Shown: positions 1 through 64,000 of the stretch, one piece after another
Position numbering within the stretch: the first letter of the stretch is position 1
Layout: the number at the start of each line of letters is the position of its first letter
Assembly (NCBI RefSeq): GCF_001420995.1
Contig: NZ_CP012184.1
Coordinates: forward strand, 5,874,501-5,938,500
Direction of reading: 5' to 3'
DNA length: 64,000 nucleotides
From: Pseudonocardia sp. EC080619-01
GTDB taxonomy: Bacteria > Actinomycetota > Actinomycetes > Mycobacteriales > Pseudonocardiaceae
Notes under the pieces: generated by a model
The model's input: only the letters and a program-made list of their open reading frames with translations
Database searches by the model: none
Told to the model about the DNA's origin: nothing
Made by a program: the position numbers and the translations under genes

Positions 1-374
1 CTGGCGAGCACGACGGCGTCCACCCGGGGCAGTGCCCGCTCGACGAGCGCCCGTTCCTGCGGGCCCGACTCGTGGGAGTCGGCGACCGCGATGGCGAGTC
101 CGGCATCGAATGCGGCGTCCTCGGCACCGTGCACGAGCTCGAACACGAACGGGTTGCTGATGTCGGAGGTGACCAGGAGCAACACACCGGTCGGCGCGGA
201 GTCCATCGGGGCGTTGACGGCGAGGCGGCGATAGCCCAGTTCCTCGGCGGACCTGCGCACCTTCTCCGCGGTGCGGGTACTGACCTGGCCCGGCCGGGCG
301 AGTGCCCGCGACACCGTCGAGGGCGCCACGCCCGCGGCGGCGGCGACGTCGTAGATCGTGGGCCGCGTCCCCAA
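1..374 (-). CDS. LacI-family transcriptional regulator (3' end outside the window)
   Basis: The visible N-terminus reads MGTRPTIYDVAAAAGVAPST followed by VSRALARPG, the classic LacI helix-turn-helix and hinge-proximal helix, and then the start of a periplasmic-binding-like effector domain (TGVLLLVTSDISNPF). The chosen start is TTG at 374, with a GGAGGAGAAGG ribosome-binding site about 7 nt upstream. LacI regulators bind operator half-sites as dimers and are released by sugars. The neighbours are sugar oxidoreductases, isomerases and a transporter, so it is probably the local regulator of that locus (inference). The effector pocket lies outside the window, so the ligand cannot be guessed. Confidence 0.9.
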   Translation of the reverse strand, partial: MGTRPTIYDVAAAAGVAPSTVSRALARPGQVSTRTAEKVRRSAEELGYRRLAVNAPMDSAPTGVLLLVTSDISNPFVFELVHGAEDAAFDAGLAIAVADSHESGPQERALVERALPRVDAVVLA

Positions 375-490
375 GCCTTCTCCTCCGGCTGGTCGGTGCG
401 CTGGGGCCGGATCGCCGTCGCTGCGCGGAGCGGGTGGGTCGCCGGGAAGCTATCAGAGCCCGGGACCGCGCGACCCGGGCCGACCCGGGG

Positions 491-1675
491 TCACCGGGCG
501 GGCTCGGCGCCTCCGGCGCGCTCGGGGAACGAGCCCTCGGCCGCGATCCGCTTGTTCAGCTCTGCGAGGTAGAGGTCCTCGTCGAAGTCGAGGGGGACCT
601 CCCGGCCCAGCCAGCTCGACAGGTGGATCGCGTTGGCCAGCCGGACGCCGTCGATCCCGTCGCTGCCCGCCGCGAGCAGCGGTGTCCCGTCGAGGATGGT
701 GGCGGCGAAGTTCGCGAGGACGCCGGTGTGCTGCGCACCCCAGACCGAATCGAACTCGAGGACCTCGCGCGAGTAGTACGTGCTGCGGTCCAGCTTGCCG
801 GTGAAGAGCTTGCGGACGTCCTCGGCCGACATCGACTCCGACAGCTCGCGCTCGTCGGCGACCAGGCGCGTGACGGTCGCCGTCCTCGACCCGTCGACGA
901 CGATGCGGCCCCGGTCGCCGAGGATCTCCAGCCGGTCGGTGCCCTCGATGTCGTGCACGGCGGTGACGAAGGTGCCGGTGACGCCGTCGCCGTAGTCGGC
1001 GACGGCGGTGACCTCGTCCTCGACGGCGATGTCGCGGCGGAAGCCGTAGGCGACCTTGGCGTAGACCGAGCGCGGGACCCCGCAGATCCACTGCCACAGG
1101 TCGAGCTGGTGGGGGGCCTGGTTGACCAGGACACCGCCGCCCTCGCCGCCCCAGGTGGCGCGCCATGCGGACTGGTCGTAGTAGCCCTGCGGGCGCCACC
1201 AGGTGGTGATCATCCAGTTCGTCCGGCGGATCGCGCCGATCTCGCCGGCGTCGACGATCTCCTTGATCCGCTGGTAGAGCGGGTTGTTGCGCTGGTTGAA
1301 CATGATCGCGAACGTCAGCTCGGGGTGCCGGGCGGCGCACGCGTTGAGCTCGGCGACCTGCCCGGTGTAGACACCGGCCGGCTTCTCCACCAGCACGTGC
1401 AGGCCCGCCTCGAGGGCCGCGATGCCGATCTCGGGGTGCAGGTAGTGCGGCACCGTGGTGACCACGGCGTCCACCTCACCGCCGGCGAGCAGCGCCCGGT
1501 AGTCCTCGTGGACCGGTACCCCGTACTCGCTGGAGGCCGTCGCGCGCCTGTCCGGGTCGGTGTCCGCGACCGCGCCGATCTCCATCCCGGGGACCCTGCC
1601 GTCCCGGATGAAGGAGGCGTACATCGATCCCTGCGCCCCGAATCCGATGATTCCGAGCCGGACCTCTCCGGACAT
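491..1675 (-). CDS. Gfo/Idh/MocA-family NAD(P)-dependent oxidoreductase
   Basis: A 394-residue protein with an N-terminal Rossmann fold (GFGAQG at residues 11-16) and the family EKP motif at 97-99, followed by the alpha/beta dimerisation domain. The family oxidises or reduces hydroxyl groups of sugars, inositols and glycosides in the cytoplasm. The ATG at 1675 is preceded by GGGAGGTC at a normal distance; longer in-frame starts would run into the divergent promoter. It faces away from a sugar isomerase and a second family member, as in clusters that open glycosides by transient keto-sugar formation. The substrate is not deducible. Family confidence is high and pathway assignment is inference. 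Confidence 0.9.
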   Translation of the reverse strand: MSGEVRLGIIGFGAQGSMYASFIRDGRVPGMEIGAVADTDPDRRATASSEYGVPVHEDYRALLAGGEVDAVVTTVPHYLHPEIGIAALEAGLHVLVEKPAGVYTGQVAELNACAARHPELTFAIMFNQRNNPLYQRIKEIVDAGEIGAIRRTNWMITTWWRPQGYYDQSAWRATWGGEGGGVLVNQAPHQLDLWQWICGVPRSVYAKVAYGFRRDIAVEDEVTAVADYGDGVTGTFVTAVHDIEGTDRLEILGDRGRIVVDGSRTATVTRLVADERELSESMSAEDVRKLFTGKLDRSTYYSREVLEFDSVWGAQHTGVLANFAATILDGTPLLAAGSDGIDGVRLANAIHLSSWLGREVPLDFDEDLYLAELNKRIAAEGSFPERAGGAEPAR

Positions 1676-1750
1676 GCGTGGACCTCCCTCGTGCACGGCT
1701 TCGTGACGGCGACCACGGTGGGGGAGCGCGGGGTGGACGGCCACGGGTTG

Positions 1751-1807
1751 CCACATGTTCCGTCGCACCGTAGCCAGGCACCGATGCAACAAGTGGGAAC
1801 AAGTGGG
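1751..1807. promoter_or_regulatory. Divergent promoter region with tandem and inverted repeats (candidate operator)
   Basis: The 201-bp gap between the divergent oxidoreductase and isomerase genes holds two perfect, adjacent copies of AACAAGTGGG (1788-1797 and 1798-1807). An inverted copy, CCACATGTTCC, lies at 1751-1761 and matches the complement of 1796-1806 at 10 of 11 bases. A 10-bp period places the copies on one helical face. This is a good candidate for the binding site of the LacI-type regulator at 1-374 or of another regulator, although it lacks the usual LacI central CG palindrome. Confidence 0.45.
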
Positions 1808-1876
1808 CGGTGCCACCGGGCAGCGGTCACGGTGATCGTGCGACCGAACAGCGCTCAGTGAGGAGCAACCGGAAAC

Positions 1877-2704
1877 ATGTGGACACTCTCGGGCTTCGCC
1901 GACGAGATCTCCTCCGACCTCGACGAACAGGTGGCGCTACTCGGCAAGCTCGGCATGTCCCACCTGGAGTTCCGCAGCGCTTGGGGTACGAACGTGCTCG
2001 ACCTGGACGCCGGCGCGCTGTCCCGGGCGAAGGGGATCGTCGACGACGCCGGACTCGCCGTGTCGAGCATCGGCTCCCCGATCGGCAAGATCCACGTCGA
2101 GGAGGACTTCACCGCGCACCTCGACCGGGCCCGGCACGCCCTCGACGTCGCCCATCACTTCGGCGCCCCCTACGTCAGGGTCTTCTCCTTCTTCGTCAGC
2201 CCTGGTGACGACCCGGACCGCCACCGCGACGAGGTGCTGCGCCGGATGCGGGCCCTGGCCGATCTGGCCGAGCAGCGCGAGGTGATCCTCGTGCACGAGA
2301 ACGAGAAGGAGATCTACGGCGACGTCCCGCGCCGCTGCGCCGACATCCTCGCCTCCGTCGCGTCGCCGAACCTGCGCGCCGCGTGGGACGCCGCCAACTT
2401 CGTCCAGGTGGGCGTGCGGCCCTTCACCGAGGCCTACGCCGCCGTCCGCCCCTACCTGGAGTACGTCCAGATCAAGGACGCGCTGCTGGCCGACGGCGAG
2501 GTCCGCCCCGCCGGTCGCGGCGACGGCGAGATGGTCGAGACCCTGCGCGCGCTCCGCTCGGACGGCTTCGACGGCTTCTTCTCCCTGGAACCGCACCTGT
2601 CGCAGGCCCACAGCCTCGGCGGATTCTCCGGACCCGAGCTGTTCATCGAGGCCTGGGAGGCGTTCACCGGGCTGCTCGGCGCCGAGGGCATCGAGTACCG
2701 GTGA
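1877..2704 (+). CDS. Sugar phosphate isomerase/epimerase (xylose isomerase-like TIM barrel)
   Basis: A 275-residue AP endonuclease 2/xylose isomerase-like TIM barrel. It begins MWTLSGFADEISSDLDEQ, and later shows the acidic and histidine residues that hold a divalent metal in this fold (LVHENEKEIYGD, AAWDAANFVQVG, VQIKDALLADG, FSLEPH). A GAGGAGC ribosome-binding site precedes the ATG. The family isomerises or epimerises keto-sugars and cyclitols. The stop overlaps the GTG of the next oxidoreductase by 4 bp, so the two are translationally coupled. Such isomerase plus Gfo/Idh/MocA pairs are common in keto-sugar and inositol-like catabolism; the exact substrate is unknown. Confidence 0.88.
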   Translation: MWTLSGFADEISSDLDEQVALLGKLGMSHLEFRSAWGTNVLDLDAGALSRAKGIVDDAGLAVSSIGSPIGKIHVEEDFTAHLDRARHALDVAHHFGAPYVRVFSFFVSPGDDPDRHRDEVLRRMRALADLAEQREVILVHENEKEIYGDVPRRCADILASVASPNLRAAWDAANFVQVGVRPFTEAYAAVRPYLEYVQIKDALLADGEVRPAGRGDGEMVETLRALRSDGFDGFFSLEPHLSQAHSLGGFSGPELFIEAWEAFTGLLGAEGIEYR

Positions 2705-3723
2705 ACGCGGTGACCACGGCGGCCGTCATCGGCTGCGGCGACGTCGCGCCGGTGCACCTCGACGCCATCGCCCGGGAGGCGGGCATCGAGCTGGTGGCGG
2801 TCTGCGACACCGATCCCGTCGCCCGCGCGGCGACCGCCGAGCGCCACGGCGTCCCGGGCCACGCCGACCACCGCACGCTGCTCGCCCGCGCTCGCCCGGA
2901 CGTGGTGCACGTCTGTACACCGCACGACCAGCACGTCCCGGTCGCCCTCGACGCACTCGACGCCGGGGTGCACGTACTCCTCGAGAAGCCGCTCGCGCAC
3001 ACCGTCGACGAGGCCGAGCGTCTCGTCGCGGCCGCCGGGCGCGGTCGTGCCCGGGTGGGGGTGTGCTTCCAGAACCGCTACAACGCCACCGCGCAGGCCG
3101 CGCACGAGATGCTGCGCTCCGGGGAGCTGGGCGCGGTGCTCGGCACCGTCGCGACGGTCATGTGGACCCGCACCCCGGACTACTACCGTGCCAAGCCGTG
3201 GCGCGGGCGGTGGGCCACCGCGGGCGGCGGGCTGCTCATCAACCAGGCGATCCACACCATCGACCTGGTGCAGTGGCTCGCCGGGGACGTCGTCGAGGTG
3301 TCCGGCAGCGCCTCGACCCGGCTCTACGGCGACCTCATCGAGGTCGAGGACACCGCCGAGATGCTGCTCTCGCACGACGGCGGGGCCCGCAGCGTCGTCG
3401 TCGGCTCCCTCGCGAACGTCGTCCACGCACCGGTCACCATCGACGTCACCGCCGAGCGGGGCAGCCTGTCGATCCGCGGCGACCTCACCGTGACCCGGGC
3501 CGACGGCACGGTGCACACCGTGCCGGAACGACGGGCCGCGCTGAACGGACGCTCCTACTGGGGGGTGTCCCACGAGCACCTGATCCGGGACTTCTACGCC
3601 CGGCTGGGCGACGACGAGCCGTTCTGGATCGGCCCCCGCGAGGCGATGAAATCGCTGCGCATCCTCACCGACGTCTACGCCCGGAGCGGCATCGGCCGGA
3701 TCCGGCACACCGCCACCGGCTGA
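2701..3723 (+). CDS. Second Gfo/Idh/MocA-family oxidoreductase
   Basis: A 340-residue protein with a GCGDVAP Rossmann loop near residue 11, EKP at 95-97, and a C-terminal dimerisation domain containing the GGGLLINQAIHTIDL segment. The GTG start at 2701 is favoured because it overlaps the preceding stop as GTGA and keeps the whole nucleotide-binding strand. It probably acts on the same sugar route as the divergent oxidoreductase, perhaps doing the opposite redox step, as in clusters that oxidise a sugar carbon before cleavage and reduce it again afterwards (inference). Confidence 0.9.
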   Translation: MNAVTTAAVIGCGDVAPVHLDAIAREAGIELVAVCDTDPVARAATAERHGVPGHADHRTLLARARPDVVHVCTPHDQHVPVALDALDAGVHVLLEKPLAHTVDEAERLVAAAGRGRARVGVCFQNRYNATAQAAHEMLRSGELGAVLGTVATVMWTRTPDYYRAKPWRGRWATAGGGLLINQAIHTIDLVQWLAGDVVEVSGSASTRLYGDLIEVEDTAEMLLSHDGGARSVVVGSLANVVHAPVTIDVTAERGSLSIRGDLTVTRADGTVHTVPERRAALNGRSYWGVSHEHLIRDFYARLGDDEPFWIGPREAMKSLRILTDVYARSGIGRIRHTATG

Positions 3724-3782
3724 CGACCGGCCCGGCCGCGCCCACCCGCACCCCACCCGACCTCCGTGCTGAAGGGGAACCC

Positions 3783-4634
3783 ATGCCCACGATCGGCGTC
3801 CAGATGATGATGCTCAAGAACCACGTCGAGGACGTCGGGCCCCACGAGGTCCTGCGCCGGCTCTCGGAGTCCGGCTTCTCCGCGGTCGAGGTCTCCCAGA
3901 TCGCGATGACCCCGGAGAACGTGGCCGAGATGGTCCGCGCCCGTGACGAGCTCGGCATCGACTTCGGGGCGCTGTCCGCCGGCATGGGCGGCGGCCCGAA
4001 CGAGTCCCTCCTGGACGACTTCGACAAGATCGTCGCGGACACGAAGGCCCTGGGCGCCTCGCGGCTGCGCATCGGCATGATGCCGTACCCGGCGATGGCC
4101 TCGCACGAGGCGCTGCTGGAGTTCTGCGGCCGGGCCGAGAAGGTGTCCGCGCGGCTCGCCGACGAGGGGATCACCCTCTACTACCACAACCACCACGTCG
4201 AGTTCGCCAGGCGCGGAGGCAGCACGCTGCTCGACGTCATCCGCGCCGAGGCGCCGACGATGCGGCTCGAGATCGACGTGCACTGGGTGCAGCGCGGTGG
4301 CCGCGACCCGGTCCGCACGCTGCAGCAGTACGCCGGCCTGGTGGACCTGGTCCACCTCAAGGACTACCGCATCGGCGAGCTGGACCCGTCGGCGTTCGAC
4401 GCCCTGGCCGACGGCGACCGGGCCGGGTTCATGCGCTCCTTCACCGACGTGGTGCAGTTCGCCGAGGTCGGCGAGGGCAACCTCGACTGGGCCGAGATCA
4501 TCGACCAGTCGCTGGACTCGGGTGCCGAGTACCTGTTCATCGAGCAGGACCAGCAGTACGGCCGCGACCCCTACGATTGCCTCCGGACCTCCCGCGAGAA
4601 CCTCGTCGCGCTGGGCTACGGGCACCTGATCTGA
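3783..4634 (+). CDS. Second sugar phosphate isomerase/epimerase (TIM barrel)
   Basis: A 283-residue xylose isomerase-like TIM barrel beginning MPTIGVQMMMLKNHVEDVGP. Putative metal ligands lie in YYHNHHVEF, LEIDVHWV, LVHLKDYR and FIEQDQ. The ATG is preceded by GAAGGGGAAC. It lies 59 bp after the oxidoreductase stop and continues that operon. It is only distantly similar to the isomerase at 1877, so the locus has two non-redundant keto-sugar converting enzymes. An alternative role in this fold is 3-keto-glycoside lyase or epimerase activity, which the sequence alone cannot settle. Confidence 0.88.
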   Translation: MPTIGVQMMMLKNHVEDVGPHEVLRRLSESGFSAVEVSQIAMTPENVAEMVRARDELGIDFGALSAGMGGGPNESLLDDFDKIVADTKALGASRLRIGMMPYPAMASHEALLEFCGRAEKVSARLADEGITLYYHNHHVEFARRGGSTLLDVIRAEAPTMRLEIDVHWVQRGGRDPVRTLQQYAGLVDLVHLKDYRIGELDPSAFDALADGDRAGFMRSFTDVVQFAEVGEGNLDWAEIIDQSLDSGAEYLFIEQDQQYGRDPYDCLRTSRENLVALGYGHLI

Positions 4635-4663
4635 CCGGTGCGGCCGCCCGCGGCGGGGACCTG

Positions 4664-4682
4664 GACCCTCCCGTCGGAGGTC
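4664..4682 (+). terminator. Weak hairpin after the isomerase operon (possible terminator)
   Basis: GACCCTCC and GGAGGTC can pair around a CGTC loop with one bulged base, 30 bp after the isomerase stop and before the sulfatase-maturing gene. No T-tract follows, which is usual for actinomycete hairpins. It may attenuate rather than end transcription. Confidence 0.25.
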
Positions 4683-4740
4683 TCGCGCCCACGGACCGCT
4701 GCCGGTGGTGTGTGCGGACGCCGTGCACAATGAGGCGATC

Positions 4741-5664
4741 ATGAGCGGTGGTTGCTGCGTTCCCGGCCCGCGGGACACCTCCGTGGCGCCCGCGCCGCCG
4801 GGGGGCTCCGGTGCGCGCGACGTCCCCGAGACCGCGGTCGAGGTCCCGGGTGGGTCGTTCCTGATGGGCACCGACTCCGCCGAGGGCTACGGCACCGACG
4901 GCGAGGGGCCCGCCCGGCGGGTCGAGGTCGGCCCGTACCTGATCGACACGGTGGCCGTGACCAACGCCCGGTTCGCCGAGTTCGTCGCCGCCACCTCCTA
5001 CGTGACGGAGACCGAGCGGATCGGCTGGTCGTTCGTGTTCGTGGGGTTCCTGCCCGCGGCACTGCGCCGGACCAGCCCGCGCCCGCAGCAGACCCCCTGG
5101 TGGGCCGGGGTGACGGGCGCGACCTGGTCTGCGCCGGAGGGCCCCGGCAGCACCGTCGGCGACCGGGCCGACCACCCGGTCGTCCACCTGTCGCACGCCG
5201 ACGCCCGCGCCTACGCCGCGTGGGTCGGCGGGCGGCTGCCCAGCGAGGCGGAGTGGGAGTACGCCGCGCGTGGCGGCCTGGAGGGCGCGCGCTACCCGTG
5301 GGGCGACGAGCTCACCCCGGCGGGCGAGCACCGGTGCAACATCTGGCAGGGCGACTTCCCGGTCCGCAACACCGCCGAGGACGGCTACCGGGCCACTGCG
5401 CCCGTGACGGCGTTCGCCCCGAACGGCTACGGCCTCCACAACACGGCCGGGAACGTCTGGGAATGGTGCGCCGACCACTTCGGGCCGCGCAGCGGGGACG
5501 CGCGGGTGATGCGCGGTGGCTCGTACCTGTGCCACGAGTCCTACTGCAACCGCTACCGGGTCGCCGCCCGCACCGCGAACACCCCGGACAGCGCCGCCGG
5601 TCACCTCGGGCTGCGGGTCGCCTGGGACGTCGCGTGCCCTGCGGAGGGGGCTCCGGGCAGCTGA
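4741..5664 (+). CDS. Formylglycine-generating enzyme (sulfatase-modifying factor)
   Basis: A 307-residue FGE-sulfatase domain protein. It starts MSGGCCVPGP, continues with PGGSFLMGTD, a central PSEAEWEYAARGG, then NTAGNVWEW and MRGGSYLCHESYC. Cys264 and Cys269 match the copper-binding pair (CHxSYC) of bacterial FGEs, which use oxygen to turn the sulfatase active-site cysteine into formylglycine in the cytoplasm. The length is normal. The ATG at 4741 has a GAGGCG upstream; a longer GTG start is possible. Its partner is very probably the CGPSR sulfatase at 11020. Its place inside the cluster suggests co-expression with that one substrate enzyme. Confidence 0.95.
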   Translation: MSGGCCVPGPRDTSVAPAPPGGSGARDVPETAVEVPGGSFLMGTDSAEGYGTDGEGPARRVEVGPYLIDTVAVTNARFAEFVAATSYVTETERIGWSFVFVGFLPAALRRTSPRPQQTPWWAGVTGATWSAPEGPGSTVGDRADHPVVHLSHADARAYAAWVGGRLPSEAEWEYAARGGLEGARYPWGDELTPAGEHRCNIWQGDFPVRNTAEDGYRATAPVTAFAPNGYGLHNTAGNVWEWCADHFGPRSGDARVMRGGSYLCHESYCNRYRVAARTANTPDSAAGHLGLRVAWDVACPAEGAPGS

Positions 5665-5883
5665 CCGCTGCAGCTCCGGCGCCGGGCGACCGAGCCTGCC
5701 GGCCACGGTGGACGCCGTGGCGGGCCGTCCCGTGCGGACCGGCGGCGCGGCCCTGCAACTGCTGGCAACCCGTTGAAGCGCCGTTCGATCCCGTGCCGTA
5801 ATCCCCCCACGCGCCCCGACGCGCGGTCCGCACGAACCCGAGAGGGCATCCGGACCCTCAGTACCCACACGAGGTTGTTGACG

Positions 5884-7404
5884 ATGAGGTCAGGCCGAAG
5901 AGTTCTTCCCATCCTGGTCACGGTGGTGGGCATGCTGGCGGCAGCCGGGTGTGCCGGAATCGGGACCCCGGCCTCGCCGGCCGGTGTCCTGAACATCGGC
6001 CAGGTCCAGGACGTCGCGACCTGGGACACCGGGCAGGGCCACAACGGGCACCGCCTGGTCGCGTTCCAGACCGCCTACGACACCCTGATCCGGCGCGAGC
6101 CGGACGGGACGCTCGTGCCGATGCTCGCCACCGCGTGGGGCTACACCGACGACACGCAGACGACACTCGCGCTGACCATCCGCGAGGGCGTCACCTTCAG
6201 CGACGGCGAGGCGCTCGACGCCGAGGCGGTGCGGGCGAGCCTGGAGCACTTCCGGACCGCCAACGGACCGCAGGCCGTCCAGACGGCCGACGTCGCCGAG
6301 GTGCGCGTCACCGGGCCGTACCGGGTCGAGATCGAGCTCGCGCAGCCGAACCCGGCGCTCGAGTTCTACCTCAGCCAGGCCGCGGGCATGATCGCGAGCC
6401 CCGCCGCGCTCGGGGACCCCGCCCTCGACCGCACCCCGGTCGGGTCCGGCCCCTACGTCATGGACGAGGCCCGCTCGGTGACCGGTGACCGGTACGTGTT
6501 CCGCGCCCGGGACGGCTACTGGGACCCCTCGCTGCAGCAGTGGGACGAGGTCGTGCTCAAGGTGCTCGCCGAGCCGACGGCGCGGATCAACGCGCTCGTC
6601 GCCGGGCAGGTCGACGGGACGCAGCTGCTGCCCCGCAACACCACCCAGGCCGAGAACGCCGGCCGCGAGATCGTGAACCGGGACGTCAACTGGGCCGGGC
6701 TGATGCTGTTCGACCGCGACGGCGCGGTCGCCCCGGAGCTGGCCGACGTCCGCGTGCGTCAGGCGATCAACCTCGCCTTCGACCGGCAGGTCGCCGTCGA
6801 CGGTCTGCTCGGCGGGTACGGCACCCCGACCAGCCACGTCTTCGGTGAGGCCAGCACGGCCTTCGACCCCGCGCTCGACGACTACTACGGCTACGACCCG
6901 CAGCGTGCGCGCGAGCTGCTGGCCGAGGCCGGCCACCCCGACGGCTTCACCCTGAGCATGCCGTTCAGCGCCAACACCAACGACGCCATCCCGTTCGTCG
7001 TACAGCCGCTCGCCGACATCGGCATCACCGTGCGCGCCGCGAGCGTGCCCGGCCAGGCGGCGCAGTCGGAGATCGGCAGCGCGCGCTGGCCCGCCGCCTA
7101 CTTCCCGATCTTCCAGGGGCCGACGTGGATGGCGGTGGAGCAGATGCTGGTGCCGCAGACGCTGTACAACCCGTTCCGCTCCGAGGACCCCCGCCTCGAC
7201 GGGATCCTCGACCGTCTGCGCGTGGCCGGGCCCGACGCCGTCGACGAGGCGCGGGAGATGGCCCGCTACGTCACCGAGCAGGCCTGGTTCGCCCCGTGGG
7301 CCCGGATGGGCAACACCTACGCGTTCGACGGCGGGAAGGTCCGCGTCGAACCGCAGATCGGCCAGGTCGTCCCCTCCATCTACAACTTCCACCCGGCCGG
7401 CTGA
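5884..7404 (+). CDS. ABC importer substrate-binding lipoprotein (SBP_bac_5 family)
   Basis: A 506-residue extracytoplasmic solute-binding protein. The signal peptide (RRVLPILVTVVGMLAAAGC) ends in a lipobox with the lipidated cysteine at residue 23. The mature part has SBP_bac_5 hallmarks: LREGVTFSDG-like text (LTIREGVTFSDGEALDAEAV) and a later LADVRVRQAINLAFDR. ATG 5884 has GAGG at 9 bp; TTG codons just upstream are alternatives. The family carries oligopeptides, but in sugar clusters it also carries oligosaccharides. Given the sulfatase and sugar enzymes here, a sulfated or amino-sugar oligosaccharide ligand is plausible (inference). Confidence 0.93.
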   Translation: MRSGRRVLPILVTVVGMLAAAGCAGIGTPASPAGVLNIGQVQDVATWDTGQGHNGHRLVAFQTAYDTLIRREPDGTLVPMLATAWGYTDDTQTTLALTIREGVTFSDGEALDAEAVRASLEHFRTANGPQAVQTADVAEVRVTGPYRVEIELAQPNPALEFYLSQAAGMIASPAALGDPALDRTPVGSGPYVMDEARSVTGDRYVFRARDGYWDPSLQQWDEVVLKVLAEPTARINALVAGQVDGTQLLPRNTTQAENAGREIVNRDVNWAGLMLFDRDGAVAPELADVRVRQAINLAFDRQVAVDGLLGGYGTPTSHVFGEASTAFDPALDDYYGYDPQRARELLAEAGHPDGFTLSMPFSANTNDAIPFVVQPLADIGITVRAASVPGQAAQSEIGSARWPAAYFPIFQGPTWMAVEQMLVPQTLYNPFRSEDPRLDGILDRLRVAGPDAVDEAREMARYVTEQAWFAPWARMGNTYAFDGGKVRVEPQIGQVVPSIYNFHPAG

Positions 7405-7434
7405 CCGCCGCCCCGTCGCACCCCGGAGGTCACC

Positions 7435-8376
7435 GTGCTGCCCTTCCTGCTCCGCAGGCTGGCGTCGGGCGTGGTCGTGCTCGCCGCCGTCCTCTGCCTG
7501 ACGTTCCTGCTGCTGTTCTTCTCCACCGACGACGTCGCCGCGAACATCCTCGGCGAGCAGGCGACACCTGACCAGATCGTCGCCAAGAACGCCGAGCTCG
7601 GCCTCGACCGACCGCTCCTCGAACGTCTCGTGGACTGGTGGGCGGCCGCCCTGACCGGTGACTTCGGCGCCTCCTGGTTCAACGGCCAGACGGTCGTCGC
7701 CGCGCTCGCGACCCGGCTCCCGGTCACCCTGACCCTGGTCCTGCTCTCCATCGTCCTGATCGGGGTCATCGCGACCGCCCTGGGCATGACCGCGGCCGTG
7801 CGCCGGGGCCGCGCCGACCGCGCCGTGCAGATCGGCGCCGCGATCGGTGACGCCCTGCCCAGCTTCCTCATCGGCCTGCTGCTCGTCGGCCTGTTCGTGG
7901 TGACGCTGCCCTGGTTCCCGGCGGTGAGCACGATCGCGCCCGGCGCCGGCATCGGACCGTGGGTGGTGTCGCTGACCCTGCCGATGACCGCCCTGCTCAT
8001 CAACGGCGTGGCCGCGTCGGCCCAGCAGGTGCGCGGTGCGGTGCTCACCCAGCTGTCCCGCGACCACGTCCGCACGTTGCGCAGCCGCGGGCTGCCCGAG
8101 CGGGAGATCCTCGTCCGGCACGTGCTGCGCAGCGCCGCCCCGGCCGGCCTGACCGTCCTGAGCCTGCAGTTCATCGGCATGCTCAGCGCCGTCGTCGTGA
8201 TGGAGCAGGTGTTCGCGCTGCCCGGGGTCGGGACGCTCGCCGTGCAGGCCACCACGACGGGGGACCTGCCACTGGTCATGGGGGTCGTCGCCTACACGAC
8301 GGTGATCGTCGTCGTGGTCAACCTGCTCGTCGACCTGGCCAACGGCTGGCTCAACCCGAAGGTGCGTGTCGCATGA
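7435..8376 (+). CDS. ABC importer permease, DppB/OppB type
   Basis: A 313-residue membrane protein starting MLPFLLRRLASGVVVLAAV, with the first membrane helix, a conserved ELGLDRPLLERLVDWW segment and a large loop before the remaining helices. The binding-protein-dependent transport EAA-like loop is at TLRSRGLPEREILVRHVLR. GTG 7435 follows GGAGGT. It forms the membrane channel together with the permease half of the next protein. The stop overlaps the next start by 4 bp (ATGA). Confidence 0.93.
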   Translation: MLPFLLRRLASGVVVLAAVLCLTFLLLFFSTDDVAANILGEQATPDQIVAKNAELGLDRPLLERLVDWWAAALTGDFGASWFNGQTVVAALATRLPVTLTLVLLSIVLIGVIATALGMTAAVRRGRADRAVQIGAAIGDALPSFLIGLLLVGLFVVTLPWFPAVSTIAPGAGIGPWVVSLTLPMTALLINGVAASAQQVRGAVLTQLSRDHVRTLRSRGLPEREILVRHVLRSAAPAGLTVLSLQFIGMLSAVVVMEQVFALPGVGTLAVQATTTGDLPLVMGVVAYTTVIVVVVNLLVDLANGWLNPKVRVA

Positions 8377-10202
8377 CCGAGCCCTCCACCCCGCCCGTCA
8401 CCCCCGCCGCACCGGGCCCGGCACCCCGCGGACGAGGGGGCGAGGTGCTCCGGCGGCTGCTCCGCAACCCGCTCGGCGCGGCGGCCGCGACCGTCCTCGG
8501 GCTGATCGTCGCCGGCGTGCTGCTGGCGGACGTACTGGCCCCCTTCGAGCCCGGCTACGCCGACATCCGCAACATCCTCTCGGGCGCGGGTGCCGACCAT
8601 CCGCTGGGCACCGACAGCGGGGGCCGCGACATCCTCAGCCGGCTGCTGCACGGCGGGCAGACGACGTTGCTCGCGGCGCTGCTGTGCGCGGCCGTCGCGA
8701 TCGCCGTCGGCGTACCGTCGGGGCTGCTCGCCGGGTACTACGCCGGTGGGATCGACGGGGCGGGCACCTGGGTCACGAACATCATCCTGGCGCTGCCGTC
8801 GATGATCGTGCTGCTGGCGGTGCGCGCCGCACTGGGCCCGTCGGTGTGGATCTCGATGATCGTCTTCGGGATCATGCTGGCGCCCGGGTTCTTCCGCCTG
8901 GCCCGCACCGCGGTACGCGCGGTGCGCGACGAGCTCTACATCGACGCGGCCCGGGTGTCGGGGCTGTCGGACGCCCGCATCCTGCGCCGCCACGTGCTCT
9001 CGGTCGTCCGGGCGCCCCTGATCATCCAGGGCGCACTGGTCTGCGGGATCGCCATCGCCGTCCAGTCCGGACTGGAGTTCCTCGGCCTCGGCGACGCCGC
9101 CGTACCCACCTGGGGCGTGATGCTCAACGAGGGGTTCCGCAGCGTCTACGACGGCCCGATGACCCTGCTCTGGCCCGTCCTGGCGATCGCGGTCACGACG
9201 AGCGCCCTGGTGCTCCTCGGCAACGCGGTGCGCGACGCGGTGGAGGACCCGGCCCGTGCGGGCTCCGCCGGTGCCGGCGGAGCCGTCCGGCAGGCGGTCG
9301 AGCGTCGCCGCGCCGCGTCGGCTGGTACCGCCCGGGACGGTGGCGGTCACCTTCTCGAGGTGCGTGACCTGGGCATCGCCTACCCGCAGGCGGACGGGAC
9401 CCTGAAGCAGGTGGTGGACGGGGTGTCGTTCACGCTCGACCGCGGCGAGGTCCTCGGCGTGGTCGGCGAGTCGGGATCGGGCAAGTCGCAGACCGCGTTC
9501 TCGGTGCTCGGGCTGCTGCCCGGAGATGCGCTGATCACCGGCGGGACCATCCGGATCGACGACGAGCTCACCGTCGGACCGGGGGACGTGGCCGTCGACC
9601 AGGACCGGCTGCGCCCCCTGCGCGGGCGGCGCATCGGGTACATCCCGCAGGAACCGATGAGCAACCTCGACCCCGCCTTCACCATCGGGTACCAGCTCGT
9701 GCGCCCGATGACGCACCTGCTCGGCGTCTCCCGGGCCGAGGCCACCGCCCGGGCCGAGGAGCTGCTGCGCAGCGTCGGGATCGCCGACCCGGTCCGGGTC
9801 ATGCGGTCCCATCCGCACGAGGTGTCCGGCGGCATGGCCCAGCGGGTGCTGATCGCCGGTGCGATCTCCTGCGAACCGGACCTCGTGATCGCCGACGAGC
9901 CCACCACGGCACTGGACGTGACCGTGCAGGCCGAGGTCCTCGACGTCCTTCGGGACCTGCAGGAGCGGCTCGGCCTGGCGGTCCTCCTGGTCACCCACAA
10001 CTTCGGCGTCGTCGCCGATCTCTGCGACCGCGTCCTGGTCATGCGCGACGGCACCGTGGTCGAGTCGGGCGACGTCCGACGGATACTGCGCGACCCCGAC
10101 CACGAGTACACGGCGTCGCTGCTCGACGCGATGCTCGCCGACAAGCCGCCGCGCGGCCGCCTGACCGCGGCGGCGGACGAGAACCTGGAGGCGACCCGAT
10201 GA
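8373..10202 (+). CDS. Fused ABC importer permease (DppC type) and ATPase (DppD type)
   Basis: A 609-residue fusion. Residues 1-295 are a DppC-like permease (GTDSGGRDILSRLLHGG, EAA loop ELYIDAARVSG near 187-197). After a short Arg/Ala-rich linker, residues 327-609 form an ABC ATPase: Walker A GESGSGKS at 365-372, Q-loop Q426, signature VSGGMAQR from 484, and Walker B LVIADEP at 504-510. These two parts are separate subunits in classic Dpp/Opp systems. The joined form fixes one permease to one ATPase. ATG 8373 overlaps the previous stop, and its own stop overlaps the next start. Confidence 0.94.
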   Translation: MTEPSTPPVTPAAPGPAPRGRGGEVLRRLLRNPLGAAAATVLGLIVAGVLLADVLAPFEPGYADIRNILSGAGADHPLGTDSGGRDILSRLLHGGQTTLLAALLCAAVAIAVGVPSGLLAGYYAGGIDGAGTWVTNIILALPSMIVLLAVRAALGPSVWISMIVFGIMLAPGFFRLARTAVRAVRDELYIDAARVSGLSDARILRRHVLSVVRAPLIIQGALVCGIAIAVQSGLEFLGLGDAAVPTWGVMLNEGFRSVYDGPMTLLWPVLAIAVTTSALVLLGNAVRDAVEDPARAGSAGAGGAVRQAVERRRAASAGTARDGGGHLLEVRDLGIAYPQADGTLKQVVDGVSFTLDRGEVLGVVGESGSGKSQTAFSVLGLLPGDALITGGTIRIDDELTVGPGDVAVDQDRLRPLRGRRIGYIPQEPMSNLDPAFTIGYQLVRPMTHLLGVSRAEATARAEELLRSVGIADPVRVMRSHPHEVSGGMAQRVLIAGAISCEPDLVIADEPTTALDVTVQAEVLDVLRDLQERLGLAVLLVTHNFGVVADLCDRVLVMRDGTVVESGDVRRILRDPDHEYTASLLDAMLADKPPRGRLTAAADENLEATR

Positions 10203-11023
10203 GTACCCCGCTCCTGGACGTCGAGGACCTGGTCGTCGAGTTCCGCACGAAGCGTCTCGGCCCCGCCTTCCGGGCCCTGCACGGGGTGTCGTTGCAGGTC
10301 GGCGCCGGCGAGACGCTCGGGCTGGTCGGCGAGTCCGGTTCCGGGAAGAGCACCATCGGGCGCGCCGTCCTCGGTCTCGCCCCGGTGACCTCGGGGCGGA
10401 TCCGGTTCGACGGCCGCGACATCGGGGCGGCCGACCGCCGGACCCGGCGGGCGTTGAGCCGTGACCTGCAGGTCGTGTTCCAGGACCCGTACAGCTCGCT
10501 CAACCCGGCCCGCACGGTCGGCGACACCCTCTCCGAGCCGCTGCAGGTGCAGGGGATCGAGGGAGGTGAGGCACGCAGCCGGGTCTCCGGGCTGCTCGAC
10601 CGCGTCCATCTCCCGCAGGACGCGATGCACCGGCTGCCCCGCGAGTTCTCCGGCGGTCAGCGCCAGCGCATCGCGATCGCCCGGGCGCTGGCGCTGCGTC
10701 CGAAGCTGATCGTGTGCGACGAGCCGGTCAGCGCGCTCGACCTGTCGACCCAGGCCCGGGTGCTCGACCTGTTCCTCGAGCTGCAGGAGGCGATCGGCGT
10801 CGCCTACCTGTTCGTCTCCCACGACCTCGACGTGGTTCGCCACGTCAGCCACCGGGTCGCGGTCCTGTACCGCGGCGAGATGGTCGAACAGGGCGACGCG
10901 GAGCAGGTCACCCGCGATCCCGCGCACGAGTACACGCGGACGCTGCTGCTCGCGTCCCCGGTGGCGGACCCCGACCGGCAGGCCGAGCGGCGAGCTCAGC
11001 GGCGCGCGTCGGCCGCGCGATGA
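10199..11023 (+). CDS. ABC importer ATPase, DppF/OppF type
   Basis: A 274-residue ATP-binding subunit with Walker A GESGSGKS (44-51), Q-loop VVFQDPYSSLNP, signature SGGQR (151-155), Walker B LIVCDEP and switch His in VSHDLDV. The C-terminal oligopeptide-transporter extension is short. It pairs with the ATPase half of the preceding fusion to power uptake. Both ends overlap its neighbours by 4 bp (ATGA), so it is coupled to the importer and to the sulfatase. Confidence 0.94.
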   Translation: MSTPLLDVEDLVVEFRTKRLGPAFRALHGVSLQVGAGETLGLVGESGSGKSTIGRAVLGLAPVTSGRIRFDGRDIGAADRRTRRALSRDLQVVFQDPYSSLNPARTVGDTLSEPLQVQGIEGGEARSRVSGLLDRVHLPQDAMHRLPREFSGGQRQRIAIARALALRPKLIVCDEPVSALDLSTQARVLDLFLELQEAIGVAYLFVSHDLDVVRHVSHRVAVLYRGEMVEQGDAEQVTRDPAHEYTRTLLLASPVADPDRQAERRAQRRASAAR

Positions 11024-12642
11024 CCGGGCGCCCGAACATCGTGTGGATCTCGACCCACGACATCAACCCGCACCTGGGCTGCTACGCGGGCGTGTATCCG
11101 GGGGCTGAGCAGGCGCGCACCCCGAACCTCGACGCCCTGGCGGACGGGGGGATGCGGTTCGACCGGGCGTTCGCGGCGGCCCCGATCTGCGGGCCGTCGC
11201 GGTCGGCGATCATGACGGGCTGTTTCCCGACGGCGATCGGGACGATGCACATGCGGACGAAGGCGGTGATGCCGCCCCAGGTCCGGTTCGTGACCGAGTA
11301 CCTGCGCGAGGCGGGGTACTACGCCACGAACAACTGGTTCACCGACTTCCAGACCTCGACGCCGCCGTCGGCGTTCGACGACTGCTCGCCGTCCGCGCAC
11401 TGGCGGAACCGGCCCGACGGCGTGCCGTTCTTCGCGGCGTTCCACTCGCTCGTCACCCACGAGTCCCGCCTGTACGGGGACGACGAGCAGTTCGAGGCCC
11501 GTATCCCGCACGTCGGCCCGGAGGACCGCCACCACCCGGACGACGTCGTGCTGCCGCCCTACCACCCGGACACCCCGGCGTTCCGCACGACGTGGGCGCG
11601 GTACCTGGACCTGATCACCGAGATGGACCACTGGGTGGGCGGCCTGCTCGACGAGCTCGAGTCGGACGGCCTCGCCGGTTCCACGCTGGTGGTGTTCTGG
11701 AGTGACCACGGCGCGGGGATGCCGCGCGCGAAGCGGTGGCTCCACGACTCGGGGCTGCACGAGCCGTTGATCATGCGGTGGCCGGGTCACCTGGCGCCGG
11801 GCGCGGTGCACGGCGATCCGGTGCACCTGATGGACCTGGCCCCGACGATGCTGCAGGTGTGCGGGGCCGGCGTTCCCCCGTCGATGCACGGTGTCCCGTT
11901 GCTGGGCCCGGACGGGTCGCTGGTCGACCGCCCGAACGACTACGTGTTCGCGGGCCGCGACCGGATGATGGAGATCGAGGACCACAGCCGCAGCGCCCGC
12001 GACGACCGCCACCGCTACGTCCGGCACACCCATCCCGGACGCCCCCCGATGCCGCACTCGGAGTACCCGGACGCGCTGGGCACGTGGGCCGAGCTCCGGC
12101 GGCTGGCGCGTGACGAGTCCGCTCAGCGGACACAGGGAGAGCCGCGCACCCTGCTCACTCCCGCGCAGCGGGCGCTGGTCGGGCCGGAGAAGCCCGCCGA
12201 GGAGCTCTACGACCTCGACGCGGACCCGCACGAGCTGCGCAACCTCGCCGGTCTCCCGGAGTACGAGGCGATACTCGCCCGGTTCCGCGCGGCGGTCGAC
12301 GGATGGCTCGCCCGTCACGGTGACGCCGCCGGGCAGGACGAGGACGATCTCCTCGCCGCGTGGAGGCCGGCAGGGGAGTGGGAGGTAGTGGCGGTGCCGG
12401 TACCCGGACCGGACCGGGTACCGGTGTCACCGACGCCCGGTGCGTGCGTCGTCTGGACCGACGAACCGCCTGCTCCGCAGGCCACGGGCAGGGGAGCCGG
12501 CGACGACGTCGGGCTCCCGCCGCAGGACGGGCGGCACTGGCGGATCCACTGTGCGGCGACCCCGCCGCCCACCGGCCGTCGGGTGTGGGTCAAGGCCTGC
12601 CGCCCGGGGTTCGTGGACAGCGCGGAGGTCGCGACGGGGTGA
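11020..12642 (+). CDS. Cysteine-type sulfatase (S1 family)
   Basis: A 540-residue alkaline-phosphatase-fold sulfatase. The formylglycine motif CGPSR is at 57-61 inside ICGPSRSAIMTG. Metal-site residues show in STHDINPH (Asp14) and in FWSDHGAGMP. There is no signal peptide, so it should act in the cytoplasm on imported material. It ends with an unusual proline-rich tail of about 90 residues after the usual sulfatase core. Within S1 the motif context resembles SGSH-like sulfohydrolases more than arylsulfatases, but this is a memory-based impression. It is translationally coupled to the importer ATPase, and the FGE at 4741 should mature it. Confidence 0.93.
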   Translation: MTGRPNIVWISTHDINPHLGCYAGVYPGAEQARTPNLDALADGGMRFDRAFAAAPICGPSRSAIMTGCFPTAIGTMHMRTKAVMPPQVRFVTEYLREAGYYATNNWFTDFQTSTPPSAFDDCSPSAHWRNRPDGVPFFAAFHSLVTHESRLYGDDEQFEARIPHVGPEDRHHPDDVVLPPYHPDTPAFRTTWARYLDLITEMDHWVGGLLDELESDGLAGSTLVVFWSDHGAGMPRAKRWLHDSGLHEPLIMRWPGHLAPGAVHGDPVHLMDLAPTMLQVCGAGVPPSMHGVPLLGPDGSLVDRPNDYVFAGRDRMMEIEDHSRSARDDRHRYVRHTHPGRPPMPHSEYPDALGTWAELRRLARDESAQRTQGEPRTLLTPAQRALVGPEKPAEELYDLDADPHELRNLAGLPEYEAILARFRAAVDGWLARHGDAAGQDEDDLLAAWRPAGEWEVVAVPVPGPDRVPVSPTPGACVVWTDEPPAPQATGRGAGDDVGLPPQDGRHWRIHCAATPPPTGRRVWVKACRPGFVDSAEVATG

Positions 12643-12945
12643 CGTCGTGCCGTCCGGGGCCCGGCGGCAGCCTTCATGTGTCAATGAACCATTGACGCCA
12701 GCGAATCGTCAACGAAACGACGACCCAGAACCCACGTCACGACAGGAGCGGCCGGCGTAGCCCGCCGCCGGGTGTCAGCGTTCGGGCGCGGGGTCGACCA
12801 GGCCGGGGGAGCGGGCGCCCAGTACCTCGGCGAGCCGCAGCAGGCGCAGATCGAACGCCGGTTCAGCTCCGCGGCGACGGGTTCGCCGTTGTCGACCCGA
12901 TGGACGGCGACCCCCGGCTCCGGACTCGCGTGACGTACAGCGGTG
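12643..12945. other. Gene-poor gap with an inverted repeat and a possible gene remnant
   Basis: The gap between the convergent sulfatase and methyltransferase genes holds the inverted repeat GTCAAT-gaacc-ATTGAC at 12680-12696, which could be a terminator or an orphan operator. On the minus strand, 12775 to about 12860 reads as a plausible C-terminus (FDLRLLRLAEVLGARSPG...PER, then stop). A more upstream stretch (PGVAVHRVDNGEPVAAEL) is in another frame. This looks like a frameshifted gene fragment, but no family can be assigned. Confidence 0.35.
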
Positions 12946-13611
12946 TCAGTCCGAGCCCCTGACCGGGTCACCGCCCTCGAGGGGCCGGACGAGTTCGACG
13001 AACGCCCGCCCGCCCGGCGAGACGCGGGACCGCCGGACCTCCCGCAGCCCGGCCGCCGCGGCGGCCGGGCGCAGGCCCTCCGCACCGACGACGGCCCACG
13101 GTAGCGACCCGACGTCCGCGGCGCCGTGCAACCGCACGGTGCCCGTCCAGCAGACCGCGGGGTCGGGGTCGACCTCGACGAGCACGCTGCCCGACGGGTG
13201 GACGAGCGCGGCCGAGCGGGTCAGCAGCCGGGTGGGATCGCCCCCGATGCCGATGTTGCCGTCCGCCAGCAGGACGTGGCGCCAGGTCCCCTCGGAGGGG
13301 AGCCCGCCGAACAGGTCGGCGCACACCATCGCCACGCCCCGGCGGCGGCAGAGGTCCCGGGCCACGGGGGAGCTGTCCACCCCGAGTGCGGGCACCCCGC
13401 GGGTGTGCAGGGCGGCGGTCAGCCGGCCGGGACCACAGCCGAGGTCGATCACCGGTCCCCGGCACCGACGCAGCAGCCACTCGTCGTCGCCGTCCGCGCG
13501 GGCGAGCCAGCGGGCGTGGTCCAGGGACAGCGCCCGGCCGTCGTCCCGGACCAGGCGCGGCACCTCCCCGCGCAGCACCGGGTCGAAGCCGGCGCGGACC
13601 GGGGGGGACAC
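12946..13611 (-). CDS. Class I SAM-dependent methyltransferase
   Basis: A 221-residue protein with the SAM-binding motif VIDLGCGPGRL near residue 50, then LGVDSSP (motif II acidic region) and VLLADGNIGIGG. The GTG at 13611 is the only suitable start close to the preceding stop, 27 bp away. The acceptor is not recognisable. It closes a four-gene leftward operon behind a glycosyltransferase, a membrane protein and a molybdoenzyme, so it may modify a small molecule or cell-envelope compound made there (inference). Confidence 0.82.
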   Translation of the reverse strand: MSPPVRAGFDPVLRGEVPRLVRDDGRALSLDHARWLARADGDDEWLLRRCRGPVIDLGCGPGRLTAALHTRGVPALGVDSSPVARDLCRRRGVAMVCADLFGGLPSEGTWRHVLLADGNIGIGGDPTRLLTRSAALVHPSGSVLVEVDPDPAVCWTGTVRLHGAADVGSLPWAVVGAEGLRPAAAAAGLREVRRSRVSPGGRAFVELVRPLEGGDPVRGSD

Positions 13612-13638
13612 CGTCGACGACGCCCCCCTCCGCTCCGC

Positions 13639-14337
13639 TCACGGGGACGTCACCGGACCGGCGGTGAGGGCGCCGACCGCGGCGGCGAACCGGGATCCCG
13701 GGACCTGCTCGGCGACCGCCAGCGCGTCCGCCATGGTGTCCACATCGGTCAGCTCGGGCAGCGCCGCGCCCCGCAGCCCACCGGCGCGCAGTGCGGCGAT
13801 GGTGCGCTCCCCGGTGTCGGACCGGGAGGTCGGGACGTCGGCCAGCAGCGTTGCCGCGGTGGGGTCGCGGAGCGCGACGGCCCACCAGCCGCCGTCGGCT
13901 GCGGGGCCGAGGGCCGCGTCCGCCCGGTCGAGCCGGGTCAGCGCCTCGTCGAGCAACGCCGGCGTCAGCTGCGGGGTGTCCATCCCCACCTGCACGGTCG
14001 GCAGGCCGGGCCACCGGGCGGCGACGTCGGCGTGGGCGTTCGCGATGCGCGGTCCGAGCGCGTCGCCGCACTGGCCGATCCGCATCGTCCGGCCCAGCCG
14101 GCGGCGCAGGGCGTCCGCCCGGACGGCTCGGCCGATGTCCCCGGCGAGTGCCACCACCGTGGCCGACCCCGGGACGCGCGTGGTGGCGTCGAGCGTGTCC
14201 AGCAGCGCGGCGGCCGCGATCCCGGCGGCCTGTCCGGGTGTCGCGGGCGGGCAGAGGCGGGTCTTGACCAGTCCGGGTTCGGGTGCCTTCGCCAGCACCA
14301 GCACCGCCGCGCGCGGCGGCGCCGCCGGGGTGCTCAC
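13639..14337 (-). CDS. DUF2064 / TIGR04282-family glycosyltransferase-like protein
   Basis: A 232-residue protein with the family opening VLVLAKAPEPGLVKTRL, resembling nucleotidyltransferase A-type folds, then a conserved GMDTPQL (a DxD-like metal site) and DGGWWAVAL. The start is GTG 14337, overlapping the upstream stop as GTGA. Members often sit beside GT2 enzymes and methyltransferases. Biochemical activity is poorly known, so the transferase label rests on fold similarity. Operon context is the cytochrome/Moco enzyme upstream and the methyltransferase downstream. Confidence 0.85.
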   Translation of the reverse strand: MSTPAAPPRAAVLVLAKAPEPGLVKTRLCPPATPGQAAGIAAAALLDTLDATTRVPGSATVVALAGDIGRAVRADALRRRLGRTMRIGQCGDALGPRIANAHADVAARWPGLPTVQVGMDTPQLTPALLDEALTRLDRADAALGPAADGGWWAVALRDPTAATLLADVPTSRSDTGERTIAALRAGGLRGAALPELTDVDTMADALAVAEQVPGSRFAAAVGALTAGPVTSP

Positions 14338-14795
14338 GACCGGCTCCGCCGCGCCAGCAGCACGCGGACGGCGTAGACGAGGGCCGAGGTCGCCACGAGC
14401 ACGGCCACCAGGGCGCCCCAGGCCGCGGCGTAGGGCTGCTGGTCGAGACCCGTGGCGGCGAGGTGGGTCGGCTCGGCGGTTCGGACGATCCCGGGCAGGA
14501 AGAGCAGCAACGTCAGCCCGGCCCCCAGCAGGGGGACGCGCACGTGGTTGACCAGCGGCACCGCGTGCCGGGGGAGGCGGGGGAGCAGCGCGGTCAGCGA
14601 CCGGTCGCCCGCCGCGTAGAGCGGGTACAGCAGCAGGTCGTGCACGACCGCCGCCCCGACGAACCAGATCACGATCCGTAGCGCGGACGGATCGCCGAGC
14701 AGGAACGACGCCGCGTACGCAGCGAGGGCGAGGCAGGCCAGCATCAGGGCCAGGTGCCCCGGACCGGCTCCGTAGCGGGCTCGGAACCCACGCAT
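14334..14795 (-). CDS. Small integral membrane protein of unknown function
   Basis: A 153-residue protein with about four predicted membrane helices (LALMLACLALAAYAASFLLG, IVIWFVGAAVVHDLLLYPLY, VPLLGAGLTLLLFLPGIV, and a C-terminal AALVAVLVATSALVYAVRVL). ATG 14795 overlaps the molybdoenzyme stop as TGATG and has GGGAGG just upstream, so a longer start at 14828 is rejected. No family is recognised. Its position suggests a partner of the membrane-bound oxidoreductase encoded just before it. Confidence 0.72.
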   Translation of the reverse strand: MRGFRARYGAGPGHLALMLACLALAAYAASFLLGDPSALRIVIWFVGAAVVHDLLLYPLYAAGDRSLTALLPRLPRHAVPLVNHVRVPLLGAGLTLLLFLPGIVRTAEPTHLAATGLDQQPYAAAWGALVAVLVATSALVYAVRVLLARRSRS

Positions 14796-16063
14796 CAGGC
14801 CTCCCGGAAGTCGATCGAACGCACCCATTTGGTGCAGTGCACGCCCGGGGTCGAGGGCACGATCACCCGGGCCGGGAAGCCGTGGTCGAGGCTCAGGTCG
14901 TGCCCGTTGACCCGGAGCGCGAGCAGCGCGTCCTCGTGCAGCGTCTGGGCCGCGGTGAGCGTCACCCGCCCGAACGGCCCGGCGTCCAGGGAGTCCACGA
15001 ACGACGACCCGGGCCGGGGGACGCTCGCACGGGCGGCGAGATCACGCAGCCGCACCCCCGTCCACGTCTCGACGGTCGACCAGCCCTCGACGCACGCGAT
15101 GGGCAGCCTGGCGGTGTGCAGCGGCAGGCCGTCGACCCCGGCGAGCAGCTCGTCGCGCGTGTAGCGGAGCGCGGCCGGGCCACCGGTCAGCTCGATCCGC
15201 CACCGCGCCCCCGTCATCTCCGGACCGATCGCCGCGGCGGCCGCGGTGCGATTGACCGGGTAGTCGTTGCCGGGGATCCCCTCGGGCACCCGCCCCCGGG
15301 GCAGCAGGACGGCGAGGTCCCGCAGCGGACCACCGATCGTCTGGCCCGCGGTCAGCAGCCCGACCAGCGGCGAGCCGCCCCCGACCAGCGCCAGCGCGCC
15401 CCGTCGGCTCATGGTCGGGTCGGCGGGATCGGTCGGGACCAGGCCGGGCTCCCCGTCGTGCCCGTCGGGTTCCTCGGGCCGGGTGTCCGCGAGCGGCGTC
15501 CGCAGCTCGGTCCGCAGCGAGCGGGAACGGAGCGACCGCACCATCGTCGGGAGCTTCAGCACGAGGTGTGCCACGAGCGCGCCGATGAACACCCACGCGC
15601 CCAGGTAGTGCGCGGTGTAGAAGCTGAAGCCGAACACGTAGTCGTACTGGATGTTCAGGACGCCGGTGACGGTCTCGAACAGGATGCTGCCGACCAGCAG
15701 CAGCACCGAACCCCGCTCCAGGAGGTGGGCGATGCTGCGCACCGGCGGCCGCTCGAACAGCCGTGGGATGACCGACCACAGCTTGGCCAGCACGACGGGG
15801 ATCAGCACCAGACCCAGACCGACGTGCAGCCCCTGGGTGAGCCGGAACAGCCACGCGGGGTCGGTAGGGAACTCGGTGATCGGCAGCCGGAGCAGACCGA
15901 CGTCGCCCGGGATGCCCTGGCCAGGCCCGTAGGCGACGTGGTCGAGCAGCCCGGTGACCACCACGACGGGCAGCCCGACGAGCAGGACCAGGCCGAGGAC
16001 CGAGGTCAGCCAGGGACCACGGAGCGGGCTCCGGAAGCGGGGCCGATGGGGGGAGAGTGTCAC
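14795..16063 (-). CDS. Membrane-anchored molybdopterin oxidoreductase fused to a cytochrome b561-like domain
   Basis: A 422-residue two-part protein. Residues 1-185 have four or five membrane helices with conserved histidines (LTQGLHVGLGL, FYTAHYLGAWVF), like cytochrome b561 haem-binding proteins. From about 240 a sulfite-oxidase-type Moco domain follows, with the probable Mo-ligand cysteine in IACVEGWS and the HGFPARVIVP element. The ATP-independent electron path would run from the Moco site to the membrane haem. YedY-like enzymes repair methionine sulfoxide or reduce S/N-oxides; the real substrate is unknown. It is divergent from the two-component pair. Confidence 0.88.
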   Translation of the reverse strand: MTLSPHRPRFRSPLRGPWLTSVLGLVLLVGLPVVVVTGLLDHVAYGPGQGIPGDVGLLRLPITEFPTDPAWLFRLTQGLHVGLGLVLIPVVLAKLWSVIPRLFERPPVRSIAHLLERGSVLLLVGSILFETVTGVLNIQYDYVFGFSFYTAHYLGAWVFIGALVAHLVLKLPTMVRSLRSRSLRTELRTPLADTRPEEPDGHDGEPGLVPTDPADPTMSRRGALALVGGGSPLVGLLTAGQTIGGPLRDLAVLLPRGRVPEGIPGNDYPVNRTAAAAAIGPEMTGARWRIELTGGPAALRYTRDELLAGVDGLPLHTARLPIACVEGWSTVETWTGVRLRDLAARASVPRPGSSFVDSLDAGPFGRVTLTAAQTLHEDALLALRVNGHDLSLDHGFPARVIVPSTPGVHCTKWVRSIDFREA

Positions 16064-16136
16064 GACGTCCTCCAGTGCGGGTCGCCGCCGGACGTTAGGC
16101 AGGCATCGCGTTCCCGGAGGTGCGCCGGACGATCTC

Positions 16137-16177
16137 GTAAGAAAGCCCTAAGACTTCGTGCCGCGCGGACTTCTTAC
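16137..16177. promoter_or_regulatory. Candidate response-regulator binding sites in the divergent promoter
   Basis: GTAAGAA at 16137-16143 is matched by inverted TTCTTAC at 16171-16177. TAAGA is repeated at 16138 and 16149, an 11-bp step typical of OmpR-type direct repeats. The site lies between the molybdoenzyme operon and the response regulator gene, so it could serve both. Confidence 0.45.
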
Positions 16178-16228
16178 CGAACGGTGACGGTGACGCCCGG
16201 CCCGGCCGCGACGACCTAGGCTGGCACC

Positions 16229-16927
16229 ATGCCGTCGGCGTCCCGGGTGCTCGTGGTCGAGGACGACGACACCGTGCGTGAGGTGATCCGCCGCTACCTC
16301 GGCGACGCCGGGTACGGCGTGCTCGAGGTCGCCGACGGCCGGGCCGGGCTGTGGTGGGCCGTCGAGCACGCACCGGACGCGGTCGTGCTCGATCTCATGT
16401 TGCCCGGGATGGACGGCCTGCAGGTCTGCCGGGAGCTGCGGGCGCGCCGCCCGCAGCTGCCGATCGTCGTCCTCACGGCGCTCGGTGAGGAGGAGGATCG
16501 GGTTCGTGGCCTCCAGCTGGGGGCGGACGACTACGTCGTGAAGCCGTTCAGCCCGCGCGAGCTGGTCCTGCGCATCGGGTCGGTCCTGCGCCGGTCGGCG
16601 CCGGAGGCGGCGAGCGTGGGCCCGGTCGTGGACGGCGGCCTCGTCGTCGACCGCTCCGGGCAGCGGGCCCACCTCGACGGTGTCCCGCTCGCGCTCACCG
16701 GCCGCGAGTTCGACCTGCTGGCGTTCCTGGTGGCCCATCCCGGGCGTGCCTTCACCCGGACCGAGCTGCTCGCCGAGGTGTGGGGCTGGGAGTACGGCGA
16801 CCAGTCCACCGTGACCGTCCACGTCCGACGTCTGCGGGAGAAGCTCGAGATCGACCCGAACCGGCCGCGGCGGATCGCGACGATCTGGGGGACCGGCTAC
16901 CGCTACGACCCTGCCGACCGGCCATGA
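16229..16927 (+). CDS. OmpR/PhoB-family response regulator
   Basis: A 232-residue regulator with a receiver domain (acidic EDDD near residues 11-14, phospho-acceptor Asp in VVLDLMLPGMDG, Lys in YVVKPFSP) and a C-terminal winged helix with TGREFDLLAFL and TVTVHVRRLREKLE. The start ATG 16229 follows a short AT-poor leader. Its stop overlaps the kinase ATG by 4 bp. It probably controls the divergent molybdoenzyme operon and itself, judging by the repeats between them (inference). Confidence 0.95.
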   Translation: MPSASRVLVVEDDDTVREVIRRYLGDAGYGVLEVADGRAGLWWAVEHAPDAVVLDLMLPGMDGLQVCRELRARRPQLPIVVLTALGEEEDRVRGLQLGADDYVVKPFSPRELVLRIGSVLRRSAPEAASVGPVVDGGLVVDRSGQRAHLDGVPLALTGREFDLLAFLVAHPGRAFTRTELLAEVWGWEYGDQSTVTVHVRRLREKLEIDPNRPRRIATIWGTGYRYDPADRP

Positions 16928-17955
16928 CGCCCGACGAGCTGCTGGAGGCGGCCTCGGCCGCGCTCCTGTTCTCCCTGCCGGTGCTGGTCGTCGGGGGGAT
17001 CGTGCTGAGGATGCTGCGGCGGCGCTCGCTCACCGCGGCGATCGTCGCGCTCGTGCTGGTCCCGCTGCTCGCCACGCTCAGCGGGGTGGTCGGGGTGAGC
17101 GGGTTCATGTTCACCCCCCAGCTCGGCGACGTGCTCCTCGCCTGCCTGGTCGTGACCGTGATCGTGGTGCCGGCGGGCACGCTGTTCGGGCGCACCCTGG
17201 CGCGGGAGGCCCTCTGGCAGCACGAGGCCCGGGACGCCGAACGCCGCTCCGAACGGTCCCGCCGCGAGCTGGTCGCCGGCATGAGCCACGACCTGCGTTC
17301 GCCGCTCGCCGGGATCGGGGCGCTGGCCGACTCGGTGCTCGACGGGATCGTGCACCGGCCGGACGAGGTGCAGGACTACGTACGGCGGATCCAGAGCGAG
17401 ACGCGGCGGATGACGGACATGGTCGAGGACCTGTTCCAGCTCTCCCGCGCCACGTCGGGAACCCTGCAGCTGAGGCTGCGGCAGATCCCGCTCGCCGAGA
17501 TCGCCTCCGACGCCGTGGCCGCCGAGGCGGTCGTCGCCCGTGCCACCGGGGTCGACGTCCAGGCGATCGCGCCCGAGGACTGGCCGCTGGTGCACGCCAG
17601 CGACGCCGATCTCGCCCGGGTGGTGCGCAACGTGGTGGCCAACGCCGTCCGGCACACCCCGGCCGGAGGCTCCGTCGTGCTCACCGCCGGTGGCCGCGAG
17701 GGTGGTCTCGCGTGGCTGCGGGTCGACGACGAGTGCGGCGGGATCCCGCCGCAGGACCTCGGCCGGATCTTCGACGTCGGCTACCGCGGTACCGGTGCCC
17801 GGACACCCGGTGCGGACGGCGGAGCGGGGCTGGGCCTGGCCATCGCGCGCGGCCTGATGGGCGCACAGAACGGTGGGATCAGCGTCGTCAACAACGGGCC
17901 GGGATGCCGCGCCGAGCTGACCCTGCCGACCGCACCTTCTCCCAGGAACGCCTGA
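16924..17955 (+). CDS. Sensor histidine kinase
   Basis: A 343-residue kinase with two or three N-terminal membrane helices (LLFSLPVLVVGGIVL, AAIVALVLVPLLATLSGVVG, DVLLACLVVTVIVVPAG) and almost no extracellular sensor loop, so it may sense the membrane. The phospho-acceptor His lies in MSHDLRSPL near residue 121. The ATPase domain has VVANAVRHTP (N box) and GGAGLGLAIARGL (G2 box). The start ATG 16924 overlaps the regulator stop. It is the cognate kinase of the preceding response regulator. Confidence 0.94.
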   Translation: MTPDELLEAASAALLFSLPVLVVGGIVLRMLRRRSLTAAIVALVLVPLLATLSGVVGVSGFMFTPQLGDVLLACLVVTVIVVPAGTLFGRTLAREALWQHEARDAERRSERSRRELVAGMSHDLRSPLAGIGALADSVLDGIVHRPDEVQDYVRRIQSETRRMTDMVEDLFQLSRATSGTLQLRLRQIPLAEIASDAVAAEAVVARATGVDVQAIAPEDWPLVHASDADLARVVRNVVANAVRHTPAGGSVVLTAGGREGGLAWLRVDDECGGIPPQDLGRIFDVGYRGTGARTPGADGGAGLGLAIARGLMGAQNGGISVVNNGPGCRAELTLPTAPSPRNA

Positions 17956-18115
17956 CAGGCCGGGGCCCGCGCGCGCCCATGGAACACCCGGCCACGGCAG
18001 GAAGAAGTCTCCCTCTGGGGAAGCGAGGACACTCACACTACCCGACACCCTGCGTATCAAGATTCGTCGTATTCGATCACGGTGTGGCCGTGTTGAGGGC
18101 GTCGGAGCTGCTGGC

Positions 18116-19627
18116 TTAGCGGTCGTCGAGGCGGCGGCCGGCGTAGCGAGCCCATGGTTCGGCGGCCTTCTCTGCGTGGAGGAAGGCGACGTGGGAGCTG
18201 TAGCCGAACGCTTCCGCGACGAGCGATGGTGGGCATTCGAGTACGAGTTCGCCGATGGCCCGGTTGCGTGCTCCTCGAAGGTTGATGCCGAGGTCGCGGA
18301 GATGGCTCATTACTGTGTTCGGATGTAGGTGCTGGCCTGCGAGAGTGCTGGGAAACAGCCACGGACTGTCTGGGCCGCCGCCGGTTCGTAAGTTGGGTCG
18401 GTCGGCGAGGTGGTCGCGTAGGAGTTGGGCGAAGGGTTCCGGAACGTCGGTCGGCCGCTGCCCGAGAATGATGCTCATGCCATTCGGGTCGTCGTTGATG
18501 TGGTTGCTGGGGAGGGCTGCGATCTTGACCAGGGGTTGTGCATAGAGTAGTAGCAGTATTCCGGCGACGCGGTAGGGGAGCGATTCGCTGCTGCCGGTCA
18601 GTAGTTCGTGGATCCAGGCCAGTCGTTGGTCCTGACTGAGCGATGGGCTCGTTCGTGGTGATCGGTGTGGCACGGTAACTCGTGTGTTGATTCGTCTGTT
18701 CTTCGCCACGACGAAGAAGGTTCGAATGTAGGATCTTGTGGTCGGGCCCGACGAGAGCCACTCATCGATGTCAGGTTGGGTGCAGGTCGCGGCGGTGCGC
18801 TGGTAAGTATCGTGGAGCCACGTCAAGAATTTGATGGTTTCTGTGATTTCTTGCTTTGCTGAATGAACTGGGCCGCGGGTGGACGTACCGGTAGACGCCT
18901 TAGCGCGGATGCGGCGAAGATGATGCCAGTTGACGAACAGCTCGACCGGTTGGCGCACGTCCTCGGGCAAACCGTCGAGTTTGGTGTCGATCCAGCGCTC
19001 GAAACGATGCAGGTGCATATCTCGGGACGGCAAGACGCCACGGTTCTCCAGGACTGCCCGGAGATGATCGGTGGTCCGGCCGGGAATTGTGTCGAGGCCC
19101 TCGTGGGAAAGTGGAATCGACCCGTCACCGAGTGCTCGCAGGAGCGCTTCGACCTTCTTGGACCGCTTCCACACGATGATTGATTCGGGCCGTTCGACTC
19201 TGCAGAGCACGTCGACGAGGGCGATGAGCTCATCAGGGCTGGGCTGCCCACCGAGAAGGTCGTGGAGGTCGTCGCGTAGGGCGCAGCGAGCGCAGTGCGT
19301 CCTGCGGTAGTGCCCGGCCTCGTCGCCGCAGCGCTGGCAGTGGAAGTCGTCGTCGATGCCGGCGCAGGGTGCGCACCTCGGTTGCCCCGAGTCAGGCGGA
19401 TCAGGCGGCGGGCCGGGAAGAAGGCGCTGTTGGCCGCAGGTGGGGCAGGTTCCGTGGGTGTGGATCGCGTCGAACCAGCAGACGAAACAGATCCGCCCCT
19501 CCGGCCATGTGGCCTGCAGTCGAGTGGTCTGCCGATGGCAGCGTGCACAGGTGTACTCGCCGGTTGCGAGTCGTTTCCGTCCGCGTTGTGCCGAGCGAGG
19601 GGACAGGCCACTCGGCTCCGGATCCAT
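18116..19627 (-). CDS. Zinc-ribbon protein with a degenerate tyrosine-recombinase domain
   Basis: A 503-residue protein. Its first 140 residues carry six CxxC pairs (CARC, CFVC, CPTC, CAPC, CQRC, CARC), enough for three zinc ribbons. The C-terminal half resembles a phage integrase catalytic domain: ILLLLYAQPL, then LHPNTVMSHLRDLGINLRGARNRA and a final FGYSSHVAFLHAE...WARYAG. The usual first catalytic Arg and the HxxR histidine are not obvious, so it may be a DNA-binding accessory rather than an active recombinase. It starts 14 bp after the XRE gene, with GAGGAC as the ribosome site. AT content is clearly higher than in neighbouring genes. Confidence 0.75.
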   Translation of the reverse strand: MDPEPSGLSPRSAQRGRKRLATGEYTCARCHRQTTRLQATWPEGRICFVCWFDAIHTHGTCPTCGQQRLLPGPPPDPPDSGQPRCAPCAGIDDDFHCQRCGDEAGHYRRTHCARCALRDDLHDLLGGQPSPDELIALVDVLCRVERPESIIVWKRSKKVEALLRALGDGSIPLSHEGLDTIPGRTTDHLRAVLENRGVLPSRDMHLHRFERWIDTKLDGLPEDVRQPVELFVNWHHLRRIRAKASTGTSTRGPVHSAKQEITETIKFLTWLHDTYQRTAATCTQPDIDEWLSSGPTTRSYIRTFFVVAKNRRINTRVTVPHRSPRTSPSLSQDQRLAWIHELLTGSSESLPYRVAGILLLLYAQPLVKIAALPSNHINDDPNGMSIILGQRPTDVPEPFAQLLRDHLADRPNLRTGGGPDSPWLFPSTLAGQHLHPNTVMSHLRDLGINLRGARNRAIGELVLECPPSLVAEAFGYSSHVAFLHAEKAAEPWARYAGRRLDDR

Positions 19628-19641
19628 CGCTGTCCTCGGTG

Positions 19642-19974
19642 TTACTCGTCGAGGATGTTCGCGCGGCGGGGGCGGAGCGTGCGGTTGAGGTCGACGACAT
19701 TGGCCGGGTTGGTCGTGCCGGTCTTGCGTGCCCGTGCGTCGGTGGCCGTCACCGTGAGTAGGTCATCGGGGCGACAATCGAAGATGTCGCAGATCGCGGC
19801 GATGAGCTGCAGAGATACTCGCTCGGGGCGCTGGTTGACCAGCCGATAGACCTGCGGACGCGACAGCGTGATGTCGCGTTCTGCGAGCAGCGGGATGAGC
19901 TCGGTCGTGTTGTGCAGACCTCGCGCGGCCATGAGCTCGGCCAGGCGCCACGTGTAGTCGACTTTGCGTCTCAT
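19642..19974 (-). CDS. XRE-type helix-turn-helix regulator
   Basis: A 110-residue protein with a Cro/CI-like helix-turn-helix from residue 17 to 70 (LHNTTELIPLLAERD, TLSRPQVYRLVNQRPERVS, IAAICDIFDCRPDDLL) and a basic tail (RTLRPRRANIL). ATG 19974 overlaps the integrase stop as ATGA. It sits between an active integrase and a zinc-ribbon partner and may regulate the module or act as a directionality factor (inference). Confidence 0.88.
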   Translation of the reverse strand: MRRKVDYTWRLAELMAARGLHNTTELIPLLAERDITLSRPQVYRLVNQRPERVSLQLIAAICDIFDCRPDDLLTVTATDARARKTGTTNPANVVDLNRTLRPRRANILDE

Positions 19975-21077
19975 GGTGTTCGGTCCTCGGTTCTGCGTGC
20001 GAGCGCGTCAGTGACCGTGCGGTCCAGAGCCCCGCGGAGTGTGGACCGACGGAACTCGTCAGACGTGAACTGGTAGATCCCTGTGGTGGAAGCGTACTCA
20101 TGCCCCATCTGGTCCTGGACGAACCGCGGATCCCAGCCCGCCTCGAGCAGGTGGGTGGCATACGAGCGACGAAACGAGTGGATGTCGACGCCGTCGGCGA
20201 AACCGAGGTCTTCGCAGTACCGACGCAACCGTCTGAGCAGAGTCGACTCGACGACAAGACCGCCGCGTTCGCTGGGGAACAGGTCGAGTGTGTCGGGTTC
20301 GCCGCGGCCGTTGACCAGCCAATCGTCGAGGATTTCGGGCGTCCATCGCCACACGGTGAGAACGCTGCGGCCCTTGTTCGGGGAGGCGCGCCGAGCCTTG
20401 CCGTAACGGACCTTGCAGACCCCGAACCGCCCGAACTCTCGCGCGTGCGGGTTACGTGCGAAATCAATGGTCTGCAGGTGGCGCAGCTCGTTGAACCGAA
20501 GGCCGTAGGCGTAGGCCGTCTTCATCATGACGGCGTCGCGGAAGGCTGGCTTCCAGCCCTTACGACCGGACGCACCGATCCGCTCGACCTGCTGATCAGC
20601 ATGCAGAAACAGCGCGTCTAGTTCTTCGCGCGTGTACGGCCGCTTGGTCGGCCGGCCATCGTAGGCCTGAACGTGGGGAGCGGTGTTCCATTCAAAGAAG
20701 ACCTGCGCTGGATGAGTACCGAAGTACTGCTCGCAGACGCGGTCCCACCCGTAGTCGGGGTTACTGATATAACTGGAAAACGCGCGTAACGCCGAGTGAT
20801 AACCTCGCAATGTCGAATGGCTCACGTGCTTGACCGAGCGCAGGTCAGCCGAGAACTCCTCGACCATCACGGGCGTCCAGTTCCACGGATCCTCATTCAC
20901 GTGAGCGATGAAACGCTGCACACAGCGCAACCGCTGCTCGATGGTGGAGAACTGGAGATTGCGAGACAGTTGCTGGTTGCGCCAGCCTTCGAGCATCAGC
21001 TGCTGCACCTGCTCGGCCGGCCGCAGGACCGGGATCGACCGCACCAGCCGGATCCGGCCGGACCCATCAAGCTGCAT
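19971..21077 (-). CDS. Tyrosine recombinase/integrase
   Basis: A 368-residue integrase with an N-terminal SAM-like core-binding domain (residues 25-125) and a complete catalytic set: Arg194 in YGLRFNELRHL, His300 and Arg303 in HSFRRSYATHL, His326 in MGHEYAS and nucleophile Tyr335 in TTGIYQF. It cuts and rejoins DNA through a phosphotyrosine link. The ATG at 21077 is preceded by GGGAGGTGCG. No tRNA gene is seen near it, so the att site, if any, is intergenic. It is the first gene of a three-gene coupled module. Confidence 0.93.
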   Translation of the reverse strand: MQLDGSGRIRLVRSIPVLRPAEQVQQLMLEGWRNQQLSRNLQFSTIEQRLRCVQRFIAHVNEDPWNWTPVMVEEFSADLRSVKHVSHSTLRGYHSALRAFSSYISNPDYGWDRVCEQYFGTHPAQVFFEWNTAPHVQAYDGRPTKRPYTREELDALFLHADQQVERIGASGRKGWKPAFRDAVMMKTAYAYGLRFNELRHLQTIDFARNPHAREFGRFGVCKVRYGKARRASPNKGRSVLTVWRWTPEILDDWLVNGRGEPDTLDLFPSERGGLVVESTLLRRLRRYCEDLGFADGVDIHSFRRSYATHLLEAGWDPRFVQDQMGHEYASTTGIYQFTSDEFRRSTLRGALDRTVTDALARRTEDRTP

Positions 21078-21693
21078 CGCACCTCCCGACGACCCGTTGC
21101 ATCTGATGATTCAACGATGCATCCGGTGAGACGTCAAGGGTGTCGCTGCAGGTCAGCCCGAAACCTGAACGGAGGCCTATCAGCAACGTACGGCACGGTC
21201 AACCCCGCAGATCGACGCCGACACGACCACGCGAACAGCAGGCCTGTCGCAGGTCAGACCCCTCGTCGCGACCTGCCTCGGCCGACAGGACGGGAGACGG
21301 GCAGTTGATTCATCTGATGCGATACGCAGCCCCTCGACTGTCATAACGTGCATTATCGGTTCGACATCAGGGGAGTTCCGAGTGCCCCGGGGCGTGCTCT
21401 CGTTCCCGCCGGTGTCGCCGGCCGCCGGCCCTTCGCACGGATGTGATCCCGACATCGAGGACTCAGCGATCGCCGGGTTGCCGTGTCCGTTCGTCGTCGG
21501 CGCGATGCACTGAGGGCCGCAGCCCATGGCATCCGTTCAGTCGCCGTCACAGGCGTCCGTGAGGTCCGACGGCCGACCGGACTCGGCCACGGCTTGCCCT
21601 GAGGGCGGATCCCCCGCTCGCTCGGCGTCATGCGCCGGCCGCGATAACTGTCATAATTCCTTGGTGTCGCCGATCCTGGTGGTCGTGCCGACG
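21078..21693. other. Gene-free upstream region of the integrase module
   Basis: No convincing gene is visible in these 616 bp. The first 250 bp contain two 19-bp near-identical sequences in inverted orientation (annotated separately). The 10-mer ACTGTCATAA occurs at 21337-21346 and again, directly repeated, at 21647-21656. The region is AT-richer near the repeats, as expected for a promoter or recombination site. Confidence 0.5.
21096..21322. repeat. Inverted 19-bp repeats upstream of the integrase (candidate recombinase sites)
   Basis: TTGCATCTGATGATTCAAC at 21097-21115 and the complement of 21304-21322 match at 16 of 19 positions. Both contain the near-palindrome CATCtGATG or its complement. 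The first copy also belongs to a second inverted pair, GTTGCATC (21096-21103) and GATGCATC (21116-21123), with a 12-bp spacer, which resembles a tyrosine-recombinase core site. The 8-mer TGCGTATC at 18051-18058, at the far end of the module, reappears inverted at 21321-21328. No target duplication was established. Confidence 0.45.
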
Positions 21694-22914
21694 TCACTGA
21701 TCCACGACGGTCTGTCCCCGCGGTTCGAGGTCTGTCAGTGCGCGGGAGGCGAGAACGACGGCGAGGATCATCAGCCAGGCACCCACCAGCGCGAGGGCCG
21801 CCGCTGTCGGTGATCCGTACTCGGCGACGATCCCGGCCACGGCGATCCCGGCGGGTGCGGCGACCTGCAGGAGGGCGTTCTGCAGGCTGAGCACCCGGCC
21901 ACGGGTCTGCTCGGGTGTGCGCTCGGCCTGCAGGACCCCGACCACCGCGCCCTGCAGGGCGTTGGTGAGACCGAGCAGGGCGGCCCCGGCGAGGACCACC
22001 AGCGGTGAGATCAGGGTCGCCATCGTCAGGAACCCGACGGTGGTTCCGGTCAGTGCGGTGGCCATCCAGAACCGCCGGGTCCTGCGGGTACCGATCCCGG
22101 CGTAGACGCTGGTCCCGGCGAGCATGCCGACGGCGAGGGCGGTGAGGACGAACCCGAGCAGGTCGGGGCGTTCGATGACGCTGAAGTACAGGGGCAGGAT
22201 CAGGCCCTGCAGCCCGCCGACGACGGTCGCGAGTCCGACGGTGAGTCCGACGGTGCCGGTGAGGAACCTGCTGCGGCGCAGTACTGCTGCGCCGGCGGTG
22301 AGCTGTGTCCACACCGGTTCCCGCTCAGCGCCTCGGGTGTCGATGCGGCCGAACCGGTGCGGGACCAGTGCCGTGAGCAGCGCGGCGGTCACCGACGTGG
22401 CGGCGACGAGCAGGAGCACGGTGCTCCCCTCGAACAGGGCGAGCAGCGTGCCGGCGGCGGCGGGACCGATCACCAGTGCCATCGACGTCATGGACTGGCG
22501 GAGTCCGACCACGCGTTCCAGTCGCATGCCGCTGTGGCGGGCCACGGCGGGGACCAGGATCTCGCGTGCGGTCATGCCGGGGACGTCGCCGAAGGAGCCG
22601 ATGATCGCCAGCGCGATGAACCACGACAGGTTCAGTCCCCACAGCAGGTCGACCAGTGGGATGGCGGCCACTGCTGCGGCGGAGATGATGTCGGCGATGA
22701 TCGAGAAGTTCCTGCGGTTGTAGCGGTCCAGCACGACGCCGGCGGAGAGACCGACGATCACCGCGGGGACGGCCGTCGCCGCCGAGACGGCGCTGACGCC
22801 GAGCGGGCTGCCGGTGGTCTGCAGGACGATCAGCGGTAGCGCGACCGCAGCGAGTCCGTTGCCGAGCAGGCTCAGGAAGTGGGCGCCGAGGTAGGCGATC
22901 ACGACGGGTGGCAT
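21694..22914 (-). CDS. MFS exporter (MFS_3, macrolide/enterobactin efflux-like)
   Basis: A 406-residue transporter with about twelve membrane helices and the family landmark LDRYNRRNFSIIADIISAAA after the second helix. The central loop is basic (RFGRIDTRGAEREPV). MFS_3 proteins export drugs or siderophores by proton antiport. ATG 22914 is chosen over the GTG two codons earlier; neither has a strong ribosome site. It stands alone between the integrase module and an unknown gene, so its substrate cannot be deduced. Confidence 0.85.
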   Translation of the reverse strand: MPPVVIAYLGAHFLSLLGNGLAAVALPLIVLQTTGSPLGVSAVSAATAVPAVIVGLSAGVVLDRYNRRNFSIIADIISAAAVAAIPLVDLLWGLNLSWFIALAIIGSFGDVPGMTAREILVPAVARHSGMRLERVVGLRQSMTSMALVIGPAAAGTLLALFEGSTVLLLVAATSVTAALLTALVPHRFGRIDTRGAEREPVWTQLTAGAAVLRRSRFLTGTVGLTVGLATVVGGLQGLILPLYFSVIERPDLLGFVLTALAVGMLAGTSVYAGIGTRRTRRFWMATALTGTTVGFLTMATLISPLVVLAGAALLGLTNALQGAVVGVLQAERTPEQTRGRVLSLQNALLQVAAPAGIAVAGIVAEYGSPTAAALALVGAWLMILAVVLASRALTDLEPRGQTVVDQ

Positions 22915-23208
22915 GAGCACAGCAGAAACCCTGACGTCGCGTCGTGGTCAAGTGCGCGCGGTGGGCACGTGCAGTCCTGGCCGGCGATGCCGGGTTCGGG
23001 ATCGCGCGGTGGCATGGTGCGCCGGATCGACGATTCGGTCGGCTCCGGTCGTGGCGCCGGACCAGGTCAGGTCGGACACTCGACCTCGTGCCACCGGTCG
23101 GATCGTCCGTGATTGGACGGATCACAGTGATGGTGTCGCGCGATCACCGTGATGCCAGAGATATCGTCGGCGACTGCTACTCCATCGACGTATGTAGGAG
23201 GTCTCGCG

Positions 23209-23730
23209 GTGGCTGAGGACGACGTGTCCACCATGCCGACATCGATTCAGGGTGAGCAGCAGGCCGAGGCCGGTTACGTCCGGGCCTCGGACGCCGATGT
23301 GGACCTGTACGTCGACCGGGTCTCCGACGAGGTGCTGGCGTGCCGTGAACGGGGACGTCATCTGTTCCCGACCATCCGCGAGGCCGGTATCCATTTCACC
23401 GGTGTCGACGACGACGGTCTGCTGCTGCGGCGGTTGACCTGCACGTGCTGCACGCTGGCGGTGCGGGTGGAGAAGTGGGAGGGGGCCCGTCGTCGCGGTC
23501 AGCGCACGCGGTTCCATCGGGTCGCCTCGTCTCTGGAGTACCGCACCGGAGCCGAGGGGCAGACCTATCTGGCTCCGTCCGGTCGCGGTCACATGACTCC
23601 TCGCCAGATCGGTGACTCCGTGGCGTCGAAGGCGCTGGCCGGTCAGACCGTCGCAGCATTGCGCAAGAGCGCTGCGCGGGCGGCGGCCGAGAGCGCTCGA
23701 GCGACCGGGACCAGCACGAAGACCGGCTGA
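23209..23730 (+). CDS. Conserved hypothetical protein with a CTCC motif
   Basis: A 173-residue protein. The GTG at 23209 follows AGGAGG at 9 bp and is preferred to the in-frame ATG at 23149. A compact central part (residues 35-125) contains LRRLTCTCCTLAVRVEKWEG, where CTCC could bind metal, and SSLEYRTGAEGQTYLAPSGRGHMTPRQIG. The tail is Ala/Arg-rich and likely disordered or DNA-binding. No family is recognised. It is 55 bp upstream of an Lsr2-like gene and may be transcribed with it. Confidence 0.6.
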   Translation: MAEDDVSTMPTSIQGEQQAEAGYVRASDADVDLYVDRVSDEVLACRERGRHLFPTIREAGIHFTGVDDDGLLLRRLTCTCCTLAVRVEKWEGARRRGQRTRFHRVASSLEYRTGAEGQTYLAPSGRGHMTPRQIGDSVASKALAGQTVAALRKSAARAAAESARATGTSTKTG

Positions 23731-23785
23731 ATCGCGCCGGGCTCAGTGCGCGGTTTCAGCTCCATGTGATCGAGGGAGGCACCGT

Positions 23786-24184
23786 ATGGGGATCCGGCAG
23801 ATCCGCTACTGCGATGTGAGCGGCGTCGAGGACGACGTCGAGTCGCACGAGATTCATATCGACCAGATGCGGATCGAGATCGACCTCGCAGGTGCGGAGT
23901 ACCGCAAGCTCCTCACCGCACTGCGACCGTATGTCGACGCCGGTCGGGTCGAGGCGTCCGCGCCGGCGTCGGTTCCGGACCGCGGCGGCCCGCGCCGCGA
24001 GGGTGACCGGAGGCCTCCGACGCGCACCGGACTCTCCGCGGCCGAGCGGGAACAGGTGCGCCAGTGGGCCGAGTCCAAGGATCTCCCGGTTCCGGCGAAC
24101 AACCGGTTCAAACGATCGCTGATCGAGCAGTGGCGCCGGGAGACCGGTGGGGGCGGACAGGGGTCGGAGGTCTCCACGAGCTGA
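23786..24184 (+). CDS. Lsr2-like nucleoid-associated protein
   Basis: A 132-residue protein. The N-terminal half (RQIRYCDVSGVEDDVESHEI, MRIEIDLAGAEYRKLLTALR) matches the Lsr2 oligomerisation beta-sheet and helix. A proline/arginine linker follows, and the C-terminal helix pair is LSAAEREQVRQWAESKDLPV then ANNRFKRSLIEQW. Classical Lsr2 has an RGR hook for AT-rich minor grooves there; this one has NNRFKR, so binding preference may differ. ATG 23786 is preceded by GAGGGAGG. Lsr2 proteins silence foreign AT-rich DNA, and this copy lies close to an integrase module. Confidence 0.82.
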   Translation: MGIRQIRYCDVSGVEDDVESHEIHIDQMRIEIDLAGAEYRKLLTALRPYVDAGRVEASAPASVPDRGGPRREGDRRPPTRTGLSAAEREQVRQWAESKDLPVPANNRFKRSLIEQWRRETGGGGQGSEVSTS

Positions 24185-24456
24185 GGCGGACACACGCCCC
24201 TCCCCTGGTTCGGCCGTCGGTTCGTGTTCCGTGTCGGCCTGCGGCACCGACTCCGTGCCGGTCGCGGATCGGCCGGGCCGCACCCGGATCCCCCGTCCAT
24301 CGATCGGCACCGATGGTCGACCGGTCTTGACCGTGCCGCTGCGGCACGGTGTTCGCTGCGCTCATGTCACGGCACGGTGCACCCCTCACGTCCGGGAAGA
24401 GCGGGCGAGGCGTACCCACCGGCCTGCCCACCATGATCGACCACAGGAGGAACACG

Positions 24457-25177
24457 ATGACAGCGCTCACCGTGCTCGCGGACCAGGGCGGACACGCCGG
24501 TCTCACCTACACCATCGACTTCCGGCCCACCGGCGCACTGGCCACGCTCTGGCTCGAAGCCGGCCGTTCGGTCCGGGCCGAGGCGGGCGCGATGGTGGCC
24601 ATGAGCCGTGAGATCGACCTGACCACCGAGCTCGAAGGTGGTTTGTGGAGCGCGATGAAGCGCTCCGCGGGTGGACGCTCGGCATCGGTGTCGACCTTCA
24701 CCGCTCAGGACGGTCGAGGCAGGCTGCTGCTCGCCCCGCCGGCCCCCCGGCGACCTGGTCGCCGCCGCACTGAGCGGGAACTCCTACGACATCGCCGGTC
24801 ACGCCTACCTCGCCGCTACCGAGGACGTCGCGGTCGATACCCAGTGGGGCGGCGCCAAGGCCTTCTTCGCCTCCGACAACGCCCTGGTCGTGCGCGCCAG
24901 TGGTGACGGGGTGGTGTTCCTGAGCGCGTTCGGCGCGCTGCTCCCCCAGGAGCTCGCGGCGGGCGAGACCCTGATCGTCGACACCGGCCACCTGGTCGCC
25001 TGGGACTCGTCGATGCAGTACCAGGTCCGCAAGGCGGCCAAGAGCGCATGGAAGTCGATGACCTCGGGTGAGGGGCTGGTCGCCGAGTTCACCGGGCCCG
25101 GGAACCTGCTGCTGCAGTCGCGCAACCTTCAGGCCCTCGCCGACGCGTTGAAGCCGCACCTGCCGGCCAAGGGCTGA
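24457..25177 (+). pseudogene. AIM24/TIGR00266-family protein split by a frameshift
   Basis: The start (ATG 24457, AGGAGG at 6 bp) gives FRPTGALATLWLEAGRSVRA and EAGAMVAMS, the usual N-terminus of this family. The frame then leaves the fold after RGRLLLAPPAP. From about 24750 a second frame continues with GDLVAAALSGNSYDIAG, WGGAKAFFAS, VDTGHLVAW and the proper C-terminus ending at 25177. Removing one C from the six-C run at 24743-24748 joins both halves into LAPPAPGDLVAAAL. It is therefore either a real +1 slippage mutation or a sequencing error. The family's role is unclear; it forms a beta-helix-like domain. Confidence 0.85.
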
Positions 25178-25334
25178 GCCGGTCCGCTCCGCTCTGCCGC
25201 GCCGTGCGGCCGATGAGACCGACGTCGTGAGGGGCAAGAACGGGACCCGCCCGGCCGCAGCGCGTCCAGCTGTCGTCCTCCGGGCGTGGTGGATTCCGCA
25301 TCGGCATACACGGCTCCTGCCCCGTCGGCGCCGG

Positions 25335-26150
25335 TCACGTGTAGGAGTTGCCGACGCCGGTGCGCAGGGTCCGGAGCTGGGCTGCGTCGTGGCCGAAGAC
25401 GACCTGCCCACCGGTGCGTTCGGCGATTCCGCGGATCTTCTCGACCGAGGCGAACCACGCGACTGTGTCGTGGACGATCGCCGCGGGCAGCGCGGGCGGG
25501 CCGTAGGACTCGCTGCGGTACAGCGCGTCCGATGCGAAGATCATCGTCCCGCTGTCGGCGAGGTCGACCTGCAGGGACAGGGTCCCCCAGGTGTGGCCCG
25601 GCGTGCGGAGCGCGGTCACCCCGGGCATCAGCTCGGTGTCGGCGGCGATCGTGGTGAGCTCGAGGCCGTCGTAGTCCGACTTCAGGTGCGCACCCAGGTT
25701 GGCGCCGTCGAAGGAGAATGCGCCCTCCTTCTCGGCCTCGTCGACGAGGATCGTCGTGGAGGTGCCCGCCCACAACTGGGCGTTGCCCACGTGGTCGATG
25801 TGCAGGTGTGAGAGCACGAGCAGGTCGATGTCGTCGGGCCCGATCTCGAGCTGGCGCAGCCGCGAGTCGAGCCAGTCATCCTCCGGCACGCCGTCGATCG
25901 GGAAGGTCTCGTCGAATCCCATCGGGGCCCACCGGGTCTCCCAGTCCCGCGGGACGCCCGCGTCCCACAGCAGCTTCTGGCCGTTCGGGTGTTCGATGAA
26001 GACGACGTGGGTCGGCACGTCCACCCAGTCGCGGGCGCGGGGGCCACCGTTGCGGGTGAGCATCCGGGCCGGGTCGACGAGCAGCCATTGCAGGTCGGCG
26101 TGAACCGTGCCGGTCGGCAGGATCGTCACCCTGATCTTGTCGGTGCTCAT
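25335..26150 (-). CDS. MBL-fold metallohydrolase (lactonase-like)
   Basis: A 271-residue metallo-beta-lactamase-fold enzyme with the zinc motif SHLHIDHVG, then TPGHTWG, FASDALYR and FGHDAAQ. The overall plan (LQWLLVDPARML opening, long N-terminal part before the zinc motif) resembles AiiA-type N-acyl homoserine lactonases. In this operon it more likely opens a pathway lactone than a quorum signal (inference). ATG 26150 overlaps the upstream transporter stop by 4 bp. It is the last gene of the leftward arm. Confidence 0.86.
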   Translation of the reverse strand: MSTDKIRVTILPTGTVHADLQWLLVDPARMLTRNGGPRARDWVDVPTHVVFIEHPNGQKLLWDAGVPRDWETRWAPMGFDETFPIDGVPEDDWLDSRLRQLEIGPDDIDLLVLSHLHIDHVGNAQLWAGTSTTILVDEAEKEGAFSFDGANLGAHLKSDYDGLELTTIAADTELMPGVTALRTPGHTWGTLSLQVDLADSGTMIFASDALYRSESYGPPALPAAIVHDTVAWFASVEKIRGIAERTGGQVVFGHDAAQLRTLRTGVGNSYT

Positions 26151-27499
26151 CGGGTCTCCTCCACCGTTGTGAGGTCACCGGTCGCCGGGGCGGCCGCCGG
26201 TGACCTCGTGCCGGTGATCAGGTCGGTGCCGCGGGTCTCGGGCAGGTATCGGGCCAGTGCGATCGTGGCCAGCAACGCCACGGCGACCACGTAGAACGCG
26301 GGGGCGACGGGGAGTCCGAGGCCGGCTGCCAGCGTGGCTGCGACGAGCGGGCCCGGCCCGCCGACGGCGGCCTGGGCCAGGTTGAACCCGATGGCGCTGC
26401 CGCTGACCCGGGTGCGGGCCGGGAACAGTTCGACGAGTAGCAGTCCCAGCATGACGTTCGCCAGGGCCTCGAACATCGCGAAGGCGGTCAGCCCGATCAG
26501 GATCAGGGCGGGGGTTCCGGATCCGATGAGCAGGAAGCTGGGAATCGCGACCACTGCCAGTCCCAGTCCGCCGAGGAGGATCGTCGGCCGGCGTCCCCAC
26601 CGGTCCCCCGACATCCCGGCGAGCGGGCAGACCAGCGAGTAGATCGCCAGCCCGGCGATCGTGAGCAGCAGGGCCTCGGTCCGGCCCAGCCCGACAACCG
26701 TGGTGAGGTGGGTGACCACGTAGGTCGCGAGGTAGTAGAAGCCGAGCCCGGCGACCGCGGTCGCGGCGAACACGAGCCCGATCCGGCCGATGCCGGAGCG
26801 GCCGAGGCTGCGCAGCGGCTCCTGCGGGACCTCGTCGCGGGCTTCGAGCTCTTGGAAGACCGGGGTGTCGTCGAGCCGGTAGCGGATGTAGAGGCCGACC
26901 ACCGCCAGCGGTGCCGCAAGCAGGAACGGCAGTCGCCAACCCCATGCGGTGACCTGCTCCTCGGTGAGCCAGGCCGTGGCGCCCAGTGCGACGACACCGG
27001 CCAGCAGTACACCGATCGCCGACGTCGCGGAGATGATGCTGCTCCACAGGCCTCGCCGGTGCGACGGCGCGTTCTCCAGAAGGTAGGTCGTGGCCCCCGC
27101 GTACTCGCCGCCTGCCGAGAAGCCCTGCACGCAGCGCAGCGCGACGAGCAGCAGCGGAGCTGCGACCCCGATCGTCGCGTGGCTCGGGAGGCAGGCGATC
27201 AGCGTGGTGGAGACGCCCATCAGCAGCACCGACAGGGTCAGCGCGGGCCGGCGTCCGGTCCGATCGGCCAGCCGCCCGAGCACGACTCCGCCGAGGGGCC
27301 GCATGATGAACGCGACTCCGAACACCGCCAGTGCCGCCAGCAGCGAGGCGGTCGGGCTCGTGGAGGGGAAGAACAGCTGCCCGATGGTGACGGCGAAGAA
27401 GCCGTAGAGCGCGAAGTCGAACCATTCCAGTACGTTGCCCGCCGCGGCGGCGCCCACGACCTGCCGCGACCGGGCCGCCGTCGTCCGCGGCGTGCTCAC
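26147..27499 (-). CDS. MFS metabolite:H+ symporter (MHS family)
   Basis: A 450-residue transporter with the MHS opening NVLEWFDFALYGFFAVTIGQ, conserved GRLADRTGRRPAL after the second helix, and FSAGGEYAGA. MHS proteins import organic acids such as shikimate, ketoglutarate or aromatic acids. GTG 27499 is chosen because it overlaps the SDR stop as GTGA; the open frame extends further upstream only inside that gene. A second MHS protein is encoded at 29089, so the operon may import two related substrates. Confidence 0.9.
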   Translation of the reverse strand: MSTPRTTAARSRQVVGAAAAGNVLEWFDFALYGFFAVTIGQLFFPSTSPTASLLAALAVFGVAFIMRPLGGVVLGRLADRTGRRPALTLSVLLMGVSTTLIACLPSHATIGVAAPLLLVALRCVQGFSAGGEYAGATTYLLENAPSHRRGLWSSIISATSAIGVLLAGVVALGATAWLTEEQVTAWGWRLPFLLAAPLAVVGLYIRYRLDDTPVFQELEARDEVPQEPLRSLGRSGIGRIGLVFAATAVAGLGFYYLATYVVTHLTTVVGLGRTEALLLTIAGLAIYSLVCPLAGMSGDRWGRRPTILLGGLGLAVVAIPSFLLIGSGTPALILIGLTAFAMFEALANVMLGLLLVELFPARTRVSGSAIGFNLAQAAVGGPGPLVAATLAAGLGLPVAPAFYVVAVALLATIALARYLPETRGTDLITGTRSPAAAPATGDLTTVEETR

Positions 27500-28245
27500 A
27501 GCGCCAGCCCGCCGTCGACGACCAGCTCGGCGCCGGTCATGAACGGGCAGTCCCGCGCGGCGAGAAACAGCACCGCACGGGAGATCTCCTCGGCCGTTCC
27601 GCGGCGGCGCAGCGGCGTGGCGGCGGTGACCGCATCGATCTGCGAGCCCGGCATCACGTCGATCATCGTGGTGCTGATGAAGCCGGGCGCGACCGAGTTG
27701 ACCCGTACCCCGTGCGGTCCGAGCTCGACTGCGGCGCACTTGGTCATACCGCGCACGGCCCATTTGGTCGTCGAGTACCCGATCTGGTTCGCATAGCCGC
27801 GGTGGCCTCCGATCGATGAGAGGTTGACGATCGATCCCTCCCCCGCCTGCTTCATCGGCCCGGCGACTGCCCGCATGCCGAGGAACACGCCGAGCTGGTT
27901 GACCCGGTAGTGCCGGTCGAAGTTCTCGACGCTGGTCTCGCTGATGTCGTGGCCCGGATCGAGGATCCCGGCGTTGTTCACGAGCAGCGTGATCTCACCG
28001 AGCTCGGTCCGGACCGACGCGGTGAGCTCGTCCCAGGACTGCTCGGAGCTGACGTCGTGCGGCAGGTAGCGGTGGGCCGGGCCGAGCTCGTCGACCAATG
28101 CGCGGCCGTGCTTCTCCGAGCCGCCCGCGACGACGACGGAGGCGCCGGCCTCGGCGAGCGCGGTGACGACGGCGGCGCCGATGCCGCGGCTGCCCCCGGT
28201 GACGACGGCGACGTCGCCGGTCAGCTCGTGGGTTGCGTTGCTCAT
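27496..28245 (-). CDS. Short-chain dehydrogenase/reductase
   Basis: A 249-residue SDR with NAD(P) loop TGGSRGIG (17-24), NNAG, and catalytic Ser and YxxxK in SSIGGHRGYANQIGYSTTK. ATG 28245 overlaps the hydrolase stop as ATGA and has GGGAGGGACC upstream. It is a typical classical SDR that oxidises a secondary alcohol or reduces a ketone. Its partner genes point to turnover of a hydroxylated or cyclic intermediate. Confidence 0.92.
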   Translation of the reverse strand: MSNATHELTGDVAVVTGGSRGIGAAVVTALAEAGASVVVAGGSEKHGRALVDELGPAHRYLPHDVSSEQSWDELTASVRTELGEITLLVNNAGILDPGHDISETSVENFDRHYRVNQLGVFLGMRAVAGPMKQAGEGSIVNLSSIGGHRGYANQIGYSTTKWAVRGMTKCAAVELGPHGVRVNSVAPGFISTTMIDVMPGSQIDAVTAATPLRRRGTAEEISRAVLFLAARDCPFMTGAELVVDGGLAL

Positions 28246-29051
28246 GCGGGTCCCTCCCAGGGGGATGCGGCGCGGAGCCAGTCGATGAGCGCGGCGGTGA
28301 CCGCCTCGGGCTGCTCCTCGGTGAGCAGATGGCCCGCACCGGAGATCGGCGCGTAGGTGGAGTCCGGCAGGTGGGCGTGCATGGTCCGGGCGTGTTCCGC
28401 GGCGATGCCGTTGTCGCCCTCGCCGTGCAGGACCAGGGTCGGGACGGTGATCCGGGCCAGGTCCGCGGTCCGGTCGGGTTTGTCGATCCAGGAGCGATAC
28501 TCGCCGTACAGCGACCGGGCCGGGCGCCCGCGCCATGCCGTGGTCCAGCGTTCGACCAGTTCGGGCCGCTCTGTGAGGGCACGCTCGCCGAAGATCACCG
28601 GCCGGAACGCGTCGATCACGGATTCGGGGATCGGGCCGTCGGTGTCGAGCGGCTCGAGCAGGGCGCCGAACTCCTGGCGCTCCTGCGCGGTGTAGGCGGC
28701 GCTCTGGGTCGCCATCAGGACCAGGCCCGCGACCCGTTCCGGGTACCGCAGGGCCAGCTCGATGGCTATGAAGCCGCCGACCGACATTCCGACCAGCACG
28801 AAGCGGTCGACGCCCGCATCGTCGGCGATCGCGACGGTGTCCGCGACGAGGTCGTCGAGGGATCGTTCGGTGCCGTAGCGGGTGGTCCCGGCCCGGCTGG
28901 TCCAGGCGATGGTGCGGTAGGACGCGGCCAGTGCCTGCGTCTGGGGCAGGAACATCGTGCGGTCGAGCAGTGTGCCGTGGCTGAACAGCACCGGCGGGCC
29001 GTCGCCGGTGTCGGCCACGTCGGTCACGGGCATCGAGGCGGTGTCGGCCAT
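28242..29051 (-). CDS. Alpha/beta hydrolase
   Basis: A 269-residue alpha/beta hydrolase with the oxyanion region LFSHGTLLDRTMF, nucleophile elbow GMSVGG, and His in SGAGHLLTEEQP. The long cap region around residues 130-190 fits 3-oxoadipate enol-lactonase-like or ring-cleavage product hydrolases. The GTLLD segment after the oxyanion His-Gly is typical. The gene starts 37 bp after the second transporter and overlaps the SDR by 4 bp. A pathway lactone or a C-C bond is the likely substrate. Confidence 0.88.
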   Translation of the reverse strand: MADTASMPVTDVADTGDGPPVLFSHGTLLDRTMFLPQTQALAASYRTIAWTSRAGTTRYGTERSLDDLVADTVAIADDAGVDRFVLVGMSVGGFIAIELALRYPERVAGLVLMATQSAAYTAQERQEFGALLEPLDTDGPIPESVIDAFRPVIFGERALTERPELVERWTTAWRGRPARSLYGEYRSWIDKPDRTADLARITVPTLVLHGEGDNGIAAEHARTMHAHLPDSTYAPISGAGHLLTEEQPEAVTAALIDWLRAASPWEGPA

Positions 29052-29088
29052 GGGGTCCTCCCGGGTCGGTTCGGCTGGTCGTCGTCGA

Positions 29089-30384
29089 TCAGCCGGTGGC
29101 GACGGTGGTGGGCGCTCCGCAGGTGAGCGACCGCCCCGCGGTCTCAGGCAGGGTCCTGGTCAGCACGATCCCGACGACGAGTGCGATCGCCGCCAGGTAG
29201 AGCGCCGAGGCGACGACCGTCCCGGTGGCAGCCGTCAGCGCGGCCGCGACCAGCGGTGCGGTCCCGGCGATCGGTCCGACGCCGAGGCTGTAGGCCAGCG
29301 CCGCACCGCTGGAGCGGGTCCGGGCGGGGAACAGCTCGACCAGGACGATCGAGGACATGACGTTCAGGCCGGCCTGCGGTACCGCGAACAGGCACATGCC
29401 GAGTAGTGCGAGCCACGGCGAGCCGGAGCCGATCAGCATCATGACGGGCACGGCAAGGACGACGTGCCCGATCGCCGACCCGATGTAGACCGGCCTGCGG
29501 CCGATCCGGTCGGACAGCCTCCCGGCGGGTACGCACAGCGCGACGTAGAGCACCAGTGCGACGGAGGTGACGAGCAGTGCGGACGGGCGTGATCCGGTCA
29601 CCGACATGGCGTTCGCGAAGTAGGTCGCCAGGTAGTAGAAGCCGACGCCGGTGACCGACGAGCACGCGAACGCGACGAGCAGTGACCGTCGTTCGGTGCG
29701 CAGCGCCTCGCGTAGCGGGGCGGCGGCGACGTCGTCCTGGGCCCGAAGCTGCTGGTAGACCGGGGTCTCGTCGATCCGCAGGCGCAGGTAGAGCCCGACC
29801 AGGCCCAGCGGTGCGGCCAGCAGGAACGGCAGCCGCCAGCCCCAGGTCTGCATCTGCTCCGGTGACAGTGCGGTCTCCAGAGCGAGCACCGCGACGATTC
29901 CGGTGACGATCGCCAGTCCGCCGGATGCAGAGATCAGTGCCGCGCGGGCACCGCGCCGCCCGGGTGGGGCGTACTCGGCGAGGAACGCCGAGGCGCTGGT
30001 CCACTCGCCGCCCGCGGAGAGGCCCTGCACGCTGCGCAGTAGCACGAGAAGCGCCGGCGCCCAGAACCCGATGGTCGCGTAGCCGGGTAGCAGCGCGATG
30101 CACGTCGTCGCCACGCTGATGCCGAGCACCGCGGTGGACAGGGCGATGCGGCGGCCGTAGCGGTCTCCGATCGAGCCCAGCACCGCGCCGCCGAGCGGGC
30201 GGAACACGAACGCCACGCCGAACACGGCCAGCAAGGCGAGCAGGGAGGTCACGGCGTCGTCGGTAGGGAAGAAGACCCGGCCGACGGTGACTGCGACCGC
30301 GCCGCATACGGCGAAGTCGAACCATTCGGTGAAGTTCCCGATCAGGGTGGCCGAGACGACACGGCGGGGCATCGGCGAGGTCAT
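29089..30384 (-). CDS. MFS metabolite:H+ symporter (MHS family), second copy
   Basis: A 431-residue transporter with NFTEWFDFAVCGAVAVTVGR, GSIGDRYGRRIALS and SAGGEWTSA, the same family as the transporter at 26147 but clearly divergent in sequence. ATG 30384 overlaps the SnoaL-like gene's stop as ATGA. The two copies probably differ in substrate or affinity rather than being a recent duplication, as the identical stretches are limited to family motifs. Confidence 0.9.
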   Translation of the reverse strand: MTSPMPRRVVSATLIGNFTEWFDFAVCGAVAVTVGRVFFPTDDAVTSLLALLAVFGVAFVFRPLGGAVLGSIGDRYGRRIALSTAVLGISVATTCIALLPGYATIGFWAPALLVLLRSVQGLSAGGEWTSASAFLAEYAPPGRRGARAALISASGGLAIVTGIVAVLALETALSPEQMQTWGWRLPFLLAAPLGLVGLYLRLRIDETPVYQQLRAQDDVAAAPLREALRTERRSLLVAFACSSVTGVGFYYLATYFANAMSVTGSRPSALLVTSVALVLYVALCVPAGRLSDRIGRRPVYIGSAIGHVVLAVPVMMLIGSGSPWLALLGMCLFAVPQAGLNVMSSIVLVELFPARTRSSGAALAYSLGVGPIAGTAPLVAAALTAATGTVVASALYLAAIALVVGIVLTRTLPETAGRSLTCGAPTTVATG

Positions 30385-30878
30385 GACGGCGCCCGTCCGC
30401 GGTCCGCGAGTGGGGCGGCCTCGCTGCCGTGCACCGGCGCCCAGCCGGAGACCGGGGTGAGGTAGTGCAGCTCGAAGACCCGTTCCACGATGGCCCAGCG
30501 CCCGTCCCGCCGTGCCGCGCGGTCCCGGTAGATCCCGCCGACCTGGGTCGGCCCGGTCTCGACGTTGGTCACGAGGCAGTCGAGTGCGGAGACGGCGCGT
30601 GCGGTCTCTCCGTCGTCGTCGATGTCGACGACCACGTTGGACATCCAGTGGTGCATGCGGGGGCTCTGCGACCAGAGCAGGTGTGCGGCCTCGACGATCC
30701 CGTCGAGGCCGGCGAAGTCACCGAACGGCTCGCCGAGCCGCAGCTCGGCGCCGGTGTGCCAGAGCGTGCGCAGCAGGTCGACGTCGCCGCTGTCGAAGGC
30801 GTGTGCGTACTGGGCCACGAGGCGTTCGACGGCCGTTCGGCTCTCGATCCGGTCGATCCGGGTCTCGATGTCGCTCAT
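30381..30878 (-). CDS. SnoaL-like / NTF2-fold protein
   Basis: A 165-residue protein of the SnoaL_4 type: an N-terminal helix (RIDRIESRTAVERLVAQYAHAF), DSGDVDLLRTLW, and the sheet SPRMHHWMSNVVVDID, then GRWAIVERVFELHYL. Members are dehydratases, isomerases or epoxide hydrolases with few conserved catalytic residues. The conserved His pair (MHHW) is typical. Its place next to SDRs and alcohol dehydrogenases suggests a hydration or isomerisation step (inference). Confidence 0.85.
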   Translation of the reverse strand: MSDIETRIDRIESRTAVERLVAQYAHAFDSGDVDLLRTLWHTGAELRLGEPFGDFAGLDGIVEAAHLLWSQSPRMHHWMSNVVVDIDDDGETARAVSALDCLVTNVETGPTQVGGIYRDRAARRDGRWAIVERVFELHYLTPVSGWAPVHGSEAAPLADRGRAPS

Positions 30879-30932
30879 GGGTCTCCTCTCGTCTGGATCT
30901 CGTCGGGAGCGTTCGTGCCGGGGCCGGAGCGG

Positions 30933-31706
30933 TCAGCCCGCGGCGACGCTCATCCCGCCGTCTGCCATCACGACCGAGCCGACCAGGTACGCGGCCCGGT
31001 CGGAGGCGAGGAACGCGATCACCTCGGCGATCTCGCGCGGCTGTGCCGCACGCCCGATCGGGGTGCCGCTGCCGTGCTCGGCGAGGAAGCCGGGACCGTC
31101 GTCGTGGATGTCGTCGAGGATGTGGGTGAGGGTGTCGCCGGTCCCGACCGCGTTGACCCGGATGCCGGCAACGATGGCCTCCAGGGCGGTGGCGCGGGTC
31201 AGCTGGGCGAGCGCGCCCTTGGACGCGGCGTAGGCCGCGATCGTGGGGAACGCCTGATAGCAGGCATAGGAACCGACGTTCACGATCGCGCCCGAGCGCT
31301 GGGGTGTCATCGCGCGTAGGGCTTCGCGGGAGTGCAGGAACGCACCCGTGGCGTTGACGGCGAGCACCGAGTTCCACTCGTCGAGCGTCATCTCGGCGAC
31401 GGTCTTGTTGATGATGATCCCGGCGTTGTTGACCAGCACGTCGAGTCCGCCGAACCGGTCGCTCGCGAGCTCGACGGCCTGCCGGGCGCTGTCCTCTTCG
31501 GCGACGTCGGCGACCAGCGGCGCGACCGCATCCGAGGCGAGGTCGACCACCCTCGGGTCGCGGTCTTCGGCGACGACCCGCGCTCCTCGGTCGACCAGCA
31601 GCTCGACCGTAGCGAGACCGATTCCGCTCGCCGCGCCGGTGACGATCGCGACCGTGCCCGCCAGTTCAGCGCCGACGTCGGTACCGCTGTCTCTCACCGG
31701 GCTCAC
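30933..31706 (-). CDS. Short-chain dehydrogenase/reductase
   Basis: A 257-residue SDR with TGAASGIG, NNAGI, and catalytic residues in VGSYACYQAFPTIAAYAASK. It begins at GTG 31706, which overlaps the alcohol dehydrogenase stop as GTGA; longer starts lie inside that gene. The SDR is followed after 54 bp by the SnoaL-like gene. It probably acts on the same alcohol/ketone intermediates as the SDR at 27496 but is not a close copy. Confidence 0.91.
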   Translation of the reverse strand: MSPVRDSGTDVGAELAGTVAIVTGAASGIGLATVELLVDRGARVVAEDRDPRVVDLASDAVAPLVADVAEEDSARQAVELASDRFGGLDVLVNNAGIIINKTVAEMTLDEWNSVLAVNATGAFLHSREALRAMTPQRSGAIVNVGSYACYQAFPTIAAYAASKGALAQLTRATALEAIVAGIRVNAVGTGDTLTHILDDIHDDGPGFLAEHGSGTPIGRAAQPREIAEVIAFLASDRAAYLVGSVVMADGGMSVAAG

Positions 31707-32827
31707 GCCCGGGTCAGCGAGTAGTCGATGACCCCGCGGACGATCTTCCCGTCCCGCAGGTCCTGGTAGCCCTCGTTGATCTGGTCGAGGGTGTAGCGGC
31801 GGGTGATCAGCTCGTCGAGCTTGAGCTGTCCGGCGTCGTAGAGGCGCAGCATCCGGACGATGTCGTGCTGGGGGTTCGACGACCCGAACAGCGTCCCCTT
31901 GATCGTCTTCTGGTTGAAGACCAGATCGGAGCCCGACACGTGCACGGTGAGGCTGGCCGGGTTGGCCACCCCCGTGACGACCACGGTGCTGCCTTTGCCG
32001 ATCACGTCGAACGCGTCGGTGATGACCTGTTCGGTCATGACCCCGACGACGCAGATGGCCTGGTCGGCACCCTCGCCCCAGGTCAGCTCCTTCGTCGCGG
32101 CCGCGGCCTCCTCCGCGGTGGGGAACACGTGAGTGGCACCGAAGTCGAGTGCGGTCTTGCGCTTGAACTCGACCGGGTCCACGCAGATCACATACTTCGC
32201 GCCGGCGTGGGCGGCGCCCTGCACCGCGTTCATCCCGACGCCGCCGAGGCCGTAGATCACCACGGTGTCGCCTGGCCGGACTCCCCCGGCGTTGACGGCG
32301 CTGCCCCAACCGGTGGGGACCCCGCAACCCACGAGGACGGCCTTGTCCAGCGGGAGCCAGTCGTCGACCTTGACACACGACAGCTCGGACACGGTGGCGC
32401 GCTCGGAGAAGGCGCCGAGCATGCAGAACCCGCCGATGTCACCGAGCTCGGGGTCGTGCATCCGGAAGGTGCCGTCGGGCATGGAGCCCTCGAGGATGGT
32501 GGCGCCGGAGTTGCAGAGGTTCTGTTTGCCGGTGGAGCAGTAGCGGCAGGTGCCGCAGGCCGGGGTGAAGCTGCACACGACGTGGTCGCCGGGTGCGACC
32601 CGGGTGACTCCGGGGCCGACCTGCTCGACGATCCCTGCGGCCTCGTGACCGCCGACGATCGGGAAGCGCACGACGTTGTCGCCGTCGACCATGTGCAGGT
32701 CCGAATGGCACAGACCGGCGGCGGACATCGTCAGCAGGACCTCGCCCGCGCGGGGCTCGTCGAGCTCGATCTCCCGGATCTCGAAGGGCTGGTGGTAGCC
32801 GGTCAGTACGGCGGCACGAGTCTTCAC
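31703..32827 (-). CDS. NDMA-dependent (zinc) alcohol dehydrogenase
   Basis: A 374-residue medium-chain dehydrogenase with the actinobacterial NDMA-dependent family opening MKTRAAVLTGYHQPFEI. Catalytic zinc ligands are in GLCHSDLH and GGHEAAG, structural zinc cysteines in CGTCRYCSTGKQNLC, and the NAD site in IYGLGGVGMNAVQGAAHAGA. GTG 32827 follows GGAGACGAC. In this family NAD is bound tightly and a small redox cofactor, mycofactocin, is often needed (established for related enzymes). No mycofactocin gene is in the window. It feeds the aldehyde dehydrogenase upstream. Confidence 0.93.
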   Translation of the reverse strand: MKTRAAVLTGYHQPFEIREIELDEPRAGEVLLTMSAAGLCHSDLHMVDGDNVVRFPIVGGHEAAGIVEQVGPGVTRVAPGDHVVCSFTPACGTCRYCSTGKQNLCNSGATILEGSMPDGTFRMHDPELGDIGGFCMLGAFSERATVSELSCVKVDDWLPLDKAVLVGCGVPTGWGSAVNAGGVRPGDTVVIYGLGGVGMNAVQGAAHAGAKYVICVDPVEFKRKTALDFGATHVFPTAEEAAAATKELTWGEGADQAICVVGVMTEQVITDAFDVIGKGSTVVVTGVANPASLTVHVSGSDLVFNQKTIKGTLFGSSNPQHDIVRMLRLYDAGQLKLDELITRRYTLDQINEGYQDLRDGKIVRGVIDYSLTRA

Positions 32828-32859
32828 GTCGTCTCCAGAGTGGAAGGGTGGGGTGGCGT

Positions 32860-34350
32860 TCAGCCGTGGAAGGTCCAGACGGACTTGGTCTCGAGATAGC
32901 CCTCGAGGCTGTCCGGACCGAGGTCTCGGCCGTAGCCGGACTGCCGGAAGCCGCCGAAGGGGGCGGCCGGGTCGGTGAGGCCCCAGCCGTTGACGTAGAC
33001 GGTGCCTGCCCGCAGCGCCCGGGTGGCGCGGTGCGCGGTGCTCACGTCGCGGGTCCACACGCCGGCGGCGAGGCCGTATTCGCTGGCGTCGGCGCGGCGC
33101 AGGACCTCGTAAGTGTCGTCGAACGACAGCACGGTCAGGACTGGCCCGAAGATCTCGTCGGTCGCGCAGGCCATCTCATCGCGTGCGCCGGAGACGATCG
33201 TGGCCGGGTGGAAGAAGCCCTCGGCCGGGACGTCGGGGCCCACGTGCACGGTTGCGCCCTGTTCCCGGGCCAGGCGTACGTGTGCGGCGACCTTGTCCTG
33301 CTGGGCCGCGTTCACCAGCGGTCCGAGCTCGGTGCCATCATCGAGGCCGTGTCCCGGGCTCAGCCCGTCGGCGATCGTGGTCAGCCGCGCGACGACCTCG
33401 TCGTGCACCGAGCGGTGCACGAACAGCCGCGACGGCGCGCTGCAGGTCTGGCCGGAGTGCCAGAACAGCCCGCCGGCTGAGCCCTCGACGGCGGCGTCCA
33501 GGTCGGCGTCGGCGAAGATGATGTTGGCGCTCTTCCCGCCCAGCTCCAGCGAGACCCGCTTGACCTGGTCCGCGGCCCGGCGAGCGATCTCCTTCCCGAC
33601 AGCGGTCGACCCGGTGAAGGTGATCTTGTCGACGAGCGGGTGGTCGACGAGCGCCTGTCCGGCGTCGGCGCGGCCCGGAACGACATTGAGCACGCCGGGC
33701 GGTAGACCGGCCTCGACGGCGAGCTCGGCGAGCCAGAGGGCCGAGTGCGGGGTCTCCTCCGAGGGCTTGAGGACCACGGTGCAGCCGGCCGCCAGCGCGG
33801 GGGCGAGCTTCCAGCCGCAGAGCAGCAGCGGGAAGTTCCACGCGGTGATCGCGCCGACGACCCCGACCGGGACCTTCTCGGTGGCGATGTGGATGCCGGG
33901 GTGCGAGGTCGGGACGGTCGAGCCGACGATCTTCGTCGGCCAGCCGGCGAAGTAGTGGAACGCCCGCGCCGCGAAGTCGACGTCGATGGACCGGGCCGCG
34001 CCGCGCACCTTGCCGGCGTCGAGGACCTCGAGCTCGGCGAACTCGTCGGCCCGCTCGAGGATCGCGTCGCCGATCCTGTGCAGGATCTTGCCCCGCTCCA
34101 GCGGGGTCGTCGTCCGCCAGGGCGATCCGGGGCGGAACGCACGCGCCGCGGCCTGCACGGCCCGGTCGACGTCGCCGGCGTCGCCGCACGTCGCGGTGCC
34201 GATCCTGTGGCCGTTCGCCGGATCGACGACCGCGAGCTCCTCCCCGCTGCCGGCGGCGATCGCGGCTCCGTCCACGAACAGGTGCGGCGGCAGCGTGAGT
34301 CGCTCGGACACCGCGTGGGTCACGGCGGGGGCCGCGCTGGCGAAGGTCAT
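32860..34350 (-). CDS. Aldehyde dehydrogenase
   Basis: A 496-residue NAD(P)-dependent ALDH with NFPLLLCGWKLAPALAAG, catalytic Glu in SLELGGKSANI, and catalytic Cys in HSGQTCSAPSR. The C-terminal PFGGFRQSGYGRDLG is standard. ATG 34350 is chosen because GGAGGG sits 5 bp ahead; the ATG just upstream at 34353 is also possible. It is the first gene of the leftward arm, so its expression follows the divergent promoter with TTGATACAA-type sites. Confidence 0.94.
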   Translation of the reverse strand: MTFASAAPAVTHAVSERLTLPPHLFVDGAAIAAGSGEELAVVDPANGHRIGTATCGDAGDVDRAVQAAARAFRPGSPWRTTTPLERGKILHRIGDAILERADEFAELEVLDAGKVRGAARSIDVDFAARAFHYFAGWPTKIVGSTVPTSHPGIHIATEKVPVGVVGAITAWNFPLLLCGWKLAPALAAGCTVVLKPSEETPHSALWLAELAVEAGLPPGVLNVVPGRADAGQALVDHPLVDKITFTGSTAVGKEIARRAADQVKRVSLELGGKSANIIFADADLDAAVEGSAGGLFWHSGQTCSAPSRLFVHRSVHDEVVARLTTIADGLSPGHGLDDGTELGPLVNAAQQDKVAAHVRLAREQGATVHVGPDVPAEGFFHPATIVSGARDEMACATDEIFGPVLTVLSFDDTYEVLRRADASEYGLAAGVWTRDVSTAHRATRALRAGTVYVNGWGLTDPAAPFGGFRQSGYGRDLGPDSLEGYLETKSVWTFHG

Positions 34351-34368
34351 CATTGCCCTCCATTGATA

Positions 34369-34516
34369 TTTGATACAAACTGCAGAGCGAAGACGACAGC
34401 GACGCCCCTAGGCAGATGCGGCCGATCGAGCCAATCGAGCGGCTGCCGTGCAGAGAGTCACAGACATCTCCCGCCGAGGCAAGCTTGAACTTCACGCAAC
34501 TTGTATCAAAGATCAG
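34369..34516. promoter_or_regulatory. Divergent promoter with paired TTGATACAA-type operators
   Basis: TTTGATACAA at 34369-34378 is the exact reverse complement of TTGTATCAAA at 34501-34510. Each is a TTG-n3-CAA pseudo-palindrome of the kind bound by GntR regulators of the FadR group. They flank the promoter region between the aldehyde dehydrogenase and the DUF35 protein genes. The right copy continues as ATCAAAGATCAG, nearly repeated before the CoA ligase. The likely regulator is the GntR protein at 38574. Confidence 0.55.
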
Positions 34517-34567
34517 TCATCGGTCGGGCGCGTGCCGCCGGACCCACTCGCCGTCCTGGAGGCATCG

Positions 34568-34999
34568 ATGCCGTCCGCCGACACCTCACCGACCCCCCGT
34601 GGCCGGCCGTTTCGTGAAGGCCTGCTCGCCCTCGATCCACCCCGGCTGCTCGGGTCACGCTGCACCGACTGCGGTGCCGCGGCCTTCCCCGCACGGACCT
34701 TCTGCCCGGCCTGCCGGACCGGGGTCGTCGCGCCCGCCGAGCTCTCGACGAGCGGGCGGGTGCACTCGTTCACCGTGGTGCGCCAGGCGCCCCCGGGTAC
34801 CGAGGTGCCCTACACGCTCGCCTGGGTCGACCTGCCCGCCGACGAGGTGCGCTTGATGGCACAGGTCGTCGGCATCGCGCCGGAGGGGGTCGAGCTGGAC
34901 ATGCCGGTCGACCTCGAGCTCACCGGTTTCGGCACCGCCGAGGACGGCACCGGGCTGGTCGGGTTCTGCTTCCGCGCCGTCGGGCAGGTGGCGCCGTGA
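34568..34999 (+). CDS. DUF35 OB-fold zinc-ribbon protein
   Basis: A 143-residue protein with a rubredoxin-like zinc ribbon (CTDCGAAAFPARTFCPAC, near residues 32-49) and a C-terminal OB fold (GRVHSFTVVRQAP, VGFCFRAVG). ATG 34568 has GGAGG at 5 bp. DUF35 proteins bind thiolase-like partners and position acyl-CoA substrates; the classic partner is an SCP-x/Ltp2-type thiolase. That partner is the next gene, overlapping by GTGA. Confidence 0.92.
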   Translation: MPSADTSPTPRGRPFREGLLALDPPRLLGSRCTDCGAAAFPARTFCPACRTGVVAPAELSTSGRVHSFTVVRQAPPGTEVPYTLAWVDLPADEVRLMAQVVGIAPEGVELDMPVDLELTGFGTAEDGTGLVGFCFRAVGQVAP

Positions 35000-36150
35000 G
35001 CCTCGCTCCCGCCCACGTCGCCGGTGCCGGCATGGTCCGCTTCGGCAAGTACCCGGCCGACGTCACGCTCGAGGCGATGGCGCTGGGGGCGGCGCGGGAG
35101 GCGCTCTCCGACGCCGGCGCCGATCTGGCGGCCGTCGAGGGCCTCTATGTCGGGCACGTCTTCGGCGGCCCCGTCGCCGGTCAGCGGATCGCCGCCCAGC
35201 TGGGCCTCGACGGCCGCCCGGTGTCCAACCACGAGAACTACTGCGCCAGCGGCGCCACCGCGATCCGTGAGGCCTGGGTCGCGCTCGCCGCGGGCCTGCA
35301 CGACGTGGCCCTGGTGATCGGCGTCGAGAAGATGACCGACCGTGTCGCCGGCGGGGTCCGTCCCGACCCTGGCGACCTCGACGCCGCCGTCGGCTACGTG
35401 ATGGCCGCCGGGCACGCGATGAGCGCTCGGCGCTACATGGCCGAGCACGGCGCCACCCGGGAACAGATCGCGGCGGTGGCGGTGAAGAACCACGCCCACT
35501 CCGTGCACAACCCGTGGGCGCAGTACCAGAAGCCCGTCACCCTGGAGCAGGTCCTGGGCGCGCGACCGATCGCCGAGCCGCTCGGCCTGCTGGACTGCAG
35601 CCCGATCTCCGACGGCGCGGCAGCGGTGCTGCTGTGCACCCCGGCGGGTCTGCGCAGGCTCGGGCTCGGCACCGGCGGCCCGCGGGTGCTCGGCGTCGGC
35701 CAAATCAGCGGCTCGGTGCAGACCGGCCTGGGTGATCTCAACGCCGAGGACGTCTCTCGCCGGGCGGGCGAGGAGGCCTGGCGGCTCTCCGGCGTCGGCC
35801 CGGCAGACATCGACCTCGTCGAGATGCACGACTGCTTCACGATCGCCGAGATCGTCCGGATGGAGGGGCTGGGCCTGGTGCCGCGCGGCCGCGGCGCCGC
35901 CTGGGCCGCGGAGGGGGTGACCGCACTCGGGGGCAGGTTGCCGGTCAACCCGAGCGGTGGGTTGCTCTCGCGCGGCCACCCCGTCGGCGCGACGGGTGCG
36001 GCGCAGGTCTGCGAGCTCACCTGGCAGCTGCGCGGCACCGCGGGTGGACGTCAGGTCGAGGGCGCACGGACGGGGCTGGCCTATTGCAAGGGCGGGACGG
36101 TCAACGGCACCGACGGCGGGTCGGTCACCACGGTGGTGATGACGGCATGA
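34996..36150 (+). CDS. Thiolase of the SCP-x / lipid-transfer type
   Basis: A 384-residue thiolase-fold enzyme. The nucleophile Cys is in NHENYCASGATA, a second conserved motif is EMHDCFTIAEI, and NPSGGLLSRGHPVGATG carries the catalytic His. GTG 34996 overlaps the DUF35 gene. With the DUF35 partner it may cleave a beta-ketoacyl-CoA, or act as a retro-aldolase like the Ltp2/DUF35 pair of steroid side-chain breakdown. The presence of both Cys and His favours thiolysis, but neither is proven. Confidence 0.9.
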   Translation: MSLAPAHVAGAGMVRFGKYPADVTLEAMALGAAREALSDAGADLAAVEGLYVGHVFGGPVAGQRIAAQLGLDGRPVSNHENYCASGATAIREAWVALAAGLHDVALVIGVEKMTDRVAGGVRPDPGDLDAAVGYVMAAGHAMSARRYMAEHGATREQIAAVAVKNHAHSVHNPWAQYQKPVTLEQVLGARPIAEPLGLLDCSPISDGAAAVLLCTPAGLRRLGLGTGGPRVLGVGQISGSVQTGLGDLNAEDVSRRAGEEAWRLSGVGPADIDLVEMHDCFTIAEIVRMEGLGLVPRGRGAAWAAEGVTALGGRLPVNPSGGLLSRGHPVGATGAAQVCELTWQLRGTAGGRQVEGARTGLAYCKGGTVNGTDGGSVTTVVMTA

Positions 36151-36656
36151 GCACCATCTCCCCCGCCGTCGTCCGCGGCGCGGGAACGCTGGTCCCCAGC
36201 GTCCGCGACGCGCTCGCCCGGGCCCGCCCCGCCGCCTCGGTCGCGGTCGTGGTCCCCCGGGTCCCGGCAACGATCCCGCTCGCCGAGCTGACCGACGACC
36301 GGCTCGACGAGGAGGTCGCCGGCCCGCTCGACGCCGTCCTCGCCGACGTGCAGGCGGTGCTCGGCGAGGTCGACCGGCTCGTGTTCGTCCTGCCGCACAC
36401 CCCGCTGATGGCCGTCGCGGGCGGCGCCGCTGCGTCGGCCGTCGCGAACGGGATCCTCTCGATGGCCCGCACGCTGGCCATCGAGCTCGCCCGGGACCGG
36501 GTGAGCGTCAACGTGGTGGCCCTCGACCCGGCCGCCCCGGCCGTCGCCGCGCTCGCCGCCCAGCTCACCGTCCTGGCGGGCGAGGGCGGCGACGCGGTCA
36601 CCGGCCAGGAGATCTACCTGACCGCAGGCACCGATCTGGGGAGGCTGCGCCCGTGA
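36147..36656 (+). CDS. Degenerate SDR-like protein
   Basis: A 169-residue protein. The second half (ASAVANGILSMARTLAIELA, RVSVNVVALDP, TGQEIYLTAG) clearly follows the SDR fold. However, the TGxxxGxG cofactor loop is missing and the YxxxK pair is replaced around ASAVANG. It is therefore probably a non-catalytic SDR paralogue or a partner subunit of the complete SDR that follows. Its start ATGA and its stop GTGA overlap both neighbours, which argues that it is a maintained gene rather than decay. Confidence 0.78.
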   Translation: MSTISPAVVRGAGTLVPSVRDALARARPAASVAVVVPRVPATIPLAELTDDRLDEEVAGPLDAVLADVQAVLGEVDRLVFVLPHTPLMAVAGGAAASAVANGILSMARTLAIELARDRVSVNVVALDPAAPAVAALAAQLTVLAGEGGDAVTGQEIYLTAGTDLGRLRP

Positions 36657-37390
36657 GCCCGACGGCACTGGTCACCGGAGGAGCAGGCGGCATCGGCCGG
36701 GCGGTCTGCGCACGTCTCGCGGCAGACGGGTTCACCGTGCTGCTCGCTGATCTCGACCCGGCGGCGGTGGCGACCACCGCCGCGGCGATCGGGCCCGGCG
36801 TCGAATCCTGCGTCCTGGACGTCACCGATGCGGGGTCGCGGCGGGCGGCGGTCGCCCGGGCCGACGCGCTGGGCGGGGCGGACCTGCTGGTCAACTGCGC
36901 GGGCGTGTTGCGGGACGCGCGGATCCACAAGCTGGACCCGGCGTTGTTCCGCGGCCTGATCGGGATCAACCTCGTGGGGCCGCTGGCACTGGCCAGGCTC
37001 GTCGCCGTAGGGATGGCAGAGCGTGGCCGGGGCTCGATCGTCAACGTCGCCTCGCGGGCCTGGCTGGGCACGTTCGGTTCGACCGCCTACTCCACCGCGA
37101 AGGGCGGCCTGGTCGGCGCGACCCGCTCCCTGGCACTCGAGCTGGGGCCACAGGGGATCACCGTCAACGCCGTGGCCCCTGGGTTCGTCGAGACCCCCAT
37201 GACCGGCGGGCTGCCACCGGAGATCCGCCGCCGGACCCTGGACGCGATCCCGGTCGGCCGGGCCGGGACACCTGAGGACGCCGCCGGCGCCGTCGCCTAC
37301 CTCGCAGCCGCCGGTTATGTCACCGGGCAGGTGCTCGTCGCATGCGGCGGCCGCAGCATCGGCTCCCCGTACTCGGAGGGTGGACAGTGA
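36653..37390 (+). CDS. Short-chain dehydrogenase/reductase
   Basis: A 245-residue SDR with TGGAGGIG (near residues 8-15), NCAG, and SRAWLGTFGSTAYSTAK carrying Tyr and Lys. GTG 36653 overlaps the degenerate SDR by 4 bp. In a cluster with a thiolase and acyl-CoA ligase it is likely a 3-hydroxyacyl-CoA or cyclic alcohol dehydrogenase. The preceding degenerate SDR may form a heteromer with it, as seen for some fatty-acid SDR pairs (inference). Confidence 0.92.
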   Translation: MSPTALVTGGAGGIGRAVCARLAADGFTVLLADLDPAAVATTAAAIGPGVESCVLDVTDAGSRRAAVARADALGGADLLVNCAGVLRDARIHKLDPALFRGLIGINLVGPLALARLVAVGMAERGRGSIVNVASRAWLGTFGSTAYSTAKGGLVGATRSLALELGPQGITVNAVAPGFVETPMTGGLPPEIRRRTLDAIPVGRAGTPEDAAGAVAYLAAAGYVTGQVLVACGGRSIGSPYSEGGQ

Positions 37391-38499
37391 AGGACGAGGA
37401 CGTGGTTTCCGACACGACGCGCGGCCCGCTGCACGGGATCCGGGTCGTCGAGTTCGCCGGGCTGGGCCCCGGCCCGTTCGCGGCGATGCTGCTCGCCGAC
37501 GCGGGCGCCGACGTGGTCCGGGTCGACCGGCCGGCGGGCCCGGTGGACGGCGGGGCACTGACTCGCGGCCGTCCGTGGGTCGGTCTGGACCTCAAGACCG
37601 ATGCCGGGCACCAGAGCGCCGTCGACCTGGTCCGGCGCGCCGACGTGCTGATCGAGGGCTTCCGGCCGGGGGTGATGGAACGGCTCGGCCTCGGCCCCGC
37701 CGAGTGCCTGGCTCTGAACCCGCGCCTGGTCTACGGCCGGATGACCGGATGGGGCCAGGAAGGCCCGCGGGCGCGCGAGGCCGGCCACGACATCAACTAC
37801 CTGGCCGTCACCGGTGCGCTGCGCTCCATCGCCCGCCGCGGTGAAGCCCCCGTCCCGCCGCTCAACTTGGTCGGCGACTACGGCGGTGGCGGGATGCTGC
37901 TCGCCTTCGGCATCACCACCGCGCTGCTCGAACGCGGCGGATCCGGACGCGGGCAGGTCGTCGACGCCGCCATGACCGACGGGATCAGCCTGCTCATGAC
38001 CGGGATCTGGAGCCGGGCCGCGCAAGGACGCTGGTCGGGTGAACCGGGCACCAACGACATCGACTCGGGCGCCCCGTTCTACGACGTCTATCCGACCGCC
38101 GACGACGAGTACATGGCGGTCGGTGCGATCGAGCCCCAGTTCTGGGCCCGGCTGCTCGACGGACTCGGTCTCGACCCGGCCGAGCTGCCCGGCCAGTGGG
38201 ACCGGGAACGCTGGCCCGAGCTGAAGAAGCACGTGGCGGCGGCCTTCGCCGGCCGCACCCGCGAGGAGTGGACCGCGGTGTTCGCCGCCCGCGACGCCTG
38301 CGTCACCCCTGTGCTGAGCATGGCCGAGGCGCCCGACGACCCGCAGATCGCCGCCCGCGGCACGCTGTGCCCGGGTCCCGGGGGACCGCAGCCTGCGCCC
38401 GCGCCGCGGCTGGACCGGACGCCGCTGCGCGTGCAGTCCCCCGCCCCCGCCGCCGAGGTCCTCGACCAGTGGGGTATCGACACCGGGGGGACCCGATGA
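37387..38499 (+). CDS. CaiB/BaiF-family CoA-transferase, racemase-like
   Basis: A 370-residue family III CoA-transferase fold: GIRVVEFAGLGPGPFAAMLLADAG, DLKTDAG, EGFRPGVMERLGLG and GHDINYLAVTGAL. The Asp of GHDINY with a following motif fits alpha-methylacyl-CoA racemases better than CoA-transferases. Such a racemase would process methyl-branched acyl-CoA before beta-oxidation. GTG 37387 overlaps the SDR stop as GTGA. This is consistent with a branched or terpenoid-like substrate. Confidence 0.87.
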   Translation: MKDEDVVSDTTRGPLHGIRVVEFAGLGPGPFAAMLLADAGADVVRVDRPAGPVDGGALTRGRPWVGLDLKTDAGHQSAVDLVRRADVLIEGFRPGVMERLGLGPAECLALNPRLVYGRMTGWGQEGPRAREAGHDINYLAVTGALRSIARRGEAPVPPLNLVGDYGGGGMLLAFGITTALLERGGSGRGQVVDAAMTDGISLLMTGIWSRAAQGRWSGEPGTNDIDSGAPFYDVYPTADDEYMAVGAIEPQFWARLLDGLGLDPAELPGQWDRERWPELKKHVAAAFAGRTREEWTAVFAARDACVTPVLSMAEAPDDPQIAARGTLCPGPGGPQPAPAPRLDRTPLRVQSPAPAAEVLDQWGIDTGGTR

Positions 38500-38526
38500 C
38501 CGCGGCGAGCCGGTCGGGACCGATCG

Positions 38527-38546
38527 ACCTGATAGATTATTCAGGT
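38527..38546. promoter_or_regulatory. Inverted repeat before the GntR gene (possible autoregulatory site)
   Basis: ACCTGA and TCAGGT form a perfect 6-bp inverted repeat around the AT-rich spacer TAGATTAT, 28 bp upstream of the GntR start codon. It differs from the TTGATACAA sites, so it may be a separate operator or a promoter element. Confidence 0.35.
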
Positions 38547-38573
38547 TCCGGCCGTCGACGGCGAGGAGAGAAC

Positions 38574-39248
38574 ATGCCCGCGCGGTCCACCACAGGGCGC
38601 GGGGTGCAGCGCCGGTCGATGGCAGTCGAGGTCGCCGAGCACATCCGATCGATGATCTTCGACGGTCGGCTCTCGGCCGAGCAGCGCATCCCCCAGGACG
38701 CGATCGCAGCCGAGCTCGGGGTCAGCCGCCTGCCGGTGCGCGAAGCGCTGATCACCCTCGAGACCGACGGGCTGGTCGCCGCCGAGCCGCACCGGGGGAC
38801 CTTCGTCGTCCCCATCCGCTCCGAGGACATCGAGGACCACTACCGGCTCTACGGTATGGCCCAGGGCCTCGCCTCCGCCGGTGCCGCGCGACGGATCACC
38901 GAACCGGTCCTGACCAGGCTCGACGAGCTGCACAGGAGGATGTCCAGCACTGACGACCCGGACCTGGTGCACGATCTGAACTGGGAGTTCCACTCCCTGA
39001 TCAACCACACCGGGGCGAGCAGGCGGACGCTGTCGGTGCTGCGCCAGCTCTCGCACAACCTCCCACGCGAGGTCTACGGCATCCCCCAGGCCGCGAGCCC
39101 GTCCGCGACGCGGCAGCACGCGGCGATCATCGAGGCGCTGCGGGCCCGCGACGGCGCCGCGGCCGACCATCTCAACCAGGAACACGCGCGCGCCGAGGGC
39201 GACGAGGTCGTCGCCGTCCTCAAGCGCAACGGGATCCTGTCGAACTGA
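38574..39248 (+). CDS. GntR-family transcriptional regulator, FadR/FCD type
   Basis: A 224-residue regulator. The N-terminal winged helix has MAVEVAEHIRSMIFDGRLSA, QDAIAAELGVSRLPVREAL and LETDGLVAAEPHRGTFV. The C-terminal all-helical FCD domain holds FHSLINHTGASRRTL, where His residues may bind a metal or ligand. Start ATG 38574 has GAGGAGAG at 4-5 bp. It probably binds the TTGATACAA-type sites near 34369, 34501 and 39287, which would make it the repressor of both arms (inference). Confidence 0.92.
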   Translation: MPARSTTGRGVQRRSMAVEVAEHIRSMIFDGRLSAEQRIPQDAIAAELGVSRLPVREALITLETDGLVAAEPHRGTFVVPIRSEDIEDHYRLYGMAQGLASAGAARRITEPVLTRLDELHRRMSSTDDPDLVHDLNWEFHSLINHTGASRRTLSVLRQLSHNLPREVYGIPQAASPSATRQHAAIIEALRARDGAAADHLNQEHARAEGDEVVAVLKRNGILSN

Positions 39249-39284
39249 TCGTCGGCGAGGCTGCGATACGGCGCCCGCCGACTT

Positions 39285-39298
39285 GATCAAAAATCAGA
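39285..39298. promoter_or_regulatory. Candidate GntR operator before the acyl-CoA ligase
   Basis: TTGATCAAAAATCAG begins at 39284-39285 and ends at 39298, and matches the right-hand site TTGTATCAAAGATCAG (34501-34516) except for one gap and one mismatch. It lies 13 bp ahead of the ligase ATG, so binding here would block that promoter. Confidence 0.5.
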
Positions 39299-39311
39299 AA
39301 CGGACTGTGCC

Positions 39312-40844
39312 ATGACGTCTGTTCCGACCACCCTGCCCGAAGTCATCGACCTGCGCGCCATCACCGACCCCGGCGGCGAGGCGGTCGTGGCACCTGAGGG
39401 TCGGGTGACCTGGTCCGAGCTCGCCGGCAAGGTCCGGGCCGTCGCCGACGGCCTGACCGCGGGCGGGGTACGACCCGGGCACCGGATCGGGGTGCTGCTG
39501 CCGAACGGCCTGCGCTGGATCGTCTCCGCGCTGGCCGTGCAACGGGCGGGAGCGACCGTCGTCCCGATCAACACCTGGTACCGCTCGACGGAGATCGCCC
39601 ACGTGCTCGACGAGGCCGCCATCGCCCTGGTGGTGGCCGACGAGTCGGTGTTCGGCCGCGACACCCTCACGGAGCTCGCCGCCGCGGGGCGGCCGAACAT
39701 CCTCGTCTGGCGGGCCGACGAGGCGCTGCCCGCGATCCCTGCGCCGGGCATCGGTGCGTCGTCCGCACCGGGCGCGCGTCCCGACGGCCTCGCCTACGTG
39801 CTGTTCACCAGCGGGTCGACGTCGCGGCCGAAGCCCGTGCCCCTGCGCCACGACCGCCTGCTCCGCAACGCGACGGAGATCGGACGTCGCCAGCACCTGG
39901 TCGCCGGGGACCGGCTGTGGATCTCCGCCCCGTTCTTCTTCGGCTACGGCTGTTCGAACGCGCTGCCGGTGGCTTTCCTGCACGGCGTCACCCTGTGTGT
40001 CGAGGAGCGGCCCGCTGGGGACACCTCGCTGGAGTTCATCGAGCGGGAGCGCTGCAGCGTCTACTACGGGTTCGGACCGACCACCCGGAACCTGCTGGCC
40101 GCCCCCGGGTTCGGCCGCTACGACATCTCAGCGCTACGGACCGGTACAACCGGTTTCACCCGCGAGGACCGGCGACTGGTCCTCGACGATCTCGGTGTCG
40201 CCGGGATCTGCAGCGTCTACGGGCTCACCGAGGCCTACGGCCACTCGACGATGACCGAGTCGGGTGACCCGCCCGAGGTCGTCCTGGGCACCGCAGGCCG
40301 GGTGCTCGACTCCCAGAAGATCCGGATCGTCGACGGTGAGGGCCGGACCGTGCCCGCCGGGGACTCCGGGGAGATCGAGCTGCGCGGCTGCGTGATCGAC
40401 GGCTACCTCGGCGACCCGGCACTCGGCGAGGGCGCGTTCCGCGCGGGCGGCTGGCTGCGTACCGGGGATCTCGGAACCCTCGACGCCGACGGACGGCTGC
40501 GGGTCGTCGGCCGGAGCAAGGAGCTGCTGAAGGTCAAGGGGATCAACATCGCGCCCGTCGAGGTCGAGGAGCTGCTGTGCAGCCATCCCGGCGTCGACCA
40601 GGCCTTCGTGGTCGGGATCGAGGACGACCTGGGCAGCGAGCAAATGGTCGCCGCGGTGATCCCCCGCGGCACACCGCCGCCCGACCTGGCCGCCCGGCTC
40701 GACACCCACGTCCGGGAGCGCGCGGCGAGCTACAAGGTCCCGGACCGCATCGAGCTCGTCGATCAGACCGACATCCCGCTCACCGACACCGGCAAGTTCA
40801 GCAAGCGGCTCCTGCGCGACAAGCTCTCCGGAGGTACCCCGTGA
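39312..40844 (+). CDS. AMP-dependent acyl-CoA synthetase/ligase
   Basis: A 510-residue adenylate-forming enzyme with FTSGSTSRPKPV (P-loop), YGLTEAYGH, LRTGDLG, and the C-terminal Lys in TDTGKFSK. It activates a carboxylic acid as its CoA thioester. An unusually weak ribosome site precedes ATG 39312. Its stop overlaps the SMP-30 gene as GTGA. It should start the CoA-bound part of the pathway for the acid made by the alcohol and aldehyde dehydrogenases. Confidence 0.93.
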   Translation: MTSVPTTLPEVIDLRAITDPGGEAVVAPEGRVTWSELAGKVRAVADGLTAGGVRPGHRIGVLLPNGLRWIVSALAVQRAGATVVPINTWYRSTEIAHVLDEAAIALVVADESVFGRDTLTELAAAGRPNILVWRADEALPAIPAPGIGASSAPGARPDGLAYVLFTSGSTSRPKPVPLRHDRLLRNATEIGRRQHLVAGDRLWISAPFFFGYGCSNALPVAFLHGVTLCVEERPAGDTSLEFIERERCSVYYGFGPTTRNLLAAPGFGRYDISALRTGTTGFTREDRRLVLDDLGVAGICSVYGLTEAYGHSTMTESGDPPEVVLGTAGRVLDSQKIRIVDGEGRTVPAGDSGEIELRGCVIDGYLGDPALGEGAFRAGGWLRTGDLGTLDADGRLRVVGRSKELLKVKGINIAPVEVEELLCSHPGVDQAFVVGIEDDLGSEQMVAAVIPRGTPPPDLAARLDTHVRERAASYKVPDRIELVDQTDIPLTDTGKFSKRLLRDKLSGGTP

Positions 40845-41692
40845 CCGTCACGACCACGACCCTGGCCGCGGGGGTCGGATTCACCGAGGGACCGCTGTGG
40901 ACCTCCGACGGGCGGCTCCTCGTCGTCGCGTTGTCGCGGGGTGCGGTGCTCGAGATCGGGCTCGACGGCGGCGTGAAGTCGAGCATCGATGTCGGTGGGG
41001 GCCCCAACGGGCTGGCCGAGGACGACCGTGGCGAGGTCTGGGTCGCCCAGAACGGGGGCGCGGTCCGGGCAAGCAGCTCGGAGCGGCCGGCCCGGCCGGG
41101 GCTCCAGCGCCTCGACGGGAACGGTGTCCGGGACGTGGCCGTGCCGGATGCGCAGGCCCCGAACGATCTCGCTCTCGGACCGGACGGCCGGATCTGGTTC
41201 ACCGACCCGGGTCCGCCCGGAGACACCGCGCACGGCCGCGTCTGCGCCCTGGATCGGGAGACAGGGGCCGTCGAGGTGGTTCTGGGCGGCCTCGATTTCC
41301 CCAACGGTCTCGCCTTCGCCGCGGACGAGCTCTACCTCGCTCAAACCTCTCTCGGCGTGGTCAGCCGGTATCGCTGGGAGGGCGGACGCCTGGTAACTAC
41401 CGGAGTCCCCCTGATGGTGCCGGAAGGTGGCCCTGACGGTCTGACTCTCGACGCGGAGGGGCGGATCTACGCCGCGGTTCCCGACGCGAACGCGGTGGTG
41501 GTGTTCGACCGGGACAGCGCAATCGTGGAAAAGATCGCGTTCGACGAACCCATGTTCCCGACCAATCTGTGCTTCGCCGGCCCGTCGCTGGACCTGCTGA
41601 TCGTCACCGCGGCGAAGGGTGGGCGGGTGCTCGTCTGCGAGCGCACCGCGACAAGCCCGGGCCGCTGTCCTCGCGACGCTGGCGCAGTCTGA
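40841..41692 (+). CDS. SMP-30/gluconolactonase-family protein
   Basis: A 283-residue six-bladed beta-propeller with the SMP-30 metal residues in FTEGPLW (Glu), PNDLALGPDG (Asn), and GPDGLTLDAEG (Asp). It likely hydrolyses a lactone. The C-terminus (CERTATSPGRCPRD) departs from the family's usual ending and runs into a gene-poor area, so the last 15 residues may come from a junction or frameshift. It is the last gene of the rightward arm. Confidence 0.86.
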   Translation: MTVTTTTLAAGVGFTEGPLWTSDGRLLVVALSRGAVLEIGLDGGVKSSIDVGGGPNGLAEDDRGEVWVAQNGGAVRASSSERPARPGLQRLDGNGVRDVAVPDAQAPNDLALGPDGRIWFTDPGPPGDTAHGRVCALDRETGAVEVVLGGLDFPNGLAFAADELYLAQTSLGVVSRYRWEGGRLVTTGVPLMVPEGGPDGLTLDAEGRIYAAVPDANAVVVFDRDSAIVEKIAFDEPMFPTNLCFAGPSLDLLIVTAAKGGRVLVCERTATSPGRCPRDAGAV

Positions 41693-42018
41693 ACGACGAC
41701 GACGTCGCCGTTTGCGTCGAAGTGGTCCCACTGCCGAGCGCGCTCTTGGTGGCAGTGCCCCGCCGTCCACCGGCCCCGCCACGTTCCCGTAGGCCTCGCG
41801 GGTCCTCGAGGTGTTCGGCGACAGGGGCTCGTCCGTGGGAGCGATCGGCTGGCCTCGGGCCCGCAGGTTCGCGTCCACTGCTGGCGAGTGCCGTGCGGCA
41901 GGCGTGGCCAGCGACGCCGTCCTGACGTCTGCGTGCTTGCCCGTCGATGCGCACACCTCGCGCACATCGACGAGCAAGATCGGACGGTGGCCCGGCCGCG
42001 GTAGGTGGTCTGTCGGCG
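41693..42018. other. Gene-free stretch after the degradation cluster
   Basis: No gene, repeat or RNA is visible. It separates the metabolic cluster from an accessory region. Its abrupt start after the unusual SMP-30 C-terminus makes it a candidate recombination junction. Confidence 0.4.
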
Positions 42019-42870
42019 CTACATGTCGAGGCCGCGTGCCGCTTTCGCGACGACCTCCTCCTCGGTCGGTGGGCTCGGTGGGTGGTGGCTGAGGCATTGC
42101 GGGACGCGGATGCGCTGGAAGCCGGTGCCCTCGGATGCGACATAGAATTGGCCAGCGTCAAGCCGCGAGATGTCGTCGACGCGCCCTCCCTTGGCTCTGG
42201 CCAGCTCCGTGGCCGCTGCGATCTGGGCGGAGGCGTTGAGGAAGCCATAGAACTGGGTCGCCGCGTTGCCCGAGACGCGGTTGTGCAGCCCCTTCGGTGC
42301 CTGGGTAGCGAAGATCAGCCCGAGCCCGTACTTCCTGGCCTGTGACGCGAGGGCGATGGTGCTCGCGGTGCAGGCGGTGTAGGCCCCTGACGAGGCGAAG
42401 TTCTGCGCCTCGTCCATGACGAACAGACCACCCAGTGGTCGGTCACCGGCGGGGTTGGCCTTGATCCAGGAGAACAGCGCCATCTGGAGCTGGTTGACGA
42501 AGCTCTCGCGCTGCGCCGCCGCCGGAAGACCGACGAAGCTGATCACCGATACGCGTGCTCGCCGGCCGGGCGCGGGGGTCAGGAGCACACCGGGATCGAG
42601 GGGTTCTCCCGATCTACCGAGCAGCGGATCGTTGATCATCGCGGCGCGCAGGGCGTCGGGCATCTCCGCGGCCAGCCGCGCTCCGTTGCGGAGGCTGGTC
42701 AGCCCGTCGGGCAGTTCCTCGAGCAACCCGATGAAGCCGCCGAGCGAACTCCCGCCGTTGCGTGCGAAGTAGTTGAGGGTCTCGCGCAGCTCCGCCTCAC
42801 CCTGCGAGTCCGGGTATGTCGGTGGCCACGTGTCATCAGTTCTGATCAGTGGTGCTAACGGCGTAGTGCC
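42019..42870 (-). pseudogene. 5'-truncated HerA-like/DUF853 ATPase
   Basis: The 3' part encodes Walker B in GLFVMDEAQNFASSGAY, an ATQAPKGLHNRVSG element and a typical C-terminus (EVVAKAARGLDM). Coding text extends upstream of the first possible start (TTG 42726) as TYPDSQGEAELRETLNYFAR and GGSSLGGFIGL, up to about 42870. There it dissolves just before the opposite-strand gene at 42924. The Walker A motif and roughly the first half of such ATPases are missing. It is therefore a C-terminal fragment. HerA-like ATPases move DNA, often in mobile or defence elements. Confidence 0.75.
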
Positions 42871-42923
42871 TGGCGGCGCTGAACGGCTGTCAGTTCCATA
42901 TCTGCGCGCTCGGAAGGCCCGAC

Positions 42924-43667
42924 ATGGTCGACCGCAACGGACCGGTCAACGTCAACGTCAACGTGAGTCAGGCGAACACCCAGAACGCTGGTGGGGCGGG
43001 CGGCGGTGGGTGCCTGGGCTGCCTCGGCGTGATCAGCCTCGTCATGGTGGTCGGGTTCATCGGCAAGGCGTTCGAGGCCTCTCCGGTACTAGGCAGCGTG
43101 TTGGTGGGCGTCATCGTGCTGGCAGTGGTGTTCACCGTCGTCGGGAAGATCAGTGCCGCACAGGATGAGAAGCGAGCGGCTGCCGAGGCGCGGGCCGCCG
43201 GTATCCGTGCCGACATCGAGTCCAGGGCGACGGTCGACGCGATCGGGGGCTGTATGTGGTGCGGCCATGCCGGCGCGCACCGGGCCCAGAACGGGCACGC
43301 GGTGCATCCGCGCGACTGGCACGCACTCGATGTCGAGGAAGCGATCCGCGTCGCCGTCGGCGGCCCTGGGCACCCGGCGCCGACTCCCGTACCGCCTGCT
43401 CAGCCGCAGGAGGTTCGCGGGGATGTGGGCTCGTCGCCGTACTCGCCCGCATTCGCCACCGGCAACATCGATCACCGGTATCGCGAACGGTCCGAACCCG
43501 ACGCCCGTCTGCTCGAGCAGCTGAGCTACGACGAGTCGGGTGAGTGCCAGTGGTGTGGCGCTCCGGTCCCGCACCGCAACGACACCGGTCGCATCGTCCA
43601 CCCGGCCAGGTACCACCGGGCCGAATACGAGGCCGAGCGAGACGCTGGCGGCGCAGCGGGCAGGTAG
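42924..43667 (+). CDS. Membrane protein with two CxWCG-HR-HP-H zinc-like motifs
   Basis: A 247-residue protein. After a polar N-terminus (NVNVNVSQANTQNAGGAGGG) come two hydrophobic helices (GVISLVMVVGFIGKAF and VLVGVIVLAVVFTVVG) and a short charged segment. It then carries two copies of C-x-W-C-G-x(2-5)-H-R-x(2-4)-G-x-x-[VI]-H-P-x(2)-[WY]-H: CMWCGHAGAHRAQNGHAVHP near residues 110-129 and CQWCGAPVPHR near 207-217. Each has two Cys and two or more His and could bind zinc. No named domain is recognised. It is probably cytosolic behind the membrane helices. Confidence 0.7.
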   Translation: MVDRNGPVNVNVNVSQANTQNAGGAGGGGCLGCLGVISLVMVVGFIGKAFEASPVLGSVLVGVIVLAVVFTVVGKISAAQDEKRAAAEARAAGIRADIESRATVDAIGGCMWCGHAGAHRAQNGHAVHPRDWHALDVEEAIRVAVGGPGHPAPTPVPPAQPQEVRGDVGSSPYSPAFATGNIDHRYRERSEPDARLLEQLSYDESGECQWCGAPVPHRNDTGRIVHPARYHRAEYEAERDAGGAAGR

Positions 43668-43901
43668 CCGATCCGGCCGCACTGCCTGATCTCGTGGCGA
43701 CCCGAGGCACGCGGGCGCTCGCCGATGCCCAAGACCGCAGCAACTCGGTAAGTCCGTCCGTTGGTGCGTTTCTCCGGGCCAACGCGCCGGCTCACCTGGT
43801 GCATTCGGGCAGTCCGAGAGTTGATCGAATCCTGGGTTAGCTCCAACACCACGTCCGCACATAGCGACTGATAGCACATCTGCGCAGATCGCTCACGAGG
43901 C

Positions 43902-43915
43902 GCTACGCTCGTAGC
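43902..43915 (+). promoter_or_regulatory. Leaderless-type promoter and operator for the toxin-antitoxin pair
   Basis: TACGCT (43904-43909) fits an actinobacterial -10 box, and only six bases separate it from ATG 43916, so the mRNA may be leaderless. The same bases form the inverted repeat GCTAC-gctc-GTAGC (43902-43915), a natural operator for antitoxin autoregulation. Confidence 0.5.
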
Positions 43916-44191
43916 ATGGGCGAGACCATCAAGCAGTCCCAGCTGCGCAACGACAACGCCGAGGTGATGAAACGGGTGGCCTCGGGCGAGTCGTTCACCG
44001 TCACGGTCAATGGGCAGCCGGTGGCGGACCTGGTGCCCCACCAGCGGCATCAGCGACGGACCGTGGTGCCGGCCGAGGAGATGGATCGACTGCTGGCCGA
44101 CGACCCGGTCATCGATGCCGAGGCGTGGCGGCGAGATCGGGAAACGCTGTCCGACGACATCCAGGATCCGTACAGCGGACGCGAGCGGTGA
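43916..44191 (+). CDS. Phd/YefM-family antitoxin
   Basis: A 91-residue protein with the Phd opening GETIKQSQLRNDNAEVMKRV, ASGESFTVTVNGQPVADLVP, and an acidic C-terminal tail (DDPVIDAEAWRRDRETLSDD) that would wrap the toxin. There is no ribosome site, which agrees with the leaderless promoter. Its stop overlaps the toxin start as GTGA. It binds its own promoter together with the toxin (family knowledge). Confidence 0.92.
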   Translation: MGETIKQSQLRNDNAEVMKRVASGESFTVTVNGQPVADLVPHQRHQRRTVVPAEEMDRLLADDPVIDAEAWRRDRETLSDDIQDPYSGRER

Positions 44192-44595
44192 CCGGGCGGC
44201 ACCATCACGTGCTGGTGGACACCTCGGTGTGGATCGAGCCGCCTTCCGACGGTTTCGCCGCCCACGCCGAGGGGTTGTCCACCAGCATCCTGGTGCTGGC
44301 CGAGCTGTACGACGGCCTCAACACCGCGCCCAATGCCCTGGAGCTACTGGCTCGACGCAGACGGCTGCAACGTATACAGGACAACTACACCGCCCTACCG
44401 GTGGATCTGGAGGTGACCGAGATGTACGGCGCCATGGCCCAGATGGTCCGGTCGGTGGGCAGGAAGCCCGCACCGAGGGCGATGGACCTGCTCATCGCAG
44501 CCACCGCAGCATGCCACCGCCTACCCCTGCTCACCAGGAACGCCGCCGACCTCAAGGGCCTGGAGGCAGCGGTCACGGTGATTCCGATCCACTAG
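44188..44595 (+). CDS. VapC-like PIN-domain toxin
   Basis: A 135-residue PIN nuclease. The acidic metal site can be followed: Asp in VLVDTSVWI, Glu in LVLAELYDG, Asp in RAMDLLIAATA, and the final acidic position in TRNAADLKG. VapC toxins cut tRNA or rRNA to stop growth. GTG 44188 overlaps the antitoxin stop. Phd with PIN is a common actinobacterial combination. The module stabilises mobile or accessory DNA, in keeping with the region. Confidence 0.92.
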   Translation: MTGRHHHVLVDTSVWIEPPSDGFAAHAEGLSTSILVLAELYDGLNTAPNALELLARRRRLQRIQDNYTALPVDLEVTEMYGAMAQMVRSVGRKPAPRAMDLLIAATAACHRLPLLTRNAADLKGLEAAVTVIPIH

Positions 44596-44983
44596 CGACT
44601 CTCTGGAAGTCGCGTGGCCACGACACCGTCGCCTCCACCCGACGGGCTTCACCGACTCATCTCGGACGACGCCGTCACGATCCCGCTGACGGCCCGTCTT
44701 CTCCGAGATGGCGCCGTGCGTTCCTCGGGGCGCTGCAGGCGTAGGTCTCCTGGCGCGGCGACCGGTGGTGACGGGCAGGTGGGCCGGGCACCGATCGACG
44801 GGCGCGATCAAAGGTTGGTCGCGGGGGCGTGAACGGCCGAGTCGGTTGTGGAGGCGCCCGCCCCCTCGTGGCCGGCCTGGTGTCGGCACCGGCGCGGGTG
44901 TCCAGAGTTCGACCGTGGTCGATCCTTCGGGCGACGACGAACTGTCCATCTTTACAGCCGGGCGAGACTGTGACTGAGTCTCT
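44596..44983. other. Gene-free stretch after the toxin-antitoxin pair
   Basis: No credible coding sequence, RNA or strong repeat is seen in these 388 bp. Frames without stops exist on both strands but show no recognisable protein text or ribosome sites. Confidence 0.4.
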
Positions 44984-45979
44984 GTGGTGAGGTTCTTGCA
45001 CCCAGGACTGTTGACGGTGCATGACACGGCTCCGATCGTCGAGGGATCCTCAGTGCGGGAGGCTCTGGCGAGGGCCGTCGATCTGGCGAAACTCGCCGAG
45101 CGGTTCGGCTTCGGCCGCTACTGGACTGCGGAGACACACGGGATGAGGGCTGTCGCCGGCTGCTCTCCCGAGGTCGTGTGCGCAGCGGCGGCCGGCGCTA
45201 CGACGAGAGTGCGAATCGGCGCGGCCGGCGTCCTGCTACCCCACCACCCGCCTCTTCTCGTCTCGGAGCGATTCGGCACGCTGGAGGCCCTGTACCCGGA
45301 TCGGATCGACCTGTGCCTGGGGCGCTCTCTCGGGGGTCCGCGCGCGGCCGCGGACGCCATCCGGGCTGAGCGCGATGACTCCGTCTCCGGTGTGGCCGCG
45401 CAGATCGACGCGCTCACGAGTCGTTTTCGCCAGGAGTACCACCTCGGGGTGCGTTCGGTGACCGGCTACGGGTACGAGCCTCAGTTGTGGATTCCGGGAA
45501 CCGGGACGATCAGCGCCGCACTCGCCGCGCAGCGTGGACTGCCCTACGCGTTCGGAGGGCACCTCAACGTCGGTGCGACCGATGCCGCGGTCACGGAGTA
45601 TCACGAGCAGGCCGAGAGGGCGTCCGCCCGCAAGCACCTCGCGGTGTCCGTGGGCGTCATCGCCGCCGACACCCGCCGCGAGGCCGAGCACCTCGCGGAG
45701 TCGCATCGCATGAAGGTCATGCAGCGAGTGGTGTACAAGCGCCGTGTCTTCCTGCCTGATCCCGACATCGCGGCCCGTGACCGCCCGACCGACCCGCGGC
45801 TGCTCGAGGAGTACTACAGAGCGACGAAGGGCTTCCTGATCGGCGACGGGGACGACGTCGGCCGGGGGCTTGCCGAGCTCCGCGAACGGACCGGGGCCGA
45901 CGAACTGATCGTGTCGACACCGGTGTTCGATCACGATGCCCGGTCGCGCTCGTACCGTCTTGTCGCCGGGCACGGTTAG
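44984..45979 (+). CDS. LLM-class flavin-dependent oxidoreductase
   Basis: A 331-residue luciferase-like monooxygenase fold: ERFGFGRYWTAETHGM after the first strand-helix, TTRVRIGAAGVLLPHHPPLLVSERFGTLEALYPDRIDLCLGR, and an LPYAFGGHLN later. These enzymes use FMN or F420, and the MsnO8-like arrangement (long N-terminal alpha/beta with H-H-P-P) fits. GTG 44984 or the next GTG is the start; no clear ribosome site is seen. Substrate unknown. Second family member at 48218. Confidence 0.86.
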   Translation: MVRFLHPGLLTVHDTAPIVEGSSVREALARAVDLAKLAERFGFGRYWTAETHGMRAVAGCSPEVVCAAAAGATTRVRIGAAGVLLPHHPPLLVSERFGTLEALYPDRIDLCLGRSLGGPRAAADAIRAERDDSVSGVAAQIDALTSRFRQEYHLGVRSVTGYGYEPQLWIPGTGTISAALAAQRGLPYAFGGHLNVGATDAAVTEYHEQAERASARKHLAVSVGVIAADTRREAEHLAESHRMKVMQRVVYKRRVFLPDPDIAARDRPTDPRLLEEYYRATKGFLIGDGDDVGRGLAELRERTGADELIVSTPVFDHDARSRSYRLVAGHG

Positions 45980-46144
45980 GCGGCCATAGGCGTCCCGGAC
46001 GCGGAGAGGTGTTGCGACCAGAAGCGATCGCCGCGGCCGACGCGTCCTGCCCGGGTCCGTGCCCAGTCGGTCGGCCGTGCCCGTGCCCGGGCGCGTCGTG
46101 TTCGTTCCCGGGCACGTACCGGACTCAGCGGGCTGTCGGGTGTG

Positions 46145-47227
46145 TCAGTGCTGTCCGCGCATCGCCGCGGTCAGCGCCGCGAGGTCCTCGGGGTGCATGC
46201 GCCTCGGGGTGTCACCGTCGGCGACGTCGGTCGTGGCCGCGCGTAGCTGGGCGAGTTCGGCGGCCTGGTCGTCGCGCTCACGACGAGCCTGGTCGAGCTG
46301 GGTGGCCAGGCTGCGGTGCTCCTCGCGTGCACGCTCCGCGGCCGCAGTGGCCGACGCGTACTGGTCGCGCAGCTGCTCGGCGGTGGCACGGGCGTCGTCG
46401 AGCACCTCCTGCTTCGCGGTGAGACGACTGCGCTGTTCGGCGGTGGTCTCGGCGAGCCGGTCCCGCTCGGTACGCAACTGCTCGTGAGCTGCGCGCAGCG
46501 TGGCCAGATCGTCGGTGGCCTGGTCGCGGGCACGGGTGGTCTGGGCGATCTCGCGGTGGGCGGTGTCGCGCTCGTGCTCGGCTGTGCGGGCGGCAAGCAC
46601 AGCTGCTTCGCGGTCCCGGTCGGCGGTGACCGCTCGCTCGTCCGCCCGCCGGTGGCCGTCGAGGGCCCTGTCCCGGGCGTCCTCGGCGGCGGCAGCCTGC
46701 TGGCGGGCGGCGCCGAGCGCCTCGGTGGCCTCGATGGCTGCGCGCGCGGACTCCTCGGCCCGGGTGACGGCCTCGGTGCGTTCCCGGCGGGCCTCCGCCG
46801 CGTCCTTGTCCGCCTCACGCGCCCGGACCACGGCCGTGTCACGTGCGGCCTCGGCCTCCTGGCGGGCCGCATCCGCCTCGGCTGCCTTCGTGCGGGCCGC
46901 CTCGGTGGCGACCAGAGCGTCACGCTCGACTTCGTCGAGCCGCTCCCCCACCGCGGCCAACGCCGCGGAGAGCTCCGCGACCGGGCCGGCGACGGTGGCG
47001 ACGTGCTCCCGTAGCCGGTCGGCGTCGAGGGCGAACGCTCCCGAGCCGGTGTCGAGGCCGAGCGTGCCCAATGCGTCGCGTTCGGCGCGGGCCATCTGCG
47101 AGCACGTGCGCCCGCCCTCCCAGCGGGTGTCGCGGCAGAACGAGCGGGGTCGGCCGCCCTGGGGGCCGGGAGGTGCGAGCTCGGCGCGGCAGCGGCTGTA
47201 TCCGCAGCGTACGGCGGTGTCGGTCAC
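46145..47227 (-). CDS. Zinc-finger protein with a long coiled coil
   Basis: A 360-residue protein. The N-terminus has CGYSRCRAELAPPGPQGGRP, then SFCRD and RTCSQM, four Cys in a ribbon-like order. From about residue 75 to 345 the text is Ala/Glu/Arg-rich and heptad-like, an uninterrupted coiled coil (for example AEADAARQEAEAARDTAVVR). GTG 47227 is chosen because TACGCT lies seven bases ahead (leaderless); a TTG at 47257 would be inside the promoter. Coiled-coil DNA-binding proteins of this size (KfrA-like) help plasmid or nucleoid organisation, but the family here is unproven. Confidence 0.75.
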   Translation of the reverse strand: MTDTAVRCGYSRCRAELAPPGPQGGRPRSFCRDTRWEGGRTCSQMARAERDALGTLGLDTGSGAFALDADRLREHVATVAGPVAELSAALAAVGERLDEVERDALVATEAARTKAAEADAARQEAEAARDTAVVRAREADKDAAEARRERTEAVTRAEESARAAIEATEALGAARQQAAAAEDARDRALDGHRRADERAVTADRDREAAVLAARTAEHERDTAHREIAQTTRARDQATDDLATLRAAHEQLRTERDRLAETTAEQRSRLTAKQEVLDDARATAEQLRDQYASATAAAERAREEHRSLATQLDQARRERDDQAAELAQLRAATTDVADGDTPRRMHPEDLAALTAAMRGQH

Positions 47228-47297
47228 GTCGAACAGCGTAGCAGTTCGGTTATGCAAACTAATTACTTGGTTTCAGGTATTGATACTCGCTATCTCT

Positions 47298-47329
47298 GAC
47301 CTACGAAACTATCGTTTCGTTGGTAGGTC
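47298..47329. repeat. Bulged inverted repeat upstream of the coiled-coil gene
   Basis: GACCTAC-GAAAC (47298-47309) pairs with GTTTC (47314-47318) and, after four extra bases, GTAGGTC (47323-47329); the loop is TATC. The centre CGAAAC-tatc-GTTTCG is itself a perfect 6-bp inverted repeat. It resembles a TetR-type operator, and the TetR gene is the right-hand neighbour. Confidence 0.5.
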
Positions 47330-47490
47330 GATCCCGACCAGAGAGCCACGCGGCCGGGGCGCTGGTCGCGTCTCAGGGTGGCGGCTGACCTCCGCCCGGC
47401 AGCGAGCCGGTTACGTGCAGCGCCGAGCAGAGGCGCCCGCGCCGAGGTCGGACGTGCACGTCCGTCGCCGTGACGGAGTTTCCCTCCGGG

Positions 47491-47509
47491 GTTAGTTAGG
47501 CTAACCTGA
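47491..47509. promoter_or_regulatory. DtxR/IdeR-like iron box upstream of the TetR gene
   Basis: GTTAGTTAGGCTAACCTGA matches the DtxR/IdeR consensus TWAGGTTAGSCTAACCTWA at 15 of 19 positions, including the whole central GTTAGGCTAACCT-like core from position 5 to 17. It lies 43 bp ahead of the TetR start, over the expected promoter. Iron-loaded DtxR-type repressors would close it. Confidence 0.6.
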
Positions 47510-47552
47510 TGCGTACGACGTAAACACGTTCCGGTCAGACGGGGGCCCGGCG

Positions 47553-48221
47553 ATGCCCTACAGCCCGGCTTCCGGCCTACCGCGTCGACGTGGGATGGGC
47601 CTGCTCGATCTGCCGACGATCGTCGATGTCGCACTCGGCATCGCTCGCACCGACGGGATGTCCGCGCTGAGCATGCGCCGCATCGCCGACGAGCTGGGCC
47701 GGTCCCCGATGGCGCTCTACCGGCACGTGGCCGACCGGCAGTCGCTCGTGCTGGCGATGCTGGACACGGTCGCCGCGCGGATCGAGATCCCGGCACCCGT
47801 CGAGGACCCCCGATCCGAGATCACCGTGCTCATGCACGCCGTGCACACCGCCGCGCAGCACGAGCCCTGGATCGTGACCGCGCTCGCGCAGGAGGGGCTC
47901 GCCAGCCCCCGCATCGTCCCGGTCATCGACCGGATCCTGGCCGCGTCCGGACTGCAGGGAGCGGCCGCGCTGTCGGCGAACATGTTGCTGTGGGAGTTCG
48001 CCTACGGCGAGCTGCTCACCTCGCACCAGCGATGCCCGGGCTCCTGGGGGCGCGCCATGATGCGCGGCTCGGACCCTGAGCGGTTCCCGGCTCTGCACGC
48101 CGCCATCCGCGAAGCCGACCGGGCGCCGGGCGAACCGCAGCCCGAGCTGTTCGGACCCCACCTGCAGACCGTGCTCGACGGCCTGCTCGGCCCCACCCCC
48201 GAGACCGGAGAACCCCGATGA
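47553..48221 (+). CDS. TetR-family transcriptional regulator
   Basis: A 222-residue regulator. The helix-turn-helix is clear: TIVDVALGIARTDGMSALSM, RRIADELGRSPMALYRHVAD. The C-terminal ligand domain of the TetR_C type follows (VHTAAQHEPWIVTALAQEG). The ATG at 47553 or a later Met at residue 15 may be used. It overlaps the LLM oxidoreductase gene as ATGA, so the two form an operon. It probably controls that enzyme in response to a small molecule (inference). Confidence 0.92.
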   Translation: MPYSPASGLPRRRGMGLLDLPTIVDVALGIARTDGMSALSMRRIADELGRSPMALYRHVADRQSLVLAMLDTVAARIEIPAPVEDPRSEITVLMHAVHTAAQHEPWIVTALAQEGLASPRIVPVIDRILAASGLQGAAALSANMLLWEFAYGELLTSHQRCPGSWGRAMMRGSDPERFPALHAAIREADRAPGEPQPELFGPHLQTVLDGLLGPTPETGEPR

Positions 48222-49252
48222 CCGATCCCCGATTCGGCCTGCTGCTGTTCACCCACCGCTTCCCGGGCCACGACGATGGCGAGGTGCTGCAGACCGCGCT
48301 CGCTCTCGCCGCCCGCGCCGAGGAGCTGGGCTTCGACGACCTGTGGACCACTGAGCACCACTTCATCTCCTACGGTGTGAACCCATCGGGGCTGACGCTG
48401 GCCGCGCACCTGCTCGGACGGACCGAGCGGATGCGTGTCGGGACGGCGGTGACGATCCTGCCCACACACTCCCCGGTCGCCGTCGCCGAGCAGACCGCTC
48501 TGCTCGACCAGGTCTCCGGCGGCCGGTTCGACCTCGGGGTCGGGCGCGGCGGGCCGGTCGTCGACTACGAGGCGTTGGACCGGTCGCTGGACCACTGGCG
48601 GGAGGGCATGCCGGAGGCGCTGGAGCTGCTGATGCGCTCGTTCGACGGGCGGGTGTCGGCGGACGGGGAGCGATACCGGTTCCGCGAGGTCGCGCCCGGT
48701 CCGCGCCCACTTACCCGGCCGCATCCGCCCGTGTATCTCGCCGCGTCGTCGGAACGCAACGCCGACCTCGCGGCGTCCTACGACCTGCCGCTGCTGTTCT
48801 TCCTGCTGCAGGGCCCGGACGCGATGGCGCCGCTGGTCGAGCAGCACGCCGCGGCCACCGGAAGGCCGGCGGAGTCCTTTGCCCACGGCACAACCGTGCT
48901 CGCGCACGTCACCGACACCGTGGACGAGGCCCGCGAGCACATGACGGACACGGTGATGCCGTTCTTCGGGCAGGCGTTCTCCGAATACGTGATGCTCGAA
49001 GAGCGCGAGGGCAGCGGTCCACCGCCCGAGCAGATGGGCGAGATGGCGCTGGCCTCGGAAGCGATCGGTCCGGTCGACCTGTGCGTGGAGCGGATCGCCG
49101 CCCGGCTGGAAGTCCCGGGGGTGTCCCGGGTCCTGTTCCACGTGGAGTCCACCGGCACCCGTGAGGGCTCGCTCGCGACGCTCGAACGGCTCGCCGCCGA
49201 CGTGCTGCCGCGCGTGCGGGAACGGGTCGGCGCACCGCCCGCACGGGTGTGA
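48218..49252 (+). CDS. LLM-class flavin-dependent oxidoreductase
   Basis: A 344-residue bacterial luciferase-like enzyme: RAEELGFDDLWTTEHHFISY, GVNPSGLTLAAHLLGRTERM, VGTAVTILPTHSPVAVAEQT and GGRFDLGVGRGG. The HH pair after TTE is typical for flavin-dependent monooxygenases. It shares the operon with the TetR regulator, behind the iron-box-like site. Substrate not known; alkane, aldehyde or sulfonate oxidation are possible in the family. Confidence 0.9.
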   Translation: MTDPRFGLLLFTHRFPGHDDGEVLQTALALAARAEELGFDDLWTTEHHFISYGVNPSGLTLAAHLLGRTERMRVGTAVTILPTHSPVAVAEQTALLDQVSGGRFDLGVGRGGPVVDYEALDRSLDHWREGMPEALELLMRSFDGRVSADGERYRFREVAPGPRPLTRPHPPVYLAASSERNADLAASYDLPLLFFLLQGPDAMAPLVEQHAAATGRPAESFAHGTTVLAHVTDTVDEAREHMTDTVMPFFGQAFSEYVMLEEREGSGPPPEQMGEMALASEAIGPVDLCVERIAARLEVPGVSRVLFHVESTGTREGSLATLERLAADVLPRVRERVGAPPARV

Positions 49253-49877
49253 CCGGGCGACGTCGGCCTGGGACGCACACCGCGCCGATAGAGGCAGGCC
49301 GGGCCTGCGGCGCATGAACCGTGCCGCTCCGTGCCCTTTCGGCTCAGGCCGTCCTCACCTGGGCAGGCGTGTCGGCTGGTGGGACGACGCGAGATCTCGC
49401 GTCGTCACCGGGAGCTCGGCGAGATAGTGCTGATCTTCCACAGTTCCGACGAATGTTCCCGGTGACCTCGCGGTCGGCTACTACTCTGTGCCGCTCGCGC
49501 CTGCAGACGTACGAGAACCGGCGGACCCGGCTCGGCAGTAGGGGCCTTCTGGGTCGACCGGGCCGACGTAGGAAAGGTCGAGTGCTACCCGTCGGGCCGT
49601 CGGGATGTGACGGTCACTCCCATGTGAATCGATGACGTGGAGGGGTGCCGATACGTCCCGCGGGCGGTAGGGCCGCGAACCCGCACATCGCGGTGATCGA
49701 GGGAAGCCCGCGATGGTCCTCGACGACGAGGGACACACGGCGTTCCGACACCGTCGTGATCGATGCCGGCGGACCGAAGCGAGGTGGATTCGACATCAGG
49801 CCCACCGCCGCAGTTCTTTGTCTCGGCGGGTGCACGGAGGCGCGGGCAGATCTGGTTCGTCGATGAAGGGAGCAGTC
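49253..49877. other. Gene-poor stretch after the TetR/LLM operon
   Basis: These 625 bp have no convincing gene. The clearest element is the perfect 24-bp palindrome at 49383-49406 (separate entry). Frames on both strands are open for 60-100 codons but show no family motif. Confidence 0.4.
49383..49406. terminator. Perfect 24-bp palindrome (candidate terminator or binding site)
   Basis: The left half GACGACGCGAGA is followed directly by its exact complement TCTCGCGTCGTC, with no spacer. In RNA this folds into a very stable GC hairpin. It stands 130 bp after the LLM stop, without a T-tract, as in actinobacterial I-shaped terminators. An uninterrupted palindrome of this size could also be a dimeric protein site. 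Confidence 0.5.
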
Positions 49878-50324
49878 ATGTTGGGCGATCGATTGGGCGA
49901 GTCGGAAGGAAAGTTCAGCGGCGTGCGGGTGCTACCCACCGAGGGTGGCGTGGTCAAGATGGAGGTGTCGTTCCAGGGGCGGGGCAGGCTGCTGGGTCAG
50001 GAGATCACCGACACCGGCACCTACTGGCAGACGATCCGGCCGGGCGGAATCCTCTACGGCGAGGGGCACGTGCTGTTCATGACCTCGGCCGGCGACATCG
50101 TCGATTGGGTCGGCGGTGGCATCGGCCGGCCCATCGGGCCCGGCTACAAGGCCAGCTACGGGGTGTGGGGGTCGGCGCAGACGAGCTCGGAGAAGCTCGC
50201 CCGGCTCGGCCAGGTCGCCGACGTCCTCGAGTACGAGGTCGAGGAGGACGGCAGCTACCGCTGGACGATGTGGGAGTGGATCGGCGGCGGGATGAGTGCC
50301 GAGGAGGCAGCCTCGGCGCGCTGA
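49878..50324 (+). CDS. Conserved hypothetical protein
   Basis: A 148-residue protein of a widespread uncharacterised family: FSGVRVLPTEGGVVKMEVSF, GRGRLLGQEITDTGTYWQTI, RPGGILYGEGHVLFMTSAGD, and a C-terminal YEVEEDGSYRWTMWEW. The text is mostly beta-strand. ATG 49878 is used because GAAGGGAG stands before it; an in-frame ATG at 49863 would add five residues. No signal peptide or membrane segment. Function unknown, isolated gene. Confidence 0.8.
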   Translation: MLGDRLGESEGKFSGVRVLPTEGGVVKMEVSFQGRGRLLGQEITDTGTYWQTIRPGGILYGEGHVLFMTSAGDIVDWVGGGIGRPIGPGYKASYGVWGSAQTSSEKLARLGQVADVLEYEVEEDGSYRWTMWEWIGGGMSAEEAASAR

Positions 50325-50732
50325 GCCGCGGTACGTCCGTGGCGGGGTGGCACTCCCGGTCGAGGCCGTCGGGCGGGAGCGCCGAAGACGGGTATGGTCG
50401 GGCGCCCCTCGGAGGTCTATGACGATCTCGTCCTCGCCGAGCGCGTGCACGGTGTGCTCGCGGCAGGGCCGCCCGCGCACCTGGCCCAGCCCAGCCGTGA
50501 GCAGCTGATCCAGGCGCTGTCGGCCCCGATCCGTAGAGACGATCACGCGATGGGCCTGCCTGCGTCGGACCGGTGCCGAGGACCGATCGGCTCGACGAGC
50601 ACGAGCGTCGTCGCAGAGCCGGACGCGTCGGCTGAGCGTGGAGCCATCACCGACGCGGTGCCCGTCCGATACGTGCATGGAGAGGCGGCTGGTGTCACTC
50701 GCATGCGCCGGGGCGATGTGATCGGTCGGGCC
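50325..50732. other. Stretch without a convincing gene
   Basis: A plus-strand frame from ATG 50394 (MVGRPSEVYDDLVLAERVHG...) has some protein-like composition for about 55 residues. It then becomes improbable and runs through the opposite-strand DUF1059 gene. No ribosome site or family match supports it. Confidence 0.35.
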
Positions 50733-50894
50733 TCACGGGACGAGTTCGATCCATCCCCGGATGACGTCGGGCGTGACCTGCTCGACGAGTTCGGGATGGC
50801 TGTCGCGGACGTGGCGTTCGACCGTTCGTACCACGGTCGCTTCGTCGTTCTCGCGGACCTGGTATCCGCATTCACAGCTGACCTGACGGAGCAT
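50733..50894 (-). CDS. Small DUF1059-family protein
   Basis: A 53-residue protein, too short for most gene callers: MLRQVSCECGYQVREND, then EATVVRTVERHVRDSHPELV and TPDVIRGWIELVP before the stop. This is the DUF1059 pattern: CxCG near the start, an acidic helix and HxxxxHP. ATG 50894 is preceded by AGAGGAGAG at a normal spacing. The Cys and His residues suggest a small metal-binding protein. Function unknown. Confidence 0.85.
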   Translation of the reverse strand: MLRQVSCECGYQVRENDEATVVRTVERHVRDSHPELVEQVTPDVIRGWIELVP

Positions 50895-51022
50895 GGCTGC
50901 ACTCTCCTCTGGCGGTACCGAACGAGCGAGGACTCGTTCGATGTATGGATTCCGCCGAGAATGCCAGAGCTGATTGCGATGATGGTGTCGCTATCTTGCC
51001 GCAACCTTGTCACCATGTCGTC

Positions 51023-51856
51023 GTGCGGATCCAGCTGCACGGACAGTTCGTGATCGAGAACGACAGCCCGGGTACGGACATTCGATTGCCCGGCCGGCGG
51101 GCTCGACTGCTCGTGGCCTATCTGGCCGCTCACGGATCGCAGGCCGTGGAGCGGTCGACGTTGATCGAGGCGCTGTGGTCGCCGGAACGTCCCTCCGCCG
51201 ATGCGGGGCGGGTGTTCGATCCGCTGCTGTCGAAGACGCGCGCCGCGGTCGCGCCCGCTGAGATCCGTGGTCGGGCCGGGCTGCGCCTGGTTCTGCCGTC
51301 GGGATCGTTGGTCGACGCCGATCGTGCGGCGGAGGCTCTGCATGACGCGGAGGCCGCGGCGAGCCGCGGTCAGTGGCGGCGAACGTGGGCGCAGGCGCTG
51401 AGCGCCATGTTCGTCACCCAGCGCCCGTTCCTCCCCGAAGTCGTCGCGCAGTGGGCCGAGCGGCGCCGCACCGAGGCTCGGGCCGCCCACGTCCGTGCCA
51501 CCGCGTGCTACACCGAGGCCTGTATCGAGCTGGGTGGTGCCGAGCTGGCCAGCGCGGAGCGCTGCGCGCGCCGACTGGTCGCGGCCGACCCCCTGGCCGA
51601 GCGCGGCTCTCTGCTTCTCATGCGTGCGGTGAATGCCCGTGGCGATCGGGCCGCGGCCCTGGCCGTGTTCGCCCAGTTGCACCGGACCCTGCGTGATGAG
51701 CTCGGGGTCTCACCGGGCCCGCAGGTGTCGGCCCTGCATCAGGCGCTGCTGGGTGACCCGCCGTCACAGCCTGGGCTGGTTCCCGAGCGCGGGCGGTGTG
51801 ACGACCCGGCAGCCCTACCGGGCGGCCCGGCTCGTCCGGACGATCTCCCGGGCTAG
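51023..51856 (+). CDS. SARP/AfsR-type regulator with a BTAD domain
   Basis: A 277-residue protein. Residues 1-90 form a winged helix (LHGQFVIENDSPGTDIRLPG, RRARLLVAYLAAHG, LIEALWSPERP). From about 100 to 260 the bacterial transcriptional activator domain follows, with TPR-like helices (AHVRATACYTEACIELGGAE, RGDRAAALAVFAQLHRTLRD, ELGVSPGPQVSALHQALLG). GTG 51023 gives the usual MRIQLHGQF start. No ATPase part is attached. SARPs activate secondary-metabolite operons, but none lies near, so the target is unclear. Confidence 0.85.
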   Translation: MRIQLHGQFVIENDSPGTDIRLPGRRARLLVAYLAAHGSQAVERSTLIEALWSPERPSADAGRVFDPLLSKTRAAVAPAEIRGRAGLRLVLPSGSLVDADRAAEALHDAEAAASRGQWRRTWAQALSAMFVTQRPFLPEVVAQWAERRRTEARAAHVRATACYTEACIELGGAELASAERCARRLVAADPLAERGSLLLMRAVNARGDRAAALAVFAQLHRTLRDELGVSPGPQVSALHQALLGDPPSQPGLVPERGRCDDPAALPGGPARPDDLPG

Positions 51857-52242
51857 AACGTCCACATCGGGCGGGCAGATGGCGGCACGGCCGGTCCTGT
51901 CTCCGGAACGGGAGGCTGCGGAGACCGGCCCCGGGTCCCTTGCCCGGTCGTGCCCACTCTGCCTGCCGGTCTCGCCACCGCGGATCGCCGGGACGAACAT
52001 GTGCGGGCGGCCGGGGATCCGGGTTCCGAGGTCGAGTCCCCGGCCGCAACGCGACCTCTGTGGATGGCCGCGGGGAGCAGTCTGTCGGGCGGCCGCTGCG
52101 ATGGTCACCCGCAAAATTGGCGGAATCGTGTCCACACCGCCTCCGCGCATCGTCAGGTACCGCTTGGCGGGACCTCGGTCGACCTGTGGACCATGCCACG
52201 GGCGTACTGCGCGGAGCACACCGCGACGGTTCGGCGGTCCAT
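51857..52242. other. Stretch without a convincing gene
   Basis: A minus-strand frame of about 100 codons (51815-52219) stays open and ends in CPPDVDVLAREIVRTSRAAR. It overlaps the SARP gene's 3' end, has no clear ribosome site and matches no family. A small hypothetical protein cannot be excluded. Confidence 0.3.
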
Positions 52243-53076
52243 TCAGCCCGATCGGCCCGGGCCGTGGGTGGCGTCGAGCTCGTCGGCCAGGTCGGGAGTG
52301 CTGATCCCGGGCCGGTGGGCGGCCCGCAGGTGCGCATAGAGCGTGGTGGTCGCGGCGATCCAGAAGGAGATGAGTGGAATCGTGAGCAGGCCGACCACGA
52401 GCTGGGAGACGACCATGCGCCCGTCGCCGGGATAGGCGCCCCAGCCGATTCCGCCGCCGACGACGACGGTGCCCAGTCCGTAGGCGACGCTGATCAGCAG
52501 CAGGAGCAGCAGCCGTCCGAGCACGCCGAGGAACTGCGGGTTCACCAGCGAGAACGTCCGGCTCAGGCCACCTCGCTCGATCGTGACCACCCCGAGCAGG
52601 GTCGCGGTGAACACGATCGACAGGTAGATGCCGGGGACGACGAGCAGCAGGTAGCCGATCGCGGTGCAGATCGCCGCGACCACGAGCCAGCCGATCAGGG
52701 GCAGCGCGCGGCGGGCGAGATGGACGAGGACCTCGCGCACGGTCCAGGGCCGGCCGGCGGCGTCACGGACGATCACGAACACCGACGCGGCGAGCCCGAC
52801 GGCGCCCAGCAGCGCGGCCACGACCTGGTAGGGGCCGGAGTCGAGCTGGAGGGGGTAGGCGAAGCCGAAGCGGGGCGCGGGGCTCGAGTCCGGGAAATGA
52901 CCCAGCGTGCCCGTCGCCGCGGCGACCGCCGCAGCCGGGACGAACACGAGGAGCTGGATCACGACGAGGGGGATCAGGCTCCGCCGGGTGGTGGCGCGGC
53001 TCTGCCGCAGCCATTCCCCCACCGAGCCGGCCACGAGCGGGTCGCCGGCAGACGCCGGCGCGGTCTGGTCGGCCAT
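52243..53076 (-). CDS. Multi-spanning membrane protein, unknown function
   Basis: A 277-residue protein with about six membrane helices: SLIPLVVIQLLVFVPAAAV, VVAALLGAVGLAASVFVIV, ALPLIGWLVVAAICTAIGY, LLLVVPGIYLSIVFTATLLG, LGRLLLLLLISVAYGLGTV and VVSQLVVGLLTIPLISFWIA. A VPGIYL motif like that of glycerophosphodiester phosphodiesterase membrane domains and DUF975 proteins is present. ATG 53076 is preferred (MADQTAPASAG) because the longer frame reaches into the opposite gene's promoter. Divergent from the DUF6226-like gene. Confidence 0.75.
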   Translation of the reverse strand: MADQTAPASAGDPLVAGSVGEWLRQSRATTRRSLIPLVVIQLLVFVPAAAVAAATGTLGHFPDSSPAPRFGFAYPLQLDSGPYQVVAALLGAVGLAASVFVIVRDAAGRPWTVREVLVHLARRALPLIGWLVVAAICTAIGYLLLVVPGIYLSIVFTATLLGVVTIERGGLSRTFSLVNPQFLGVLGRLLLLLLISVAYGLGTVVVGGGIGWGAYPGDGRMVVSQLVVGLLTIPLISFWIAATTTLYAHLRAAHRPGISTPDLADELDATHGPGRSG

Positions 53077-53177
53077 GTGCTGCAACGTATCCGGTTCCAG
53101 GACGCGCAGCGCGTCGTGGGAACCGTCCCGCCCGGAATCCGTGTGCGTCTCCCCCACCCGACAGACACGATGGGCCG

Positions 53178-53825
53178 ATGCCCGCCTACCAGCGCCCCGC
53201 CGTCGACGACCCCGCCTTCCGCGACGCGACAGGTGCCGTCATCGCCTACGGCGACCGCTGGGACCTCGAGGGCCCGCCCTCGGACACGTACTCGGTGACC
53301 ACCCATCCCGAGCGGTTCCGGCCGCTGCACACCGTGGCCGACGCCCTGATCGCCCACCTCACGGCCTCCTACGACGTCGAGGTGACCGGTGCAGCCCCCT
53401 CCACCGGTCCGCCGCGGGCAGGCCCCGAGATCGTCCGCACCACGACGCTGCGACCGCGTGATCCGCGGGCGGCGACGGTGGCCGTGGCGCACACGGCGTT
53501 CCCCGGCGTCGTCGTCCTCGCCGGAGCGCTGCTCGAGGCGACCCACCCGGTCTGCGGCTGCGACGCCTGCGACGAGACCTGGCAGACAGCGGCCGACGAC
53601 CTGGAGTGGCTGGTCGCGACGGTGACCGCGGGGCAGTTCGAGGAGTGGACGACCCACCGCGACGGGCACACGTGGGTGGGACACAGTCTCCGTGCCGACG
53701 GGCGGGCCTCCTCCGGCGAGACCGTCGCCGACGCGCTGTCCGCCGACCGGCTCCGGACTGCGCAGCAGGTCCTTCGGGGCCCTCGCTCCCGCTGGGCGGT
53801 GTGGCCGGCCCGCCCGGGCCGCTGA
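53178..53825 (+). CDS. DUF6226-like hypothetical protein
   Basis: A 215-residue protein with AYQRPAVDDPAFRDATGAVI, YSVTTHPERFRPLHTVADAL, and a CGCDACDETW motif near residue 132 that could bind a metal. It ends in a WTTHRDGHTWVGHSL segment. It resembles the actinobacterial DUF6226 family from memory. ATG 53178 starts it; no strong ribosome site. Role unknown, no operon partners. Confidence 0.7.
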   Translation: MPAYQRPAVDDPAFRDATGAVIAYGDRWDLEGPPSDTYSVTTHPERFRPLHTVADALIAHLTASYDVEVTGAAPSTGPPRAGPEIVRTTTLRPRDPRAATVAVAHTAFPGVVVLAGALLEATHPVCGCDACDETWQTAADDLEWLVATVTAGQFEEWTTHRDGHTWVGHSLRADGRASSGETVADALSADRLRTAQQVLRGPRSRWAVWPARPGR

Positions 53826-53958
53826 GGCGGTCCCGGATGCACGGTGCTCCCTCGGCCGGGTCAGCGTCGGGCGGGAGCTGCCCCCGGTGACACGGAGATG
53901 TCACCGGGGACGGTGGCGGGGCAGGCCCCCGGTCGGGACCGGGCCCCGGTTGTCCGGC

Positions 53959-55128
53959 TCAGGCGTGGGCGCCGGTGATCTCGTTCGGCGCCGCGGGCAG
54001 GGTCACCGAGTTCGCGACCTGTCCGGTGGCCAGGTCGATCGCGTGCAGCCGGCGCTGTGCGGGGTCGGTGACATACGCGGTGCCTCCGCGCACGAACAGC
54101 GCGGGACGCTCCTGCTGCCACTCCAGGGGCTCGTCCCACGCCTCGATCACCGGGATCGTGCGGGTGACGGTGCCGGCTGCGGGATCGATCTGGTGGATCC
54201 GGCCGTCGGTTCCCAGCACCAGTGCCTCGCCCCGTGGCCCGCGGGCCAGGGAGCGGAAGGTGTAGCTGGTTCCGAGGTCGACCAGTGTGAGCTGGTTGGT
54301 CCGGGTGTCGATCAGGGAGACCTGGGTGGGGCGCTCCAGCTCGGCGTCCTCGTCCTGCTTGTAGTCGCCGAGTGTGACCGGGGAGGCGTCGGAGCCCGCC
54401 TGGTTGCCGATGCGGCCGTAGGGGGTCGGGCTGTCGATCTTGGTGATCGCGCCGTCGCGGTAGACGAGTGCGCCGGTCTCGCATCCGATGACGACGGCCT
54501 CGCCCGAGGCGGTGGCCTCGCCGTGGACGCCGGGGCAGTCCTCGTTGCGGGCGATCTCGTTGCGGTCGGCGTCGAGGACGACGATGCCGGGCCGTTCCTC
54601 CTCGTTGCCCAGGGTGGTGACGAGCTCGCCGCCGGACAACTCGACGGCCACCCCGTGGTGTGCCTCGGGCGAGTCGTAGGTGTCGGCGGCGTCGGGCCCC
54701 TGGGTGATGGCGGTGGTGTCGAGGCTGGTGACCTGTCCGGTGCCGTCGGCGAACAGCACGGTGCGCCCGTCGTGGTTGACGACGTGGCCGGGTTTGGGCG
54801 CGGGGTACTCGACGTCGGTGAGGGTGCCGGCGCCCATGTCGAGCACGCGGAATCCGGTGGTGGTCGAGACCAGCGCGTGGCGGTCGTCGGCGACGGCGTT
54901 GAGGCGGTTGAACCCGGGCAGCTCGATCTGGTTGCGCAGTTCCAGGGTGGTGCCGTCGAGGATGTAGATCCCGCCGTCGTGGGTCAGGGCGAGGGGTTCG
55001 GCGACGGTGGCCGGTGGCAGTTCGGCGGTCGATCCACCGGAGCCGCAGGCGGACAGGGCCAGCGCGGCCACGGTGAGCGTGGACAGCGCGACGGCGGTTC
55101 GTGCGCGTGGCCGGGTGCGGGGCGTCAT
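53959..55128 (-). CDS. aztD: AztD-like zinc metallochaperone lipoprotein
   Basis: A 389-residue lipoprotein: signal peptide with lipobox LALSAC, then a beta-propeller with AztD text (LTHDGGIYILDGTTLELRNQ, DEDCPGVHGE-like ARNEDCPGVHGEATA, YGRIGNQAGSDASPV, YVTDPAQRRLHAID). AztD passes zinc to AztC outside the membrane (shown for Paracoccus). Unusually, the stretch after FRVLDMG goes straight to TLTDVEYPAPKPGHVV and lacks the HGDHxHYY segment I remember from other members. The second AztD-like protein at 56144 has that segment. Confidence 0.85.
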   Translation of the reverse strand: MTPRTRPRARTAVALSTLTVAALALSACGSGGSTAELPPATVAEPLALTHDGGIYILDGTTLELRNQIELPGFNRLNAVADDRHALVSTTTGFRVLDMGAGTLTDVEYPAPKPGHVVNHDGRTVLFADGTGQVTSLDTTAITQGPDAADTYDSPEAHHGVAVELSGGELVTTLGNEEERPGIVVLDADRNEIARNEDCPGVHGEATASGEAVVIGCETGALVYRDGAITKIDSPTPYGRIGNQAGSDASPVTLGDYKQDEDAELERPTQVSLIDTRTNQLTLVDLGTSYTFRSLARGPRGEALVLGTDGRIHQIDPAAGTVTRTIPVIEAWDEPLEWQQERPALFVRGGTAYVTDPAQRRLHAIDLATGQVANSVTLPAAPNEITGAHA

Positions 55129-55232
55129 GGGGATGAACCTCTTCCTGGTGGGTCGGTGCAGTGCGATCAGGGCGGCACCGTCGATGCGGTGCTGTCGGTG
55201 CTGTCGGTGCTGTGCTTCGGATGCGGTGCGCT

Positions 55233-56147
55233 CTAGCCCCGGAGGCCGTCCCGGATGGCGGTGGTGTTGGAGCGCATGAGGTCGAGGTAGGTCTCGGCAC
55301 CGGAGCCGGGGCGGCTCAGCGACTCGGAGAACAGAGGGACGACCTCGACGTCCACGCCGGCCTGCTCGGCGAGCACGCGGGCGAGCCGGTCGGGTTGCGA
55401 GGAGTCGGCGAAGATCGTGGGGACGCCGGCGGCACGGATCGTGTCGGCCAGTCCGCTGAGGTCCGAGGCGCTGGGTGAGGCCAGGGTCGTGCCGCTGGGC
55501 AGCACGGCTCCGACGATGTCGAACTCGTAGCGTCCGGCCAGGTAGCCGAACACGTGGTGGTTGGTGACGAGCTTGCGCCGCTCGGGTGGGAGCGGCGCGA
55601 ACGCTGCGGTCATGTCGCGGTCCAGCGTGGTGAGCCGCTCGGCGTAGCGCTCGGTGTTGGCCTCGACGGCGGCGGCGTCGATCCCGTCGACGTGGGTGAT
55701 CACCTCCGCGGCGATCTGTCGTGTCGCGTCGCGCACCCGTAGCGGGTCGGTCCAGAAGTGCGGGTCGAGCTGGCCGTCGCTGTCCCCGGAGACGTACGGG
55801 ATCGGGTCGACCCGCTCCCCCACCGCGAGCTCGGGGGTGCCCGCGTCGGCCGCGGCGTGCACGTTGCGGCTCACGCCCTCCTCGAGTCCGAGTCCATTGT
55901 GGATGATCAGTCCGGCCTGCTCCATGCGCGCGGCGTCCTGCGCGGAGATCCCGAACGAGTGCGGGTCGGCGTCGGGTTTCATCAGCACGGTGATCTCGGC
56001 CTGGTCGCCGACCACGTTGCGGGTGATGTCGCCGAGGATGTTGGTGGTGACCACGATCCCGTCGCGCTGCGGTGCCGCGCCCCCGCATCCGGTCGCGACC
56101 AGCGCGACGACGAGAGCGAGCAGGATCGGGAGTCGCGCCCGGCTCAT
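55233..56147 (-). CDS. aztC: Zinc ABC importer substrate-binding protein AztC
   Basis: A 304-residue cluster A-I binding lipoprotein (lipobox VATGC). Zinc ligands can be placed in DADPHSFGIS (His), LDPHFWTDP (His), TNHHVFGYLA (His) and the ADSSQPD region (acidic). No long His-rich loop is present, as in AztC and unlike ZnuA. ATG 56147 overlaps the stop of the second AztD-like gene as ATGA. It feeds zinc to the AztB/AztA importer. Confidence 0.9.
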   Translation of the reverse strand: MSRARLPILLALVVALVATGCGGAAPQRDGIVVTTNILGDITRNVVGDQAEITVLMKPDADPHSFGISAQDAARMEQAGLIIHNGLGLEEGVSRNVHAAADAGTPELAVGERVDPIPYVSGDSDGQLDPHFWTDPLRVRDATRQIAAEVITHVDGIDAAAVEANTERYAERLTTLDRDMTAAFAPLPPERRKLVTNHHVFGYLAGRYEFDIVGAVLPSGTTLASPSASDLSGLADTIRAAGVPTIFADSSQPDRLARVLAEQAGVDVEVVPLFSESLSRPGSGAETYLDLMRSNTTAIRDGLRG

Positions 56148-57403
56148 CGGCCGGTCTCGATCATGAAGCCGGCCCGGCCGGGGACCTGCAGGGTGCGCGC
56201 CACGCGCAGGCCGTCGCCGTGGTCGATCTCGTGGACCGTCGAGCCCGACGGGTCGTTGATGTAGGCGCGCCCGGTGTCGATCTCGATGCGCACCTGCCCG
56301 TCGCCACCGGTCGCCGCCGCTGCGGACAGCAGCGGGCGCTGTGCCTGGCGGCGGCCGTCGGCGGGATCGAAGGCACGCAGCACTCCGTCCCGCCCCAGGG
56401 CGAGCAGCGGGCCACGTTCGCCGACGGTGTTGACCGCGACGGCCGGTCCGGTCGCGACACGGGTCCACGTCCGGCGGCCGAGGTCGAGCGACCACGCCCC
56501 CTGCTCGCCCGCCGGTGCGGCCAGGGTGGAGCTGCCGGGACGGGAGGCGAACGCGCGGGCCCGCTGGTCGTCGTCGACCGGTTCCGGATAGGGGATCCGG
56601 GTTCCGCTGAAGACGCCGTCGTCCTCGGAGACGAGCAGCGCGCCGTCGGCGCAGCCGAACACCGCACCTCGGCGGGTCACCGCCTGGCCGTCGAGGTCGG
56701 GACAGGGTTCGGTGATCGTCGCGACCTCGGCTCCGGTCCGGTCGCGCACCGCGACCCGGTCCGGGGTCGGCGATCCGGGCGACGAGGTCGCCACGAGTAC
56801 GTGTCCGGCGAGCGGCACACCGGCTCCGGTGCCGGCGGGCACGGGCGGGCCGGCGGTGATCTCACCGCGCTCGAGCGCGGCCCGGTCGAGGACGGTCGAC
56901 GGTCCGGTGTCGGAGGAGACGACCGTCGTGGAGCCGTCGCTCTCGGCGGTGACGGGCACCGCACCCGGACCTGCGCCCGGTTCCGGGGCCGGGAGGGCTC
57001 CGACCTCGGCGATCTCCGTGCGGTAGTAGTGCACGTGGTCGCCGTGATCGACCTTCCAGGCGCCGCTGTCGATGATCCGGGTCGAGTCGTCGGCCCCGGT
57101 GACGTATCCGAAGCGGCCGTCGCCGAGCAGTGCGCGCGGGCCGGGAACGGTGCCTGCCGGGGTGGTCTGCTCGGTGAGCAGGTCGAGCACGGTGACGGCT
57201 CCGGAACCGGGGTCGGCGACGATCAGCCGGGTCTGGGCCTCGGCGGTCTCCTCTGCCCCTTCGACGTAGCCGTGCGGAACCTCCTCGGCCGGTGGTGGTG
57301 GGGCGCCCGCGCATCCGGACGCGAGGACGGAGAGGAGTGCGATCCCGAGGAGCACGGGACGGTGGGTGGCGCCACGGAGGTGGCGCGGTCGTCGTTCGGT
57401 CAT
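56144..57403 (-). CDS. Second AztD-like lipoprotein with a HGDHVHYY motif
   Basis: A 419-residue lipoprotein (lipobox VLASGC at the end of the signal peptide). It follows the AztD propeller plan (LIVADPGSGAVTVLDLLTEQ, GRAYINDPSGSTVHEIDHGD). It has the metal-binding text DHGDHVHYYRTEIAEV that the AztD at 53959 lacks. Similarity to the other is otherwise weak. The start ATG 57403 overlaps the permease stop as TGATG. It probably stores or hands over zinc next to AztC. Confidence 0.82.
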   Translation of the reverse strand: MTERRPRHLRGATHRPVLLGIALLSVLASGCAGAPPPPAEEVPHGYVEGAEETAEAQTRLIVADPGSGAVTVLDLLTEQTTPAGTVPGPRALLGDGRFGYVTGADDSTRIIDSGAWKVDHGDHVHYYRTEIAEVGALPAPEPGAGPGAVPVTAESDGSTTVVSSDTGPSTVLDRAALERGEITAGPPVPAGTGAGVPLAGHVLVATSSPGSPTPDRVAVRDRTGAEVATITEPCPDLDGQAVTRRGAVFGCADGALLVSEDDGVFSGTRIPYPEPVDDDQRARAFASRPGSSTLAAPAGEQGAWSLDLGRRTWTRVATGPAVAVNTVGERGPLLALGRDGVLRAFDPADGRRQAQRPLLSAAAATGGDGQVRIEIDTGRAYINDPSGSTVHEIDHGDGLRVARTLQVPGRAGFMIETGR

Positions 57404-58275
57404 CAGGGCGTGCGGTTCTCGACAATCTCCGCGGGCGATGCCGCGGTCGGTGTGGCGCGTCGCCGGGACCGGACGGCCGCGGCGAGCGAGGACAGGGCGA
57501 ACAGGGCGACGGCGGTGGCGGCGACGGTGGCACCGGCCGCGGTCCCGGCGTGCCAGGAGACGAGCAGCCCGATGGCGTTGGCCAGCACCCCGAGCAGCAC
57601 CGCCGAGACGACCACGACAGGGATGCGCCGGGCCCAGAGCACCGCCGCCGCGGGCGGGGCGATGAGCAGTGCGAACACCAGCAGCGTTCCGACCACCCGG
57701 AACGACGACACGATCGCGATCGTGATCAGCACCAGCAGCAGGCCGTGTGCCAGGTCCGGCCGCAGACCGAGCGTGTGTGCCTTGCGGACGTCGAAGGCGA
57801 GCGCGACGAAGGCGCGGTGACCGCCCACCCCGACGACGAGCGTCACCAGCGCTGCGATCACGAGTTGCCAGAGCTCGCGCGGCCCGACCGCCAGCACGTC
57901 GCCGAACAGGAAGCCGGTGAGATCGACCGCGAACGACGCCGACGACGACACGATGATCACGCCGGTGGCGAGCATCCCGACGAACAGCAGGCCGATCGCG
58001 GTGTCCTGGGACAGCCGCCGCGACCGGCCCAGCGCGGTGACCCCCGCCGTCATGACGATGGCGCTGGCCACTGCTCCGACGACCAGGTCGACGCCTGCGA
58101 GCGAGGCCAGCGCCACCCCCGGCAGCAGACCGTGCGACATCGCGTCGCCGAGGAATGCCATCCCGCGCAGCACGACCCAGGTGCCGGCGATCGCGCAGAC
58201 GACCGACACGAGCACCCCGGCGAGGAAAGCCCGTTGTACGAAACCCACCGCGAACGGCTCCAGTATCCAGTCCAT
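57403..58275 (-). CDS. aztB: Zinc ABC importer permease AztB
   Basis: A 290-residue permease of the ZnuB/MntB family with about eight helices. GMAFLGDAMSHGLLPGVALA is the landmark region at residue 38; GATVAATAVALFALSSLAAAV is near the end. ATG 58275 lies 26 bp from the Zur-like box, so the permease operon (permease, AztD-like, AztC, then AztD) is under the same control as the divergent ATPase. Confidence 0.9.
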   Translation of the reverse strand: MDWILEPFAVGFVQRAFLAGVLVSVVCAIAGTWVVLRGMAFLGDAMSHGLLPGVALASLAGVDLVVGAVASAIVMTAGVTALGRSRRLSQDTAIGLLFVGMLATGVIIVSSSASFAVDLTGFLFGDVLAVGPRELWQLVIAALVTLVVGVGGHRAFVALAFDVRKAHTLGLRPDLAHGLLLVLITIAIVSSFRVVGTLLVFALLIAPPAAAVLWARRIPVVVVSAVLLGVLANAIGLLVSWHAGTAAGATVAATAVALFALSSLAAAVRSRRRATPTAASPAEIVENRTP

Positions 58276-58300
58276 GACGAGGCGGTACGGTATACGTAAT

Positions 58301-58313
58301 GAGAACGGTTATC
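58301..58313. promoter_or_regulatory. Zur-like box in the divergent zinc-importer promoter
   Basis: GAGAACGGTTATC is a near-palindrome (10 of 13 positions) of the GAnAACnGTTnTC type found in actinobacterial Zur sites. It fills most of the 39 bp between the permease and ATPase start codons, and an AT-rich TATACGTAAT that could be a -10 element precedes it. Zinc-loaded Zur would shut both operons. Confidence 0.7.
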
Positions 58314-58314
58314 G

Positions 58315-58965
58315 ATGTTTTGTGACTCTGGCGACGGACGAGCCGCGGTCGAGCTCGACGACGTCGCCGTCGGCTATCCCGGGCGCGTCGTCCTGTCGGC
58401 GGTGAGTGCGACGATCCCGGCCGGTGCGACCACCGCGATCGTGGGCGCCAACGGCAGTGGGAAGTCCACGCTGCTCGACGCGATCGCGGGCGTACGCCCG
58501 GTGCTGTCCGGGTCGCTGGTGCGGTCCTCGCGTGCGCGTCCGGCCTATGTGACCCAGCGCAGCGATGTCTCCGACACTCTCCCGATGACGGTCCGGGCGA
58601 CCGTCGAGATGGGACGGTGGGCCCGGCGCGGGCCCTGGCGGCGGCTCACCGGCGCCGACCGCGAGATCGTCGCCGACTGCCTGCACCGGCTGGGGCTGAC
58701 GTCACTGGCCGATCAGCCGGTCGGTTCGCTCTCGGGTGGGCAGCGACAGCGGACCCTGCTCGCGCAGGGGCTGGCGCAGCGCTCGGATCTGCTCCTGCTC
58801 GACGAGGCCGAGACGGGCCTCGACGGCTCGGCGCAGGAGCTGATCGAAGGAGCACTCGACGACGCACGCCGTGACGGCGTCACGGTCGTGCGGATCACCC
58901 ACGACCCGTCGACGGCCCGGCGCAGTGATCACTGTCTGACCGTGGGCGATGGAGGTCTCCGGTGA
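58315..58965 (+). CDS. aztA: Zinc ABC importer ATPase AztA
   Basis: A 216-residue ABC ATPase with Walker A GANGSGKST (residues 44-52), Q-loop VTQRSDV, signature LSGGQRQR, Walker B LLLLDEAETGLDG and switch His in ITHDPS. It is short for the family, lacking the usual C-terminal extension. ATG 58315 begins just 1 bp after the Zur-like site, so the transcript must have almost no leader. It couples with the permease gene on the other strand. Confidence 0.9.
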   Translation: MFCDSGDGRAAVELDDVAVGYPGRVVLSAVSATIPAGATTAIVGANGSGKSTLLDAIAGVRPVLSGSLVRSSRARPAYVTQRSDVSDTLPMTVRATVEMGRWARRGPWRRLTGADREIVADCLHRLGLTSLADQPVGSLSGGQRQRTLLAQGLAQRSDLLLLDEAETGLDGSAQELIEGALDDARRDGVTVVRITHDPSTARRSDHCLTVGDGGLR

Positions 58966-59783
58966 CCGTCGACGTGTCGAGCTACTTCGACGAGGGCAGT
59001 GATCGGTTCGCCGGTTGGACGTCGGCGCTGTGGGACGTGCACGGCGCGACCCTGGTGGCGGCGGCTGCGCCGCGACCCGGCGAGCGGGTGCTCGACGCCT
59101 GCTGCGGTGGTGGCTCGTCGGCCCTGCCGGCCGCCCGCGCCGTCGGTCCCTCGGGGCGCGTCCACGGTGTCGACCTCGCCGGGGGGCTGCTGGCCACCGC
59201 CCGGGCCCGGGCCACCGATGCCGGGCTGGGCAACGTCGAATTCGCCTCTGCCGACGTCGCCGGATGGCCGCAGGGCGACTACGACGCCGTCCTGTGCGGC
59301 TTCGGGGTGTTCTTCCTGCCCGACATGGACGCCGGCACCGATCATCTGGTCGGACTGCTCCGCGACGGTGGACGGTTCGCGATGACCTGCTGGCCGACCG
59401 GGAGCCTGGAGGCGGTGTTCGGGCCGTTCTTCGCCGCGGTCGGGCGACACCGCCCGGACCTGCTCGACGTCCCGACGCCGCAGTTCGCGGCGAACTCGGA
59501 GCGTCTGCAGACCGAGCAGGCTCTGCGCGCCTGGCTCACCGCCCGCGGTCTCGGCGGACTGCGGATCCGGCGCAGTGAGCTCGACATCCCGATCGACGCC
59601 GATCGGGGCTGGGACTTCCTGCACAGTGGCCCGGTCCGGTCGGTGCTGGGGGGTGTCGAGCAGGACGTCGTCGACGAGATCCGCCGGTCGTTCCACGACA
59701 TGATCATCGCCGAGGGCATCACCACGCTGCAGGCTCCGTGCCTGGTCGCGACCGGCGCCCTCGACCGAGCACCCGAGCGGTGA
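58962..59783 (+). CDS. Class I SAM-dependent methyltransferase
   Basis: A 273-residue methyltransferase of the UbiE type: VLDACCGGGSSALPAARAVG, GVDLAGGLLATARARA, FASADVAGWPQGDYDAVLCG. The double Cys in DACCGGG is less common. GTG 58962 overlaps the zinc ATPase stop as GTGA, so it is translated with the Zur-controlled gene and may respond to zinc shortage. Substrate unknown. It is an unusual partner for a zinc importer. Confidence 0.87.
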   Translation: MTVDVSSYFDEGSDRFAGWTSALWDVHGATLVAAAAPRPGERVLDACCGGGSSALPAARAVGPSGRVHGVDLAGGLLATARARATDAGLGNVEFASADVAGWPQGDYDAVLCGFGVFFLPDMDAGTDHLVGLLRDGGRFAMTCWPTGSLEAVFGPFFAAVGRHRPDLLDVPTPQFAANSERLQTEQALRAWLTARGLGGLRIRRSELDIPIDADRGWDFLHSGPVRSVLGGVEQDVVDEIRRSFHDMIIAEGITTLQAPCLVATGALDRAPER

Positions 59784-59859
59784 TCGACCGCCCGAACCGA
59801 CAGCCACCGACGCGTCGACCGGCGACGCCGGTGGGAGCCGGGTGCCGGGGCGGCCGCGC

Positions 59860-59949
59860 CGGTCCCGGCCCGTGTGCGCGCATCAGCCGCTCGACGGTGC
59901 AGCGGGCGATGGGGACGCCGGGACGATTCACGGCGTCATCGCTCGGCAC
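59860..59949 (-). mobile_element. IS3-family transposase remnant
   Basis: About 25 codons read NRPGVPIARCTVERLMRAHG, matching the helix before the DDE core of IS3 OrfB transposases. The reading degenerates immediately on both sides. No inverted repeats or second ORF remain. It ends at the YdcF-like gene's stop codon, so an insertion here has decayed. Confidence 0.65.
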
Positions 59950-60940
59950 CGACCATGGCCCCGATCACCACCAGCCCCGCGGCGATCACGCCGTTGAGGA
60001 CCGGGTGTGCAGCCAGGATCGCCACGAACTCCCGGATCGTCGCGCTGGGCCAGTAGTAGCGGGCGGTCGGGGAACCGAGCACCTGGGCGTCGACGCCGGC
60101 CTGCCGGGCCAGCAGCGCGGTGCGGAAGACGTGGAAGTTGTTGGTCACCACGACACAGCGGTAGCGGGGCACCCGGCCGGCCATCAGGCGATCGCTGAAG
60201 GTGAGGTTCTCCAGGGTCGTACGGGAACGGTCCTCGCGCAGCACGGCGTCCTCCGGTACCCCCTGCTCCAGCAGATACCCCGCCATCGCCTCGGCCTCGG
60301 CGAGCGGCTCGTCGGGTCCGCGGCCCCCCGAGGTGACCAGCACGGGGTCGTTACCCATGCCCATTTCACGCCTGCGGAGCGCGATGGCCCGGTCCAGGCG
60401 GCTCCGGAGCAACGGGGTCACCTTCCCCCGGATCAACCCGGCCCCCAGCACGACGACGAAGTCCACACCAGGGCGCGCCGCGAGGCGGCCGTAGACCACG
60501 GCGTAGGTCAGGAAGCTGCAGAACAGGAAGGCCACGTAGACGGTCAGCAGCAGCAGGGCGATCGTGACCGCGCCGAGCACGTGACCGCCGTCGTACAGCG
60601 TCGCGACGGGGAGGGCCAGTACGACGATGCAGGCGATCCCGGCGAGCAACGACATCAGGTTCGCCGGTCGGCGGCCCTCACGCCGCAGCATCGTGATGCC
60701 GTTCGTGAGGAGGAAACCGGCCAGGACGACGACCGCGAGGAACCCCAGCGCGAACGTCAGGAACGTGGCGACGTCGAACAGCTCCGGCGGCAGCCGGTAG
60801 ATCTCACCGAACACCGCGAGCGTCAGGCAGGCCAGGGCGAGCCCGAGCAGCACCGCGTTGCGGAAGCGGCGTCGCTGACGGACCACGCCGAGCACGAAGA
60901 CCACGGCGAACAGCGCCGCGAGGACGTAGAAGATCCACAC
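59936..60940 (-). CDS. YdcF-family (DUF218) membrane protein
   Basis: A 334-residue protein. About five membrane helices (residues 1-150) precede a DUF218 domain: DFVVVLGAGLIRGKVTPLLR, LVTSGGRGPDEPLAEAEAMA, EDRSRTTLENLTFSDRLM and VVTNNFHVFRTALLARQAG. GTG 60940 is the start nearest the CPBP stop, 5 bp away. E. coli YdcF binds SAM, and SanA/ElyC members act on the cell envelope. Probably envelope-related. Confidence 0.88.
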   Translation of the reverse strand: MWIFYVLAALFAVVFVLGVVRQRRRFRNAVLLGLALACLTLAVFGEIYRLPPELFDVATFLTFALGFLAVVVLAGFLLTNGITMLRREGRRPANLMSLLAGIACIVVLALPVATLYDGGHVLGAVTIALLLLTVYVAFLFCSFLTYAVVYGRLAARPGVDFVVVLGAGLIRGKVTPLLRSRLDRAIALRRREMGMGNDPVLVTSGGRGPDEPLAEAEAMAGYLLEQGVPEDAVLREDRSRTTLENLTFSDRLMAGRVPRYRCVVVTNNFHVFRTALLARQAGVDAQVLGSPTARYYWPSATIREFVAILAAHPVLNGVIAAGLVVIGAMVGAER

Positions 60941-60945
60941 GGGCG

Positions 60946-61785
60946 TCAGGCCACCGTCGGTGCGGCCCGACGAGCGCTGCGCCGCAGCAGGAGCGCCGCC
61001 ACCACCGCGTAGCAGAGCACGGCGGCGACGAACACCCAGAGCAGGTCTCCGGCGCCGACGCCGGAGCCGTCCTGCTCGCTGCCCGGCTCCCCGGCCGACG
61101 GGATCGACTGCGCGGCGTTCCATGCGGGGTGGAAGGCGCACGACATCCACAGCCCGCCCGGGCCCAGCGCGATGAACCCGAGCAGCACCCCCAGCGCGAA
61201 GGTCGCGGCCACGTACCCCACGCTCGCCCCCGTGTTGAAGGCATGGCTCAGACCGAACGCCAGCGAGCTGAGCAGGACCGCAGGGTATGTCCCGAGGTCA
61301 CGGAGCAACGAGCTCATCAGATAGCCGCGGTACACCAGCTCTTCGGTCGAGGCCTGCACCGCGGTCACCGCGAGCAGCCCCGACGCGAGTCCGGCCCCGG
61401 GACCGGGCCCGGCAGGATCGGCAACGTCGTCGCCACCTCCGACACCCACCACCGAGCCGGCCAGGCTCATGATCACGTTGGTGAGGAGGAGCAGGGCGAC
61501 CGCCAGTGCCGCACCGATGAGCACCGACCGGACCGGCCGCGGCACCGGGTGCAGCCGTAAGTCGGTCAGCGGCCGCCGTTCGGCGAGCCGCAGCCACACG
61601 AGCAGCGCGAGCAGCGCCGCCGGGAACGCGGTCAGGTCGAAGGCCGCCGACTCGGCGATGCCCCCGCGCTCCAGTCCGTACACGGGGCGCACTGCGTGCC
61701 AGAGCAGCTGCCCGAGCGCGATGACTGCCACCGCGACGACGATCGCCCCGACCACCCGCCGGCCGCGTGCTGCGGTACTGCTCAT
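60946..61785 (-). CDS. CPBP-family intramembrane protease
   Basis: A 279-residue membrane protein with the three CPBP (Abi/CAAX) motifs: EELVYRG (near residue 155), FGLSHAFN (His), and HPAWNA (His, Asn). Long N-terminal helices precede them. Members cleave membrane proteins or process bacteriocins, and some affect phage resistance. It starts the operon with the YdcF-like gene. Confidence 0.9.
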   Translation of the reverse strand: MSSTAARGRRVVGAIVVAVAVIALGQLLWHAVRPVYGLERGGIAESAAFDLTAFPAALLALLVWLRLAERRPLTDLRLHPVPRPVRSVLIGAALAVALLLLTNVIMSLAGSVVGVGGGDDVADPAGPGPGAGLASGLLAVTAVQASTEELVYRGYLMSSLLRDLGTYPAVLLSSLAFGLSHAFNTGASVGYVAATFALGVLLGFIALGPGGLWMSCAFHPAWNAAQSIPSAGEPGSEQDGSGVGAGDLLWVFVAAVLCYAVVAALLLRRSARRAAPTVA

Positions 61786-62025
61786 GCCCGCGTCTCCCCC
61801 GGTTCACGCGGACCTTCCATCGTGGACCGGTCCGGTCGTCGGCGAAAGTACCGGCGCATGTTGCCCGGTCGGCACCGGCGCACCCGATCGAGCGGTGGCG
61901 ACCACACGGCCGAGACCACGACGGCCGAGGCACCACCACCCTCCGTCCGACCTGCGGCTGCGATGTGACATCTCGGTCGCCACGTCGCCTACCCGGCCCG
62001 TCTTGTCGAAGAACGATGATGTCGG

Positions 62026-62727
62026 CTATCGATGGGTGCGAGCGTCGGTGCGGCCGTGGGCCTCGGGGTTCGCCCCGCTGCCACCGGTGTCGTCGCCGAG
62101 GTGGCGTCCCTCGACGCGCCGGACGACCTTCTTGACGACCGTGGCCAGCACGAGGAACACGATGATCACCGCCACGAAGAGGTAGCCGGCGTAGGGGATG
62201 GTGTCGGCGAGCTCGCGGTAGGTGCCCGCGGCCGCGGCCGCGACACCGATGTACACAGTGGTCCAGAGAAGGCAGGCGGGAAGGGTCCAGGCGAGGAACC
62301 GCCGGTAGGTGAACCCGCTCATGCCGACGGTGAGCGGGACGAGCGAGTGCAGGACCGGCAGGAACCGGGACAGGAAGATCGCCGGTCCGCCGCGACGCTC
62401 CAGATAGCGTTCCGCGCGCACCCAGTCGGCCTCGCCGATGCACTTCCCCAGGCGCGAGGCGCGGATCCGGGGGCCGAGGTGACGCCCCAGGGCGAATCCG
62501 ACGCTCTCGCCCGCGAGCGAGCCGGCGAGGACGGCGACACCGAGGGCGATCCCCTGCGGCCACGACGACACGGCCGTTCCCGAGACGATGACGATCGCGT
62601 CGCCGGGGACGACCAGGCCCACGAGCACGCTGGTCTCCAGCATGATCGCGGCGGCCGCCACGAGGGTCCGCACGGCGGGGTCGACGTCCTGCACCGTGTC
62701 GAGGAGCCAGGTCAGGATCTCGTTCAC
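62026..62727 (-). CDS. DedA-family membrane protein
   Basis: A 233-residue protein with the DedA pattern: VGLVVPGDAIVIVSGTAVSS, GSLAGESVGFALGRHLGPRI, FLSRFLPVLHSLVPLTVGMS and three C-terminal helices. The Glu and Arg residues used for proton coupling are present (GESVG, SRFLP). DedA proteins flip phospholipid carriers such as undecaprenyl phosphate. GTG 62727 overlaps the PAP2 gene's stop as GTGA, which fits a lipid-carrier role. Confidence 0.92.
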   Translation of the reverse strand: MNEILTWLLDTVQDVDPAVRTLVAAAAIMLETSVLVGLVVPGDAIVIVSGTAVSSWPQGIALGVAVLAGSLAGESVGFALGRHLGPRIRASRLGKCIGEADWVRAERYLERRGGPAIFLSRFLPVLHSLVPLTVGMSGFTYRRFLAWTLPACLLWTTVYIGVAAAAAGTYRELADTIPYAGYLFVAVIIVFLVLATVVKKVVRRVEGRHLGDDTGGSGANPEAHGRTDARTHR

Positions 62728-63356
62728 GGCGCGGTCCGGTGGTCGCAGGTCCGTTGCACGCGGCCCGCATCCCGGATCGGCGCCCACGCGGCGAGCAGCA
62801 GCGGGACGCCGGCTCCCACGAGCGCTCCGCCCAGCGTGTCGGTGGCCCAGTGCACCGAGAGCAGCGTGCGGGACAGCGCCATGGTCACGACCCACACGAC
62901 GCCGGCGATCGCCACCCGTGTCCGGGGGATCAGCAGGTACAGCACGACGGCGAGGGTGGCCGCGTTCGCGACGTGACCCGACGGGAACGCCCCGAAATCG
63001 CTCGCGACGACCATGTCATCGGGGCGGGCACGCCCGTAGAGGTTCTTGAGCAGCTGCACGACCCCCGCGCTGAGGAGGAAGGCGGCCGCGGCGAACAGGG
63101 CGCCGCGCCGTCGCCGCGCCAGGAGCAGCGCGATGATCACGAGTGAGGGTACGACGAGTATCGCCACCCAGCCGCCGCCGAGGTGGTCGAGTGCGAGTGC
63201 GAGTGCCGCCATCCAGTCGGCGCGGTTCGCGTCGATCGTCTCGTTCCACCACCGGTCGACGCCGGGAGGTCCGGAGCCGGACACGAGGGCGGTCCCGAGC
63301 GACACCGCCGCGGCGATCGTCGCCGTGCCCGACCACATCAGCGTCGGTGATCTCAT
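62724..63356 (-). CDS. PAP2-family phosphatase
   Basis: A 210-residue membrane phosphatase with the three motifs KNLYGRARP, PSGH (GAFPSGHVANAATLA) and SRTLLSVHWATD, plus six helices. Such enzymes remove phosphate from lipids or undecaprenyl diphosphate. It pairs with the DedA gene by overlap, so the two could recycle the same lipid carrier (inference). ATG 63356 begins it. Confidence 0.93.
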   Translation of the reverse strand: MRSPTLMWSGTATIAAAVSLGTALVSGSGPPGVDRWWNETIDANRADWMAALALALDHLGGGWVAILVVPSLVIIALLLARRRRGALFAAAAFLLSAGVVQLLKNLYGRARPDDMVVASDFGAFPSGHVANAATLAVVLYLLIPRTRVAIAGVVWVVTMALSRTLLSVHWATDTLGGALVGAGVPLLLAAWAPIRDAGRVQRTCDHRTAP

Positions 63357-63463
63357 CGCGCCGCGGGGAGGTCGTCGAGGATGTGCATGTCCTCGACGCT
63401 AGGAGGACGCGGTGGCTCCGGAGTCCCTCCGCGGTGTCGCGCAGGGGGTACCCAGGGGTGATC

Positions 63464-64000
63464 TCACGATCCCGGCTCGACGAGTCCCGCGTCGTAGGCG
63501 GTGATGACCAGCTGCACGCGGTCGCGGGCGGGCACCTTCTGCAACAGCCGTCCGACGTGTGTCTTGACCGTCTGCTCGCCGATGAACAGCTCACGAGCGA
63601 TCTCGCGGTTCGACAGGCCGCGCCCGATGAGCACGAGCACCTCGCGCTCGCGCCGGGTGAGCTCGTCCAGCGCGAGCACCGCGCGGGTCCGCGCGGGGTC
63701 GCGCGGCTCGGCGAAGCGTTCCAGGAGCAGCCGCGTGACGCTCGGGGCGAGCAGCGCATCGCCTGCGGCCACCACGCGCACGGCGCGCGTGAGCTCGTCG
63801 GGTGCGGCGTCCTTCAGCAGGAATCCGCTCGCCCCGGCACGGAGCGCCTCGTGCACGTAGTCGTCGATGTCGAAGGTCGTCACCATCACCACCTTCGGCA
63901 CGTGCGGCGACGGACCATCGGGGCCCAGGATGCGACGGGTCGCCTCGAGACCGTCCATCACGGGCATCCGCACGTCCATGAGGACGACGTCGGGTCGCGC
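63464..64000 (-). CDS. NarL/LuxR-type response regulator (5' end outside the window)
   Basis: The visible 179 residues carry the receiver's phospho-acceptor loop (MDVRMPVMDG), TTFDIDDYV and KDAAPDEL, then a GerE helix-turn-helix (LTRREREVLVLIGRGLSNRE, IARELFIGEQTVKTHVGRLL). The 5' end runs off the window, so the N-terminus is missing. Its sensor kinase is probably upstream of the window end. The PAP2/DedA pair lies right after it. Confidence 0.92.
   Translation of the reverse strand, partial: ARPDVVLMDVRMPVMDGLEATRRILGPDGPSPHVPKVVMVTTFDIDDYVHEALRAGASGFLLKDAAPDELTRAVRVVAAGDALLAPSVTRLLLERFAEPRDPARTRAVLALDELTRREREVLVLIGRGLSNREIARELFIGEQTVKTHVGRLLQKVPARDRVQLVITAYDAGLVEPGS

Follow-up and report, generated by a model that had tools for sequence, protein, structure and literature searches.

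A candidate glucuronide-catabolic island carrying an S1_8-like sulfatase and a formylglycine-generating enzyme in Pseudonocardia sp. EC080619-01

The window analysed here is a 64,000-nucleotide stretch of DNA from the soil-type actinobacterium Pseudonocardia sp. EC080619-01, and the genes under study lie at its beginning. This segment is best explained as the downstream half of an island for glucuronide catabolism under LacI control, which reaches about 8.8 kb further upstream than the window (from base 3739 of the longer stretch L003, in which the window starts at base 12501). A whole glucuronide pathway with prior cytosolic desulfation is the reading that we favour, with somewhat more confidence than doubt. 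At the level of sequence this reading builds on the gene order, the protein families, the catalytic residues that were checked, an operator-like site found more than once, and a comparison of two islands in which a formylglycine-generating enzyme (FGE) and a sulfatase are present together or absent together.

In the proposed route, a family-5 (Dpp-type) importer would bring the glucuronide into the cell. In this strain, unlike its close relative, an FGE-activated, S1_8-like cytosolic sulfatase would first take off a sulfate, which may sit on O-2 of the glucuronyl unit. Gfo1 would then oxidise the glucuronide at C3. Beta-elimination by TIM2 would expel the aglycone and leave a 3-keto-glycal for TIM1 to hydrate, and the 3-keto sugar acid so formed would be reduced by Gfo2, giving glucuronate. 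From there the route would continue through UxaC and a mannitol-dehydrogenase-family reductase to a nickel-pincer LarA epimerase predicted to convert mannonate to gluconate. We infer every enzymatic step in the source organism, as well as the position of the sulfate on the substrate. On this reading the sulfatase and Gfo1 would act on the same molecule, a link supported by a locus in Arthrobacter sp. NtRootA1 (see below).

Gene content of the island

The minus strand carries Gfo1 and the gene for a LacI-type regulator, and nine genes run away from them on the plus strand (Table 1). In a Pfam scan of the ten window proteins, all ten carried a named domain over the curated cut-off, with the narrowest margin for TIM2 (43.7 versus 31.1 bits), and no glycosidase or polysaccharide lyase domain was found among them. 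The whole LacI gene scored 49.3 bits for LacI and 113.3 bits for Peripla_BP_3. The initial annotation had placed an FGE, a sulfatase, two Gfo/Idh/MocA oxidoreductases, two keto-sugar isomerases and a Dpp-type importer in one unit. All of these parts are present, and both oxidoreductases are confirmed by Pfam, but the grouping does not hold, as Gfo1 and the LacI gene lie divergently on the opposite strand. The two isomerases are indeed TIM barrels, although "isomerase" is a fold-level label and a 3-keto-glycoside eliminase is among the solved structures nearest to TIM2. Similarly, the importer components were found, but the second permease and the first ATPase form one fused gene.

Table 1. Predicted genes and operator-like sites in the analysed segment, with positions in the window.
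Feature	Position	Strand	Evidence or remark
LacI-type regulator, N-terminal part only	1..374	-	whole gene L003:11876-12871, running past window edge
Gfo1, predicted glucuronide 3-dehydrogenase	491..1675	-	PDB 8tdi match
Putative LacI-type operator between divergent genes	1738..1753		14-base core, 1 mismatch
TIM1, AP_endonuc_2 TIM barrel, predicted hydratase/eliminase of oxidative pathway	1877..2704	+	Pfam 95.1 bits; role inferred
Gfo2, second predicted dehydrogenase (for reducing a 3-keto sugar)	2701..3723	+	Pfam GFO_IDH_MocA 89.4 bits
TIM2, predicted 3-keto-glycoside beta-eliminase	3783..4634	+	best PDB match 8bvk = AtOGE
FGE, formylglycine-generating enzyme, 307 aa	4741..5664	+	Pfam 254.7 bits; Cys264/Cys269
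Weak operator-like site 5' of binding-protein gene	5763..5778		3 mismatches to 16-base pattern
Family-5 solute-binding lipoprotein, importer	5884..7404	+	Pfam SBP_bac_5 211.9 bits; LAAAGC lipobox (by eye)
DppB-type permease	7435..8376	+	Pfam BPD_transp_1 102.6 bits
DppC-DppD fusion, permease + ATPase, 609 aa	8373..10202	+	BPD_transp_1 at 113-291, ABC_tran at 349-512
DppF-type ATPase	10199..11023	+	Pfam ABC_tran 113.3 bits
S1_8-like sulfatase, predicted cytosolic, 540 aa, Cys57	11020..12642	+	Pfam Sulfatase 112.8 bits

Two dehydrogenases and two TIM barrels occur together in the window, as an oxidative four-enzyme glycoside operon requires. Gfo1 matched PDB 8tdi, "P2B11 Glucuronide-3-dehydrogenase", which we take to be of gut metagenome origin, at E 1.7e-137 over residues 4-386 of 394; its scores for all NCBIfam equivalogs were far under the cut-off. 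Gfo1 is predicted to be a glucuronide 3-dehydrogenase carrying out NAD-dependent oxidation at C3. Gfo2 matched 3q2i (E 4.6e-44), 8tdi (E 2.6e-28) and DgpA 7xr9 (E 1.8e-24). The best solved match of TIM2 was AtOGE, a 3-keto-glycoside eliminase (8bvk, E 7.8e-15), with 8tct, 8tcs and 8tcd nearly as near. TIM2 residues His137 and His191, both conserved, align with the catalytic His134 and the metal-centre His189 of AtOGE, where the 8bvk numbering was counted off the printed alignment. TIM1 gave only weak solved-structure matches, and its single-sequence model (pLDDT 42.4) was set aside. TIM1 is putatively the hydratase of the pathway and TIM2 the eliminase.

Genes for glucuronate isomerase (UxaC, 543.5 against a cut-off of 387), a uronate-reductase-like protein and a nickel epimerase are located just beyond the window edge, and the genome yielded no UxuA. 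The adjoining LarA carries the Glu-Val loop of groups 18-20, with LarC and uronate genes beside it. The names LarB, LarE, cysS, amidase and "radical-SAM maturase" were read off the sequence, and LarE matched no NCBIfam family. A pair of nitrile hydratase genes also lies upstream. Their membership in the island is not supported, since no homolog was found in the stretch upstream of UxaC (L080) in the same-genus genome G308.

Putative LacI-type operator sites, GGCAACNNGTTGCC, are common to the Gfo1/TIM1 promoter and the adjoining uronate and nickel-epimerase genes, and the island is probably regulated by LacI. Matches with at most one mismatch occur at 21 places in the genome, four of them in the island, and these four fall together with both perfect genome matches within 9,071 bases. 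Such sites also separate Gfo1 from TIM1 in L067 and L068 and precede Gfo1 in L077. Across ten glucuronide stretches, counted without L078 and L079 (neither of which has a match with at most one mismatch), there were 16 operator matches versus 0-2 for each of five control patterns, whereas genome-wide the reversed control pattern was commoner (30 versus 21 places). Because the island was also the source of the motif, these statistics are partly circular. The weak site at 5763 belongs to a three-mismatch class that is not above chance in the window (2 found, 1.57 expected).

The sulfatase and its maturation

The sulfatase carries the motif CGPSR with Cys57, and its N-terminus (MTGRPNIVWIS) has no signal sequence by eye, both as initially described. 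Cys57, Pro59, Arg61, Asp14, His77, His147, His230 and Lys238 are invariant in 27 aligned sequences (26 of the 31 loci, leaving out L027, L035, L037, L043 and L044), and Asp229 is replaced by Glu in two of them. The CxPxR cysteine and the metal and His/Lys residues presumably have S1 active-site roles. Among solved structures, S1_8A-C rank first by both sequence (S1_8A 9bb9, E 4.3e-58) and fold: with a model of pLDDT 88.9, the twelve best fold matches were all S1_8, and the next was a sulfamidase. The enzyme is thus S1_8-like; it is predicted to be cytosolic and perhaps has 2-O-sulfate specificity. Counting against a uronate substrate, the tested S1_8 enzymes take galactose 2-sulfate; PMC12549532 assigns three S1_8 lambda-carrageenan enzymes as galactose 2-O-sulfatases. 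The start of the sulfatase gene overlaps the stop of DppF (ATGA), an arrangement that points to translation of the sulfatase together with the importer.

The FGE matched PF03781 over profile positions 4-255 of 255, and its best solved match was the FGE 6s07 (E 3e-107). The active-site pair within RGGSxxCxxxxC is RGGSYLCHESYC, which bears out the earlier identification of CHESYC at Cys264/Cys269. The FGE is predicted to convert the sulfatase Cys to formylglycine. Genome-wide it is the sole FGE found, since the second protein with a PF03781 match is EgtB-like and lacks the Cys pair, and no radical-SAM maturase scored over the cut-off. These two results led us to reject an FGE dedicated to the operon. 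Two further Cys-type sulfatases are encoded elsewhere in the genome and no other FGE was found, so it is misleading to speak of the sulfatase's "own" maturing enzyme, as the initial annotation had done; the FGE presumably matures the two others as well.

Distribution of the sulfatase and glucuronide genes

Loci were compared as stretches of about 20 kb, a span that more distant genes can escape. Both Gfo genes and at least one TIM gene share a stretch in 10 of the 12 Gfo1 loci. A TIM1 homolog accompanies Gfo1 in nine of the 11 other loci, the exceptions being L078 and L079, and UxaC lies in the examined stretch of seven of the 12 (the window counted through L003). One neighbourhood, L076, combines UxaC, Gfo1, TIM2, a Dpp importer, Gfo2 and TIM1 with a beta-glucuronidase (881.9 versus 544) and a glucuronide transporter (642.4 versus 528). 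Additionally, the window binding protein groups with importers of glucuronide loci in trees built, after identity and length cut-offs, from 20 DppF and 19 binding-protein rows.

No sulfatase was found in the fetched stretches of the other 11 Gfo1 loci. Relatives of the window sulfatase cover 28 of 31 loci, all from actinobacteria and Chloroflexi, after the Bacteroidota and Planctomycetota loci L042-L044, whose best segments reach 32-36% identity, were dropped. Gfo1 occurs in none of these 28 loci at E 1e-15, with L016 and L027 giving 25-28% matches only, and a conserved sulfatase system that includes the Gfo/TIM genes was rejected on this ground; the search of sulfatase-bearing genomes for Gfo1 was entered with 25 of the 28 loci, less two. 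Gfo1 and the sulfatase thus occur together in no other examined locus, and their link rests on the window and the Arthrobacter sp. NtRootA1 locus. There, a sulfatase relative has an FGE on one side and a beta-glucuronidase (872.7 versus 544) on the other, and the importer groups with that of the window, a placement that is unsure because of a long branch in both trees.

Around the sulfatase relatives, GH3 enzymes occur in 17 of the 28 loci, other sulfatases in 22 and some Dpp component in 23, and some loci adjoin aromatic ring-cleavage genes. A role as beta-glucuronidase was considered for the GH3a enzyme of these loci, which is nearest to the solved structure 9ul7, named a beta-glucosidase (E 1.8e-223), and matches SN243 (7qe1), which we take to be a beta-glucuronidase, at E 1.5e-82. 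In the window's genome no GH3a match was found at E 1e-10 in a search run without a positive control.

The same-genus genome G308 contains a matching island without FGE and without sulfatase, and a search of the rest of G308 recovered neither of them (E 1e-50). The pair was probably gained in the window strain rather than lost elsewhere. In Pseudonocardia kunmingensis, a neighbouring pair provides both the nearest sulfatase (family search) and the nearest FGE (genus search). Joint presence here and joint absence in G308 are consistent with the FGE-sulfatase pairing and the import followed by cytosolic desulfation that were originally put forward, and that part of the initial interpretation is supported.

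Alternative readings and known systems

The absence of the pair from G308 also speaks for a different view, in which the glucuronide core is real and takes unsulfated glucuronides only, while the sulfatase and FGE are passengers for other sulfate esters, in sulfur scavenging or on an unrelated substrate. This view, which would also accommodate a sole FGE that presumably serves two other Cys-type sulfatases and the lack of any other examined locus with both sulfatase and Gfo1, seems to us unlikely but worth serious weight. The overlap of sulfatase and DppF argues against mere passengers, as do the position of the FGE gene inside the run, with TIM2 on one side and the binding protein on the other, and the neighbours of the sulfatase relatives, namely the frequent Dpp components and, in one case, a beta-glucuronidase.

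Family-5 importers can carry oligosaccharides, and this capacity favours the other half of the initial interpretation, that the operon serves to break down a sulfated oligosaccharide after import, for example a fragment of a glycosaminoglycan. The sugars on which S1_8 enzymes act derive from polysaccharides (PMC12549532), and the sulfamidase fold match points the same way. We nevertheless find the idea improbable, and it was rejected as the leading one, since none of the ten genes encodes a glycosidase or lyase domain; furthermore, Gfo1 is closely related to a glucuronide dehydrogenase, the core genes are those of a glucuronide pathway, and relatives carry the Gfo/TIM set without a sulfatase. 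Related gut enzymes reportedly cleave thioglycosides oxidatively and without hydrolysis (a Nature study of 2024). Together with the upstream nitrile hydratase pair, this would fit a sulfated thioglycoside (glucosinolate) that is desulfated by the sulfatase and then cleaved at its thioglucoside bond by the oxidative enzymes. Such a substrate appears very improbable, given that Gfo1 matches a glucuronide enzyme, that UxaC has the same operator-like site, and that nitrile hydratase homologs were not found in the G308 stretch.

A glucuronide pathway with prior desulfation, if right, would constitute a bacterial route for sulfated glucuronides and would offer a testable substrate class for a cytosolic-looking sulfatase family (28 actinobacterial and Chloroflexi loci) for which no described function was found. 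Import, desulfation and oxidative cleavage could possibly allow doubly tagged compounds to be used as food. Two otherwise matching islands, one with and one without FGE and sulfatase, provide a natural experiment. We tentatively go further and suggest a dedicated sulfated-glucuronide pathway, in which cytosolic O-2 desulfation unlocks glycosidase-free C3 oxidation, with the sulfatase family forming a modular "sulfoconjugate" system across actinobacteria and Chloroflexi. If true, this system would be coupled to oxidative cleavage here, to beta-glucuronidase in Arthrobacter and to GH3 enzymes elsewhere. A literature search, with sulfatase-glucuronidase and the oxidative route queried separately, returned no paper on a sulfatase combined with oxidative glucuronide cleavage, and the side-by-side pairing of formylglycine sulfatases with oxidative, non-hydrolytic glycoside cleavage did not come up in it.

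Gfo1 resembles the P2B11 glucuronide-3-dehydrogenase over near-full length. At the nag/sulphatase locus of Bifidobacterium breve, import precedes desulfation. That locus (Bbr_0846-0853) likewise brings together a transport gene, a sulfatase and an adjacent maturase gene, atsB (Fe-S oxidoreductase), but it differs in its radical-SAM-type maturase and its link to GlcNAc-6-sulfate, and the available part of PMC6045583 lists no oxidative cleavage genes. The S1_8 lambda-carrageenan sulfatases (PMC12549532) are the best matches of the window sulfatase in sequence and fold and share its catalytic Cys, which lies in CGPSR in the window and in C-S-T-A-R in S1_8A. In contrast, identity is about 30%, the window enzyme has no visible signal sequence, its N-terminal metal motif has His13 where S1_8A has an acidic residue (Glu), and the context is glucuronide rather than galactan.

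The adjacent LarA is similar to the GntE-type LarA homologs in its neighbours and in its loop, one of three signature regions; in PMC7583248, the Glu-Val loop marks groups 18-20 and mannonate is doubted as the native substrate of group 19. Lastly, PMC10628242 describes glycoside operons of oxidation, elimination, hydration and reduction, including the Agrobacterium AtOGE, puerarin and levoglucosan operons. The window is like the AtOGE operon in combining dehydrogenases with two TIM-barrel "sugar phosphate isomerases", and differs from the operons described there in a first step that is glucuronide-3-dehydrogenase-like, in the attached uronate genes, and in the FGE and sulfatase built into the island.

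Probable oxidative core, uronate genes and a putative operator

The genes named in the initial annotation are real and were found again in the window sequence. Several neighbours in the plus-strand run overlap by a few bases (ATGA at DppF/sulfatase), the importer permease and ATPase form one fused protein, and the oxidoreductase gene Gfo1 and a LacI gene lie in the opposite orientation. The core of this island is very likely an oxidative glucuronide pathway. Gfo1 aligned across residues 4-386 with PDB 8tdi, an entry whose depositors call it glucuronide-3-dehydrogenase (E 1.7e-137; runner-up structure, 1.3e-31). The top solved matches of the TIM-barrel protein TIM2 were 8bvk, then 8tct, 8tcs and 8tcd; PMC10628242 assigns 8bvk to AtOGE, a 3-keto-O-glycoside beta-eliminase. 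TIM2 His137 and His191, both conserved, are the counterparts of AtOGE His134 (catalytic) and His189 (metal centre). Solved-structure matches for TIM1 were weak. Elsewhere in the window, a minus-strand gene run including a tyrosine-recombinase-like protein, read from translations only, is possibly a mobile element.

Uronate genes, including glucuronate isomerase (UxaC), adjoin the window. Mannonate dehydratase (UxuA) is the usual enzyme after this stage of the glucuronate route. A genome-wide search of the window's genome found no UxuA, and the same search was positive in 5 of 14 control genomes. The adjoining nickel-pincer epimerase LarA contains a Glu-Val loop, a feature of LarA-homolog groups 18-20 in PMC7583248; that paper reports conversion of D-mannonate to D-gluconate for groups 19 and 20, doubts that this reaction is native to group 19, and links group 19 to uronic acid genes. 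LarA and LarC, with LarB and LarE, apparently replace mannonate dehydratase. Since UxuA was not found and LarA carries the loop, glucuronate may be converted to gluconate via this nickel enzyme. Further upstream lie nitrile hydratase beta and alpha subunit genes, above cut-off, beside an amidase-like gene read from sequence.

Features of the locus and of compared stretches (L003 is the stretch that holds the window start and the DNA upstream of it)
Feature	Position	Remarks
Window start	base 5,874,501; L003:12501	contig 6.15 Mb, genome 7.2 Mb
Plus-strand run	window	TIM1, Gfo2, TIM2, FGE, binding protein, DppB, DppC-DppD fusion, DppF, sulfatase
Permease-ATPase fusion	window:8373-10202	
Sulfatase	window:11020-12642	
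Minus-strand run	window:18116-21077 (-)	
Nitrile hydratase, amidase-like	L003:88-3572	upstream of island
Uronate gene block	L003:3739-11786	directly upstream of window
UxaC	adjoining, outside window	543.5 bits, cut-off 387
LarA-type epimerase	adjoining, outside window	Lar_N 88.5 bits, cut-off 23.3
LarC	adjoining, outside window	above both cut-offs
LarB, LarE	adjoining, outside window	names read from sequence; NCBIfam family scan matched none for LarE
Mannitol-dehydrogenase-family gene	adjoining, outside window	
Two LacI-type genes	adjoining, outside window	
Palindrome-like site 1	UxaC-LarA intergenic	
Palindrome-like site 2	ahead of LarE and its neighbouring LacI	
Palindrome-like site 3	ahead of reductase gene	
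Palindrome-like site 4	window 1738-1753	Gfo1-TIM1 intergenic
Arthrobacter sp. NtRootA1 locus	L018:418-21028	
Gentisate-dioxygenase-like and FAH-family genes	L020:11397-14442	dioxygenase-like gene 262.5 bits, below cut-off 442.1

The perfect GGCAACNNGTTGCC palindrome occurs at only two places in the genome, both inside the island. Tolerating one mismatch raises the count to 21, four of them clustered in 9,071 bases of the island. Because a reversed control pattern gives 30 places, the motif is without overall genome enrichment and its clustering alone is informative; when only the 64 kb window is considered, the 16-base pattern stays at chance level. At the one-mismatch threshold, ten glucuronide stretches contain 16 sites (five control patterns, 0-2) and the 28 loci around relatives of the sulfatase contain 5 (controls, 0-8); L065, a Gfo1 stretch, has none. 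The motif was derived from the island itself, thus the island's own three of the 16 sites are not independent and the 13 in relatives are the better evidence. Through this putative operator, the uronate genes and Gfo1/TIM1 probably form one regulon.

Relatives of the island and possible origin of the FGE-sulfatase pair

Searches for Gfo1 gave five matches at E 1e-90 in 390 genomes of the family and five in 394 of the class, own genome counted in each, and three at E 1e-60 in 23 genomes with sulfatase loci. Within the stretches examined around 12 Gfo1 loci, ten contain the two Gfo genes together with one or more TIM barrels, seven contain UxaC, three (the window, L066 and L076) a Dpp importer, and the window alone a sulfatase. 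L076 additionally carries a beta-glucuronidase and a glucuronide transporter, each above cut-off. L066, from the same-genus genome G308, runs UxaC, LarA, LacI, LarE, LarB, LarC, reductase, LacI, Gfo1, TIM1, Gfo2, TIM2, binding protein, DppB, DppCD, DppF, with 67-90% identity to the window island (the first LacI was compared solely with the window's other LacI, 48%). Its TIM2 gene stops at 12744, ahead of a binding-protein frame starting at 12877, and its DppF gene stops at 18071, ahead of a cysS-like frame starting at 18515; the formylglycine-generating enzyme (FGE) and sulfatase are both missing from the TIM2/binding-protein gap and after DppF, and neither FGE nor a window-type sulfatase was found in the G308 genome at E 1e-50.

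Of 62 genus genomes, 19 gave an FGE match; the closest FGE, 73% identical, lies beside the P. kunmingensis sulfatase, and the closest sulfatase to the window's (67%) is likewise in that genome. As both nearest relatives lie there, FGE and sulfatase look to have been inherited or moved as a pair, then joined to a G308-like island; the alternative is that G308 lost them, instead of the window lineage gaining them. The other FGE-domain protein of the window's genome is EgtB-like and lacks the Cys pair; that genome also encodes two further sulfatases, with the motifs CAPSR and CSPAR, so the window FGE probably serves all three sulfatases.

In DppF and binding-protein trees the window clusters with L066, L076 and the Arthrobacter locus L018 (support 95/96 and 95/97), separate from the remaining sulfatase-locus importers kept in the trees. 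L018 is a long branch in both and its placement is unsure; if it holds, this importer type was joined with the sulfatase at least twice.

The sulfatase and its neighbourhoods

The top solved sequence relatives of the sulfatase are S1_8A, B and C, assigned in PMC12549532 as galactose 2-O-sulfatases from activity data for B and C and structure for A. In a fold search with a model built from 27 sequences (pLDDT 88.9, pTM 0.92), the best 12 matches were S1_8 structures, with sulfamidase next. Residues 13-14 read His-Asp in place of the Glu-Asp of the S1_8A N-terminal motif, and His-Asp stands here in 26 of the 27 sequences in the alignment. One scan of named genomes placed relatives chiefly in Actinomycetota, with a few in Chloroflexi.

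Some Dpp component is present at 23 of the 28 sulfatase loci, a second sulfatase at 22, the permease-ATPase fusion and a GH3 enzyme at 17 each, FGE at 16, a gentisate-dioxygenase-like gene at four, a maturase read as radical-SAM at three and a beta-glucuronidase at one (L018); Gfo1 and UxaC were found at none. Many actinobacterial loci have FGE where L032 and L033 (Chloroflexi bacterium 54-19) and L036 (Caldilineaceae) have the radical-SAM-like maturase near a same-family sulfatase. At L020, L021, L024 and L028, gentisate-dioxygenase-like and FAH-family genes close to sulfatase, GH3 and importer genes suggest aromatic aglycones; L020 also has a maleylpyruvate-isomerase-family gene. L018 carries FGE, sulfatase, a sulfatase-like 781-aa frame, an S1_8-like sulfatase, beta-glucuronidase and importer, in that order. 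Upstream are an FAA-hydrolase-family gene, an amidohydrolase and a dioxygenase-like gene, whose top model, catechol 2,3-dioxygenase, scores 253.1 bits (below its cut-off of 320.2). L018 appears to serve aromatics that are sulfated and glucuronidated.

Comparison with known oxidative operons

The initial annotation had proposed catabolism of one sulfated, imported oligosaccharide or glycoside; this gives way to a more specific reading, in part different, with a glucuronide at its core. We lean slightly toward a sulfatase acting on a sulfated glucuronide brought in by the window's Dpp-type importer; placing the sulfate at O-2 is a guess based on the S1_8 enzymes. The literature consulted, in which these topics were never queried jointly and most subscription papers were outside scope, gave no paper pairing a sulfatase with oxidative glucuronide cleavage. 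PMC10628242 describes an Agrobacterium operon in which a pair of dehydrogenases and a pair of TIM barrels provide an oxidation, elimination, hydration and reduction route; two further operons are analogous, with the same four-step chemistry. The window shares the two-dehydrogenase, two-TIM-barrel make-up of the Agrobacterium operon.
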